NCBI GenBank assembly: GCA_903813345.2
Contig: CAIIXF020000005.1
Span: 13,893,375 to 13,957,374, forward strand
Direction of reading: 5' to 3'
From: Owenia fusiformis
Taxonomy: Eukaryota; Annelida; Polychaeta; Sabellida; Oweniidae
Length of the DNA stretch: 64,000 nt
The notes under the pieces are model-generated. The model worked only from the letters and a program-made list of their open reading frames with translations, made no database searches and was not told where the DNA came from. Positions 1 to 64,000 of this stretch are shown piece by piece. A program made the translations under genes and the position numbers. Each line of letters starts with the position of its first letter. Position 1 is the first letter of the stretch.

Positions 1-1637
1 TATAGGCTTGATATATCTTTAAAGTACGCTGGAGCAGGTGACATCTTTAAATTGTATGCTAGTGTAGAAATGTTTTGTCTACAAACTTTAAAGTTTTTTA
101 GAGGTCGAGAAAAATCGTGAGAATGTCAACTCGCGTGATAGATATAAAGGTATGTTCGTGTTCGAGTGTACAGTATTTATTGAGAGGCATTTGGAATATT
201 GGGCCAAATAAAACAAAATAGACAAAAGAGGGCCTAGAAAAGTAAAACAGGGAATTAAAAGAAAATTCTTTATCATGTTTAAACTTCTTATGAAACGATT
301 TGCAACATTTCTCTAAAATTTCTGTCCATTTAATTGTCCATATTTTGAAATTGATGGAGTGTGTGCAAGTTCAACCTTAACAAAAAAAATGTGGATAAAA
401 TTTATGAAAATCTCTTCCAAATTCCATAAAACAAATTGCAAATGGAAGTCTTAACATACACACATACTGTACATCATATCCTAATTTATTTCAAAAAATA
501 AACTTTCAAGTAAATACAGTCTGAACATACACATGTCATTTATAATACTGCAGATCAACCGGAGACATATAAACATCTGGATCAACCAATAAACTTTATA
601 TTTATTTATTCTTATTTTATTTATTTATTTATTTATCTATGTACATTAATTGAGCTATTATGCTGTTGTAATATCCTTCACTAAAATATATATATAATCT
701 ATGTAAATTGAGAATTTACTTAGTCTAGCTACAAGCCCTTGTGCCCCCCCCCCTCCCGGCCACTACAACAAGTGTGAGGTGTGTAGTCAACTAGAGGGGG
801 GAGGGCCACAGAGTTACATGTTACGAGTTACATGTTTCCAGTTGAAATATTTCTTCACATTGAAGTTGATATCTACTGACCATCTATATTTATTTATTTA
901 TTTATTTATATGTTTATTATATGAGTCATCAAACAAAACATTTTAGATTGCATTCCACGTTGTTTATCCATATTGATAAATGAAAGCTACCAAAATATTA
1001 CAATGCAAATAAACACAAGATGTAAAACAACCAAACAAGTATCAAATATGTAATTTTTTACTATTTTGATTGTCATAAGAGTAGAACACAAGAGGAGGTG
1101 TCCAAATTTTCTAATAAGGAGAGAGAAATAATTCACTCTGCAATATCAGCCAAAAGTCAATTGACTAAAAATAGAACATACAGAGCAAAAATGTACCATT
1201 TTCCAGAAGAGATCAAAATTTTTTCGTAAAGGTGTTATTTATGGGGATCCCACCCCCCTCTGGGCTCTCATCAATTTCACCAGGACTGATCATGAATTGA
1301 TTCAAAAAGAACATGTACCAGTCCATAAACAATACAAAAAATTAAAATGTTACATACTAAAACTTTGTATTTCGGATGAATTGAAATTTAATCTCTTGCT
1401 AGTTTAATTATAAAAACAAATGTCATTTGTATTTTTGTTCTTTTAATTTCATCTTCAAGTTCAAAATAAATGTCCATATACACATATATTTGGACCCCCA
1501 CTGAATATGTATTTATTTACAAGTTGAGCCGTTGTGTCAGTCAGTGGTGATATCATAAAATGAATATAATCTGAATTATTCCAAATGATTGTCTATCATT
1601 CATGAGCTTAATCAAAGGCTTTGCATTTTAGTTAAAT
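1..1637. other. Non-coding flank downstream of SLC35A4
   Basis: No gene is visible. The stretch is AT-rich and holds two TTTA-type microsatellites (about 598-642 and 887-911) and a C-rich tract at 743-757. The short flank of that tract (about 721-760) reappears at about 36763-36803, so it is probably a dispersed repeat. Short ORFs here have no recognisable product. Confidence 0.6.
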
Positions 1638-2184
1638 AGGCTGTGCCTATGTTTACAAAACTCCCCATATGTTTACTAGGCTGCACCTATGTTTACAAAA
1701 CTCCCCATATGTTTACTAAGCTGCGCCTATGTTTACAAGACTCCACATATGTTTACTAGGCTGTGCCTATGTTTACAAAACTCCCCATATGTTTACTAGG
1801 CTGCACCTATGTTTTCAAATCTCCCCATATGTTTACTAGACTACACCTATGTTTACAAAACTCCCCATATGTTTACTAAGCTGCGCCTATGTTTACAAAA
1901 CTCCCCATATGTTTACTAGGCTGCACCTATGTTTACAAAACTCCCAATATGTTTACAGGGAAGACTACCCATATATTTACGAGGATGCCCATTTCTTTAC
2001 TAGGCTGCACCTATATTTACAAGACTCCCCATATGTTTACTATAGGCTGCACCTATGTTTACAAAACTCCCCATATGTTTACTAGGCTGCACCTGTGTTT
2101 ATAACCCCTTCCTATATTTACAGGGTAGACTGCCCATATGTTTACTAGGCTTCCCATATGTTTACTAGGCTGCTCTTCAGTAGA
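1638..2184. repeat. 40-bp minisatellite abutting the SLC35A4 stop codon
   Basis: About 13 copies of a 40-bp unit (core AGGCTGCACCTATGTTTAC then AAAACTCCCCATATG) with several degenerate copies near 1950-2160. The unit contains TACTAGGCTGC; the last degenerate copy of that motif provides the final two Ala codons and the TAG stop of SLC35A4 on the minus strand. Overlapping plus-strand ORFs here are artefacts of the repeat. Confidence 0.9.
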
Positions 2185-2400
2185 CTAGGCTGCATTTTGA
2201 CATAATTTATCCCCATTATGATACAATATGAGTGCCACAGACACCATTAAAAATGCAATAATGAAATAACCATTTAGCTGAAGTCCAAATATGAGCATAG
2301 AAAGTGTCGTCGTAACAACCATTGCGCTAGCGACAACAAACAGACGTGTGATGTTGTTCCCATGTTTAAAGATTGCTGACATGATAAGACCACATAAAGC
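2185..2400 (-). CDS. SLC35A4: SLC35A4 exon 9 (terminal coding exon)
   Basis: After acceptor ATTGCAG the exon encodes 71 residues, including GLIMSAIFKHGNNITRLFVV and the last two membrane helices, then TAG at 2187-2185. The last codons and the stop overlap a degenerate unit of the adjoining 40-bp minisatellite. Confidence 0.93.
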   Translation of the reverse strand, partial: ALCGLIMSAIFKHGNNITRLFVVASAMVVTTTLSMLIFGLQLNGYFIIAFLMVSVALILYHNGDKLCQNAA

Positions 2401-5400
2401 CTGCAATAAAAAGAAAAATATGTCAATATATAATATTGCTATATCTAGTTACATGTTTTAAATTCATGATATGAATAAAACCAACAGAAGCAAACTCATT
2501 GGTTTGTTGATTTGTTCAACATAAAATAAATATATTTTATGATAATATCATTTTATTTTATTGTCCTGCCTAAAGTCTCCCTTTCCCCTTGTTGCAAAAA
2601 CCCCTATATAACCCCCCCCCCTCCCCCACTGACTCAGTCAGGTGTACAAACGCCTCACGCAAGACATCTCCCTACATCTTCCATTTGCTGTTAAAGTGTC
2701 TTTCATTTTTTATTCTATTCAGCAGCAGTGATTTTTACATTTAATGTGCTGGACTTCCTTCTGGCCTGGATGTATAACTATTAATATCTAAATGTCTTCA
2801 AAGAAATATGTCATTTTCACAGGTCTTCATTCGTTCCTCAGAAATATACTCACTGCTAATTAATGTTATTAGTTGTCAGAAAGATGATAAGCATAGAGAA
2901 AATTTAATTTTCACCAAATTGACACTTTAAACCTGGTCAATAAATAACGTACCTGCATAATAATACTGATCCACACAAATGTTGAATATCCTTGGAACAG
3001 ATTAAAACCTAAAATTATAAAAAAAAATATCACATGTGAGTTTTCAACATTTATACATATTATTCATTGCACGTAATTCTGAATATACAAGTACACACCA
3101 CAGCCTTTTTATTACGAGTAGTGAACCACTCTTTTAAACACCCTGAAATATTTTATGCAACAAGGAAATCGGGGATCGAATCTGGTCCTATTGTGTGATT
3201 GGTACAAGCTATACCGCTGAGCTACAAAGGTGGACTTTCCTGAATCTAACGGGCTACTTTATTCAGATTTACCAAAAGTTTTGTCTTACACACTTGGAAA
3301 AACAATTACTTTCTCTCGAAGATAGTACATCCTGGATATACTCAAATATTCAAAGTCAGACAATTTATAATATTGATTCTAAATGTAATGATTTATAGAT
3401 GTCACCTCTGTCATTGTGTACAGCGTCAACAACCCAAGCTCCGCCATTCAACATGATACCAAATGTATACAGCATTATATTCTGCAGATGGATGGAGGTC
3501 TGAAAAACACATACCAAATATGTACAAAATCATTCCACTACTTTTCGAGCTATAGTAAAATACATTAACTTCTACCAAAAGTGTCATAAGACAGTGTGCC
3601 ATGCTTATAGTATTCACATAGAAAATATGAACAAAATCGTTCCACTACTTTTCGAGTTACAGCAAAAATCGTAAAATAGCGAGTAAAGGCCGCCATTTTT
3701 CAAGATGTTCTTTAAGATCTACATTTCTAGCTTTATTAATGTCCTATATCATTTTTTACATTTAAAACATATTGCTATTACAGTTTTACATATTGTACCT
3801 AAATTACTGTAAAATCGGCACTAAAATTTTGAAATTTTTGCTAATTGTTGCTAAGAGCCTATATGCAAGTTTAAATAGCCCATTTTGTAGCATTTACAAT
3901 GGAACTTTTGAATACTTTTGAATACCAGTATGGTGTTTAAACTGCTTCTTTATTTGGTACATTAAATATTCCATTCATACCAAATAAAACAAGCAATTTA
4001 CCAAACTTTTACCAAGTATATTGAATGTTCTTTTTATTTTATCGAATATAATAATCTATACAGTTTATATTCGCTAATTATAAATAGTTTCACTTATTCT
4101 TTGTGTTGGCATTTACATTTGATATTTATACCTGTTTTTGTGCGATGCAGCGAATCAATTTGTTTTTGACATATTCGATAAATTTTGTCATTTTTTGTTA
4201 CTTTACGAGACTTTCAGTCACGTGAGAATGAACAACAGTTACAACGAAAGTTATCGAATATTGCTTTATTGCATTTGGTAAATAGCAAATTAGCTTTCGG
4301 TAAAATGCATTAACTATGTTATAGAAAAATGAATCATTTGGTAAGTAAGAAATATATCGCTTAGTGAATAAAATATGTAATTTAATGCACATAGTATTTT
4401 ATAAGAGATTTAATCCATTGGCTATTTTGAAAACTTGATTTGCTGTAACAAATATATAAATGTTTTTACCGAATAGAAAATTGATTTAGCGAATATAAAT
4501 ATAAATAAAGAAGCAAATAAAATGCCATATACCAGTATATTTCTATTGTCTCTTAAAACATCTGGCAGTCACTAGAACAGCTCAACATGTCAGATGAAAT
4601 CAACTTTTGTTGAAAGAAAGCATTATTGTCATTTTACAATTTATAGCAAGCAGATAAATTTGAAAAAATATTTGGGTAATTAACAGATGTACAGATGTAG
4701 CAGCTAGTCAACAATCGACTTATGCTCATCTCATTCATATTATCTAAACTTTTTAGAATCAGATATTGGGTAAAGCCAATCGCACTTCTGAAAAACAATA
4801 GCATATACAGTGTAACCAATTTTTCATGTTCCTTGTGAACAGATGAATTTTCAAGATTTGCTCCATGTTAACATGTAAGTCAATGGAAAAATATTTGATT
4901 CTTTTGAAAACTGTTCCTTGTAGAAAGGTGCTCCTTACAGAAAGGTGTTGCATCGAGCAGGCTTTACTGTACCATGGTGGTACTACTGCTAATATACTGG
5001 AAATTCTTACTGAGTTCTAATGTTCTATGCCTCAAAATTACATAGATAATCCCAGGATTACCAACCACATATAATATATTTTATTCATATTTGTGACCAA
5101 TTTTAGTATATATCTTTCCACGTCAAAAAATATTTTTTTAGGAAAATTGGAAATAAAATTTCCAACGTTATTTTCCCATAGAGATTTTTCTTGCCCTATG
5201 GATGAAATTAGATAAAGTACTTACCTGATAATTTTTCTTAAGTATATATTCTGAGTAGACACCAGCTAAGCCTGAGAATGTACACTGCACAATTATAAGT
5301 ACAACACCTATAAATGTTATATGTACTACGCCTGACCCAGCATCTCCAGGTTTACTTTCAAATGATCCCCAGCTGAAAAAGAAAACATTTGACAATAGAA

Positions 5401-8400
5401 CTTTTAGATAAATGCCTCAGTCACATTTGATCTACGGCAACCGTATGGCTTCCCAAAATCGGGAGAAACAATGCACCATACAAATAGGAAAAAGCAGTAT
5501 GATGTAGATTTTCCATATCGATTTTGAGAAGCTACGCCCACCGTTTGCCGCCATAGAGCAAATGTGACTGAGGCTTAAGTTTAATCTGATGTAAACAAAT
5601 TGATTAATAAAATATAAATGATTGTGTTGTGGTCCTTAGACAAATGATGCATCGATTGGTCATTGAAACATTTTAGCCTCATTCTGTTCTACAAATTATT
5701 TTACTTTTAAAATTCAGACCCAAAATATTTTTTATCTCAAAATTCAGGCCCAAAATATTTTCTCTAAAAAATCAATTCAAGTTGAACACCTTTGTAAGTG
5801 AAACACTTCTCGGAGTCCCAAGACCAATTGCCTGCAGGTTGAATATACCTCTGTTAGTTGAACACCTCCTTAGTGGAACACTTCTTAAATGTACCAAAGG
5901 TGTTCCACTTAGAGAGGTTTTACTGTATAACAAGATGTAGTAAAAAGGCTGACTAATGTTAAATAAACCTCTCTAACTTAAACACCTCCCGAAAGGTGGA
6001 ACACTTTTTAGATGTACCAAAGGTGTTCTACTTAGACAGGTTTTACTGTATAACAAGATGTAGTAAAAAGGCTGACTTAAAGGGATATTCCTGGCCAGAC
6101 CATTTCTATCCTTATATGATAGCTATAATCATATACGTCATATACTTTCCATATTCAGCAAAACACAGGAAAATGTTTTAATATAGTCAGTATTGATTTA
6201 GTATCTTTTAACATTTCACTCAGGAAGTGATGTCATTGACTCTCAACTTTCATAACCTTGCCTATAACAGTATAGGAAAGTAGCACAAAATCACTTCTAG
6301 ACAAGTGGTCCTTACTTTATGTGCAAAAATATTTTCAGAGCTTGTCAACTTAGAATAAAAGAAGAGACTCATAGAAGGATTAAATCATAGACACAATTGA
6401 AAAAGAATATTCTATTGATTTTCCTTTCTTTCCTAATGCTATATGCAAAGTTGAGAGTCGATGACATCACTTCCCGGGTGAAATCTTAAAAGATGGCAGC
6501 CTACTGGAATTGAGTACTAAATTTTTAAGTGATCAAAATTGACCATATCGAAACATTTTTCCGTGTTTTGCTAAACATGGAAAGTATACATATGGCTATA
6601 GCTCCCTTATTAGGGGAGAGATGGTCTGGCAAGGAGTATACCTTTAATGTTAAATAAACCTCTGTAACTTAAACACCTCTCAATAAGTGGAACACTTTTA
6701 GATGTATCAAAGGTGTTCCACTTAGACAAGTTTTACTGTATAACAAGATATACTAAAAAAGATTCTTTAAAAGTACATAGAATTAAATCTACCTGTTAGC
6801 TACACCAGCAAATGCCAACATAAAAAGTGCCACCCATTGAATGTTACTCACTGGCCTGAAACAAATAATAATGTACAAAAACAAGTCAAACAGTTAACAT
6901 ACAGTATCATAATTTGAAATAAAAATGCATGTACCTTAAATGAAAATAACTTAAAATTTACCCAACTAGCCCAAATTCCATCCACTTGTGAATATCTAAT
7001 TAAATTATCCACTGCACTCAAACCAATTTCTCAAAACGCAAAGGATTATCTCCTATTTTAATTCTAATTTTGCGGTACATTTCCCTTTTTATGAAGTTCA
7101 ATCGATGAAAAAAATATTTTCATTCCTTCAATTAAATTTTAACTTCCTTATTAATCAATACAATAACTTCCTAAAATTAAGGTGTCCCAAACCAATTGTC
7201 ACCATGGAGATAGATGCTGATGTCATAGTAAGACAACAATGGACTTTAAGAATTCCTAACTTTAAAAAGCTTATGTCCAAATAATAACCCCAGGGCCCAG
7301 ATACTTAAATTCTTTTTTTGAATTAAATTAAAAAATGAATCAAATAGCTCATTTCAATAAGTTTTTATTTCAATAAGTTTTTATTTAATATGTTATGATG
7401 GCTGTATAACTATATTTTAAATGTAGTCTAGATGTAGTTAAAATTAATTTCTGTTACATGGCAACATATGTCATTAGGCGTCTAATGGCTTGAATTTATA
7501 TTGCATATTATATAAGAAATTAAATCGATTAAATAAATCGAATTGAAAGGTGCAGAATAGTAAAAGTGAATATTGTATAATATATTATTTTATTGACTCT
7601 TATATATGTCAGTCTCTCTGACACCTCATAGGTCACGTTGTCTACGAATTACTATTGTTTTTTCATCATCGAAATATTTCAAATGACATTTCAGAACTAA
7701 AAATGCAGATACAGTAAAACCTGTCTAATCCGAACACCCACGCGACCAGCCAAAAGCGTTCAAATTGGCAGGTGTTCAAATTTCGAGGATTTTGTTGGGG
7801 GGGGGGATTTTCATTGTTCAGTCCGCTATATTGAACACTTAATACTAAGTCAGAAAACAATAAATGTTGTTGATGAGTTAATTCTACAATAGTCATATAG
7901 CCTATATGCTATGTTTTATTTAAATTTTGAACAATATCATCGTTTTAGTAAAATAACTCTTTGTAAAAACTTTGTAATACACTTTAAAAGTATATGATAG
8001 TCTCGAATGAAATCTTATGCTTATCAAATGACTTATCCCATATTATGGTAATATAGCACTGCTTTACTTTTGCTTGAAAAAGTCCTTCATTGTTGTTTGT
8101 TTCTTGGCATTTTTAGCATTAGCAATATTTGAGTAGATATCCTCTTCAAGTAAAAAAAAATTTTCATGAGTGTTCATTCGAGATGATGTATAATCCTTCA
8201 AAATATCAAGGGCATTCAGGATGTCAGATGTATGCCTTTTAGGAGATATTTTAGTGATAGGATATTACAAAGTTGAATTTTTTTCTCTTTCTTGTGATAT
8301 AATCTTGTCTGCAAATGTCGTTTGTGTTGTCCTTGTGATTATAAAACATTTGCTGATTGAATCTTAGCTATCATAACAGACCCATGGGATATTAAACAGT

Positions 8401-11400
8401 CAAGACCTGTCCATAATCCAAATCAAAAACATCCAGTTAATTTACAATAAGGATAAACCAATTATCTCCCAGATTCTCACCTTTCTCTTAATCAAAAGCA
8501 AAAACATTCAGTTCTTTTCTAAATCTTGTCTGCAAATGTCGTCTGTGTTGTCCTTGTGATTATAAAACATTTGCTGATTGAATCTTAGCTATCATAACAG
8601 ACCCATGGGATATAAAACAGTCAAGACCTGTTCATAATCCAAATCAAAAACATCCAGTTAATTTACAATAAGGATAAACCAATTAACTCCTGTATTCACA
8701 CCTTTCCAAAACATCCTGTTGTTTTCCACAAATTAGGGATGTCACTGAGACTAAATAAGTTAGTTAGGACAATATTGGTTCTTTGATTACATTGTATATG
8801 TGAAGATAAATAACAACTATAACATTGACTCAATATTTGTCTATAATTGAAATGTCCAGACATTTGATTTCTGATAAAAATGTTCAGATTAGACAGGTCA
8901 CTTTTTCAAATCTGGTTGTTCACTGTTCAAATTAGGAGGTGTTCAGATTTCAAGTTTTTTTTAACATGGGAGTCAATGGGAGGAAAAAATGGGACCGAAA
9001 AAAGTGTTCAAATTGGAAGGTGTTCGGATTAGCCAGGTGTTCAGATATACAGGTTTTACTGTACATAAATTCTAGGTTATTACTGACATTTTAGAACTAG
9101 AAATGAAAATACAAAACTTCTAGGTTATTACTGACATTTTAGAACTAGAAATATAATACAAAACTTCTAGCTTTTGAAGAATAGGATCAAATCAAAAAGT
9201 CACTGTCCCTTGGTGGGAATTGAACCCACAACCTCAGGATGAGATAGGTAAGGCCATTGCCTCGCCTGCCTCATCCCTGGCTATACACATGCTACCCCCC
9301 CCCCCCCTTCCATTTGACCACTTACTTCTTTATGATGAGCCTGTATAACACAGCAGTTGATAAAATCTTCATATTACTGAGCACCTGGAATATAAACACT
9401 GTATAAAACAAAACAATTCCTATCAGGTCTTAGGGAAGGCCATGCCTAATGCATCATAGTTTCTAGTTTTCTATGGAAAAGAAGGTGTACCAGGTATATT
9501 GATCCTGATGAGAAAATGGGAAATTCCTCCAATGATGATCCCACCAGAGGTGATGGGAGCTCCCTTAACGAAAGATGGAATCTCCTTCCAAGGGTAAATG
9601 CTTCTTCAGCGAAATAATGGTGAAATATTCAGGACTGGTATATTCCTTATTTTATTTCACTAACAAACAATCAACAATACAAACAAGCAAACAAACAAAC
9701 AAACAAACCTGGAATGTTGCTGGGTCCATGTGAAGTTGCATGACGGCTGCAATATTATTGTTGATTGCATATATGATCGCAGGGACAGAAAACGCAAGAG
9801 CGTAACCAATAGTAACACTGGGAAAGCCATTTTCTCTTACTTCAGGCAGAAACATGGTCATTGAGATGCATATCTAAAAAATATAATTGTAATAATACAA
9901 TGCCTTTAATTACAGTCTATTGTGTGTATTGATTTTAATAAGTTTTTAGATCCTTCAAATGGCTATAGGATTATTCATGTTAAGAAATTATTTACTAGAC
10001 TCGATGATTTATGGCACAATAAGTATGACCGAAAACTCTATTCTGTTCTTTGTTATAGACCGAAATCACAAAGAGATTGAGGTATTTTGCAATGGCCAGA
10101 ATAAAATCCAATCCACATATTTTCCATAAATCAATAAATTTTCGATTAAGTTTTTGTTACCACTCATATGTGATAAAAAACAAGAAAAATAACTATTTGC
10201 ATTCATGAAATCTAGCAGTCATACACAATTATAGACCAGTATGTCAATTGTTCTGTGATGTCACGTATCATATTTGGATAACAATTAAAGATTTTAAAAA
10301 ACATTTAATTGTAGCAAAAGTCTAATCAATAGTCAAGAGATTATTGATGTATTACCAATATAGCCTAATAGGAAAAACATTTGGGTTAATTTACCTTTGG
10401 TTACTTGCAGGCCATTAGCCAGGGGTGTTAAAGGGGTGAGAATGACCCCCCCCCCTCCCTTATCGAAATTTTTTCACAATTCTTGATTGATTATGAGCCA
10501 AAATGGTCAAATGAGAACCAAGAATTACATATATGGTACAATATATCCTAACAGCTTTCAACAACAAAGCATACAATCAAAAACTCCTTCTAGTTTTACA
10601 CATAATTTATGAGAAATTAGAATTGCTTTGCAAACAAATTCAATGGGAACCAATTGCTAGTTACTCTCCACATTTTTTGATATAGAACTTTTTTCAATCC
10701 ACATTTCTCAATGGTCAATATGCATCGATTTATTTGATGCATCATTCAGTTATTTTTGCAGTATAAATTCATTAAAAACAACTTTCATTGAATGCACTGG
10801 CACAGTGTCCACCAAACAAAACCAAAAACCCATAAAGTATTCTTTAGAACATGCGCAGTCCTTTAAGTACATTTAGTCTGATCAGGTGGTATATCGTAAA
10901 CAAGTCTGTTTTAGAAGGTGTGTATGTTAACTCCCTTTCTTGACAAAGGATCCAACTTTTTTATAGTCAATTAAAAGTTCAATCTAAAGACAAGTGCTCA
11001 GGCGTGGTAATATCGTTTGACCTTCGCTTATATAATTTATCTTCTAAATGCCAGTGCATTAACCCAGAACTTATTTTGCAACTTTTTTTCATTTTAGAAT
11101 TTTGAAAAGTAGTTGTTTTTATGTTAAAGCAACAAAATGATTTAGTCTTGCAATGTTTTGAGTTATTATGTATATCTTTTTTAAGCAACTGACAAGGGTT
11201 CTATTAATTATGAGCATTAACAATGATAATAAATCAATTTGTCATTAACATTTTGAAATGTTGATTTTAAATTCCAATTTTTCCAACATGTAAACATATA
11301 CAAGGGGCGATCCATATATTCTGATAAAAATGCTCTCATTTTGTGATTTTTTCACATATCCCTTTCATTTCTTCAGAACATGTAGATTATGTAATTACAC

Positions 11401-13385
11401 ATACGATGCTAAAATATTTTAGCTGTATCTTAAATTAATTTTGAAATAAGGTTGCCATGGTAACCTGTATTTAGGGTAGGCAGGTCAGTTAAATTATAAC
11501 ATCTAAAATAGATAAATATGTTAATTTAATCATTCCTCGGTACCTATTTTAAGCAGATCAAACGCATCTTCCAGTCATTGTCAACCATTCATTGATCTGT
11601 TCCATACCCCTGTTGCCCTTATTTGATAATTTATAGAGTGGCATAGCTATCTATTCATAAGTAACATCTCAATTTATCGTAGTGTTATTCTCTGTCCGCA
11701 AGCTCTTCTTACAACCAGATTACAGATGATCTTCAACAGTGACCATGCTTTCCTCTTTACAATACTACCTATATATTCTTTATGCAGATATAACACCTTG
11801 CCCATGCACTTTATGAGTCCATGTATGTCTCTGAAAGTGTCCTCTTACTTATTCTTGAAAGAAAATCAAATCTAATGGTATTCCCTAATGTATCCGTTAA
11901 TGTGACACTCTGCATCAGCCACATTAACCTAATCTGACAATTTGATTTTTGGTGTGTCTCATAACATGTTATGTCAATTGGCCCATTCTGTCCTACAATT
12001 CTATTGTGATTTGTTGTGATGTTATAGTGAGCACATATAAACATTTGTTTAGCAACAAACAACGAGTAACAAAACCAAACTTTTTTAGAAAAATGCATGA
12101 TTTCCGCAAGCTTTAAAATAATTAAAATAACAAGTTATTTTGATATTTATATGCTATAATTAAATTGACCTGCCTACCCTTAATACAGGTTACCATGGCA
12201 GCCTTATCTCATTGATAATTTAAGATATAGCTATAATATCTTAGCATTGTATGTGTAATTACATAATCTATATTTTCTGAAAAAATGAGAGGGATATGTG
12301 AAAAAATCACAAAATGAGAGCATTTTTATCAGAATATATGGATCGCCCCTTGTATAGTTGATTTCAAATTATGTGAAGATACAAGATAGCATAGCAAATA
12401 TCCAACCCCAAAATCAACATTAAATCAATTTTAGCTGAATATTGTCCTATATCAGCAAATCAGCACCTTTGAGGACCAATCAGTTAGATTGAATGAAAGG
12501 TGACTTGCCACAATACTATAAACTGTACCATATCATTATTACCTTAGCAGTTTTAGTTCATCAGAATGTGGAATGGTTTAATGCAGTCAACTAATAATAT
12601 ACGACTTACAGTGCCATAGTAGTTTTACTTTTGCACTCAGTCAACCAAAATGAGGGATGTGTTCATGCATTTGTGCCACAGTAATACATCTATTACCCTT
12701 GCACTCAGTCAACCAAAATGAGGGATGTGTTCATGCATTTGTGCCACAGTAATACATGTATTACCTTTGCACTCAGTCAACTAGAATGAGGGGTGGCTTG
12801 GCGCAGTACTTTAAATTGTGCCATACATTATTGCCCCCCTCCCCTCATTATTATTACCTTAGCAGTCTCAGTCATGAGAACCATGGATGCCGTGCTGAAT
12901 GGTAGTTTGCCATCAACTTTACACAAATGAATCAATATACTGTAAGAGCCATACATCAGCACCCTGAAATAAAATGCAATAGGGAACACTAGTCATTTTG
13001 ATACGCATTGTGCTTTCTGTAATGCAAACACAAGATGCTCAGATACAATGGTTATGAATCATAATATCTACATAGGCTTATTTTAAAATGTCTTATTCAA
13101 AATTCATGGCCTATTTCTGGATATTTCTGGACATTTCTGGTGATATTTATTATAACATTTTGATGAAGGCCTATTAAATAAATAATATAACTGGTATAAG
13201 AGGGCAGGATGACAAATCAATTTTGCAATCAAGAAATATGTTTTAACAACAAATCAAAACCATTTTGATAGACCTTACCCAACTAATAGCAAGAGTCTCC
13301 AAACTATGGGATTGAATGGTCTCTTCTGCTCCTCTGGAGTGGTGGCATGTTTGCTACCTAGCTCCAGATTGCTCCCTTCACCCAT
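2185..13385 (-). CDS. SLC35A4: SLC35A4-type nucleotide-sugar transporter (9 coding exons)
   Basis: Spliced CDS on the minus strand: 13385-13279, 12963-12858, 9873-9709, 9384-9326, 6855-6793, 5372-5225, 3499-3406, 3008-2953, 2400-2185. The exons sum to 1014 nt, 337 aa, with consistent phases and GT/AG borders. The product is a multi-span Golgi drug/metabolite-transporter-fold protein. Family membership rests on stretches I recognise from vertebrate SLC35A4: the exon 3 block INNNIAAVMQLHMDPATFQV, SGLAGVYSEYILKK, and KHGNNITRLFVV in the last exon. Length is close to the human protein (about 324 aa). SLC35A4 has been reported to carry CDP-ribitol; the substrate here is not known. As I recall, the human coding region is a single exon, so this intron-rich version is different. 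An acceptor-like CTCCTTCAG ends about 6 nt before the ATG, so a 5' UTR exon probably lies upstream. It is the most 3' of the four linked minus-strand sugar-related genes. Confidence 0.92.
2953..3008 (-). CDS. SLC35A4: SLC35A4 exon 8
   Basis: A 56-nt exon between ATTTTAG and GTACGT. Encodes FNLFQGYSTFVWISIIMQ, aligning with the LLEGFSGWAALVVLSQA region of the human protein. Confidence 0.88.
3162..3234 (-). repeat. tRNA-like fragment (SINE head or tRNA pseudogene)
   Basis: The minus strand reads TTTGTAGCTCAGCGGTATAGC, a good box A, followed about 30 nt later by GATTCGATCCC, a near-consensus box B. The flanking ends do not pair into an acceptor stem, so this is more likely a SINE head or decayed tRNA than a working gene. 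It lies in SLC35A4 intron 7. Confidence 0.5.
3401..5224. other. Intron 6 region, mostly without recognisable content
   Basis: Holds a short local duplication (about 3525-3560 and 3631-3666) and imperfect inverted ends at about 3915-3955 and 4505-4541 (ATACCAGTAT and TGCTTCTTTATTT) that could bound a roughly 620-bp degenerate element. A relic of a pogo-like end (GGCTTTACTGTA) lies at about 4960. No coding signal beyond exon 7 at its edge. Confidence 0.4.
3406..3499 (-). CDS. SLC35A4: SLC35A4 exon 7
   Basis: A 94-nt exon between TTTTTCAG and GTGACA. Encodes SIHLQNIMLYTFGIMLN, matching LALQNLFLYTFGVLLN of the family. Confidence 0.9.
5225..5372 (-). CDS. SLC35A4: SLC35A4 exon 6
   Basis: A 148-nt exon between TTTCAG and GTAAGT. 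Contains a luminal/cytosolic loop and the conserved SGLAGVYSEYILKK segment. Confidence 0.92.
5413..5575. mobile_element. MITE, family with TCACATTTG / CAAATGTGA ends
   Basis: About 163 bp with inverted ends GCCTCAGTCACATTTG and CAAATGTGACTGAGGC. The same terminal motif with different interiors bounds the elements at 36031-36165 and 36301-36450. Non-autonomous, no ORF. Confidence 0.75.
5848..6076. repeat. Tandem copies of a ~122-bp unit with pogo-like ends
   Basis: Two adjacent copies (5848-5953 and 5954-6076), each containing ACCTCT...GAACACC and ending GGTTTTACTGTATAACAAG then ATGTAGTAAAAAGGCTGAC. A third copy (6648-6765) is separated from them by the TTAA-flanked element. The AGGTTTTACTG end is the mirror of CAGTAAAACCT, a terminal motif common to pogo/Tigger-type transposons. 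Confidence 0.7.
6077..6647. mobile_element. TTAA-flanked foldback MITE (~570 bp)
   Basis: Flanked on both sides by TTAA. The arms are inverted copies over more than 100 bp each: AGGGATATTCCTGGCCAGACC at the left, and the complement AGGTATACTCCTTGCCAGACC at the right. Inner blocks (GAAGTGATGTCAT...GACTCTCAACTTT) are also mirrored, so most of the element is a hairpin. It sits in the third copy of the 122-bp tandem repeat, which gives the empty site. TTAA target duplication fits piggyBac-type or Kolobok-type transposition. Confidence 0.75.
6793..6855 (-). CDS. SLC35A4: SLC35A4 exon 5
   Basis: A 63-nt exon between TTTCAG and GTAGAT. Encodes a hydrophobic helix (WVALFMLAFAGVAN). Confidence 0.87.
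7712..9061. mobile_element. pogo-like non-autonomous element (1.35 kb, TA target site)
   Basis: Bounded by CAGTAAAACCTGT at the left and its inverted copy ACAGGTTTTACTG at the right, each next to TA. Subterminal copies of TCCGAACACC / GGTGTTCGGA are also inverted. No transposase is visible. The interior carries a direct duplication (about 8301-8470 and 8521-8690). The element interrupts one unit of a short tandem repeat that continues on both sides. Confidence 0.8.
8301..8690. repeat. Direct duplication (~170 bp, offset 220) inside the pogo-like element
   Basis: The stretch starting AATCTTGTCTGCAAATGTCG at 8301 recurs at 8521 with few differences, through AATTTACAATAAGGATAAACC. The spacer between the copies is about 50 bp. 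Confidence 0.85.
9062..9176. repeat. Short tandem repeat interrupted by the pogo-like element
   Basis: Units of about 58 bp containing CTGACATTTTAGAACTAGAAAT then TACAAAACTTCTAGG. A half unit (7686-7711) lies on the far side of the 7712-9061 element, showing the insertion point. Confidence 0.75.
9203..9290 (-). repeat. tRNA-derived SINE fragment
   Basis: The minus strand contains GTGGGTTCAATTCCCAC, an intact five-pair T-arm with box B, and a diverged box A region upstream. No full cloverleaf can be drawn, so it is called a SINE fragment, not a tRNA gene. Confidence 0.5.
9326..9384 (-). CDS. SLC35A4: SLC35A4 exon 4
   Basis: A 59-nt exon with acceptor TTCCAG and donor GTAAGT. Encodes VLSNMKILSTAVLYRLIIK, matching QVLSNLKIGSTAVLYCLCL of the human protein. 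Confidence 0.9.
9709..9873 (-). CDS. SLC35A4: SLC35A4 exon 3
   Basis: A 165-nt exon in phase 0, preceded by TTTTTTAG. It carries the most diagnostic family block (INNNIAAV...DPATFQ). The donor is GTTTGT, inside a (GTTT)n microsatellite. Confidence 0.92.
11301..12352. mobile_element. Large MITE with ~210-bp terminal inverted repeats
   Basis: Left end CAAGGGGCGATCCATATATT and right end its exact inverted copy. The match extends about 210 bp inward at roughly 90 percent identity, through GCCATGGTAACCTGTATT and GGGTAGGCAGGTCA. TA lies just outside both ends (TACAAGG / CCTTGTA). The interior has no transposase. Located in SLC35A4 intron 2. Confidence 0.82.
12536..12857. repeat. Tandem array of copies of SLC35A4 exon 2 donor region
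   Basis: On the minus strand, units contain GACTGAG(T/A)...GC(T)AAGGTAATA, matching the true exon border GACTGAGACTGCTAAG|GTAATA. Two units (about 75 bp period, near 12633-12782) are almost identical; further degenerate units lie at 12536-12632. The array lies immediately downstream of the exon in intron 2. Confidence 0.75.
12858..12963 (-). CDS. SLC35A4: SLC35A4 exon 2
   Basis: Acceptor TTTCAG, donor GTAATA. Encodes TM1 and the following loop (LMYGSYSILIHLCKVDGKLP), aligning with MYGAHAPLLALCHVDGRVP of the human protein. Degenerate copies of its 3' end and donor form a tandem array in the intron that follows. Confidence 0.9.
13279..13385 (-). CDS. SLC35A4: SLC35A4 exon 1 (start exon)
   Basis: Starts at the ATG at 13385-13383 and encodes a 35-residue hydrophilic N-terminus leading into TM1 (VWRLLLLVG). 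It ends with the donor GTAAGG, leaving two bases of a Gly codon. Confidence 0.9.
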
Positions 13386-14955
13386 GTTGCTCCTGAAGGA
13401 GAACTCTCTCTCTCAATGAAGGCTCCCTTGAGTCTTAATCGTCACAATGTCAATTCAGTTCCGCTCTGATGTGTTGGTACGAACACTATAAAAACATTTA
13501 TTTGGCATGTATCAATAATATGCATGTTAATTGATAATACAACTCCCATATGTTGTGTTATACCTAATGCCCCTTTATTATATGTAGATAATTATAGTTG
13601 TTGGCAAAGAAGTACAATATACATATGTATTATATATTACCATCAAAGTTCAATGCATCCATCTGAATCAGTTATTACTGACCTGACTGTGTAACCCTTT
13701 CCTGCCCTCTGTGGAACATTTACTAATTATTATTTTATTTAAAGTTCAGGTGATACAATATTTGGAATAAAACACCTTCTAGGCAATTGGGGATATTGTC
13801 ACAAAAAAGCCTAAAAATAACTAAAATAAACCCTGTGTTATACAACTGATTTTGGTTAGGGAGTTGACAGTGGGAAAACCAGAGACTTATGAAAGCTTAA
13901 GCCACATGGATTATTGTCGACCTCTCTCATCATATTTCTACCACATTGCAAATTCTTTAAGTGGTTTAATCTCCTATTCTGACCTTGAAATCCCTAACAT
14001 TTTTGTTCTTAAGTGTCTTGCTACCACTTTAATAACTGGGTAAAATATGAAATGTAAAATCATTAAAACCATTGAAACCAAACATAAATATTATTTATTG
14101 AAATGATCGTCACGAAACATCAACCCCGTTTTGAGTCATCATAACATTGTACTTTTAGTTCATACATACAAGAATCATGTCTCAAGGATTATTTTTTGAA
14201 AACAAATACTAAATAAAATAGAGAACAATTTTTTATATTATTCTAGCTTATTGTGTGTCTAAGGGCAATGACTTAGAAATCATTAAAAGTAGGCTAGTCA
14301 ATGGGTAAAAAGAGGAGTGAAAAATCCCATATCAAAAACAAATTATTAGGCTAAATCACTCCTTATTTGGAATGTTTCATGATTAACGTTCACCTGAGGC
14401 AAAAACCCAAATTTTCAGATTTTTATAGTAATGCTAAATGTAAAATTGTTATTCTTTATTGTCAATCTATATATAAGTGCCTTTCAAAAATGAAAAACAT
14501 CGTTGACCTCTGCAGCATTACACTTTAAAAATTAACCATGTACTAAATGTTATTTACTCATGGAGACTTTTTTTGATGGATGACTATTTCACCCTCGGTC
14601 ATAAATCCATTCAAACCCATCAATTCAAACCAAGAAAATCAAGCAGAAAAAACATGTTTTAATGGTCAATACCACCTCGTTTCATCAAGCTCTGGACCTG
14701 TCCTACATGACTGAGCGTGGGAACCGACAATTGGTCAATATTAAAAGATATGTATGCATATAAAACTGGGTCAACAATAGCGTCAGAGAAAATGGCCATA
14801 TATAAAAAATTGTCATTCTAGAGAAGAATATAATGAATATATCTTTTAAGAAGCAAAGTCAAATAAATGCAAAAAAGTGTATTAGATGGAGAGGCGATTA
14901 ATTCTACATTATAGTTATCATCTTTAACATATAGCTCTTACATATATCCAGTGTA
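13386..14955. other. Intergenic region upstream of SLC35A4
   Basis: Includes the presumed SLC35A4 5' UTR (13386-13396, acceptor-like sequence). I see no further gene. No intact ORF of about 100 codons resembling the vertebrate SLC35A4 upstream microprotein is present on the minus strand. Confidence 0.45.
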
Positions 14956-14956
14956 T

Positions 14957-15078
14957 TACAGTAATTACAAGAGGAGGAATATCCCAGAATTCATAGATGA
15001 GCCTATCTCCATGAAAGACGATCCTCCATAGGTTCACCTATGTATTCTGGGATATACCCTCCACTTAGTGATTACAGA
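14957..15078. mobile_element. Short foldback MITE (~120 bp)
   Basis: Left arm ACAGTAATTACAAG...ATATCCCAGAATTCATAG, right arm the imperfect inverted copy CTATGTATTCTGGGATATAC...GTGATTACAG. No ORF. Confidence 0.65.
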
Positions 15079-15812
15079 TGAGGCTCGAGTTACCTGGAGA
15101 CACCGTGAATATATTCTCTTGGTATTTAACAATTATGTGAACTGCAAAACAAGGAAATGCTTGATAAGAATCTATGAGATTCAGGTAGTGAAGATTCCGC
15201 TCAAATATAAATAAAAATGCAAATAAATTGAATCGTTTGATTAAACTTTAGAAAATAGGAGGTATAAGAAGATGGAGATGGATATTTTAAGAATGGGTTA
15301 CCATCATTTCATTAGGAGCAGACAATCAATAAACACAAATTACGTTTCAGGTTCTCGCATGTCTCATTCTTTAACTACTGTACTTTACATATTATCAGTT
15401 CCATATATCTTTCTACACACCCCATTACCAATAAAGATATTAGTTAGTCACACAATAGTTTAGTCTAACCTTAACCGGCAGTAAATGTCAAAATTAAGGG
15501 CTTTTGATAAAAGAAAATACTATTATGGTCAATTCAATTTTTTAGAGTGTCTACATATTGCTTTATCAAATACTTGTCAAAATAAACTGTTCTACTGCAG
15601 TTCTAGAAATTAATCAATTGACCAACATAAAAACATCCCTTTTGTTGCAATGATGCTCAATATTTTCTAGCTTTGTGGCAAGGCCCTATACATTAAATTA
15701 TTTATGAAGAATAATATGAATGCAATGTAATATTCAACAATGCCATTAAAGAACATTGAAATTCCATTTCTTTTCATATTTCTGTTTCCCTAGATACAAG
15801 TACATTCTCCAA

Positions 15813-16084
15813 TATTATCCTACACTTAGTGTACTAAATGTATAATAACATTAAAAAATAAATTTGATATTTATTAGCAAAATGAATAATCGGAGGATAT
15901 TGTGATGATATACTCCGGGCGGAGGATATCGTGACGATATACTCCGGAAAACCCAATATGTGGAGGATATTGTGACGATATACTCTGCTTGTTGATTTCC
16001 CGCCAAATTGACTCTATTTGGCATGAAATTCATTTTGCAATGATATTATACATTTAGTACACTCCTTGTAAGTGTAGGATAATA
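15813..16084. mobile_element. MITE with three internal hairpins
   Basis: Terminal inverted repeats: TTATCCTACACTTAGTGTAC at the left and an inverted, slightly diverged copy ending GTGTAGGATAATAA at the right. Inside are three copies of a short palindrome GGAGGATATTGTGA(C/T)GATATACTC(C) (15893-15986). Confidence 0.75.
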
Positions 16085-16087
16085 AGA

Positions 16088-16230
16088 ACATCCTATGATT
16101 TTTTTTCAGAATATCATTTTAATCTACTCGGTGATATTGATATATGCACTCGCTCGCTTTGCTCTCTCGTGCAGATATCAATATCGCCTCGTAGATAAAA
16201 ACGATATTCCTCAAAATCATAGGATATCCT
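16088..16230. mobile_element. Foldback MITE directly beside the previous one
   Basis: Arms ATCCTATGATTTT and AAAATCATAGGAT, with inner arms ATATTGATAT / ATATCAATAT. About 143 bp folds into one hairpin around CACTCGCTCGCTTTGCTCTC. Confidence 0.7.
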
Positions 16231-16239
16231 ATAAATATG

Positions 16240-17600
16240 AGACAATAATACTTCATATCAGCTTATTTGAGCTTATTTGAAGGGAAGAGTAACAACTCTC
16301 ATTTTATAGTGTGATGGTTATCATGTAATTGCTGCCCTTATGTAGGGAAGGTATATTATCAGATTTATAGTATAACTTCTCACCACCTGCCATAGGGTAC
16401 ATTAGACAGTGGTGTCTAATCTTGAAGGACAAGGCATTATATTCTCAAGTCCTTGTTTAAAAACAAACATTGAGGGTCTCAAACTTACTTTTTAACTGAA
16501 CTAGATCAAGTAGTCAATGTGGTCAATCTACCAAAAATACAATAGGACACAAATTTTTCTTAATCCATTTATTAAACTTTCTTATCATATAATTTTCCAA
16601 CAACTTGCTATATAAACCTTTATATATATATCAACAACAACATGTTTTCCACAAACATTGATGCAGCGAACAACCCCAAAAAAATATATTTTGTATTTTA
16701 TGTACAATTTTTGTTAATATTGATGCACCCCTTAAAGTGATACGTCTATACTGCTATATATAGATATAGGAGATTCAGGATATAGGAATTATCCAGGGGT
16801 AGGTAGATATACATGTATCAGATTCCCTATTACAAACCAACACTATATCACCTAGTACCTCTATATATGACATAACAAATCACCTTTCATATGTTATTGC
16901 TCTTGGGAGTATTATGCAAAGACAGAATAAACAAGTGTTAGATGCTAAACTATAAAAATAGTAATTTCATAAACTGTCAGAAGAATGCTCGTTCTGTTTT
17001 TTCATCCTTGGTTCAAGGGTATTTCACTTCTTTACTTTGCTGTACAGTATAGCAGTGAAGCCCGATCTTGAAGAAAGTGTTTTAACAATATACTGTTTTT
17101 GGATCTATTATACAGAGAGTGGGCCAAAAAGTCCATATTTTTTATTCGAAGATTTTTTTCAATTTTGTTTTATATTATGCTTTTTCTACTAATATTCCCA
17201 GTATATTGCACCAGAAGTATTGCCCTACATCAGAGTTTCTATGAATTTTCTTGCATAAAAAGCATGCAACAATGAGTTTTTGCTAGTACATTTGTAATTA
17301 GCAAGTTTTGGTTCTTATTAGATTGATACACCTTTAAAGGCCACAAAGATGACAGGGCCTTTAAAGGACAAAATGGCCTTAAAGGACCAGGATGACAAAC
17401 ACTGAACAGTAAAGCATGCTAGAGAAATCTCTGTATGCCTAATCTGGCATTAAGCCATAACACAGTCTTACATATAAATTGTCTTATACTATAAATGGAA
17501 TATTGGTGTCAATTTTGACGTCCAATTCATCAACACTATGTATCTGCAGTTTATATTCAGTCATATACAATTGATATCACAAAGTCTTAATCTGGAATGC
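16240..17600. other. Intergenic, no gene seen
   Basis: AT-rich, without coding signal. A small cluster of TTTAAAGG motifs lies at about 17330-17390. Confidence 0.5.
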
Positions 17601-17601
17601 T

Positions 17602-17607
17602 TTTATT
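17602..17607 (-). terminator. Probable poly(A) signal of the cytidylyltransferase-SDR gene
   Basis: The minus strand reads AATAAA about 60 nt after the TAA/TAG-terminated ORF ending at 17666, a normal distance for an animal polyadenylation signal. Confidence 0.5.
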
Positions 17608-17665
17608 TGGAATGTTAAGTCATAAATTGTCATGGAATGTCATTTGGAGAGACAAAGCTGTGAAA

Positions 17666-19093
17666 TTACTCCGTACTCAGACGTATAGTTGCTCCGCCAT
17701 CAACTACAAGAGATTGACCAATTACAAAAGAGGAATGCCTCCCGTCAGCTAAGAAATAAATTGCCTCAGCAATCTCAGATGGCTGACCAATTCTATTCAC
17801 GACGTGCTTGCTGCCAAGTGATGATATTAACTGATAGATGTCGCCACCAGCGACGTGACCACGACTGAGGCCACTGCGCAACATTCCGGTGTCTGTTGCT
17901 CCTGGAAGGACGGCATTCACACGGATGCTATCACGAGCATATTCCAGAGACATGGCGCGCGTGAGAACAGACACAGCTCCTTTTGAAGTGGCATATGAAA
18001 CAATACTTTCCGATGTTTGGTGTGCGTGAACTGAAGAAACATTGACGATGGAACCGCTGGATTTCTGCAGCATGTCGTGTGCGTATTTGCTAAGGAGGAA
18101 CATTGCTCTTGCGTTCACATTCATGGTACGATCCCAATCTTCGCATTCTGTGTCAACCACCTTTTTGCAGATCTGTATAGCTGCATTATTCACCAAGCAA
18201 TCAAGTCGTGTCTCAGTCGTCATCACGCTAGCTATTGCAGCCTGGCAATTTTCGGGTTTAGATATGTCAGTTTGGATAAAACGGTCCACATATGGCTGCT
18301 CGATATGTTTGATATCCATCCCGACCACGTACCATCCTTCTTGTTTGAATTTCATAGCAACGGCTGTTCCAATCCCTCCCCCTACACCAGTGATAAGAAC
18401 AACACGCCCTTCCATTGACTGATCATTTCGCATTTTCACCAGCAATCCAGCTTTTATGAAATCATCTTCCCAATCGATATCTGTACTCTCAATGTCGGAC
18501 ATTTTGATCATCATAGGCTTGGCTCCAATACGATGCTTGTGTTCTAGAAGACTGGCCTTGCTGAAGATATAGATACATGAGTTTTCTTCGTAGATTGGGT
18601 CCAGATCTTGGGTGGGTATCAATTCTTTAGGGTTATGATTCATAGCGCCACCATCCTTATTATACAGGCGTGTATGGTGAGTCATCACGGAAAAAGCGGA
18701 ATCATATCCCTCGTCATTATTCATAAACCGTTCCAGAGCGTCATCAATGGTTTTCACTGTGATCAAAGGATTCGTCACATGCGTCTGCAGGTAGTAATCA
18801 GCATCGTAATCATTCTTCGTTATGACGTTCATCAATAAGGCATTTGTGGGAACATCATCACCCTGTAGCTCCTTTGGACGTGGGTAGACCGTTACGTTGT
18901 TCTGGAAGTATTGTTCCAGCCCTTCAATAATCAGAGGAGAGTCGGTATCCACGACAACCTGGTTAATATGTTTACAGTCAAGCAGTGTCCTTATGACATA
19001 ATAGTACAGAGGCTTTCCCTCAAGAACTCTGTAGTTCTTTCCTGGAACTCTGCTCGAGTGGTGTTTAATCGGGACTATTGCGCACACCTTCAT
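17666..19093 (-). CDS. Cytidylyltransferase-SDR fusion (bacterial type)
   Basis: One uninterrupted ORF of 475 aa. Residues 1-about 222 are a NeuA-family cytidylyltransferase (CMP-acidic-sugar synthetase): VPIKHHSSRVPGKN (7-20), PRPKELQGDD (71-80), LQTHVTNPL (102-110), TQDLDPIYEENS (161-172) and the metal-binding pair in STDIDWEDDF (D205, D207). Residues about 229-475 are a classical short-chain dehydrogenase: TGVGGGIG (235-242), NNA (302-304), N327, S353/S354, Y367 and K371, then PGATDTGM; all catalytic positions are kept. The likely role is cytosolic or nuclear synthesis of a CMP-sugar plus an NAD(P)-dependent redox step; substrate unknown. It is not IspD/CRPPA: the signature is NeuA type. 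The domain pair recalls PtmB/PtmA of Campylobacter legionaminate loci. ATG at 19093 is the first residue of the conserved domain. A splice acceptor (CTACTTTCAG, ending at 19213) indicates a 5' UTR intron. Neighbours on the same strand are a 2-hydroxyacid dehydrogenase and SLC35A4. Confidence 0.9.
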   Translation of the reverse strand: MKVCAIVPIKHHSSRVPGKNYRVLEGKPLYYYVIRTLLDCKHINQVVVDTDSPLIIEGLEQYFQNNVTVYPRPKELQGDDVPTNALLMNVITKNDYDADYYLQTHVTNPLITVKTIDDALERFMNNDEGYDSAFSVMTHHTRLYNKDGGAMNHNPKELIPTQDLDPIYEENSCIYIFSKASLLEHKHRIGAKPMMIKMSDIESTDIDWEDDFIKAGLLVKMRNDQSMEGRVVLITGVGGGIGTAVAMKFKQEGWYVVGMDIKHIEQPYVDRFIQTDISKPENCQAAIASVMTTETRLDCLVNNAAIQICKKVVDTECEDWDRTMNVNARAMFLLSKYAHDMLQKSSGSIVNVSSVHAHQTSESIVSYATSKGAVSVLTRAMSLEYARDSIRVNAVLPGATDTGMLRSGLSRGHVAGGDIYQLISSLGSKHVVNRIGQPSEIAEAIYFLADGRHSSFVIGQSLVVDGGATIRLSTE

Positions 19094-19106
19094 GATTACA
19101 CGTATA

Positions 19107-19212
19107 AATGGTGGTTGCTAATGTATAGATGGTGGTTGCTAATGTATAGATGGTGGTTGCCAACGTACAGATGGTGGTTGCTATGTGATAGTAGTAACTA
19201 CTAAAGGCAGCT
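19107..19212 (-). repeat. 5' UTR exon with four 21-bp repeats
   Basis: Between the acceptor TTTCAG (19215-19213) and the ATG lie four copies of GCAACCACCATCTATACATTA on the minus strand (about 19107-19190). None contains an upstream ATG. The repeated leader could be a structured or expandable UTR. Confidence 0.65.
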
Positions 19213-21035
19213 CTGAAAGTAGAGAAAAACCAAATATTAGCTGTGCTTCTACATTTTCAATATGAACTTTAGCGTTCTATACTTATATTTACAATTGTTT
19301 ATACAACTTTGAGACTGAATCATTCCCTAGCCATTATATTTGGTATTTCCTCTACTTTACAGAATGTACTATTATAATACTTTACAGAAAGTTCTTTGAC
19401 CTGCTTGAAAGAAGCAAAAATGCTATAATTTCATCAAAACATTTTTCAATTCTAATCGTGGGAAATACATGTCTACAAAACAAATTAAATTCCAATTTCT
19501 TTAGAAGTTGTTTACTCAATGTAAAAATCTAAATAAAACAAGTGGTTTAGAATGTATACTTCACAAAAGAATTTAAAATTGCTTAAAATTGTTTTAAAAT
19601 TGCAAAAAACGTGTATAAAGACTCCATACGGTGTAAGTCTTTCAAAAATTTGAATGACGTATGTGACACATATAATTTGACCCTAACATTCTACAGCTGA
19701 CAAACAAATATACAGTGAAACCTATACATGTATATCCAAACACCTCTCAATGTGAATACTTTTTCTCAGTCCCACATTAATTATCTCCTATTGACTTACA
19801 AAATTACATGTATATAAAACCTTGAAATGTGAACACCTGCTAAAACAAACACTTTTGGACAGATTTTATTGCATTTACAGATGAAATTCTCTCCAATAGC
19901 TTTAGTGACTTTTTTTTAATTGACAAAGGTGTATAACTGTTGTATATTATTTTACTAAGGTAAAACGTATGTTATATTGCTTCCCTAGATAAGTGACATG
20001 TTCACATCTATGCACATGCTACAAAGGTATTTACAACAAGGCATTAACATGCAAAATGTCACCACATGCCATTTGTTACAAACATCAAACACCAACTGCT
20101 ACCTTTAGAACACCCTCCACAACAAAGGTTGGATACTATAACAATTTGTCAAGTGACATAATAAAACATAAGTGACTTAGTATGTAAGAGGCACTAACTG
20201 GTACCTGGGGCGGCCAATTTTAACCAATGATATTGTTACATTTTGGAAGTAAGCCTATGAAAATATAAATCCTGTTCTCTTGTCAACTTTCCAACTGTCA
20301 GGTAAAGACAACATGAAATGATTACAGATTTCAACTTTAGTGTCAAACCATCTGTTATAAATGTTATATAATGAGTCTTAATTAATTATATGGCTAGGTT
20401 TGCCAATGATAATTAACACGCAGTCAGTAACCATGAAACGTATTGCATTTAATATAAGGAAGGGTGTCTAATTATCAACAGTCATAGAAAAAACAAAATG
20501 AATTTCTTTATTGTTTGAAATGTCAATTTGTCTTTTGATCACTTGAATTATTTAAAAAATCAACACTTCACTAACAAAACATCTTTTAGATTTCCAGAAA
20601 AGTCAAAATATCATTTTTCTTCATTTAAATATTATACTTTCAAAACTCATTTTTTCTACTACATGCAATGTTAATAAAACTTAAGTGCTATCTTGCCATG
20701 GTGAGATGAATATTGCCTAAAATCTAAACAAAGTCCTTGTTCATACTACCTAAGTTTCAAATCAACAAAAACTCTAGGCCAGTAACAATATACAAGATAC
20801 GAGGGAAGACCAAAGACTTCATGGATGACTTGTACTGTACATAACAACAAATTCATTTCATCAATATAAGACAAAGAATTGGTTTGATCAAACAAATATG
20901 CTATATTCTGGTTCAAGTAGATAACAATTACTTTTGTTGGCTTTTTATATTTCATTTATACCCAACTTCCCAATTATTTTATACCCAACAATGTCCAAAT
21001 TTATCAAAGTCCTCTAAGAGCTCAATTACAAGAGA
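19213..21035. other. Region between the fusion gene and the dehydrogenase
   Basis: Contains a decayed pogo-like element at about 19710-19875 (ACAGTGAAACCT start, GGACAGATTTTATTGCA end, inner GAACACC motifs) and, at about 20030-20115, a dispersed repeat (ACAAGGCATTAACATGC, ATGTCACCACATGCCATTTG) with relatives at about 57660 and 59000. No further gene seen. Confidence 0.55.
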
Positions 21036-22025
21036 CTAGTCTGACTTGTCTTCATCCAAGTATTTCTTCAATTTGTCTATGACAAGGAAGCTTGTGCGAT
21101 CCACAGCTTCTTTAGTATTAGAGCAGTTATGTGCTCCAAACACGGTGTTTTCAAATTGACGTAGTTCATCATCTTGCGGCAATGGCTCCACTTCAAATAC
21201 ATCCAAAGCAGCACCAGAGACATACCCAGAATGCATCAGCTCAACTAAATCTGATTGGTTAATTATAGGGCCCCTTCCAACATTTACAATTTTGACACCT
21301 GGCTTGGCATTCATCATGACTGATTTGTTGATGGAGTGATGGGAAGAGGGAGTAAGGGCACAACAGACGACTATGAAGTCACAATTGCTTGTTGCCGTTT
21401 GCAAATCAGAAATGTCAACTGCATGAATAGACTCGCTAAACTCTATATCAGCATCACATGTTATACGTCCATTCTCCTTTCTAAAGAACGGATCAACTGC
21501 GTGGATCTTAAGACCAAATGCCAGAAGGCGATGAGCGATGCATCTTCCAATGTTACCAAACCCAATCAGAGCAACCTTTTTATCAGTTAATGACATTCCA
21601 CATGGCTTATACCAGCCACCCTGGCGGACTTTGCGGTCAATGGCCATGAACTCTCTGGCAAGGGCAATCACATAACCGACAGCAACATCAGCGACTTCAT
21701 TATTGAACATTCCAGGAGTGTTACTAACAGGAATGTTATATTTATTACAGGCATCAAAATCAACATTGTCAGTCCCGACACCCCATTTCATTGCGGCTTT
21801 GAGACGGCCTTCCTTCCCAGCCTTAAAGACTGCCTCGGTGGCCGGGTCATCCCCTATGATCCAAGCATCAAACTGGGGGACAAGATCAATCAGTTCTTTC
21901 ACAGATAACACCTGAGTAAAATCTGGGATAGTAATGTCCATGTTATATTCAGACAACTTTTCACGATACTCATCAATTCTTCCGATCATTGGAGGACATG
22001 TTAGTAGGACTTTGTATTCGGCCAT
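21036..22025 (-). CDS. D-2-hydroxyacid dehydrogenase (phosphoglycerate dehydrogenase-like)
   Basis: Uninterrupted ORF, 329 aa from the ATG at 22025 (context CAAAATGG). The frame stays open a little further upstream but with no other ATG. This is a full-length NAD-dependent D-2-hydroxyacid dehydrogenase: WGVGTDNVD (81-89), Rossmann motif GFGNIG (155-160) with Asp178 as the NAD-type acidic residue, and the catalytic triad Arg251 (NVGRGP), Glu280 (DVFEVEPLP) and His299 (GAHNCSNT). The family oxidises or reduces 2-hydroxy/2-keto acids. It lacks the ACT regulatory tail of animal PHGDH and is much shorter, so it is not the serine-pathway enzyme. No targeting peptide is seen. It lies 1.9 kb upstream of the cytidylyltransferase-SDR gene on the same strand; by position I infer it acts on the acid end of the same sugar or its precursor. 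A CAG acceptor-like site lies about 35 nt before the ATG. Confidence 0.9.
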   Translation of the reverse strand: MAEYKVLLTCPPMIGRIDEYREKLSEYNMDITIPDFTQVLSVKELIDLVPQFDAWIIGDDPATEAVFKAGKEGRLKAAMKWGVGTDNVDFDACNKYNIPVSNTPGMFNNEVADVAVGYVIALAREFMAIDRKVRQGGWYKPCGMSLTDKKVALIGFGNIGRCIAHRLLAFGLKIHAVDPFFRKENGRITCDADIEFSESIHAVDISDLQTATSNCDFIVVCCALTPSSHHSINKSVMMNAKPGVKIVNVGRGPIINQSDLVELMHSGYVSGAALDVFEVEPLPQDDELRQFENTVFGAHNCSNTKEAVDRTSFLVIDKLKKYLDEDKSD

Positions 22026-22040
22026 TTTGCAAATGTTCAA

Positions 22041-23240
22041 GTTATTAACACCTGGAGCTGGTTGTATATAAAGTTACTAAGTCAGTTTTATATACAATTT
22101 GATATTGTTGTTAAATCTTTTATTTCTTTTTAGATCTTTTATTGATGCTTAAGAGACTTCGACTGTTATCACCAAGAGTTCATAAATCGATCTGCAAGCA
22201 CACAAAAAAGTTTTATTGGCAAGATTTACAATTTCAAGTGATTCTGAAGGTCGTAATCATGAAGCAGCTAGAGATGTTCATGTATTTATTTACCTTATTA
22301 TGTTGAAGTCAAATTGCTTGAACAGATCATGATCACTTGGTAATAACAGAGTGACTTAAAAAGTTATCTGTATATATCTTGGATTACCAAAGTATAAAGT
22401 TTTGAAAATCAAACTGCAAAATGAGTATGGGCCTATTATAATATCGTATTAAAATGTATAAGACAACACAAGATAATGAGTTCTAGTTTTCGAATTATGA
22501 ATCCAGGGGCGTCAGAAGGATTTGCCAAGAGTGGGGGGGCGACTTTGGATATGGATGGGTCATGTGTGAAGCACGCCGCTCTGGTGTTTTAGAAAACTAG
22601 CTTGACTTTGACTAAAACAATATACATGTAATATGAGAAATGAGATATTCTATGCTTGATGTAGACTAGATAATGACATAGTATCATTTCTGTCATTATT
22701 ACACTTTAACCTTAATAAGCTCTAAAACTTTCAATTCTGGGCTTGGTTTCAAATCTAAAAAAAGGGTAGGTGTAAATATTTTCGAAACAAATGCGTGATA
22801 TATACACATATTTTGTACCAAATGTGTGACATAAACGGCAATCGCGTGCAAAGACCGAACGCAATGCGTTCGCTTTTTTCGCCGTTTGGTATTTTACCAT
22901 GTCGGCATTTTCACAAAGAACAATTTTTAAAAATATCAACAAAATGGGTGTTTTGCGTGATATTTGATCATACACGCTAAATTGATGCGTGATTTCTATT
23001 TTTCCAGCAAATGCGTGACAATCACGCCTAATGCGTGAGGGTTGACAGGGCAGCAAATGTCTTACTACTTGAGTGACTCTCAAGTCAATTAAGTGGCCAA
23101 CAACTACTACAGTACCATTACACAACAACTTAAACAACCTTTAATATACAATAAACACTTCAATAACCATAATAAAAATCCTAGTTTTGATAAAATGACT
23201 AGCCTATTTATTTTATGTACAGAAAAAGTGTAGTGATTTG
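22041..23240. other. Intergenic, repeat-derived
   Basis: Segment 22735-23045 carries many copies of ATGCGTGA / TCACGC and an open minus-strand frame of 141 codons with no recognisable domain; I regard it as repeat-derived. AGGGGCGTCAGAAGGAT near 22505 resembles ends of other dispersed elements. Confidence 0.45.
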
Positions 23241-23247
23241 ACTATAA

Positions 23248-24566
23248 ATAGCAAAGTCAGCTAGTCGTGCCCTGGCAGTGTTAACATGTAAATTCAAAGC
23301 TGCAGGTGGAATGGACTATGCAGTTTATACTAAGCTATATGATACAATAGTCCAACCAATCATCAACTATGGTACCTCAATTATTGGTCTTAATGAGCAT
23401 CGTTGTATCAATAATGTACAAAATAAAGCAACAAAAATATTCCTAGGAGTAGGCCAAAAGACGAGCAATGAAGGAGCCAGAGGGGACATGGGCTGGAGCC
23501 CCCCTATCCACAAACAAAAATTGGAATGTGCCCGACTATATCTGCGACTCCACAATATGGAAAATACCAGATTAAATAATCGGATACATATATGGTCGTT
23601 AAAGGTGCTACAAATAGTGCAGGGGGGCCATTCAACGATCATCGACAAGTGTCAAAATATATTTAGGTTTGGATATTTCATCAAGACTAACATATATTTT
23701 CATTATCTACAAAGAAACCCTCTGGTTGAACATTATTTCAGCTGATATTCCTCTTGAAACATGGCGGATCTTAAAAATCTATAAGTGGGACTCCCTTTAT
23801 AGAAGCTTTGAATTGAATTTACACTTCTTAATGCTGAAATGGATAGTTTATACATACATTTTATGAAAATAGGTATGTCAAAGAAGGTATTAAGCCAAAT
23901 ATTGACCTGATAGCTCAGAAAAAATAAAAATTTTCGAATTTTCTCTCTACAGTCCTTATTGCCCCTTTAAGAAGAAAATCAAGTTGGAATTCTCGTACTA
24001 AACATTTCATTGAATCTTGTGGTATACTTTTGAATAATCAGTACATTGAGACAAAACCATGTATCAAAGCTATTAAAAATCACCTACAGACTACTGATCC
24101 TTTTCTTCGAAATATCTGGAATGATAAAAATAATGAAACTAATGGCAATAAACTGAGAACATATCGCCAATTTAAATATGGTGCATCAACTGAAGCATAC
24201 ATTGAAATGTTTATGCCACGCCATCATAGAAGTATTCTTGCAAAACTGAGAACTGGAACATTGAAACTACACATTGAAACTGGCCGTTATACCAATACAC
24301 CTCTTGAGGATCGAAAATGTGCTTTATGTGACTCTAATGAGATTGAGGACGAGATACACTTCACTCTCAAATGCTCTCACTACAATGTTTTGAGGAAAAA
24401 ATTTCTGGCTATTGTTAATAAGCTGGCCCCTAGCATTGATACTGGTTCAAATGATCATATTCTGCTGTTTACTAGACTTATGCACACGCCCTGTATACAG
24501 AGAGCTTTTGCAAGTACATTATTTAAGATGTTCAGTAAAAGAAACTTTGATCTAGAAAGACTTTAA
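23248..24566 (+). pseudogene. Non-LTR retrotransposon (LINE) relic: RT C-terminus
   Basis: Block 23248-23598 encodes the end of a LINE reverse transcriptase (motifs TIVQPIINYGTSI and NNVQNKATKIFLGV, then RGDMGW). After an intervening MITE, block 23971-24566 resumes in the same kind of sequence with the C-terminal zinc-binding motif CX2CX9HX4C (CALCDSN...IHFTLKC) and stops at TAA 24564-24566. The 5' end, endonuclease and most of the RT are missing, as expected of a 5'-truncated copy. It is on the opposite strand to the host genes. Not functional. Confidence 0.88.
23599..23970. mobile_element. TTAA-flanked MITE inserted in the LINE
   Basis: TTAA at both borders, with ends TTAAAGGTGC and GCCCCTTTAA as short imperfect inverted repeats. 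The LINE coding sequence breaks at the left border and resumes at the right one, so this 372-bp piece is a later insertion. Tip sequence TTAAAGG is shared with the 6077-6647 element. Confidence 0.7.
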
Positions 24567-25145
24567 CAGTACCTCTATTTGAGATAATTCCATAACAACA
24601 AATTATAATGTATATTTTCTCAAACTGTATTCTATTTGTTGATATTCAATTATACATAAGTTGCTTGTCTGGGGATAAAGGCCATATGATATTGATTCTG
24701 CCACTTTACAGCACTTTTACATACTATTTAGAACTGTGATACTGCCAAAATATATACAAGATGCAAACCTGTAGATCCACTGTGATATGGGGGACCCCTC
24801 AGGAGGGTATTGGGCCAACCAGAGGGCTCTTATATCACTGATTAAGCAGGGTTTCTCTTTCCATTTGCTCCCAGGAACATCAACCTTGGGGAAGATGTCT
24901 CCTCTTAGTAAATGGAAGTAAACAGTGAACTCAGTATACAAAAATTATGGTCTCTATCACTGTCTTATTGTGCATTTAGTAATTTTCACATGGGAATTTT
25001 AATATTACCCACACATGTATCAACTTGGTGTCTCATAAGCCGGCATCGGCTAGAAGCAATGTTTTTAAAAAAAGTGTTTTAAATGTATTTTAATATTATT
25101 GCTTGTGACACAAAAATAAACTATATTAAACTAAACTAAACTATA
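24567..25145 (+). repeat. LINE 3' UTR remnant with (AAACT)n tail
   Basis: The segment after the LINE stop ends in CATAAGCCGGCATCGGC and then AAATAAACTATATTAAACTAAACTAAAC, a typical LINE tail. The middle (about 24700-24960) may be inserted or host sequence, because it holds an exon-like minus-strand frame. Confidence 0.55.
24769..24905 (-). CDS. Orphan exon-like coding segment, unidentified
   Basis: Minus-strand frame open for over 70 codons, richer in GC than its surroundings, bordered by an AG (CTAAG) at about 24906 and a GT (CTACAG|GTTTGC) at 24768. It reads FPKVDVPGSKWKEKP then CLISDIRALWLAQYPPEG and SQWIYR. I recognise no family. It could be an exon of an undetected gene, a retained fragment of an insertion in the LINE tail, or chance. 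Confidence 0.3.
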
Positions 25146-28100
25146 GGCGAAATGAAAAAGAATCCCTCATTTAAAACATGGGGAGTAAGTTACCCCCCTA
25201 TCTAATAGTACCTATATTAAATATTCTTATACAGTCTACTTACTTAAAGGGCATACATGTGCAGTATTCCTTCAATACTTGGTAATGAAACATTTACCAT
25301 TGAGTGGCAAAATTGACTTTTATATCCTAGCTTGCCTGAATGACAACATCATCTGGTGACAACAAGACATGTCATTAACTGTCACAAAAGAAGCGAAATA
25401 ATGAATCACTCACCCATCCTTATGAACAGAAGTAACTAACTTTGAAATTATCTAGGAATCTGAAAGTGAAATTCTGATAATTGAAAATCCGGGATAACAT
25501 TAAAGACTAGATATCAAAAATTATATCTACAATACTAACGTTTGAAACAGATAGTCAAATTATTAGAGTGAGAATCTAAATTTCAAAATCTGAAAAAAGG
25601 AACCTAAAAATGAATGAAATAAACAACTTACAAGCAAGAAATGTAATAAAAATCCTCCCCGATATATGCAATATATGTCTACTATAAATACTTCCTTCAC
25701 TCTTCCGATTAGTTAAATGTATAAGAGAAGCTGATTCAAATTCAAACCTCCCTTAAAATCAATAAATATTGTTCGGGTTAATATTTGGATAAGCTATACA
25801 TACCAACTTAAGAATTGTATGAGTGTCAAAGGGATTTAAATCGTGGCAAAACTTGACTCAACAATAGATCCTGAAAGTACTTGCATCACTCTTTATCCTA
25901 ATCACCTAGCTACATTGCCCTCTGACTTATACAGACAATTTTGCAGTTTTAACACTGATGAAATCTCAATGATCTTAAACGCAGCTTTCCAGGTCTTTCA
26001 AGTGAGAGTAAATGTGTTATGACAAAATATAGGTGACTTAAGAGGATACATAGGATCAAAAAATGATTTCGGATTCAGAGTGTATATAAAACTAATTTCT
26101 TGGCAAGGGTATTCAATACAAATCATTTTGATCAAAATAGGGAAATTGCCACTTGATGATGCAACTTATCAATTCAACTCATTTATGTTAATGTTAAATA
26201 GCTCTACTGAGCCTTTTAACAAATTGAAATATTATAAGTTTTAAATAACATGTTTGTAAAATGCTTTTTAATGTGCACTCGTGTTTTAAATAGTTAACAT
26301 GATACATGGGAACAAATATTAAATCAGGATATCCCAATATACAATGGTCCACACCCTGATTTGAATAATACTTGAGAGCTGCTCAAGATCCTGGTATATA
26401 ATATAGGTAAACATGTAGTACAGCAATATGAATGTGTGTGTAACCATGCTGCTCATAATCCTATATTACACAATTGTTTCCATAATAAATCACAAATTGA
26501 ATGGCGAAAGACGCCAAGCTAGTGGTGGGTTTGGGCGGGTCCCTCCTTCCAAGAGATTTTGAAGAAATTATATTTGATTGAGTGCTTTTTAAGATCAATG
26601 TTGACCCATTGTATTTACTTTCAAAAGAGAAAAAAATATTTTCATTGGAAAAAATTAACAAATATGACCTAAATTTTGAAACCCTTGCTTGACCCCCTAC
26701 TCCCCCCCCTCCCCCTTAGAAATAAATCCAGATTTGGGTCAGATTTTGGTTCATTTTTGTCTGAAATTACCTGAAATTCCTGAAGACTTTAGCCATGCAA
26801 GAGATAATATCGAAAAGTGACTCATGAATTTAACAGATAAGAGGAAGAAAATAAACTCAATCGTGAACGTATAGATTATGGCTCCAATCAATATATCAAA
26901 ATTCATGAAAAACATATTTAATGATGTAACAAAAATGAATGAAGACCAACATTCGCAAAAATTAATTCAACAATATTTTTTGCTCATAACATTTCAAGTA
27001 AGTCAATTTTCTAAATACCTAAGCAAGTAATACGTGACAGTCATATGTGAAAGTCTTACGTGACATTAATGCCCGTTAACATCAAAAGCTTATCTGCTGT
27101 CAAGAAACCCCTAGCCCTTGAGGAAATAACAATTAACAACAATATGATTATCAATTACCACTTAACATCAAAAATAATCATTTCTATTTCATATTTTTAT
27201 ATTTCATCTAGCAATAATGTACATATTTAATCCATACATCACATACAAACTCACAACTTACTGGAAGTGAAAAAATAAGTGAAAAAGTAAGTGAAAAAGT
27301 AAGTGAAAAAGTAATATCATTCAAATGATCAATAAACTTATCAAACTACATAACAACACAAACTTTATCAATCCTTAAATCTGTTGTGCGTTATATTTAG
27401 CATAATACTCGTATACCTTATGCTTATATGGATAGTCTAGAAAGATTCACCTTATAAAGTATTATGGAGTGTCACAAATGTAATGCATTATATGTTGGGT
27501 CTTACACATGTTTTATATGCATTTTTATATACCTTTGTCCTTATAATGTACATGTATACATACTTTATTTCATCTTAAGAGACCCCCCCCCCGCTCCCCA
27601 CCCCAATAAATTACCAATCAAACTAAAATGGCATCAGGCTTGGTGTAAGTGAGTTTATTTACATAAAACATCTAATTTTGAACACTATAATGTAAACACC
27701 TTACAATATAAACACTTCTTAATATGAACATTATTTACATTCCTTAATATTATACTATGAATGCTCTTTGCAGGATTCAGAGATTAAGACAAATATATTG
27801 AAGGTTGTATGATGATTGATCGTATGATGTACATTTATATGTATAATAGATTCAAGTTAATCAGTCATAAAAACATAAATTTAGTTTTGAATATGGATTT
27901 CATATGGCATTAAAGAATAACAATTTTCAATAAAAATTAAAATGGCTAAAGGATATTCAAGTTATAAACAAAAAAAATATATAATTGATTCATAATTTGT
28001 GATAATTTTACTTCTAAAATGTAATAGGCAGATCATCGTAATCCCGGGTTTTTGAGTTATGACACAGACATATATACAGACAGATGGATGGATGACAGAA

Positions 28101-28860
28101 TGGCAGTTTCTCTACGTCCCTTCTTGAACAAAGACAAAAAACTATGTACAGTATATAAAGACTAACAAATTACAATATTTTTTACATTGAAACGTTTAAT
28201 TGGAATGTTGGTTTTAATATAAAAAGATGCAGATTTAACAATTTCTAGTTGTGTGCTTCTACGAATCGTATTTCAAACATATAACCCAATCCAACACTTT
28301 TACTATTTAATGATTTTGATATGTTGAGTCTGAAAGTTTCAAATTTGATATGGGGTTCTAAGAAAAATAATTCAAAATCTAGAATATATTGAAAAATATG
28401 GCACATAGATGTTAAATCATTCATTTGATTTTTTGGGGGGTATTTTGACACTTTTTATTTGAATTTTTTGGTCATGTTGACACTTTAAAAAATGACCTTT
28501 TGTCAATTTTGCGATAACTTGAAAAAGGCTCAAGTAAATTCCATGGGCTTTCTCTTGAAAATTAATGAAAGGATAATCCTTAAGTTCTTAAAGTAATCTG
28601 GCAAAAAAATAATAAAATAGAACCTTCCACTTTTCAATTATAATGAATTTAGTCATTTCTGCATCTAAAAAGCTTCAATAACCATATATGGTCAGATAAT
28701 TCAATCCTATAGACCAGACAATATCCCTGAATCTAACATTCTATTATGTGCATTATATAATACCCTGTATTCAAAATACTATATATAGTAATAATGATAA
28801 CTATACTCTTGCTAGGATAGATGACTTAACTTATAATGCTGATTTAATGTTATTGACTTC
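25146..28860. other. Intergenic, no gene seen
   Basis: AT-rich. Contains a C-rich tract at 26697-26717, a GTGAAAAA(GTAA) microsatellite at about 27265-27312, and pogo-like decay (GAACACT...TAAACACC) at about 27675-27735. No coding exon recognised on either strand. Confidence 0.5.
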
Positions 28861-28869
28861 AAATGAATT

Positions 28870-29260
28870 CACCATGGGCCTTTCATGGGAGTTTCATTTT
28901 TAAATAAATGGCAGCTCCTTATAAATATATTTTATGCGACTGCAATTTTAACTATACATTTGTTGAATTTTGATTGGTTTTTCCCTGGTGGGTAAAGCTT
29001 GACCATAGAATTACACATGTTACATGTATCTCTCAATCAAAGAGGATATGCAGACCTCTTGCTAGGCTTTTAATGGACCTTTCATGGGAGTTTCAATATC
29101 AAATAAATGGCGGCTCCTTGTAAATATATTTTATGCAACTGCAATTCTACCTATATACATTTGTTGAATTTTGATTGTTTTTTTCCCGGTGGGTAAAGCT
29201 TGAACATAGGATTATCTCTTAATCAGAGGATATGCAGAACTCTTGCTAGGCTCTTACTGT
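28870..29260. repeat. Two tandem copies of a ~195-bp repeat
   Basis: Both copies contain CCTTTCATGGGAGTTTCA, AATATATTTTATGC, TTTGTTGAATTTTGATTG, GGTGGGTAAAGCTTGA and TCTTGCTAGGCT in the same order (first from about 28870, second from about 29072). Confidence 0.8.
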
Positions 29261-29466
29261 ATAAGTGGTAAATTTCCCTAATCATTTAATTTGCCATTGC
29301 CTTATTTCTGCCAAGTTCGGAAAATTAAATATCAGAAATATTATCTTCATAATGTTGTCCAATGGGAAGTTTCTTGTCATTAGGAAAATAAAAAATTAGA
29401 AAAATGATAAACTTTGACCATTCGGCAAATTAACCACTCGGATTAAATACCACTTATACAGTAAAC

Positions 29467-29628
29467 TGTGGAACAGCACCGCAGTCTTATTAGCTCCCAC
29501 CACAACCTATTGGCAAATATTGATTGTTTCCACAGTCTAAACATGACTGAATAGACAATAACTGCATGTAAAAAGGATATAATACAACATAAATATGATT
29601 TATCATGATTGAACGGTTATACTGAACG
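29467..29628. repeat. Dispersed repeat, copy 1 (related copy at 38874-39101)
   Basis: Shares ACAGCACC(G/A)CA, CTATTGGCAAAT, GTTTCCACAGTCTAAAC, GCATGTAAAAAGGATA and GATTGAACGGTTAT with the 38.9-kb copy, in the same order. Confidence 0.8.
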
Positions 29629-30154
29629 ACTATGTATGAACCACTCATTCCTATCATTCAGGAAGGTGAAAACAAACTATTGAACTATTGAGCATTATAT
29701 CAAGTAAATGTAGTGTCCTTGTTATCGGCCACGTTATGATACTCTGCCCTCACTGCAAGTTTGCCCTGAGCTGATGAAGTCATCACTTCAATCAAGAAAC
29801 TTCACAAAATGTTAGACATCCTACAGACAATTGTTCAAGGATACTTATTTTGTATTTGCTTCTTGATTGTCTATTAAATGATATTTTGTGACGACGTCTT
29901 TGACTGGTTGTCTATTGATTGACTGATTGTCTTCTTGACCTATTATAACCCAGGTACATGTATAAAATAAATGTACATGTATATATCGGAATTTTTGGAG
30001 TTTTTGGCTTATTGTCTCATAAAAAGACATTTGTAAAATGTATGGCTTATTGTCAATCAAATGATCTATTGTAATGACCCTAAGACTGATTGTCTTTCAA
30101 TGAAATATTGTGATGATCTCGGATAGAGAACTATGAATCCAAACATGTCAAGAA

Positions 30155-31303
30155 TTAGAGAGCCATAAAGTCTTTAAAGGTCATAAATGGGCACATTTCT
30201 TTAAGCTTTGATATCGGACTCCCATTATAAATATCAACCTTTAGTCCAAGTTTTTTAACATCTCCAAACATCTGCCTGAATGCTGGCACGTGAACAGCAT
30301 TACTATTGGGGACATTGTACACATCGCCTTTTTGTTGGTAGCCTTTGAAGAAATAGTTCGGATTATCATCTGGTGTTTCTTTAATTTTAAGAACACCTTT
30401 GTATTTCTCAGATTCTTTTATATGTTCCACATAGTTCATATCAATCCCCATTATCAGGATTTTATCGTATCCCATGAGAATGCCAAACCGTGTTGCTAGG
30501 TTACCAGTTGAGATTGCAGATACAATAGAGACAATATGGCGTCCTTTTCTGTAATCTTCAAATACTTGGACTCTGGGGTCGTTTTTAAATTGTGGTGCCC
30601 TTCCATAAAAGTTGCTACGTGTGAAGAACTTTTTTATTCCATTGGTAGAAGAATTGTTTATGAGCTCAATAATGTCTTTGGATCTGTCAACATTAACTAC
30701 GGTGTCAAAGGAGAAATAGTATGTAGGATACCAATTAATTTCGCTCCAGTACCTGTATGCCTGGTTCATTCCCAATGAATCTACACCTTGAACTTCATGG
30801 AAATTGAATCCCTTCAAGGAAGGTCCATTTCCAAATATGACAAGCTTACGATACATCTTACAAGGTTTATCCCCTTCTGGACACCATTTAATATTACACG
30901 TTCCAGTCAATGGTTTTCCATCTTTGGCCTGTATACATTGCTGCATGACGTTACCATCCTTATCTCTAGCGATACACCAGCCACAATTCTTGCATTTTTG
31001 ACACTCTCCCTCCATGTAGCCACTACAGTCACACTCTGATAAATCATTGGTCAGAGCAACATATCGATTATGAATAGGATTCAGCGATGTCTGGGTATCT
31101 CCCGTTTTTTCAAAAATTGGTTTTGCCTGCGCAGGTTCACATTGAGGTTGAGACTGACCTTGACCTTCGCAGTTACATTTAGCTTCTATGCTGCGATTTT
31201 GAACCTCAAATTTTTCCATGTGAGAAGTTGACGACAAATATAGGATAACCACAAGTCCCGCCACCCCTCCAGTCAAGACCATCAGTAGGTAATTGGTGCG
31301 CAT
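30155..31303 (-). CDS. Type II membrane GT42/DUF115-like glycosyltransferase
   Basis: Uninterrupted ORF, 382 aa from ATG 31303. A short cytosolic tail is followed by one membrane anchor (about 5-24), a stem with potential N-glycosylation sites, and a Cys-rich module (about 91-148) containing CQKCKNCGWC, somewhat PSI-like. The catalytic domain (about 152-375) begins KLVIFGNGPSLKG, the nucleotide-binding opening of Campylobacter Cst sialyltransferases (GT42) and of DUF115/MptE-like (Maf) proteins. Matching later motifs: LGMNQAYRYW (177-186), STGNLATRFGILMGYDK then MGID (265-287), H338 as a candidate for the Cst general-base histidine, and NGSPISKLKE (360-369). By family, the donor would be a CMP-activated acidic sugar; by topology, it would act in the Golgi lumen. 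Acceptor unknown. A splice acceptor (TTTCCTTTCAG ending at 31338) 34 nt before the ATG implies a 5' UTR intron. It differs from animal GT29 sialyltransferases: no L, S or VS sialylmotifs are seen. Confidence 0.85.
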   Translation of the reverse strand: MRTNYLLMVLTGGVAGLVVILYLSSTSHMEKFEVQNRSIEAKCNCEGQGQSQPQCEPAQAKPIFEKTGDTQTSLNPIHNRYVALTNDLSECDCSGYMEGECQKCKNCGWCIARDKDGNVMQQCIQAKDGKPLTGTCNIKWCPEGDKPCKMYRKLVIFGNGPSLKGFNFHEVQGVDSLGMNQAYRYWSEINWYPTYYFSFDTVVNVDRSKDIIELINNSSTNGIKKFFTRSNFYGRAPQFKNDPRVQVFEDYRKGRHIVSIVSAISTGNLATRFGILMGYDKILIMGIDMNYVEHIKESEKYKGVLKIKETPDDNPNYFFKGYQQKGDVYNVPNSNAVHVPAFRQMFGDVKKLGLKVDIYNGSPISKLKEMCPFMTFKDFMAL

Positions 31304-31337
31304 CTTGTCTATCAAGATATTATCCTCAACTCAATGT

Positions 31338-32645
31338 CTGAAAGGAAATAGGCCAAAGGTCAGTCTCATAAATCTGTTTTTATCATTTATATGTTTCCTC
31401 TTGTCTTGAATGTCTATTCCAATAATCTGTAAATGGCTAATAAGCCTGTTTAAAGCATATATATAATCTATCAGTGATAGAATGGATGTTCTTTTTTGAC
31501 AAAAGTTCTCTGACTCAAATTCTAAAGTTCAACCTCATGCCCTTTCTACTAAACTCTCTGGTTATAATTGGGATTTCATTTTATTTTACAACAGAATGGC
31601 CTCTTTTATTAACCAATGAAACTGGATATATTAAACTATATAAGCTAGATTTATGATGTCATAGTTTGCAGGCAGCGATATTTGTGAACAGAATTAAAAG
31701 CTTTTGAAATTAGCAATAAGTTAATCCTATTTTCCCTCATGGAACTGTATAATTGATAGCAAAACCAATACAATATTAGTGGCATTATTTCCCAATTCAT
31801 TTACTGATTGCTTCTCACAGGGATATGCACAATAATACTTAAGTTAACTTACAAACTTAAGCTAACGAAAAAAATTACATCCTAGAATTTCAATCCAATC
31901 CATCAAATGCTATACTTGCAAATTCAAACTTCCTAAAAATGGAATACTAAAAGACCCAGATTTTAATTGGTATCAACTAACGTATAGGAAGTGGAAATGA
32001 GTTGAAATCAATGACACCACGAACTAATGAATTAATCCATGAAAATTACATTAAAAATTGTATCATGCGAAACTACCTTAACATTAACTAAAACCATATC
32101 TTTAGATTTTCGCTGGAAGGTAGAAAAGGAAGGAAGGTAGATATAATGATTAAGGTAAATACTTAAGGCATATAGCCAACATATCAACGAGAAATTTATG
32201 TTATATACCTAGATTGAATATAATCCAAAATATATACAATATGCTTAAATTTTAGATTCTTAACATACAATTCAAGATCCAATCAGCCACCGTGAATGCC
32301 TCTATTTCCAATACTGAATAGGAGACGTCATAATTCTAAACCCTTTCTTCAATCATTTAAGCAAACAGGAGTGCTGTGCTGTGGTGATTATACAGAAAGT
32401 TGCCAATACAACTCTTTCAATGCATATTTACTTGCCTTATAGAAACAGCTCAGACAGTGTGAACAAATATATGTATGCCCATTCAACTGAAAGGTGAAGT
32501 TTCTGGGTTACTGAAACATCATAAGGAAGAGCTCAGATGATTTTTTTCTCCATCAATTATTAAAAAAACCTTCACTTTAAACTAGTACTCTGAGTAAAAA
32601 ATGTCCCATTGATTTATGACTTTATGGATACCTACAGACAGTATA
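31338..32645. other. Upstream flank of the glycosyltransferase gene
   Basis: Presumed to hold the 5' UTR intron and promoter. I cannot place the first exon or TSS, and no coding sequence is recognised. Confidence 0.4.
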
Positions 32646-33145
32646 GTTTTTCAATGTGTTCATATATTTTCCAACTGTGTTCACATCGATTTTCAACTGT
32701 GTTCATAGAGATTTTCAACAGTGTTCATAGATTTTCAACTGTGTTCATGTAGATTTTCAACTGTGTTCATAGAGATTTTCAACTGTTCATATAGATTGTC
32801 AACTGTGTTCATATAGATTTTCTACTGTGTTCATATAGATTTTCAACTGTGTTCATATAGTTTTTCAACTGTGTTCATATAGATTTTCTACTGTGTTCAT
32901 ATATTTTCCAACGGTGTCCATATAGTTTTTCAACTGTGTTCATAGAGATTTTCAACTGTGTTCATATAGATTTTCAACTGTGTTCATATAATTTTTCAAC
33001 TGTCTTCAATCATATAGATTTTCAACCATATTCATATATTTTCCAACAGTGTCCATATAGTTTTTCAACTGTGTCCATATAGATTTTCAACTGTGTTCAT
33101 ATATTTTCCAACTGTGTTCATATAGATCTTCAACTGTGTTCTAGA
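32646..33145. repeat. ~24-bp minisatellite
   Basis: About 20 copies of TTTTCAACTGTGTTCATATAGA with variants (GAGAT, ATTTTCC, TCTACTG). No splice-site or coding relationship seen. Confidence 0.92.
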
Positions 33146-36030
33146 ACTAGTCTGTCAACTTATGTTTTGCAAAAGATTTTTGAATCAACAATGATGACCG
33201 TGAGAATTATGAGATTACTGTGAGAATTATGAGATTACTTTGTAACTAGACCTAACTGCAAGTAAAGGGGGTTGTTATATATGGTATTAAAACTGCTTAG
33301 ATGGTATTATATTTCCTGGTCAGATAATTAATTTAGGATAATGTAACAGTGCATATTGGTATGATATATTATATTTTAGACAATGGTACATATAGATTTT
33401 CAACAAGGGAATATAAAAAGCAATTACTGAAGTAGAAAAAAACATACTGATATTGATTGCATCTTTCCATTTCACGAGAACACGCCCCATGCATTGCGCT
33501 TCATGGCTGAGAAGAAATTAGATGTAATGCATTAATACACAAATGTAAACTGAATTGAGTCGCCATTTTGGATTTTTTCCTAAAACTGACATCTTTTCAT
33601 AATGAATGTCATATCAAACTATTGCATAATTTATCATATACCAATGCCTGTATTCTCCTAATATTAATACATGTAATATAATTATTGAATAACATTATAT
33701 ACTCTATACTCACAATGTGGGTAAAATATGAAGTAATTTTATTACCGTAATCATGACAACATGAATAATTTAACTAGAGGTGATTAAATGTAGAAATCCT
33801 AATTCCCAGCGAGAATGCTGTACATAGAGAGAAGTCAATGTGAGAACAAGTTAATACACTTCAGCACGCTATGTTCATCATTTATTTTGATTCATAGTAC
33901 TCTAATTGATGAGTTACCATCAGAATCATGAAACATTTACAGAATGATGCTCTTTCATCAGGTCTCCTCCCCCCCCTCTCCCCCGGCCCGCCATCAGCTT
34001 TTCCCGCAACCTTTTTAAGTAGCAGGTTTCATGTTAGTATATTTATGTAAATGAAAAGAATAATATTCAGATATAAAGCGATCACATTCACATCTTACAT
34101 AACAAAATTCTAATTACTAGGAGGACAAAATACATTACATCATTATTGTAAGTTCTACTACCCTTTGAGCCCTTTGCATTTGATGACTTCGCTTCTTAAA
34201 AGAGAGCTTCATCTTCACTCTAAGTCTTCCAGATGAAAATGAGATATAATAGACTCAAACAAACACCCTCAATATTTTATAAAAATATAAAAGCTTTGGA
34301 AAGGCATTCCTTTTCTAGTTAGTAGTACAATTTTGTTCCTAATTGAACTAGTTGCAGCTTTAGAATTTTAAAAGGCATTCAATTATTTTTACATGAACAT
34401 TGTTCAAGCTAAAGTGATAATCATGTCCAAGTTTATTAATTGTGAAAGTTACATATTATTACGAATTACAAATATTTTGGGGTTATTAAGGTTGGACATT
34501 AAATCAATCAAGGTAGAACCAAGTGTGGTAACAAATAACCAGGGACAATTTTCTTATATTTAATAATTAGTTTACACCAAAATACCATAGGAGGTCATAT
34601 TTAAAAAAAAGTCCAATTGAGCCACTCTTTATATAATTATTCATTTGGCCACAAACTCATAAAATGGGTGTGACCTGGAATAGCAACAAACAACAATGTT
34701 TCAAATCTTGGCTCCGGTACAATGATTTTGAAAGAAAGAATATGTGTACTGCAAAAATAATAAAGTCACTACAAAAATGGGTGTGACCTGTAATAGCAAC
34801 AAACAACGTCCTCCTAAATGATTTTGAAAGAAAACAGAATACATGTACTGCAAAAAAATATTGTCATCACTACTATTTTATATAAAAATAGTAAGTCACA
34901 TGATTAAATTGATTCACTTGTTTCAGTTGTCGTTCTTGTAGAAAGCAATGATGTGATAAATCAAGTCCCTGACAAACTTTATAATCCAATGAATCAGAAC
35001 TGCGTCCAAATAAAATCCTAATCACCAAACACATTAGTAACCATGTAAAATGTAAAAAAATCCACATTTTTACTGCACCATTTCTCAATATAAATCTTTC
35101 AATCAAAAAATACAGCAATGACAGAATTCCTGTAATAAATTTGGTATTACAAGTGCAAGTGAAAGAAAATAAATTGTGAGAATAATTAGTTATGATAATA
35201 ATCTTACTTTCAGTATAGTTCTATCCTCATACCTTGAATATTCATTTATTTATATATTTATGATGGTGGCACACCTTGACATGGGTGCAGTACAAAGTAG
35301 TAAAATGTAAGCAGTGTGAAATTTAAACTTCTGGTTATTATTTAGTTTGTAAATTTCTTTCTTCCTTCTTTCCCCTTTCACCTTTTTATTTATTCTAAAA
35401 CCTATTACTCAAAACCAACTATACAGTGTACATGTTAGACTAGATAGATATCCCAGAACCAAATAAGAAAATACATAGACAATTACCTTGTGTATATTGG
35501 AAAATGTCAATGCGTCCACACCCTTTTCCTTCAATCCTATGAATAAAGTTTGAATGTGAAAGCCTGTACTATTGGCATAGTGCCTATAAGGTACACAATA
35601 GCAAGCCACATTGATTCACAAAAGGTGCTGCTACAGTAAAACATTTCCACATTGAACACCTTATTCTGCACTTTAAGAAAAAATAAAGAAAATAATTTGA
35701 TTCTGAATTATGTATTCTGATAATGATATGTAAATAACTACAAAAATTTTGAAAAAATATTATCTATTTTATCTATGTATGAATTATGTATTCTGAAAAT
35801 GATATGTAAATATCTGCATAAATTTTGGAAAAATATTATCTATTTTATTTAAAATTTACCTTAAATGAGAGGTCATGAGCACATTTGGGGCATCAACTTT
35901 TGAAGAAAACATGGTTAATCTAGTCAATGATTCATTAAACTTTTTCACCCAAAAAGTATGCAGTCAATAGAACAGTGTTTATGCTAAAGATAGACCAAAA
36001 TCATTCAACTGTATACAATTACACTCTTAC
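33146..36030. other. Intergenic, no gene seen
   Basis: A C-rich tract lies at 33966-33985, and a pogo-like half end (ACAGTAAAACATTTCC) at about 35634. Two copies of ATGAATTATGTATTCTGA(T/A)AATGATATG lie at about 35705 and 35778. Short ORFs have no recognisable product. Confidence 0.5.
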
Positions 36031-36165
36031 TAATGCCTTGGTCACATTTGCTCCAATTTTCCGGCCGATTGAGTATTTTATTCAAAATTGAATTTAATAT
36101 TGAACAAAACACTCAATCGGCCAGGTGCCGGCTGATGGATTGGAGCAAATGTGACCTAGGCATTA
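36031..36165. mobile_element. MITE, TCACATTTG family
   Basis: Near-palindromic: TAATGCCTTGGTCACATTTG at the left and its inverted copy CAAATGTGACCTAGGCATTA at the right, with inner CCGGCCGATTGAGT / ACTCAATCGGCC arms. Confidence 0.82.
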
Positions 36166-36300
36166 CATAACCACTGTGTAAATAAATAATTTAATGATAC
36201 TACACATCATTTACCAGTACATTATAGCACAGCGTGTAAATAATAACTAGACAGTCAAATCAGTATATCCAAAAATCTCCCTTATCTAAACAAACCTAAT

Positions 36301-36450
36301 ATGCCATGGTCACATTTGCTCCAATCTTCCACACCAGTGTCCGGCCGATGAGTATTTTGTTCAAAACTGAATGTAATTTTGAACAAATTACTCACCAGCC
36401 ACAGCTAGGCGCCCGAGTACTGAAAATCAGAGCAAATGTGACCACGGCAT
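36301..36450. mobile_element. MITE, TCACATTTG family, second copy
   Basis: ATGCCATGGTCACATTTGCT at the left, AGCAAATGTGACCACGGCAT at the right. More diverged inside than the copy at 36031. Relative at 5413-5575. Confidence 0.8.
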
Positions 36451-36499
36451 AATCGGAACATATCTAAATTTGAACGTTTGTCGATCTTCTTTTATTTTA

Positions 36500-36598
36500 A
36501 TATCCCATAGAAAACCTTGTAATGTGAAAACCCGCCAATCCTAATACTTTTGGCAGTTCCAGTAGTGTTCCAATTAGAGAAGTTTTACTGTACTGACC
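36500..36598. repeat. Pogo-like end fragment
   Basis: Decayed GTGAAAACCCGCCAATCC ... AGAGAAGTTTTACTGTA, matching the AGGTTTTACTG end of the elements at 5.8-9.1 kb. Confidence 0.5.
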
Positions 36599-36599
36599 A

Positions 36600-38370
36600 T
36601 TAGGCATATTGAGTTATCAAACTGTGACCCTTTTGTAACCTGATTTAGCTGTGACTAAACATCCAACATGACAATCCTAAATACAAATCATCATGTATTT
36701 TTAGCTCACATAAATGAGCTTTTGTTATTGATCTATGCCCTGTGGCTATTCTTCAGTAAAAGATTTAGTCTAGCAACAAGCCCGTGTGACCCCCCCCCCC
36801 CTCCCACCAACAAACAACATGCAACACACATTCTGTGTTAGTGAAGTAGAAGCAAAACTAGTATGCGCTGTTTCTATCACAATGAGATTACATGGATTGG
36901 AGATAGACGTCCTTGATGTAACTAAAAAAACTCAAAACAAAATATTTTCTCAATCACTTGGTCCTTTTTTATTTTACCTCCAGAGCAATTGACCTACAAG
37001 GCTCTTAATAGCACCTGACCCGTAATAAATCTTGCCTTTAGCAACAAATTAAATATAACCCAACGTATGACCACTTCAAATCAGTTTTACCCATAAATTC
37101 TAAAAGGAAGTAATTGTTATCAGACATTCACATTGCATTAACTTCTGCCATTTGTATACTTTTATTTATACCCTTTTGACTTTTGAGTAGTTTGACAAAT
37201 GTATGTTACTGTATTGCCATTGCTAATATCTCCTGGCAGAATTTTTTTCTGAATTAAGAATTAGCTTATGAACTTAAACACCAAGTAACCAATCCATGAG
37301 TATTGTATCTCTTTTTTCGCATTGCATTTAATTACATGCATTCTAATACTAATTCACATCTTTCTGTTTGCTAAGAAAAAATGAGGAAATAAAATATCAT
37401 CGTTTATCATAATGGTGCTTATTGAGAACTAGACTGAATTTACAAATTATCAAATAAATAAATGATCAAACAAACACAGAGACTTGTAATAATTATAAGA
37501 AATATCAAAAGCCTCTATGCTTTCAGGATATTATGACAAGGAATCTATAAAAAAGTACTTTTATTTTTAAGCATTCGTGAGTCATTGTTATTATATTGTT
37601 TATAGTATAAACTTTATACTCATACCATTGCTTTATTATGATGGTTTGATTAATAATTACTATTTTCCAATAACTCTTTTTTACTTTTTAATAATTTATT
37701 AGTAGTTATTAATAATATGAAGCAGGCTTTGCAAAACAAGCTAGATTTAGGAGCTAAACTTTAGCAGAAGAATATTGGATTAAAATTTTGTTTTGTTTCA
37801 TTATTTTCTGCTTTCTTTTGAATACTTTTGTATAGGTTAGAAAATATGTTGTTTAAATGATAAAAATCAAGCTAAAGTTGACATCGTACCATTTGTTGTT
37901 CAGTCCTTCTTATTAAAAATGAATAATATAAAAGCTGCCAATATATAAACATATTTCATCCAAAATGGGCTAATATTCAAATCAAAAGGGACCAGGTTAA
38001 AGTTTTAATAATATTTTTGTGACATTTTTAACAATAAAACACCCAAGCCATTCTCTAAACATTTGTGGATATAAAAACAATAATGTGTAATTTTACAATT
38101 TACTGTTCAACATTATTCATGGAATTTTGTTAATACGCTTTTATCACCTTTTCAATTGTGGATGTTTTACCCCCTCCCTCAATTAAATTCTACTTTCAAG
38201 AATAACCATAAAAAGTCCTTTGTCAGATGTTGACACAGAGATTTTTATGTGAGAACTGCTTCATATGAACATCAGTATGTTTGGTTAATATTGAAAAGCT
38301 AATGTACTTTTAAATCTACAATTTACCTAACCATTCTGCATCCTTCAAGACTGGACATCGATGACTGTCC
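36600..38370. other. Intergenic, no gene seen
   Basis: AT-rich. A C-rich tract at 36789-36804 shares its left flank with the one at 743. No coding exon recognised. Confidence 0.5.
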
Positions 38371-38383
38371 CAGCTCATACCAG

Positions 38384-38560
38384 GCCCGTAGCTAGGGGGG
38401 TTTGATGGGTTTGAGCGAGCCAAAGGTCAGGCCCGTAGCCTACTTTTGCCAAGGGGGTCACTTTTTTTAAAAAAAGGGTGCTACACATTTGACAACTTTG
38501 GTCCAAAATCACTCAAAAAATGCTCAGAATGGGAAAAGCTGCATGATTTTGAAAGAATTT
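38384..38560. mobile_element. CCCGTAGCC-type MITE fragment
   Basis: CAGGCCCGTAGCCTA, TTTTGCCAAGGGGGTCAC, ACATTTGACAACTTTGG and CAAAATCACT occur in the same order as in the 58240-58432 copy and in inverted order at 60472-60663. A doubled end (CAGGCCCGTAGCTAGG) lies at 38389. Confidence 0.7.
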
Positions 38561-38873
38561 TTATTTATTATTTCTCACAATGACAATTTAAGAGTTCAAA
38601 ATTTTTGATATACTGTACTGAAATGTCTACAGAAAAATATGATTGAACCCGTCATTAGAGCAATCGGGTACTACATACTGCTGAAAACTACATGCTGCCA
38701 TATTGAAAATCTATTTTCCCTCTGCTATTAATAAGGGTAAAACATTGAGATACTTTGATCAAAATGATAAAAGTAGGATTTACCACTCAGTTAACAAAAA
38801 TCATTAGCAAGATCAAGTGAATTTTATACATGTTCTTGAGGCTTAGTACAAAAAGGAATTAAATACATGTACC

Positions 38874-39101
38874 AGGGCTCTCGCCAGGCTTTCAGACTGT
38901 GGCACAGCACCACACTCTATTTAGCTCCCTCCACACCCTATTGGCAAATCATGACTGTTTCCACAGTCTAAACTTGACTGAATATACAATAATAGCATGT
39001 AAAAAGGATAAAACATAACATAAATATAATTTATCACGATTGAACGGTTATTCTGAAGATGTTAGCTCCACACACCCTAAATATTTCCTGGTGAGAGCCC
39101 A
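38874..39101. mobile_element. MITE-like dispersed repeat, copy 2
   Basis: Inverted ends CAGGGCTCTCGCCAGG and CCTGGTGAGAGCCC bound a body that matches 29467-29628. This copy shows the probable full element limits. Confidence 0.7.
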
Positions 39102-39327
39102 GTGTACTGTAATAATTTGTATCTGATTCTAAATGACAAGTGTCATCTTACCTCTTTCCCAGCTATAGTGAGGTATCAGGTTGAAGCTTCTCTGCTCAAT
39201 ATGAAGCACAGTGTGTGGTGTAGCTAATATATATTGATATTCTTACTTAGTGTTATTGATTATATTTGGAAACAGAGTGTCGTCAGGGTAACTTTACCTG
39301 CAAGAACAATAGCAAGAGTAAACTACT

Positions 39328-39930
39328 AAACTCTATGATATTCATTTGGGAATTATGGGAAATAATCAATACGATGATCATAATACATTGTCAAGGGACC
39401 CTGTTAAAGGCTCTATGTTAAGTTTAAACCAATCTGGCTTATATTTGGGAATTACGGAAAATAATCAATACGATGATCATAATGCATTGTCAAGGGACAC
39501 TGTTAAAGGCTCTATGTAAAGTTTAAACCAATCTGGCTTATATTTGGGAATTATGGGAAATAATCAATACGATGATCATAATGCATTGTCAAGGGGCACT
39601 GTTAAAGGCTCTATGTAAAGTTTAAACCAATCTGGCTTATATTTGGGAATTATGGGAAATAATCAATACGATGATCATAATGCATTGTCAAGGGACCCTG
39701 TTAAAGGCTCTATGTAAAGTTTAAACCAATCTGGCTTATATTAGGGAATTATGGGAAATAATCAATACGATGATCATAATGCATTGTCAAGGGGCACTGT
39801 TAAAGGCTCTATGTAAAGTTTAAACCAATCTGGCTTATATTTGGGAATTATGGGAAAAAATCAATACGATGATCATAATGCATTGTCAAGGGACACTGTT
39901 AAAGGCTCTATGTAAAGTTTAAACGTTTAA
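39328..39930. repeat. 99-bp tandem repeat, six units
   Basis: The unit contains GGGAATTATGGGAAATAATC, ACGATGATCATAATGCATTG, CTGTTAAAGGCTCTATG and AAACCAATCTGGCTTATAT. ACGATGATCA recurs every 99 bp. The copies are nearly identical, so the array is young or homogenised. Confidence 0.93.
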
Positions 39931-39934
39931 GTTT

Positions 39935-41214
39935 AACGTGAAGTTTAAGCATTACCAAATGTAATACTTGAAGATAAAAAAAATTGTGAATAACATTTTT
40001 TCACATGCATCTATCAATTAGCAGTACTTCACAACAGTATATACTGTATAACATAAAACATAAGATGATGTCATCCTAGTCTATTTTGTGTCAAGAAGAC
40101 TGATTGAAAAATACAGTTCCTATGTATACAGATCTCAGGCCCGTGAGACTTTTTTTCAAAGGGGTCAGTTTTTTTCAAAATCGTTTTTTTCTGGAAGTAG
40201 TTTAATGATGTCAGAGACCAGAAGGGCGGGTCAAGTGGCCCTAGGGCTAGGGGGCAGCAGGCGGCAGGCCGGGCCACACTTTTTCTGGCAACAGTTGAAC
40301 AGTTCTGGTCTAGTTATAATCTGTAATTCTCATTCTTGTATTTAGTGTTGAGAAATGAAAGCGCCAGTAACTTCTTACATTATAGCCCCCATCCCCATAA
40401 AAAAGAAAAACAAATTTTGTGAAATTTGTTGAAAAAACACTCTAGCAAGTTACAGTTTAAAAATTTTTTGGGCCCCTAAATCCAAAAATTGGGCCAAAAT
40501 TTTTATACCCTTTCCATTCGTTCGATTTTGCTTCTCAAAAGAGAGCTTCATCTTCACTCTTTCAGTTTTCAATAAATCTCTGAACTCACCGCGCTAATCA
40601 GAGTTCATAGTCGAAATAAGGACGACTTTCAATATGGTCATTTTCTCTGGCGTAATCGCATAATTATTCTGCATGCATGTAGCTCGTGTTCATTCCAGCT
40701 CGCTGATTGGTTGAGAATGGTCAGCGCGGTAGGTGTGAAATGATTTATGACCCGAGCTGTTAAACTGTAGCAGAGTGTAGTATACAACTAGACTTTGCAC
40801 GCAGGGTAAAGTTTGGAAAATTTAAGTCCCATTTTAGATCTACGGTTTGGTTACCCCCCCCCCCCACCGTCGTGCGTGAGCCCAGAGACAGGAGCTAGAC
40901 TCAGACTGGTCTATCATTTTTGATGAAACTGAGTAGTTTTATCAATGATTTCAATTACTAAATACAAGAAATGCTACTTTTTCAAACGACACGGTAATGA
41001 AATACAATGTATAGCGCTACCTACCTCGCAAATTGTCCAACAAAAAGATAAGTTCATTCGGCAAGCAAAAAAGCAGAAAATATATATCACGTGACCTGTC
41101 AAAACACTGTACGAAATGTTATATTTATGGAATTCCCGGGAAATAAATTCTAAACTGGATTGGGTTGGGATAAGCTAGGGATAAGCTCCCTCAGATATAT
41201 TCATTGTTTGATAG
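39935..41214. other. Intergenic, repeat fragments
   Basis: 40138-40330 is related to the CCCGTAGCC family (CAGGCCCGTGAGACTTTTTTTC). C-rich tract at 40853-40868. Overlapping ORFs on both strands at 40.1-40.3 kb are within the repeat. Confidence 0.45.
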
Positions 41215-41223
41215 TCTTTGGTG

Positions 41224-41769
41224 TTATCGCATCCTACGACCCCTTTAGATTGTGGTCGTAGGCCCGATTCATTAGTAAGCCTGTGTTTCTACAATGTCGG
41301 AGAATGAACTATGCATTGCACACATAAATGACCTACCTCGATACATTCCTGAGTATTTTAGAATACTTTTCATATAGTTGAATCGCAAATTGTATGGGTT
41401 TATCGGCAGAACGAAGATATTTTCGTTTTTGATAGCAATATTTGCGTGTAGGTTCAACCGTCAAATTCCTCCATTCAGTTCCCGGCATGCACCAGTCATA
41501 AGGGAAATCCCCGGGGAATTCCCCTTCCGACATTTTGAAAATTGCTGAGATATTTCCGATGTAAAAACTAAAATCTCTTCGTTCTGACGATAAACCCATA
41601 CAATTGACGATCTAACAACATAAAAAGAATTTTAAAATACTCTGGAATGTAACGAGGTAGGTCATTTAATAGCGCAATGCGTAGTTCATTCTCCGACATT
41701 GTAGAAAGACAGGCTTACGAATGAAACGGGCCTACGACCACAATCTAAAGGGGTCGTAGGATGCGATAA
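41224..41769. mobile_element. Foldback element with 9-bp target duplication (Mutator-like)
   Basis: 546 bp bounded by TTATCGCATCCTACGACC and the exact inverted copy, flanked on both sides by TCTTTGGTG (41215-41223 and 41770-41778). Arms mirror each other through most of the element (AATGTCGGAGAATGAACTA / TAGTTCATTCTCCGACATT). A 9-bp target duplication with long inverted repeats is characteristic of MULE-type elements. No ORF of its own. Confidence 0.82.
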
Positions 41770-41904
41770 TCTTTGGTGCACTCTAAGTGTTTTTCGTATC
41801 CCAAAAAATTAGAGGAGATAGAGCCCATATCGAGATTTTCACGTCATTTGATCATTAAGCTTAGCTTCTGATCATTAGCATACTAACGACATAGTAGATG
41901 CATG

Positions 41905-42450
41905 GCGTAGAATAATGGAAATAGCGTCATGAATCCCGGGACAATGAATCTCGGATCCAAGTACGTCATTAATGGTCGAAAATAAAAATATTGACAAATT
42001 TATAACCTAAAAGGCCGAAAGATTATGCGGCAAATATTGAAACGGGGGTTGTCAACACATTGTATTAGCTTTGATCTCTTAGAATCCGTTGAATCCTAAG
42101 CGATTGGAGTTGTTAAGATCACTTAACGAATGATATGAAATGATGAGGATTTGGCGTTTTTTCAAAGTTTATAATGGCGGCCAATGGGGGATTTTAGCAA
42201 AATATCCCGAAAATTAAATCATTAAAAGGCCGAAAGATCTGTGGATGGATTTTGCTGTTTTATATATCAAAATGAACACTTCGTCGGGTCTAACAAGGAT
42301 CCGTTGAATCCTAAGAAAATAAATCATTTGCATGCTAAAAAGTTATTAAGATTTTAAATTTCGATAACGACTGCTCTCCATTGAAATCTTTTGACCATGA
42401 AATGTCGATTTACGCGCATGCGTTGTGACGTTATTTCCATTATTCTACGC
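41905..42450. mobile_element. Possible element with GCGTAGAATAATGG ends
   Basis: GCGTAGAATAATGGAAATA at the left and its inverted copy at the right (about 25 bp). The interior holds a diverged duplication (AAGGCCGAAAGAT ... ATCCGTTGAATCCTAAG twice). No clear target duplication; the right end touches the next element. Confidence 0.5.
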
Positions 42451-42451
42451 T

Positions 42452-42712
42452 AAGGAGGATTGGAAGCCAGGGTTCCAACTCGATATTCTTTAATCTCCAC
42501 GCATGCGTCATTTGCTATTCGTGTCCAAGGAGGATTGGCTCCCAGAATGCAACACCGATATTCTGCAAAACAATCACCTAGCGATAGCTTTGTTGGAGAG
42601 TATCGGGTCATTCTCCATGCAGTCGTACAAATTATACAGACACGAATAGCAAATGACGCATGCGTGGAGATTAAAGAATATCGAGTTGGAACCCTGGCTT
42701 CCAATCCTCCTT
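42452..42712. mobile_element. Foldback MITE with identical 74-bp inverted repeats
   Basis: AAGGAGGATTGGAAGCCAGG at the left; the right end is the exact inverted copy over 74 bp. A further copy of AAGGAGGATTGG lies inside at about 42528. Identical arms imply recent movement or gene conversion. Mirror-image 84-codon ORFs are an artefact of the palindrome. Confidence 0.88.
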
Positions 42713-42719
42713 GATCCTC

Positions 42720-44037
42720 CCTTCGGTCGTTCGGGGTACAGAAAACGTTTGTGCCGAGACCAGCGGGGTGTTATTCGAAACTAGAAACCCTGCTCTTTGG
42801 TCTATATTTCTTAAATCTCAATGGGACAGCAATAGGACAGAACTCAGTGGATATCAAATAATTAAATAAATGTTAAAATGATCCATCAGGTCAGGGTTAG
42901 AAATGATAGATACTAAAAAAGGTCAATTGTGCAAAAAAGTGGCAATCAACTATGGAAATATTTTCTTCCCCCAGAAAATACAGTTTTTTGAGAAAAATCC
43001 CTATACTTTACATATAATTGTTCTGAAAAACGGTCAAATTGGCGTGATTCAAATGTAATTTGTGCCTTTAATATGCTTTTGAATCGTTGGGTCAGGGCTA
43101 GAAATTAAAGAACTAGACTAATACGTTTACATTAACATTATATTCACCACATTTAATAACTTTTCTTCCTGATGAGTTGCAATTGAGGTCGTTTTTAAAA
43201 TACGACCCCATTTTCAATGCATAATACAGAATGGGAACATGGGGCAAAACGACCCTGTGGGGCAAAATGGCACACCGAAATATCTTTTGAACTATAAAAA
43301 GATGGTTCTTCAAAAGTCACATAATCGAATTTTGAAATTCCAGCCACCTTTTCGACCACCCTCTTTTAACATAGCAGCGTCTCGCCTAAGAGGTATTTCT
43401 ACTTTTCACTTTCTTTTTACAAATTACCTCTCCCACAAGAATCTCTCCCTTCGCAAAATTCCCCCCAGGTTAATCCTGGTTACGGGCCTGCGTGCCATGC
43501 TTTTTGAGCAATTTAGTGGCAGAAAATGAACGGGCAATTTTATAATGTGTTTGCACAATATAGTTTAAAAACACATTAAGCAGACAACTTAAGTTTTCAT
43601 CTGCTTTCAATAATTAGAATACTTAGGCTTAAAACAATTAATCAAAAATGATCTGAACTGTGACAAACATCATATATGATCTCTCTCTCTCTGACCAGAG
43701 GAAGTAAAGTCAACAGGTATTAATTATACTTCATAAGACTTAAGTTTTATTCAATGACCACTCGACCAATATGGATTTCGGTTACTTCCTGCGAAAGTTA
43801 AGTTTCAAAATCTAACATGGCTCTCCAAGTGAGTAAGATTTCGGGTGAAGCCAGTCATGAGGCAACGCGGTATATTTTTTCTCGGATGTTTTTTCGACCA
43901 AAAATGAATGAATTCCTATTTTTCATTGCAGTTTTAATTTGAATATTTTACTGACATAACGCCTACTTCGAAAGCAAACAGCGATCCGCGACAAATACAA
44001 TACTGTAAAAGTTTTATGTTTTTTAAACATGCATAGA
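42720..44037. other. Intergenic, no gene seen
   Basis: Contains a short duplicated motif GGGGCAAAA at 43238-43266 and a CCCGTAGCC-family tip (GGTTACGGGCCTG) at about 43480. Otherwise nothing recognised. Confidence 0.45.
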
Positions 44038-46165
44038 CACAGGCTGGTATCGAAAAATTTGTCCGCTGTGACGGAGCGTGCTATTTTGCATAGAAACAAA
44101 AAGAAACCCACACAATTTATTTTTTTACTCATATGTTTCGCTATACCAAAGAAAGTTTCTTACTCCATGCAATGGGTATATCATTTGCGGGTAACTTTAA
44201 CTTTTGTTTGAAGTCCAACAACGCTAAGAGTAAAAGCTATTGAAAACGGCGCCGGGGTATCATGCTCCAAAATGTACAATTTCTTTTATTTCTTTTTAAT
44301 GGTACAATATAGCGACACGATAATATTTACATATGTTTTCAGCATAACTCTGAAGGTATTAATGATATCTTGATGTGTTGGGTATTTTTAATATTTTTTA
44401 TAAAAAATAATGTTTACATTTTTTGTCCGCTGTGACGGAGCAGTTTTAACTGGGAACTACGTTAAGAATTTAAGATTCAAATTATACCTTTTAAAAGTAC
44501 CCTAAGAAGAGAGAACGTCACAAATCACTTTCCTAAATTATGACAAGTAGCCTCTGGGAGATCTGGGGTAATGTAAATCTGAGATATAAAAACTCTTAGC
44601 ATTTTTCGGAGGTTTGTACTGAAATCAACATGAATCAACATGGTGTAAACTCAACATAATATTTCTAATACGTTTTCGCCAAGACGTCTTAGAATGTCAC
44701 GTGTAGTGTAAATTGTTACGCGGAATATGGCATACATTCATGGTTGCGCGGTATTTGTGATACTGGTGAATATGCCATACTCACCTGCGGTATATGGCAT
44801 ATTCCGCAGGTGAGTATGCGATATTCCGCAGTGAATATGTGATGCATTGAATTCAGTGAATACCCGATACTCACCTTCAGAATATGTCACACTCACTTGC
44901 GGAATATGCCATATACAGCAGTTGAATATGACATATTCCGCAGGTGAAAAATGTGATACAGAAAGACTTGGTTTGATTGGTTGCGAGAATCGACTCTAAG
45001 TGTAAAGCTACGCTGGATTACCAATACTGTCAGTGCGCCGAGTACTAATATATGAATCATGGATTGATTGGGTAAGTTTATTACGTGAGATTGGTGAGTG
45101 ATACTTCTGCATACGTTGATGTATTCGATAAACTGTACTGTTGATTCAGTAATCATTATAATAATTTATAAAGTTTTACTTGTTCGTTCAATCGATGCAA
45201 TTGACAATTGCATACTTCCGTATCACGTTCTCATTGGTTAGTGTGTATGCCATATACCACAGGTGAATCTGTCATACACCGCAAGTGAATATGGCATATT
45301 CGTTGCGGAATATGGCATATTTTTGTATCGTGTTTACCGCGTAACATAAATAGGGAAAATATGAATTTATTCGAAATAGCGCACAGACATCCTGCATTCC
45401 GACAGATGTATAACCTTTTACCACATAATATTACTGTATATAAGTTACCATAAAAAATGACCATGTCAGGTGATGGATCCACAGTAGGCACAACGAAAGG
45501 CAAATACCCTATACTGAAATAAAGTTGACTATCATTTTCATGAGTTACCATGCATAACTTGGATTACAGTACAAACTGAGAAAAGAAGCTTAAAGAGTGG
45601 TCGTATAATTATGCATCTCAGAATTTGAATTATGTACTTTTATTCCGTTTTATTTTTCAGAATACTTTACGAAAGAGATTTGATACGCTCCCTCCTCTAA
45701 CGTGTAGTTATAAAGAGATATATTATAAATCTAAATTCTTAACGTATTTCAGATTTGAAACTGCTCCGTCACAGCGGTCAAAAAATTTAAACATTATTTT
45801 TATTGAAAAAATTAAAAATACCCAATACATAAAGATCTCATTAATACCTTCAGAGTTATGCTGAAAACATATGTAAATATTATCGTGTCGCTATATTGTA
45901 CCATTAAAAAGAAATAAAAGAAATGGTACATTTTGGAGTATGATACTCCGACGCCGTTTTCAATAGCTTTTACTCTTAGCGTTGTTGGACTTCAAACAGA
46001 AGTTAAAGTTACCCGCAAATGATATATTCATTGCATGGAGTCAGTAATTTTCTTTGATATAGCAAAACATATGAGTAAAAAAATAAATTGTGTGGATTTC
46101 CTAATGTTTCTATGCAAAATAGCACGCTCCGTCACAGCGGACAATTTTTTCGATACCAGCCTGTG
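44038..46165. mobile_element. 2.1-kb element with ~430-bp inverted repeats
   Basis: CACAGGCTGGTATCGAAAAA at the left and its inverted copy at the right, each flanked by ATAGA (possible 5-bp target duplication). Arms run about 44038-44460 and 45755-46165 and share TCCGCTGTGACGGAGC blocks, GGGTAACTTTAACTT and CAACGCTAAGAGTAAAAGC. No transposase ORF in the interior; superfamily not assigned. Confidence 0.82.
44716..45346. repeat. Cluster of short palindromes nested in the 2.1-kb element
   Basis: Ends GTTACGCGG and CCGCGTAAC are inverted. Between them are many copies, in both orientations, of GCGGAATATGGCATA and CCGCAGGTGAATATG. It may itself be an insertion. Confidence 0.65.
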
Positions 46166-47040
46166 ATAGATATTTGTATTTCTGTAATCCAGGTATGGCA
46201 TCATAATGAAATGTCAGTTAAACAGGCACCTTAATGAGAGCATTATAACCATCTGTTCGAAATTTGCACGAAGGTTCATTTAAAGTTTGGTTTGGTGGTT
46301 TAACAATTGAAAACCGAAAGTAACACGGTCAGGAATCCGAACACGGTGTCAATGTTCTTTTATGAAGCTTGGAAGTCAGACATTTCTGATAGAAAGCATA
46401 GTAATAATTATATAGTTAAGTTAAGCATTTAAATTGAATGCGAAAGAATTTGATATATTGAATCAGTTATGCACGGATGTCTGATAACACACTTCTGGTT
46501 TTAGAACAGATACTTTCATCGATCAAAAAATATTATCTATTTGCCCGATATCTGCTTTGAATTATTATGGCATATTATATATTGAGGGTTTACGTCTCAG
46601 TTGTTAGAAGACCAATTTCCATTCTGATTAATCACTTTCATGGGAAAATGCCCATTACATTACATTATGTTCAGTATGAAAATAACAAAAAACACTTAAC
46701 ATTGTCGATCATTTAAAAGATTAACACGCAATGTTTGATTTCTCATTTGATAAACGTCAATTTGGTAAAAACTACATTAAATATGACAAAAATAGCTTTC
46801 CAAGTGTGTGCTTAATTCACTTTTATCCTGACAAGAGAACGTATGTAACATTACATCGTGTTTAGTAATCAGTATATCGGGAAACAATTTTTTATTAAAA
46901 TACGTAATTTTTTACCATGTGACATCTACCTTTATTTCTTTTTCTTATCGGCACAGGCTTTTCTACTTTAATATATTAATATATGTATAGTGTACAATGT
47001 AAATGAAATAAATGGGCTAAAAAGGCCGAAATAAGAAAAA
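46166..47040. other. Intergenic, no gene seen
   Basis: AT-rich sequence without repeats or coding signal that I recognise. Confidence 0.45.
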
Positions 47041-47045
47041 TACGT

Positions 47046-48285
47046 AAGGACGATTCTCGGTTTGGAGAACGAAGTTCATCAATCTAAATGAGCATTATCC
47101 CTGCTTCGGACAAATTTGATTTTTTTACAAAATATAGATTTGAATGTCTTCTTTTGAATAGTCATAATTTGATTTGGGTAATATTTCTAGATTTTTTGCA
47201 AAAAAATATTCGGCAGTACACTGATGAACTTCCTTCCCCAAATCGAGACTTTATTTTATTGAATCGGTCTAATTGAGCTTTATCCCTGCTTCAGAGCTAT
47301 TTGTTATTTTTACATCTTCACCCTATGCAGACAGAGCCTGTGGGAAATATTGGGTGCGGAGCAAATGAGCAGAGGGTGCGGAGCTAACGGTTATTTTTGA
47401 ATTTAAATTTGGGATATTTCTGAAACTAAGCCGTTTTGGGACTTCAAATATACCAAGATATGTGTATTTGACACCAAATATCAATACAATTGTGAAAATA
47501 GTAGCGCAATTCATTCTATAGCGACGCAGTGTGCCTTAAACCTTTCCCAGACCTATATATTTTAAAATTATCCTTTTAATACTGAGTCCCCAGCATTCAT
47601 AAAAAATGGTGTTCAAGGTGCACTATCTATACAAATTATTTTTGCATCTTGGAAGCCAGGCAGTATCTGTGTGATTTTATAAAAATTCGGAAATTTTTTC
47701 AGATATGAGCCCCCTCTAAATATTGGGTGCGGAGCAGCTCCATAAACGTAGCTCCGCACCCAATATTTAGAGGGGCTCATATCTGAAGAACATTTCCGAA
47801 TTTTTATAAAATCACACAGATACTGCCTGGCTTCCAAGATGCAAAAATAATTTGCATGGGTAGTGTATCTTGAACACCATTTTTTATGAATGCTGGAGAA
47901 TCAGTATTAAAAGGATAGTCTCAAAATATATAGGTCTGGGAAATGTGGCATACTGCGTCGCTATAAAATGAATTGCACTACTATTTTCACAATTTTATTG
48001 ATATTTGGTGTTTTGATATTTTGATATTTGATATTTTGAAGTCCCAAAACGGCTTAGTTTCAGAAATATCCCAATTTTAAATTCAAAATGACCGTTAGCT
48101 CCGCACCCTCCGCTCATTTGCGCCGCACCCAATATTTCCCACAGGCTCTGTCTGCATAGGGTGATCTTGTAGATTTAAATATCCGCTTTTGAATATTCAT
48201 AGTTTAATTTGGGTAATATTTCTATATTTTTCATGAAAAAAATTATTAGCCCAGGAGACTGTTCTCCAAACCGAGAATCGTCCTT
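47046..48285. mobile_element. 1.24-kb foldback element, near-complete hairpin
   Basis: Tips AAGGACGATTCTCGGTTTGG and its inverted copy. Inner arms about 47320-47735 and 47740-48160 mirror each other (AGACAGAGCCTGTGGGAAAT, GGGTGCGGAGC, TTTTGCATCTTGGAAGCCAG). The centre is near 47737, around CAGCTCCATAAACGTAGCTC. No ORF beyond repeat artefacts. Confidence 0.85.
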
Positions 48286-48289
48286 TCAT

Positions 48290-50245
48290 TAGATATAGAT
48301 CTAGGCTACGTTGAATTTCAGCAAACAATTATAGATTCCATTAAAAACGATGGGTTGGCAGGTTAGGAAACTAAGTGTTTGTAAGCCTTTCGTTTTAATC
48401 ATTTTAACTTAATTGAAAAGAACAAAATGAGTAAAAGGTTGCTTACGATTGGCATGTATTCAGTTCTTGAAAAACATTATTTTAAATGTCTACGTTCAGA
48501 TGATTCTAATTGTGCCTATCATAAGGCATGGGGTTTTGAATATAAGGTCATATTGGAGCGTTCGATGATTTTATGTTAGTCTCAGGTTGATCTGAACAAA
48601 ACCTGTAATTTTCAAAAAGATCCCTCGAGTTCGAAACTTTAACAATAAATCTGAGGTACATTGCTTATATTTGTTACGCAAAACTTGACATTTTGTTTGT
48701 AAATTGAACAATTACAAGTACAATGTTACATCAGGACTAACTGATTGTCTCAGTACCGGATTCTAGTCCCGCGCGAAAGAAAGAATTCTTACTGGACCAT
48801 GCATGTGTTCTCGAAACTTATTTTCGTATCTTACAGGGTTTCTTCACAATTTCCGATAAACTCGCTATTCATTCATCAGTAAATTATGGCAACAATCGGC
48901 TCAGCTATACTTCCCCATCGTGCAAAATCGGGAACAACTATGTCTGAATGTAAAACGTTTGTTGCAATGTCTTCATAAGACCTATTTATTTCTATCGCCG
49001 TTTAGACTATGGTTTTCCCGATGGTACAAGTACATGTAGTTAATTTTTCTAGGAAATCAACTATAAATCAAAACAGAAAGTACTAATTTCTTCAGATTAT
49101 TTTTATTTATTCTGATAATCAAATATAATTTTCTCAAAAAAAACTTAAGCATTTGTTTAGATGAAAATCAGGATTCAGGACACACAAAATGAAAGAAATT
49201 GAAATAAAGCCACAGGTATAATGTATTACTGTTATGTGAATATTCTTCTAATATAAGGAACAATATTTTCCAAAAATAACACAGATTGGAGTGATCGTTC
49301 TGGCGAAACTTGGGTTCGGTAGATATCAAATTTTAACCATAGACTTTTAATGACTCAGCGTTTTGAAAGAATGATGACTCCAGTCCGTGAAAAACAAAAT
49401 GAAAACATCATCAATTTCTCACAACATAAGAAACGATTAAACTGATTTCATAGTAAATTTAATCACCCTTTTCTATACACCTTATATTCCTAGAATCAAT
49501 CAATAGACTACATACTAACTAAATGTATACATATACCTAGCTTACTTTTTCAAACGTGTTTTTTCTGACCAATCCTGTAGCCTATGCATTATGCACATAA
49601 TCTATCATAACTAATTATACAAAAATAAAATGGAATGCATAATCACTGAAATCTTTGGACGGAAGTTTTTAGAGATCAGATTACTTTAATAATTCATTAT
49701 AACCATCAAAAGCTTTGGACGGACGTTTTTAGAGAAGCAGTTCACTTTCATAATATTCACTATTCATCAATGGGAACGTCTCTATATATAACTTTTATTG
49801 ACATATAGTATCATAACATGATTACATTAGTCTAAAGTGAACACCTAAAAATGTGGATTTTTGGTCACAATTTTTGGATGCCCAACTAACTCCAAAGGAG
49901 CATGGGTGTAGTCAGACATGTGTCTGGTAGAGCAACTGCCTTGCTAAGCTTTCACAGTAAAATATGAATTCAGTCATGTTTTTTCAATAAAACCAAAAAT
50001 GACCTCTCATTTCCTGGTTTACTCAAAGATGCCTCACAATTTCAATTTTGCCTCTTTGTGTACATCTGGTGCCATCTATGTTTAGGTTTATTTTACATTT
50101 TAACATTGCATTAAAAATGGCCAACCAGCAGCCATTTTTAAACATCTAGCACAAATTATATGAAACAATTTTTCAATGAAAAATCAGATAATGTTAAACA
50201 TTCAAATGTGTCAAATATTAAGATGTGTCATACACTCGATCGAAT
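48290..50245. other. Intergenic, no gene seen
   Basis: A short duplication, CTTTGGACGGA(A/C)GTTTTTAGAGA, lies at about 49653 and 49713. Nothing else recognised. Confidence 0.45.
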
Positions 50246-50250
50246 ATATC

Positions 50251-50610
50251 TCACCATCAGATATGCCAAATCATGAAATATGTCTCACCATCAGATATGC
50301 CAAACCATGAAATGTGTATAACCATCAGATATGCCAAATAATGAAATGTGTCATACCATCAGACATATCAAATCATGAAATGTGTCATACCATCAGATAT
50401 GCCAAATCATAAAATGTGTCAAGCCATCAGATATGCCAAATCATACACTGTGTCTCACCGTCAGATATGCCAAATCATCAAATGTGTCTCACCATCAGAT
50501 ATGCCAAATCATGAAATTTGTCATTCCATCAGATATGCCAAATCATGAAATTTGTCAAACCATCAGATATGCCTAATCATCAAATGTGTCAAACCATCAG
50601 CTGTATCAAG
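50251..50610. repeat. 34-bp minisatellite
   Basis: About 11 copies of CATCAGATATGCCAAATCATG followed by AAATGTGTCA(T/C)AC. Three-frame ORFs in it are repeat artefacts. Confidence 0.92.
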
Positions 50611-50619
50611 AAATTGGCT

Positions 50620-51552
50620 GATCAGAAAAACTATATAACAAAGATGATTTCAAAAAAGAACATAATTTCCATGACGCTGTACATTCCTTTACTGTTACTT
50701 GAACACTGTACTACAGTACTACAACATGTATACTGTACTTGATTTGCAATACATTTCAATGCGATAATATACTACATATATCTTGAACTATTTTTTTCAG
50801 CTGCGGTTATAGGCAAGACATACTGACTAGATAACATGACAAGTTTAAAAATATTCTTAAAGTTCTAAAATAAAGTTGGTACAATTATGTTTCAATTTAT
50901 CAGGTATATCAATCCACTCTGCGTACATGGGACATTCTGGGAATGTTTAATCATGGGTTTTATGTTTTTGAAGTCAGTCATATCATAGTTAAATAAATTA
51001 ATTCCCAGATAAAATGTCATGTTCAAATCAAGGAAGTCTAGTTATGATCACTTCACTATGGTTAAAACCATAGCAACCACAAACACCAAGTCATGGAAAA
51101 CATGTAATGGTATCTATGGTAACAATACTGTGTAGGGAATATTGACTGACTTCCCTGTTATTAACATTTATCACTTTTCAGTAAAATGTTTGGTCACATT
51201 TTTCCAATATATTTTAAACAAACTCAGTTGGGAAGTATGATATGCAAAATGCTCTATCATACAAGACCTAAGCTTGCAATCAGGGAATTTTGGTGTGAAA
51301 TTATGCATGCTTGGCAAAATATGGGCTAAATTGCACCCCCTATACATGTACTTAATCTGTTCGGGATATGTACATGGACTAAAGACTATTTGTATTAGCT
51401 GACATTAAGATTCACAACTACAAGCTTGAATTGCCAACTGATATCATTTGAGATTCTTGACTTAAAAGTCAATTATTGGTTGCTTGTATTTAAGAGTTAG
51501 CCTTTGATGGCTTTGCTGATTCATGACTGATAAGTTGACTAATGGTTCCTTA
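50620..51552. other. 3' flank of the TRPV gene
   Basis: Presumed 3' UTR and intergenic sequence. I did not find a close consensus poly(A) signal. Confidence 0.4.
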
Positions 51553-51687
51553 TTAGTCAAGCTTTTGATTTTTATGACTAACTGGGCGACTATTTGGTTT
51601 ATTAAGTTCACGTTTTTTCTCAACCAGCGCCCTCTGTTGTTGAATTTGTTCTTTACGAAGTCTCTTCAGATCTTCTTTCTCTTTCTC
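51553..51687 (-). CDS. TRPV visible exon 10 (C-terminal tail)
   Basis: 44 codons plus TAA, between TTTCAG and the stop at 51555-51553. Very charged, likely coiled coil ([14 protein letters not shown]), low conservation expected. Confidence 0.85.
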   Translation of the reverse strand, partial: EKEKEDLKRLRKEQIQQQRALVEKKRELNKPNSRPVSHKNQKLD

Positions 51688-54600
51688 CTGAAAATATAAA
51701 AATTAAAAAAAGTTACTTTTGTAAACTTTTATTTATTGCCTTCAGGATACTGAGTACAAAGTTAGTTGACATTGACTTTCGATATAAATTTAAACAAGAT
51801 TGATCAAAAATTCATAAGATTCATGGAGTACCATGTAAAAATATGACACAAAAATATCTAACTGTTATGTAGGAGAAAATCTTCCTTTTATTTTTTTACA
51901 TTTTTTATCATTCTCTTTTTATTTCATGGAATATAATGATAATATAGTATTTTATATGATGATATTGTTATCTCCAGGTGAATAACACCAGGGAATATAA
52001 ATGATATCAAAAAACCCTCCCCAAAATCAAATGAATTTTTAACATTTTACTTACACTGAAAATCGTGATATCAGATATATAAGTCTGAGTGGCATAGCCA
52101 TGATCAAAAATAGGTGAGGCAAGATTAAAAAGGTGAGCACGATTAAAAAGGTGAGGCAAGATTAAAAAGGTGAGGCAAGATTAAAAAGGTGAGCACGATT
52201 AAAAAGGTGAGGCAAAATTAAAAAAGGTGAGACAAGATTATAAAGGTGAGGCAAAATTAAAAAAAGGTGAGGCAAGATTATAAAAGTGAGGCAAGATTAT
52301 GAAGGTGAGGTAAACATGAAGTAAATCAATACCATTGGGCTCCATTTCAACAGTTTTAGAGAAGTGTGTCAAAATGCATATCTGTAAAATTTTGGTGAGG
52401 CAAATGCCTCTTTGTCCATGAGAGACTTCGAGAAAGAAAGAATGGTGAGACAACTTGAGACTTCCCTTGAAGGCCATGTATAGATGTGTTTATTCCTGTT
52501 TCTCTTCAAATAGCCTTCATGAGATGCTTATACAACACAACGAGACAACATACCGTTTGGTGCCAGCGTATGACAAGCGCACGTCGCCCATCAGCCATAG
52601 GGTGGGAATATTTCTTCTGTTGGAGAATCCTCTGCTCTGTTGTTACAGTCTGTTCAATAACTAAAATGATCTTGGCCCACTGAAATAAAATATATTCAAG
52701 TTATATCTCAATATCATACTAATTGTCTCTAAAAGAAAAAAGATTCGGGACAAGATAACGAAGAAATAGTTTTGAGCATTTAGAATTTAAGTTACATTAA
52801 AGATGTTGCTTTTTCAATACTACTGGATCAGTCTTTGTGAAACTTGATACAGATGTTCCCCAAACATTGAAAAGCTTTCAGCCAAATTTGTACTGCAACC
52901 TGAACTTTTAAATGACGCAAACATCACTGGGGAGGAAAGTTTCTCGATAAAACCAGTAAATACATTTCATTAGTAAAAGTTTCCTCATTTCCTGATTGAG
53001 GGAATTGATTTGTGAATATCCCCGCAATGGCAGAATTAATTTCTAAGTTGTAATCATATTTTGAAACCGGAACTCACGAACTACATACTTGCCGAATATT
53101 TTGTTGTGATTTGAAGGATGGAAGCACCCTATCTTCGTTTTTCCCCAGTGTTATACCTAGTTTGCGTATATGTATTCCAAATAACTTATATTAAAAGCTC
53201 TCTAACATTAAAGGCCCAATATGCTTAATTTAGAAGGATAAAAGATAAAATAATGATTGAGACATGTTATTTACACCCTCAATCAAATATGATACAAAGC
53301 TTGATTTGCATTAATATTGAACCGAAAAAAAACTCACGTAGAAAAGAGCATTTGAAGTTCAGAGATTTTTAGAAGTGCATGCACATTTTGGACAAAGTTC
53401 ATGCTTTTAAACTCTTGATTTAAAAGATGGCGACTTCTATAAAAATGAATGAATCATGGACTACAAACAACTTCGCCATCCTTCATTGACATTGGTAAAA
53501 TCTTGATATATAAAAAGTTGACAGATCAAAGATATTTAAATAATTGATTGTAAGCTTTCATGGGCCCCGTTTGAGCTATTTTTAATTTCTTATGAAAGAT
53601 AAAGTACTTGTCAATCCATTGGAAATATTATGAAATTCAAGAGTAAGTCTTTATTTTGCCAAAAATGTTGAAAATACGCATAGTGAGGCTTTAATAAAAT
53701 CATTTTTGACTTTACATCTGGATCACCCTGTATTCTGCCAATTAACAATTTGTAGTGTAAAACCTTCAAGAAGACCTCTTACCTGTCTAAGATATTCATT
53801 CTTGGTCTCTGATATGAGTTGGTAAGTGTTGCCCATCATGGCAATCAACATATTGATCAGCAAAAGGGTCACCAGGACCATGTATACAACAAATATTATC
53901 TGAAATGAAATAATTTAGATTTACATTTGTAAATTGTCTTTATTGATTTTTGAATATCACAACAATCATAAAATGATATCACTTGGATTACTCTAGTAAC
54001 AATATGATGATATCACATAGATTACCAAAGCCATATAATGATGATATCACTGATTACATGAGTTGTATATATATATATATCTTTAATTGACTCTTGAGAT
54101 GTCATATCATGACATATTAGTCACTAAGGTAGAGCAGTTCTTCCCATTGTCGAGTTGAAGAACTGGTATCTTTATCCTGGCTAGAACCATAGACAATTCT
54201 AGCCAGCGCCAGCCTTTTATCGAGTTAGCAGCAATCTAGTAATCGCCGGTATAGGTCAGCAGTCATAGGTCAAAGACAAATCACAAGAAGTGCTGTGACC
54301 TGGGTTTGAACCCGACCTCTACTTTTTCAGCCTGACGCCAGACTTCCTGCTTTTCAGACCAATGCCTTAACCACTAGGCCAACCCGGCGACCACATGTGT
54401 AATAGGACGATATCACATGGATTACCTTAGTAACAATATGATGATATGACATAGATTACCATAGCCATATAATATGATGATATCACATAGATTACATGAG
54501 TCGTAATACGAGGATATCACATGGATTACCTTAGTAACAATAGGATGATATCACACTGCTTACCTTAGTCATAACAGGATGACAAGTATGACTGAATGTG

Positions 54601-57600
54601 CTGTATGTATCGCCAAACTCTCCAAGTGACATCACAAACATTCCCATGATAGCCTCCTCTGGCGCACTGAAAGCTGTACCATCCTTTCCCCGGAATAAGA
54701 TATACATTGCTGAAAGAAATTCGCACATTTCCACAGAATAAGATATACATTGCTGAAAGAAATTCAATCAATCAGAATTTCCTTTCAATAAAATTGATGA
54801 GTGAGTGAGTGCCTATTTTCAAAAAAATCCAAAAGTTCTGACTTTATTTCAGAAAACCAAATTGTGAAGGAAATATTGGCATTATTTTTTAACATGCTTT
54901 CGATATTTTACACTCTCTCTTCTCTATAGACGATAAATAACAAGAGGCAGCCACTGTTGTGGAACAAATTGTAAAAATTCCCAAAATGATCATTGAAAGC
55001 CACTTCTTTGATGAGGCAACTGTACCAAAAACTTGTTCCATAGAAAGACAGTTCTCCATTTATTTATCATTTTTCCTCCCCTATGGTGTGGGGATAGTAA
55101 GCAAAAAAACTTAAACTCACACTGTGAGAATCCAATGAGGAAGACACAGTAGATGGTGATGAACCTCAGCAAGTCTGTCAGGATCATCTTATAGATCATG
55201 ATAACAAATGGCCCAACAATCTTGAAACCCCTGCAAATATCAGAGTAACAGTGGATGTCATTAATAGAGACTGTAAAAGCCCAAATTTTCAAGGTGCCCT
55301 AATTTCCACTATATTCGCATCTGGGTGTTTTAAGTGTGAATTCAAGAGCATGTGAAATAAAGGGCACGTTGAGTATAGACATGGCATTTTGAAGATACAA
55401 TGGACAGTAAAACCTGTGTGTATGGAACACTCAAAACTGGCAAATACTGTTCCTTGAAAAGACTAGAGAGTCGTTCCTTTACACAGAGGGTGAATTAACA
55501 TGAAAGTCAATGGGATTTGGTGCTTTTGACTTTCATATACATAGAGATAAGCCATTTTATTGAAACATCTAGACAATGTAAATCTAAATAATACAGGTAT
55601 TAAAATAAAACTTATTAATATATTTATATATTTTGACTTTCAATGGGATTTGGTGCTTTTGACTTTCATGTACATAGAGATAAGCCATTTTATTGAAACA
55701 TCTAGACAATGTAAATCTAAATAATACAGGTATTAAAATAAAACTTATAAAAAAAAAAAAAATTATTAATATATTTATACCTGCAGAAGAACAGAAAATA
55801 TGGTGCAGTGCACAGGATCGCCAATACTCCCATGACGTCTTCATAGGTCGACTGGCAGAAGGCACGTCCTGGGACCATCATTGTGACAAATATACATGCC
55901 ATCAAGAACATTGTCTTTACAGGGGCGCTCCGCTGTAATACAAACATTTATCGTATGATCTGTAAAATGAAGCCCTCTGATTGGTCAGTTCTTGTGCTGT
56001 ACCAATCTGTATTGCTACTGAGATTGTCCCCATTGATCATCTCCGTCGCAATACAGAAAATATTGGTACGGAAGAGACAATCTCAGTAGCAATACAGAGG
56101 ATCACACAATAAAAACGTTATTGAATGATTTGAAGTGCAATACAGGATATATTCTGTCTCGATATTCTGTATTGGCACTCGACTTCGTCTCGTTCCAATA
56201 CGGAATTTCTCTAGCAGAATATATCCTATATTGCACTTCAAATCATTCAATAACTTATAGTGCATGTACTGTATACTGTATTCGTCAGATTCGAAAGATA
56301 CCAAGATGGCTGGGCTGTTTTAATTTATATAAACAATAAAAAATACTGAAGAAATTTATATAAACAAGAGATATTGAAGAAATTGTTCATCAACAAGACT
56401 AACAATGAGTATCTTGAATTGGTTGGATGGGAGGATGTCTGGAACACTTGAAAAACCATCAAATTAAATAGATGCCAATAGGCCCCAAGCGCCAAATTAT
56501 AGATTTTTCAAACAAATCCTGACTCCTTTTGGTGAACCTTGGAAACTATGGTATATTGGCTAAATTTATGATGTCATGCTCTGAAGGCAGAAATGTTAAG
56601 TAAACTTTACATAGTTCTTTGAGAATTAGCTTGGAAAACCTTTTTGAAGTGAAAGCATTAGTTAAGAAACAGGAAGGTTCTCTTTTTGAGGAGTATGTAG
56701 GCCTATTGCTAAACTTATGATCATCCCTTGGGATAATGTTGAGTCTCTCCTGCAGGGGAGTGTGTGCTAAATTTGTTAACTAAGGACATTAAGGTCCTGA
56801 AGTACTCCCTCAGAAACACAATAGAATCAGAATGGAATGGATGAAGGAAATTCCCTTGTAAGGCTAGAGTTTTTTTTCCAAGGAGACTCTATGACTAAAT
56901 TCACTCCCTAATGAGATGTACTTCCTCCAATATATACTTACAAGAGTCATGAAGAATATCTTAACCCCCTGGTGGTGAACTTCCTTCAGGGCCAGAAACA
57001 GATAAATACTTGCTCCCAGTACAGTCATACACTCCAAGACTAGGCGGGCCTGCAATATAGATTAGAAAATATAAATAATCATCTCTCATTTAAAGAGTGA
57101 GTGAATGAAGTTAAGCTTTAATGAAGGGTAGAAAATATGTATTACACTTGGACACTCACATAATCATCATTGGAACGAATCAAAAGCAAGTAACATGGGT
57201 CTTTCACTGTGACATTACGCGTTGTAACAGTATCGTTCTCATCTGTTTGATTTACCATCTTATACGACGGCTGGGTGTCCGTGCCGGGACGTAAAAAGAA
57301 TGCACACGTGAAGATGATGAAGTAGAATCCAAACATAAGAAATCTGCGGATGAATCTGAAATAAATAAATAAAATTACGATCAAATTTGACTTTATTTCC
57401 TTCAATTTTGACTGATGATTGTGAAATTCTACAGACTTCAAAACTAAATATAAATGAAAATTTTGATTGATTCAATACTTTCTCTACATAATAATCAAGA
57501 TGTGTGGGATACATTGAAAAAATGGTTGATTTAAAGCATTACTCCCGTACCTTTCAAAGTCAAAATGTCAATTAACCAAATTCTTCAAAATTAACTCATA

Positions 57601-58589
57601 TGTCATTTTACAGTCCATGAGCTTGAATTTATGACAAATATTTATGAGCAATATAAGGTATTATGTGACACACAAGATGTCACCCCCTGCCATTTGTTGC
57701 AGATGGTGAATGATGACTGCCAAACACCACCCACCAAATACTGAACACCATCAACAAAAAAGTTGAAGACAATAACAATATGTCAACACTTGTGTTAGCG
57801 CCATAGCAACATATACCTGTATCGTGCAAATGTTTTCCACTTCTCTTGAAGCAGATGCTCAACAATGCCATCTATCATATCCAGATGTGATGGTTCTTCC
57901 CCATAAACAATACGAGCCATGGCAGAATTCATATTAATCTCCCCGGAGGCAGATATTGTATCGATATCCTCAAGTGGATAAGCAGCGCACGTCACGTCAC
58001 CATAGATCCAATATACTTCACGTTCTATCTCCAGTATGTGTTCATACATCTAAAATAGAATGCATATTATTCATTCAGTTGTTTTTATCAACAAAAACTG
58101 TTGAAATGAAGCCCGATGTTTGTTACAGACTTCCTTTGCCTCACCTATATTTATATTTGCCTCACCAAATCTTTGATCATGGCTATACCCCTGATGAAGT
58201 AATATGGAAATGCAATTCCTGATAATTGTTTTAGTAATGATCATACACTGTCAGTCCCATAGCCAGATTTTGCCAAGGCAGGGTCACTTTTCAAGGTTCA
58301 CATTTGACAACTTTGGCCCAAAATCACTTAAAGAGTGCCCAGAATGATATAAAACTGCATGATTTTGGAAGTATTTTTTACCAGGGGGTCGATCAAATTC
58401 CCCTGACCCCCCCCCCCCCCTGGCTACGGGCCTGACAGTGCTTCATTTATAGCTTCGGTTAGGAATTCTGTAATTCATGCCTCATACCTCTTTACGTCCT
58501 AGTTTTGCTGCAAGAGTGAGTGGGGTTAACCCTTGCCTGTTTTTAATGTGCATCTTTGCCCCAAGACTATGCAAAAGGTCAAACATCTC
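51553..58589 (-). CDS. TRPV cation channel, C-terminal 474 residues (10 exons, 5' partial)
   Basis: Spliced minus-strand exons: 58589-58488, 58049-57817, 57355-57160, 57049-56942, 55932-55781, 55230-55121, 54709-54564, 53899-53783, 52679-52554, 51687-51553; phases agree throughout (1425 nt including stop). Order of parts: last ankyrin repeat ([20 protein letters not shown]), the pre-S1 linker ([20 protein letters not shown]), S1 ([20 protein letters not shown]), S2, S3, S4, S5, pore ([13 protein letters not shown]), S6 ([15 protein letters not shown]), TRP helix starting [10 protein letters not shown], and a charged coiled tail. The linker and the [13 protein letters not shown] block match invertebrate OSM-9/IAV/NAN/OCR channels, which serve in sensory cilia, better than vertebrate TRPV1-6. 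The first exon here starts mid-ankyrin domain; the missing 5' exons are not recognisable up to 64000. The intron following exon 7 carries copies of its donor and a SINE. Confidence 0.93.
52110..52315. repeat. 19-20-bp array GGTGAGGCAAGATTAAAAA in TRPV intron 9
   Basis: About ten units with variants (GAGCACG, GAGACAAG). The flanks (CATAGCCATGATCAAA before, CTCCATTTCAACAG after) recur inverted at about 58205-58095 with only two units, so the array expanded inside a dispersed repeat. Confidence 0.85.
52554..52679 (-). CDS. TRPV visible exon 9 (TRP helix)
   Basis: 42 codons between TTTCAG and GTATGT. TRP-helix Trp and [13 protein letters not shown]. Confidence 0.92.
53783..53899 (-). CDS. TRPV visible exon 8 (S6)
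   Basis: 39 codons between TTTCAG and GTAAGA. S6 gate [15 protein letters not shown]. Confidence 0.93.
53955..54590. repeat. ~35-bp tandem array containing copies of the TRPV exon 7 donor
   Basis: On the minus strand each unit resembles CATCCTATTGTTACTAAG|GTAATCCATGTGATAT. The first unit is the real exon end CATCCTGTTATGACTAAG|GTAAGCAGTGTGATAT. About eight units occur at 34-37-bp spacing, split by a SINE at about 54073-54392. Confidence 0.82.
54073..54392 (-). mobile_element. tRNA-derived SINE in TRPV intron 7
   Basis: The minus strand starts GGTCGCCGGGTTGGCCTAGT with box A (TGGCCTAGTGG) and then box B (GGTTCAAACCC) about 60 nt later, spacing typical of a tRNA head with a long variable arm. 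A unique body follows, and the tail is an AT-rich (TA)n stretch. It splits the donor-derived array. Confidence 0.78.
54564..54709 (-). CDS. TRPV visible exon 7 (pore)
   Basis: 146 nt using the proximal acceptor TTTCAG at 54712-54710 and donor GTAAGC. Contains the pore helix and filter LGEFGD. An identical acceptor lies 43 bp further upstream; only the proximal one keeps the frame. Confidence 0.9.
54709..54765 (-). repeat. Tandem duplication of the exon 7 acceptor (43-bp period)
   Basis: GAATTTCTTTCAGCAATG then TATATCTTATTC occurs twice on the minus strand; acceptors end at 54710 and 54753. Use of the upstream one would add 43 nt and shift the frame. Confidence 0.88.
55121..55230 (-). CDS. 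TRPV visible exon 6 (S4-S5 linker and S5)
   Basis: 110 nt between TTGCAG and [26 protein letters not shown] matches the highly conserved S4-S5 linker of TRPV channels. Confidence 0.92.
55405..55500. repeat. Pogo-like end fragment in TRPV intron 5
   Basis: ACAGTAAAACCTGTGTGTAT followed by GGAACAC, the terminal motif of the 7712-9061 family. No matching right end nearby. Confidence 0.5.
55508..55778. repeat. ~135-bp direct duplication reaching the exon 5 donor
   Basis: AATGGGATTTGGTGCTTTTG through AAATAAAACTTAT is present twice (from 55508 and from about 55643). The second copy carries a poly-A insertion and ends at the donor of exon 5. Confidence 0.85.
55781..55932 (-). CDS. TRPV visible exon 5 (S3-S4)
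   Basis: 152 nt between TTACAG and GTATAA. Two hydrophobic segments ([31 protein letters not shown]). Confidence 0.92.
56004..56254. repeat. Two adjacent hairpins in TRPV intron 4
   Basis: 56004-56100: CTGTATTGCTACTGAGATTG and its inverted copy. 56117-56254: GTTATTGAATGATTTGAAGT and its inverted copy. Both loops contain CAATAC motifs, suggesting related foldback MITEs. Confidence 0.78.
56942..57049 (-). CDS. TRPV visible exon 4 (S2)
   Basis: 36 codons between TTGCAG and GTAAGT. S2 helix followed by [15 protein letters not shown]. Confidence 0.9.
57160..57355 (-). CDS. TRPV visible exon 3 (S1 and S1-S2 loop)
   Basis: 196 nt between TTTCAG and GTGAGT. S1 helix, then an extracellular loop with sequons NQT, NDT and NVT. 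Confidence 0.92.
57655..57790. repeat. Dispersed repeat, ATGTCACC...CCATTTGTT family
   Basis: Shares ATGTCACC, TGCCATTTGTTGCA and AGTTGAAGACAATAACAAT-like blocks with 20030-20160 and 58985-59130, in the same order. Confidence 0.5.
57817..58049 (-). CDS. TRPV visible exon 2 (pre-S1 linker)
   Basis: 233 nt, acceptor TTTTAG, donor GTATAT. Contains [14 protein letters not shown] and the [24 protein letters not shown] segment typical of NAN/IAV channels. Confidence 0.92.
58240..58432. mobile_element. CCCGTAGCC-type MITE in TRPV intron 1
   Basis: Ends CAGTCCCATAGCCAG and CTGGCTACGGGCCTG are inverted. The body shares CACATTTGACAACTTTGG and CAAAATCACTT with 38384-38560. A 14-C tract lies near the right end. 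Confidence 0.75.
58488..58589 (-). CDS. TRPV visible exon 1 (ankyrin repeat)
   Basis: A 34-codon exon between TATAG and GTATGA, phase 0 at both ends. Ankyrin core [16 protein letters not shown]. Confidence 0.9.
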
Positions 58590-60465
58590 CTATAATGGTA
58601 AACAAAGGGTTAATTTCAACAATAGGGTATTTTAAACCTTTGTGATTGTATGTCCTATGAATATGTGTAGAGATATATTCCCCACAATCAAAATGTCAGC
58701 TAGCTATGCTTGAATATTTCTTAAGTGTAATGATGTAGGAGTTATAATGGAATACGTTTCCACAAAATATTATTTCATTAACCATTTGGATCAAATTATT
58801 AGATTAGTTTATATCAGAATTGGAGCAGAATAGTTTTAACATAATTTAATATTTTCTTATTTATTAAAAAATATAGTCAAATTTTACTTATCCAAAGTAA
58901 TAAGTTATCAAAAATCAAAAAGTCAAGATAAGGTAAATAAACAATATGTTATTCAAAGTAAATACATCCATGCAATAAAGATGCTATCACATGCTAATTA
59001 CAAGGCATTCACATGCAAAATATCACCACCATTTGTTAGACGCCAACCGCCGATTGCCAAGCACCAATCGCCAACTGTCGTCACAAAAAAAACAGAGACC
59101 ATACCGATACATCACCACTTTTTGGCGGTGACATAAAAATACAGGAGCAAGGGAAGGAGAGGAAGCAAACGGCGAGAGGAATCAAAATGAGGTCCAGCTA
59201 TGTAATGAAAGGTTTGGGATATCATATATATCCAGAGGAATGTAAATCATATAAAACTCAGGGTATAACACAAACATGACATTACCCTCTATGTGGGATT
59301 ATATGTGTATGTGGGACTATAAGTGGGACTTAATTTGGGATGTATGTGAGACTATACATGTGACTATATGTAGGATAATACGTGGGGAAATAAGTATAAG
59401 TGGGACTATACATTTAACTGAATAGAAAAACATGCATGCAAAATGGCTGTGAGTGAAAATGATGTCAAACTATCAAAACTTAAATAAATGATCAATTAAA
59501 GAAATATTTTCAGAATATACCTAAATGGTGTAAAAATGAATCAAAATCTTAAATATTTGAAGTATAAAATAGGCTTATGAATATATAAAGGGAGCAGTAA
59601 AGCAGATTTCTCCTTCAGGAGCAGTCACAATCAAATGACTCCTTTAGGAGAAACAATCAAATGCCTTAGAGCATTGTCTCACCTGAATGACTTTACATCA
59701 CCTCACAACATTAAGCTAAAATCACAATACTAATGTTAGGGAACATAAAAACTAGAGCTACGTGGATAGAATATTCACAATCATAATCTGGGATACTCGG
59801 ATAGCAAAAATGACTAGTTTTTGAGATGACCTTGAATTAAGTGAATTATTAGAGTTATAGGCCTTTTTGTGCACAGTTTCTGAAAATCAGAAAAAACTCA
59901 AACTATAAAAGTTAATGACCTATCAGCCTATGCATGTATTATAACATTAACTTTTATTCATTAACTTGTATTATTTCATTTATAATGAAGCTCTCAAATG
60001 ACCATATACCCTAGAAATTAATTTTCAAAAAGGCCTAAAACCCTGAGGAGTGAAGACAGACCTTTTCAATAAACCCTATCATGTTTTGCTACACTAAGAT
60101 AACAGGTTTATATTTGCAAGATTGATCATGTCATTGGTTTTAGGTTGCATTGTGATAAAGATATAACTAATCGCTTATTTTGCTAACCCTTTAGAATACA
60201 GTATTGTTCGTCTAAACTGCTTCAAAGTTATGACATAATGAATCCAGACGTATTCTGATTTCTCTTGTGCAGTAAAGGTGGCAGGGTTATCCAAAAGGTC
60301 TATTGATTTTTCTGAATCATACACAACTCCCCCTCGCCATATCCTATGATTGTGATTCTAGTCTACATGCATGACAACTTACGATACAATTCATCTCAAC
60401 ATCTGCGGCTGAATCCTACATGGTTATAGCACAGTATATGTTAGTTATCTAATTCTGGAGATGGG
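58590..60465. other. Upstream of the visible TRPV exons; no further exon recognised
   Basis: Expected to be intron. Holds the dispersed repeat at 58985-59130 and a degenerate GTGGGACTATA-type short repeat at about 59290-59420. No ankyrin-coding exon found. Confidence 0.45.
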
Positions 60466-60471
60466 GTGTTA

Positions 60472-60663
60472 GGCCCGTAGCCAGGGGGAGGGTTGGGGTG
60501 TTCGGGCAGCCTGGCCCAAAATCATTTTAAAATCATACAGTTTTTCACCATTCTGAGCACTTTTAAAGTGATTTTAGGTCAAAGTTGTCAAATTGAACCC
60601 CCACCCTGGAATTTACTGTGAAGCGAATCCCCCTTGGTGGCAAAAGCTGGCTACAGGCCTGGG
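60472..60663. mobile_element. CCCGTAGCC-type MITE, third copy (inverted body)
   Basis: AGGCCCGTAGCCAGGGGGA at the left and GGCTACAGGCCTGG at the right. The body contains AAAGTTGTCAAATTGAA and TGATTTTAGG in inverse orientation to the 58240 copy. Confidence 0.72.
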
Positions 60664-60669
60664 TGTGTG

Positions 60670-62015
60670 CAGTTGTCCATGCAGAGTCAGATCCTGATTT
60701 TTCGACTCATGGGCCAAGGTCAAAACAGTTATTTTCTGGGAAGATCCCTGCCTGCTGTCCAAAAAACTATGATTTCATTTATAAAGGATGTTGAAATATG
60801 TTGATATTCAAGAATCAACATTTATGAAATTCATTATACAGGAGGAGGCATTTAAAAATGTTAATAAAATCAACTAATCAGACACAGATAAGTTCCCATT
60901 TATTGACACATTATATATGTCTCTGGTCCAGGGATCCTCCCAAGCTTGACAAGACCCATGAGGGTAAAAATATTAAAATCAAGATTTATTAGGATGCCCA
61001 CCCACTCACTCACCCATCTGCCCTGCAATCTGATCACAATATAGCACCCAAAGGTGCGATTAAAACAGTTACTTGAGCAATACGTCACTCAACCCACCTC
61101 TATGTAATGTTCGTAATCTGCATTAGGGATATTAAAATTATACATGAAAATACATCAGGTACTTTTCATTTTAATTGCATGACACAGGTATGTTGAAAAA
61201 TTGAATAAAAAATAAGAGAATAACATATTTCTCATATTCACTTTTTATGTCCCTTTTGCAGATTATTCCTCCACACGGTTACATGACTAAAGTTACACAA
61301 TTTTAAATTTACAAAATTCACTATAATTTTTGTTGTATTTCCTGGTTTCATCGCACACATACAATTCTGTATAGTGCATCACTAACATATAAAATATTCT
61401 TTCCACACTATATTGTACAAACAATATGTGATATAATTCTCAACCAGTCTATGTGGGATTAAAAAACGTCCAAAAACAAACATGTGTGTAATAATTTAAT
61501 AAATGTGTTTACAACAGTTTCAATCCATTTTCTGCTACCATGACAACTACACAAATTGCCATCAACAAACCTTTGGGGAGTTTGGCTTCCTTTTTTCCAT
61601 CTAGGTCAATTAATATCAAAAATATGTATTTTGTGAGTAAAATGGTTCCATCCTCCACTCCACACAAATTGGTAATTACATTATAGTGGGTGGGTGGTCA
61701 AAAAGCTGTTTTTGATGTGTGTTTTTTTGTTTAACTGACAAGTCTATACCTAGTTAGGCCACAAATATAGTTTTATTTCAACGTTGGTTGCTGAAATGGC
61801 AGGAAATTCAAACATTTGAAAATCAGAATACCAATGACTTGTGAGATATTACAATGTTATTAGGTTAGAGTGTTTCAAGCTCAAGCTGTTAAATATAAAT
61901 CATTTTGTTAGCATCAAATCACACCTGCAGTTTAGTATTCCTATAAAGAAACCGGGTTATTAATTATGATTAAATACTGGTATAATTAAATATAATGTGC
62001 ATTGTTAAAAACACC
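60670..62015. other. No gene seen
   Basis: AT-rich, probably intron or intergenic sequence. Short ORFs have no recognisable product. Confidence 0.45.
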
Positions 62016-62019
62016 CTGC

Positions 62020-63722
62020 AAGGTTGAATTAAACCGTCCATGGTTGCAATACACATGTATGGCTAAATTACACCCTTCATGATTGCAATACACATGTATG
62101 GCTAAATTACACCCTTCATGGTTGCAATACACATGTATGGCTAAATTACACCCTTCATGATTGCAATACACATGTATGGCTAAATTACACCCTTCATGGT
62201 TGCAATACACATGTATGGCAAAATTACAACCTTCATGGTTGCAATACACTATGCATGGCTGAACTACACCCTTCATGGTTGCAATACACTACGCATGGCT
62301 AAACTACACCCTTCATGGTTGCAATACACTATGCATGGCTGAACTACACCCTTCATGGTTGCAATACACTATGCATGGCTGAACTACACCCTTCATGGTT
62401 GCAATACACTATGCATAGCTGAAATACACCCGTCATGGTTGCAATACACTGTGCAAGGCTGAACTACACCCTTCATGGTTGCAATACACTGTGCATGGCT
62501 GAACTACACCCTTCATGGTTGCAATACACTATGCATGACTGAACTACACCCTTCATGGTTGCAATACACTATGCATGGTTGAAATACACCCTTCATGGTT
62601 GCAATACACTATGCATGGCTGAACTACACCCTTCATGGTTGCAATACACTATGCATGGCTGAACTACACCCTTCATGGTTGCAATACACTATGCATGGCT
62701 GAAATACACCCTTCATGGTTGCAATACACTGTACAAGGCTGAACTACACCCTTCATGGTTGCAATACACTATGCATGGCTGAACTACACCCTTCATGGTT
62801 TCAATACACTGTGCAAGGCTGAACTACACCCTTCATGGTCGCAATACACTATGCATGGCTGAAATACACCCTTTATGGTTGCAATACACTATGCATGGCT
62901 GAAATACACCCTTCATGGTTGCAATACACTATGCATGGCTGAAATACACCCTTCATGGTTGCAATACACTGTGCAAGGCTGAACTACACCCTTCATGGTT
63001 GCAATACACTATGCATAGCTGAAATACACCCTTCATGGTTGCAATACACTGTGCAAGGCTGAACTACACCCTTCATGGTTGCAATACACTATGCATGGCT
63101 GAAATGCACCCTTCATGGTTGCAATACACTATGCATGGCTGAAATACACCCTTCATGGTTGCAATACACTATGCATGGCTGAAATACACCCTTCATGGTT
63201 GCAATACACTATGCATGGCTGAAATACACCCTTCATGGTTGCAATACACTATGCATGGCTGAAATACACCCTTCATGGTTGCAATACACTGTGCAAGGCT
63301 GAACTACACCCTTCATGGTTGCAATACACTATGCATGGCTGAAATACACCCTTCATGATTGCAATACACTGTGCAAGGCTGAACTACACCCTTCATGGTT
63401 GCAATACACTATGCATGGCTGAAATACACCCTTCATGGTTGCAATACACTGTGCAAGGTTGAACTACACCCTTCATGGTTGCAATACACTATGCATAGCT
63501 GAAATACACCCTTCATGGTTGCAATACACTGTGCAAGGCTGAACTACACCCTTCATGGTTGCAATACACTATGCATGGCTGAAACACACCCTTTGTGGTT
63601 GCAATACACTATGCATGGCTGAACTACACCCTTCATGGTTGCAATACACTATGCATGGCTGAACTACACCCTTCATGGTTGCAATACACTATGCATGGTT
63701 GAACTACACCCTTCATGGTAAA
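62020..63722. repeat. 40-bp satellite array (~42 units)
   Basis: The main unit is GCAATACACTATGCATGGCT followed by GAACTACACCCTTCATGGTT. From about 62281 to 63720, 36 units run in exact 40-bp register without an indel. The first units (about 62040-62245) differ (CACATGTATGGCTAAATTA) and have a 39-bp period. Two variants, ATGCATGGCTGAAA and GTGCAAGGCTGAAC, are interspersed. Confidence 0.95.
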
Positions 63723-64000
63723 AATATCCCACACATAAATAAGTTAGGTCAGTCAAATAACAATGGTTACCCCTAAAATCTCATGTCTAGTTTCGTCTTC
63801 CAGAGGGCTGTCATTCTGTAAGTTATAACAATATAAATAAATAAACAGCAGCAACAACAAATACAGGGTGGGCCATCTTCTCCTAGTTTATATTATAAAT
63901 ACAGGGTGACCTAATAAAATTGCAAATCATAAATTAAATAAAAACATTCATACCCTCCATTCACATTAAGTGTGAGTATTCTTAGCATAAGTGAACTACA
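63723..64000. other. Window end, no gene seen
   Basis: A short duplication, AATACAGGGTG(G/A)(G/C)C, lies at about 63860 and 63899. No coding signal. Confidence 0.4.

Follow-up and report, generated by a model that had tools for sequence, protein, structure and literature searches.

Sialylation in animals (NANS, CMAS, SLC35A1 and GT29) follows a logic of CMP activation, movement by a CMP-sugar transporter and transfer by a type II enzyme of the Golgi. Both sialic acid supply systems are lost in Lophotrochozoa, according to the available part of PMC5811610. The EpaA-EpaB system of Acinetobacter baumannii prophages, as described in the accessible sections of PMC12053666, alters an acidic sugar with a CTP_transf_3-oxidoreductase fusion and a second oxidoreductase. 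The Maf domain is like CstII and takes CMP-Neu5Ac and CMP-Kdo (PMC11339370, accessible sections). The genes described here, from the annelid Owenia fusiformis, share the logic of animal sialylation. They differ from it in that the catalytic genes have bacterial relatives, and that neither NeuB/NANS nor a second CTP_transf_3 gene was found in the genome by an exon-by-exon search. The design of EpaA-EpaB is likewise similar, although its fusion contains an aldo-keto reductase, a D-2-hydroxyacid dehydrogenase is missing, and the substrate is pseudaminic acid (PMC12053666, same sections).

The window analyzed comprises 64,000 nt of assembly GCA_903813345.2 (contig CAIIXF020000005.1, 13,893,375-13,957,374, forward strand), and corresponds to 13.89-13.96 Mb of C5, a chromosome-scale contig with further matches up to 41.6 Mb. 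It contains three minus-strand genes, encoding a fusion of a CMP-sugar synthetase (CT) with a short-chain dehydrogenase (SDR), a D-2-hydroxyacid dehydrogenase (DH), and a DUF115/GT42-like transferase (Table 1). An earlier note had described this trio as linked, single-exon and surrounded by animal genes. All three reading frames are intact and uninterrupted, with the expected Pfam domains and motifs, and the genes are spread over 14 kb with gaps of 2 kb (CT-SDR/DH) and 8 kb (DH/transferase), linkage and strand being kept. The gene next downstream has several exons bounded by GT/AG splice sites, and the locus is therefore not a bacterial contig. The same note had read the lack of introns as a sign of foreign origin. 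The coding sequences do lie in single frames; however, dozens of SDR genes in the Owenia genome also match within one open frame, which makes this a weak sign, and the case for foreign origin is consequently built on trees and synteny.

Table 1. Features of the Owenia locus, in positions of the window.
Feature	Position	Strand	Remarks
CT-SDR fusion CDS, 475 aa	17666..19093	-	CTP_transf_3 and adh_short_C2 above cut-off, one open frame
CT domain, N-terminal	about 18434-19093	-	CTP_transf_3
SDR domain, C-terminal	about 17669-18433	-	adh_short_C2
Splice-acceptor-like site, 119 nt upstream of CT-SDR ATG	19213..19236	-	Pyrimidine tract and AG; sequence scan
AATAAA polyadenylation signal, 58 nt past CT-SDR stop	17602..17607	-	Sequence scan
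DH CDS, 329 aa	21036..22025	-	2-Hacid_dh_C
Type II membrane-anchored DUF115/GT42-like transferase CDS, 382 aa	30155..31303	-	ATG at 31303
Transferase architecture	within 30155..31303	-	TM helix at the N-terminus, then a Cys-rich stem (CGWC) and a catalytic domain with GNGPSL
Splice-acceptor-like site, 34 nt upstream of transferase ATG	31338..31361	-	Sequence scan
SLC35A-type nucleotide-sugar transporter, intron-bearing, next gene downstream	2185..13385	-	PF04142
Transporter exons	13279-13385, 12858-12963, 9709-9873, about 9325-9384	-	Exon reading
Transporter exons, continued	5225-5372, 3406-3499, 2953-3008, 2185-2400	-	One or more small exons probably missed

The fusion protein scores 87.8 bits for CTP_transf_3 (Pfam cut-off 22.6) and, in the same frame, 173 bits for adh_short_C2. 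Membership in CTP_transf_3 identifies the CT domain as a predicted CMP-sugar synthetase. Residues S13, R15, K19, N20 and D205/D207 are invariant in 17 aligned sequences, and the DID motif occurs in all 45 cassette CTs (see below), including that of the animal; we take the nucleotide loop and DID, presumably the metal site, to have their usual roles. In a profile search against solved structures, the best relatives are NeuA/CMP-NeuAc synthetases (5.8e-23), and the cassette CT is closer to NeuA than to KdsB. Nevertheless, 44 of the 45 sequences, the animal's among them, carry T before QD (one was unscored) where the three NeuA sequences compared carry R, so that these 44 lack the residue adopted within this analysis as the mark of NeuA/CMAS. 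The SDR domain retains TGxxxGxG and S/Y/K. The DH scores 152 bits for 2-Hacid_dh_C and retains GxGxxG and R/E/H, the roles of the latter being assumed here. Against NCBIfam, the SDR reaches 188 against a cut-off of 341 for aldose dehydrogenase, and the DH 179 against 454 for PGDH; both fall below every curated cut-off among the 25 matches listed for each, and their substrates can therefore not be named. The acceptor-like site preceding the CT-SDR start codon suggests an intron in the 5' UTR.

The transferase of the window scores 22.3 bits for the MptE-like family PF01973, under the Pfam cut-off of 34.6. All 10 rows of the transferase alignment (9 animal, 1 bacterial) match this family at E<=0.1, the best value of 7.4e-14 possibly being that of the bacterial row; Pfam CST-I matches one row of 10 (E 0.048). 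A profile search retrieved CstII (2drj, E 3.8e-5), and CstII also occupies the first two Foldseek ranks for the structure model (pLDDT 68.5), with E values of 5.5e-6 and 2.1e-5 and TM scores of 0.54 and 0.53 on the target. By fold and sequence profile the protein is thus a predicted GT42 enzyme. It shares the GNGPSL and GY..I.L.GID motifs with CstII, Maf and DUF115 proteins, but its identity to CstII is about 16% and, unlike these proteins, it is a membrane-anchored enzyme of eukaryotic type. The profile alignment stops short of the position equivalent to H188, which we take to be the catalytic histidine of CstII. The Owenia genome holds nine transferase copies, eight of which lie apart from CT-SDR and DH on four other chromosomes. 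In the 21 of 36 paralogue pairs with computable dS, from which the window copy is absent, dN/dS is 0.11-0.37; this shows purifying selection on most copies, where measurable.

A search of bacterial collections revealed that CT, DH, SDR and DUF115 form a recurrent cassette in Anaerolineae-type Chloroflexota. Of 400 Chloroflexota genomes, 40 carry the CT subfamily (E<=1e-30), a count that includes the seed. In the 40 neighbourhoods of these genes, some of them clipped by contig ends and a weak second CT match in genome G354 being left out, DH was found in 40, SDR in 38, DUF115 in 34 and all four in 34, of which 33 have them on one strand. A stricter count, which leaves out loci L063 and L066 with generic SDRs of 26-27% identity, gives 32 of 40. 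Twenty arbitrary stretches of equal size from 12 of the same genomes contained no CT, DH or DUF115 and a single, generic SDR, and in none did the four occur together (0/20). The cassette has in common with the animal set the four protein families, the highest identities and the linkage. By contrast, its CT and SDR are separate and its genes contiguous, whereas the animal has these two joined in one protein and its genes spread out, with different order and spacing; no bacterial CT-SDR fusion was found in 44 loci. The animal transferase further differs from the cassette DUF115 proteins in its TM anchor and Cys-rich stem.

The best matches of the animal proteins are members of the cassette (CT 52%, SDR 57%, DH 47%), in searches that covered Chloroflexota, plasmid and viral/phage collections and, on the animal side, the Owenia genome. 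In that genome, the closest relatives reach at most 36% identity for the SDR domain and 32% over the longest match for the DH (two short pieces show 40% and 50%), and an assignment to ordinary animal families was dismissed within this scope. Phylogenetic trees, from which the short L067 CT and L063 and L068 SDRs were left out, place the CT within the cassette family against NeuA-type outgroups (100/100), the SDR within the cassette clade (95/97; subclade 97/98) and the DH with cassette DHs of Thalassovita and Sulfitobacter (100/98). All three animal sequences have long branches. The nearest relatives of CT, SDR and DH are thus cassette members; for the transferase, sequence points weakly in the same direction. 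Where matched, its identity to cassette DUF115 proteins is 19-27%, and 10 of the 34 counted loci have no direct match to it at E<=1e-6, the DUF115 counts deriving from a bacterial query. A common origin with CT-SDR and DH is accordingly less sure for this gene.

The affinities to possible donors are split, CT and SDR being nearest to Chloroflexota and DH to Alphaproteobacteria. CT-DH-DUF115 versions of the cassette occur on some alphaproteobacterial plasmids, at loci where an SDR of cassette type is missing; the SDRs that these loci do have (31%) group outside the cassette clade, and other plasmid SDRs show 36-42% identity, among 12 of 136 records listed. A single donor operon is, for these reasons, unproven. 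Among 72,556 plasmid records, the animal transferase domain is matched by just two (E<=1e-3); in each of them a CT is encoded next to a dehydrogenase as well. Neither the CT nor the transferase had a match in phage records. The viral contigs yielded one SDR-only locus and one phage-like contig with a CT of 39%, with no match to transferase or DH, and a viral vector was dismissed since nothing in these matches speaks in its favour. The proposal of the earlier note that the linked set was acquired horizontally agrees with the recurrence of the cassette, the control stretches, the trees and the plasmid search; descent of the Owenia genes from bacteria as a functionally linked set is well supported.

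Genes that could supply or handle a CMP-sugar were sought in the rest of the genome. For NeuB/NANS (PF03102) the exon-by-exon profile search returned no candidates, while 9 of 14 control genomes matched; at its sensitivity, an IspD control was seen as one 43-position match and the absence of NeuB is unproven. GT29 (PF00777) gave no match in Owenia, nor did the control searches. The sole CTP_transf_3 match is the CT-SDR gene itself. The earlier note had called for a search for NeuB- or aldolase-like genes elsewhere. On C11, a single open frame aligns with PF00793 (KdsA/DAHP-synthase) from profile position 9 to 268 of 270. Judging from this profile match, the gene may act as a substrate supplier. 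The joined exons of the neighbouring transporter score 116 bits for PF04142 (cut-off 27), the last exon alone 26.6, below the cut-off, in the genome search. The three solved relatives that it has all transport CMP-sialic acid, and PF04142 matches 10 exons, spread over some six sites in the 498 Mb genome. This adjacency was spotted post hoc.

These data probably reflect the ancestral uptake of a bacterial cassette that is still used to make a CMP-activated acidic sugar, move it to the Golgi and put it on glycans. An annelid ancestor would have gained CT, DH, SDR and probably the DUF115 transferase from bacteria. In the cytosol, an acidic 2-keto sugar would be prepared by CT-SDR and DH, which would also activate it with CTP. 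Import of the CMP-sugar into the Golgi would fall to a nucleotide-sugar transporter, plausibly the adjoining SLC35A-type protein, and the type II GT42-like transferases there would pass the sugar to glycans. The activities, the placement in cytosol and Golgi and the joint action of the four in the animal are all predicted. The product is best read as a non-sialic acidic sugar. The earlier note had suggested an acidic sugar that differs from ordinary sialic acid, and this suggestion is sound in light of the resemblance of the CT to CMP-NeuAc synthetases, the transferase to CstII and the neighbour to CMP-sialic acid transporters, together with the failure to find NeuB. For the chemistry, we tentatively favour formation of a C2 ketone by the two dehydrogenases (aldose to aldonate to 2-keto-aldonate), and NeuB-type PEP condensation would then not be needed. 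This scheme is weakened by the C11 match and by an HpcH aldolase, which 3 of 44 loci have next to the CT.

The identity of the sugar admits two other readings. It is rather doubtful that the product is Kdo-like or 3-deoxy-heptulosonic, with a foreign C11 synthase feeding a CMP-Kdo-like CT and the dehydrogenases tailoring the sugar. The C11 match is near full-length, reaches 230 bits and is unique in the genome, which has no other CTP_transf_3 match to serve as KdsB; yet the gene is unlinked to the trio, the CT resembles NeuA more than KdsB, and KdsA was not found in the vicinity of any of the 40 Chloroflexota cassettes. In Thalassovita, KdsA beside the cassette is accompanied by a KdsB and a KpsF of its own, so that the cassette CT looks like another enzyme. 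A nine-carbon product of the NulO type (Neu5Ac, Kdn, Pse or Leg) is unlikely. NeuA structures are the nearest to the CT, EpaA-EpaB has the same design (PMC12053666, in the sections accessible), and 13 of the 40 Chloroflexota neighbourhoods have NeuB at a distance of about 8 kb or less. However, 12 of these 13 have their own canonical NeuA-HAD, NeuB is not nearby in the other 27, some of them clipped by contig ends, and the T before QD and the lack of a NeuB match in Owenia also argue against it. Since some bacteria place a separate NeuA and NeuB, or KdsA and KdsB, beside the cassette CT, the cassette sugar is probably neither sialic acid nor Kdo.

That the foreign genes have unrelated functions, with dehydrogenases of general metabolism, transferases using another donor and linkage as a relic, is quite improbable. 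The dispersal of eight transferase copies would fit such a history, but CT and SDR are fused into one protein, the DH lies close by with intact motifs, and a fold of GT42 type speaks for a CMP donor. An assembly artefact or bacterial contamination, to which bacterial-type proteins in single open frames might point, has a negligible probability and was dismissed given the chromosome-scale contig and the intron-bearing animal neighbour; the signal-anchor and Cys-rich stem of the transferase, its nine dispersed copies, the acceptor-like sites and the polyA signal also stand against it.

Among the literature matches listed, neither the cassette nor an animal with such genes is described, which is not proof; a tardigrade match for DUF115 was dismissed, as its domain is DUF1151. 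The words 'sialic' and 'cytidylyl' are absent from the main text of an HGT compendium (PMC13342648). A bacterial CMP-sugar cassette that is undescribed among those matches is thus present in about a tenth of 400 Chloroflexota genomes. It is conceivable, as a bolder reading, that Owenia has a complete CMP-acidic-sugar route to a sugar new to animals, a 2-keto acid whose ketone the two dehydrogenases form in place of PEP condensation, with transfer by a GT42-like enzyme family in the Golgi, that this route replaces the lost sialic route of Lophotrochozoa, and that the cassette is a third CMP-ulosonate branch beside NulO and Kdo. If the proposed uptake holds, the worm should contain a hitherto unknown CMP-sugar together with a keto acid that is labile to acid. 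If true, an acidic-sugar pathway would have been regained from bacteria where sialic acid supply had been lost (Lophotrochozoa; PMC5811610, available part). If functional, the set would mean that a complete glycosylation module can be taken up by an animal, coupled to a CMP-sugar transporter and enlarged by extra transferase copies.

The three genes, which the earlier note had read as an intron-free, bacterial-type and horizontally acquired CMP-sugar pathway, lie in the window, which spans C5:13893375-13957374 of a 498 Mb assembly of 525 contigs. The genome very probably belongs to an annelid: the erythrocruorin-linker family PF16915, which is specific to annelids, has three matches in it above the family cut-off, one of which contains a stop. 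A reading of the open frames in the window agrees that all three, on the minus strand, are intact with uninterrupted coding parts. The single-exon structure does not decide the origin: alone it says little, because dozens of genes for short-chain dehydrogenases (SDR) in this animal genome also match in one open frame. Both dehydrogenases keep their motifs, and a motif scan likewise finds the metal site of the CMP-sugar synthetase domain (CT). The sequence scan detected no acceptor-like site and no AATAAA within 400 nt for the D-2-hydroxyacid dehydrogenase (DH), and no AATAAA within 400 nt for the transferase. Elsewhere in the window, two open stretches between the DH and the transferase look, by eye, like a non-LTR retroelement remnant and have no Pfam match; a set of exons seems, going by a motif, to belong to a TRPV-type channel, and the two exons searched have no Pfam match; and a tandem repeat appears in the ORF lists with open frames on either strand.

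Features of the window, with positions in nucleotides unless stated otherwise
Feature	Position	Strand	Length	Remarks
SLC35A-type nucleotide-sugar transporter, multi-exon	2185-13385	minus		canonical splice sites, sequence reading
CT-SDR fusion	17666-19093	minus	475 aa	CTP_transf_3 domain + SDR
AATAAA	58 nt past CT-SDR stop			sequence scan
Acceptor-like site	119 nt upstream of CT-SDR ATG			sequence scan
D-2-hydroxyacid dehydrogenase	21036-22025	minus	329 aa	intact ORF
Open stretches	23248-24566	plus		two stretches
Transferase	30155-31303	minus	382 aa	intact ORF
Acceptor-like site	34 nt upstream of transferase ATG			sequence scan
TRPV-like exons	~53.7-58.0 kb	minus
Tandem repeat	61986-62288			CNHEGCNLAIHVY units

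Scanning genome contigs with the CT domain led to a single locus, from an Anaerolineaceae MAG, in which a CT, a sulfatase-like gene, a DH, an SDR and a DUF115 protein are all found inside 5.2 kb; identity to the animal proteins is 49% for CT, 32% for DH and 52% for SDR. Of 400 Chloroflexota genomes, 40 carry this subfamily according to a CT profile search, the seed being one of them. The 40 neighbourhoods, which cover about 8 kb on each side of CT and in several cases end at contig ends, hold a DH in 40, an SDR in 38 and a DUF115 gene in 34, the DUF115 counts including the bacterial query as well as the animal one. All four types of this cassette occur together in 34/40, on one strand in 33 of the 34; the strict count is 32/40, as two of the 34 depend on generic SDRs (26-27% identity). 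With the animal transferase alone as query, 24 of those 34 loci give a match at E ≤ 1e-6. Twenty control stretches of equal size, at arbitrary hand-picked positions in 12 of the same genomes, contained no CT, DH or DUF115 gene and one SDR, a generic one. CT matches were also present in 61 of 72,556 plasmid records, and in each of the best five of these 61 CT adjoins a dehydrogenase and the plasmid carries a DUF115/MptE-like gene; SDR was detected in two of the four plasmid loci scored by tblastn, both 31% identical to the animal SDR. An independent search with the animal transferase domain (E ≤ 1e-3) matched two of the 72,556 records, from Thalassovita and Acuticoccus, both within the best five CT plasmids. 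The phage-like contig L069 (IMGVR_UViG_3300001533_000114) has a cassette-type CT (39%) beside genes that, named by eye, are methyltransferase-like, transferase-like and phage structural.

In the trees, the cassette SDR clade (95/97) includes the animal SDR, which shares a subclade (97/98) with those of genomes G247, G354, G212 and G022, and the two plasmid SDRs are placed outside the clade; other plasmid SDRs show 36-42% identity among the 12 listed of 136 records. The animal DH groups with the cassette DHs of Thalassovita and Sulfitobacter (100/98), and the animal CT lies within the cassette family as against NeuA-type outgroups (100/100), its position inside the family being unsure. All three animal proteins have long branches. 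Within the animal's own genome, the SDR relatives reach at most 36% identity, the longest match to the DH is 32% identical and two short fragments are 40% and 50% identical, and the sole CTP_transf_3 match is the CT-SDR gene. No bacterial CT-SDR fusion occurs among 44 loci. The donor lies outside the sampled bacteria; judging from the resemblance of CT and SDR to Chloroflexota and of DH to alphaproteobacteria, there may have been more than one.

The transferase is present in nine copies with open frames throughout, on contigs C1, C3, C5, C6 and C10 of the animal genome. An N-terminal hydrophobic segment is visible by eye in all nine; eight also have a Cys-rich stem, which contains CGWC or CGFC and has no Pfam match. 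A profile search retrieved CstII (E 3.8e-5), and the structural model (pLDDT 68.5) has CstII as its first and second fold matches and human ST8SiaIII as its third; the window copy scores under the Pfam MptE-like cut-off. The profile alignment to CstII stops short of the catalytic His of that enzyme. The dN/dS ratios range from 0.11 to 0.37 in the 21 of 36 pairs with computable dS, which exceeds 1 in many. The other 15 pairs are saturated and give no ratio; because they include all eight with the window copy, its split from the other copies is old.

Searched across the whole genome, the nucleotide-sugar transporter family has 10 exon matches, spread over about six places; the weakest match sits in the window and alone scores under the family cut-off. 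The joined exons of this gene reach 116 bits to PF04142, with at least one exon probably missing, and have just three solved relatives at E ≤ 0.01, all CMP-sialic acid transporters. It resembles SLC35A4. It is the immediate downstream neighbour of CT-SDR, its start codon 4.3 kb from the CT-SDR stop on the same strand; the chance of such proximity is below one in a thousand, by arithmetic from the number of places only and for an adjacency noticed afterwards. Even were the adjacency accidental, the animal has the right class of transporters.

The CT profile is nearest to NeuA/CMP-NeuAc synthetases, followed by KdsB. The cassette CT is nevertheless an extra synthetase in some bacteria, because NeuB with a canonical NeuA-HAD, or KdsA with its own KdsB, is found near it. 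NeuB lies beside it in 13/40 Chloroflexota neighbourhoods (one a fragment at the edge) and is accompanied by NeuA-HAD in 12 of the 13 (two of the 12 cut; families via Pfam); KdsA comes with its own KdsB and KpsF in Thalassovita and was found near 0/40 Chloroflexota cassettes. Two kinds of CMP-sugar synthetase stand side by side in those 12 of 40 neighbourhoods, among them L052, L054-L057, L059-L061 and L063. Searches of the animal genome gave no match for NeuB (by profile) or GT29, absences that are not firm because IspD, the intended control for intron-split genes, gave no more than one match, 43 positions long and interrupted by a stop, and because a valid control was lacking for GT29.

We favour a route in which the SDR and the DH would oxidise an aldose to a 2-keto-aldonate. 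Neither enzyme attains a curated cut-off. The loci of Thalassovita and Sulfitobacter contain SMP-30 lactonases, as does the vicinity of one Chloroflexota cassette, and a PF04199 cyclase (metal hydrolase) adjoins the cassette CT in three loci (L053, L058 and L064), whose SDRs rank among the closest to the animal SDR. An HpcH aldolase adjoins CT in 3/44 loci (L012, L065 and L066), and outside the window the animal genome has a sole PF00793 match, of 230 bits in one open frame (G000:C11:27662649-27663527, plus strand); both count against the two-dehydrogenase route. By this match the C11 gene looks KdsA- or class I DAHP-synthase-like, and such genes are, to our knowledge, normally absent from animals. 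It may be a further gene of foreign origin that feeds the pathway, and could be the source of a 3-deoxy-ulosonate.

According to Petit et al. (PMC5811610), Lophotrochozoa lost both sialic acid systems, and GT29 is found among protostomes in arthropods only. None of the papers listed in our literature search describes the cassette, or such genes in animals; EpaA-EpaB (PMC12053666) follows the nearest described logic to the animal gene set. The sugar of the pathway is probably new. CMP-ulosonate glycosylation is itself known; here an animal has probably taken it up by horizontal transfer and rebuilt it.
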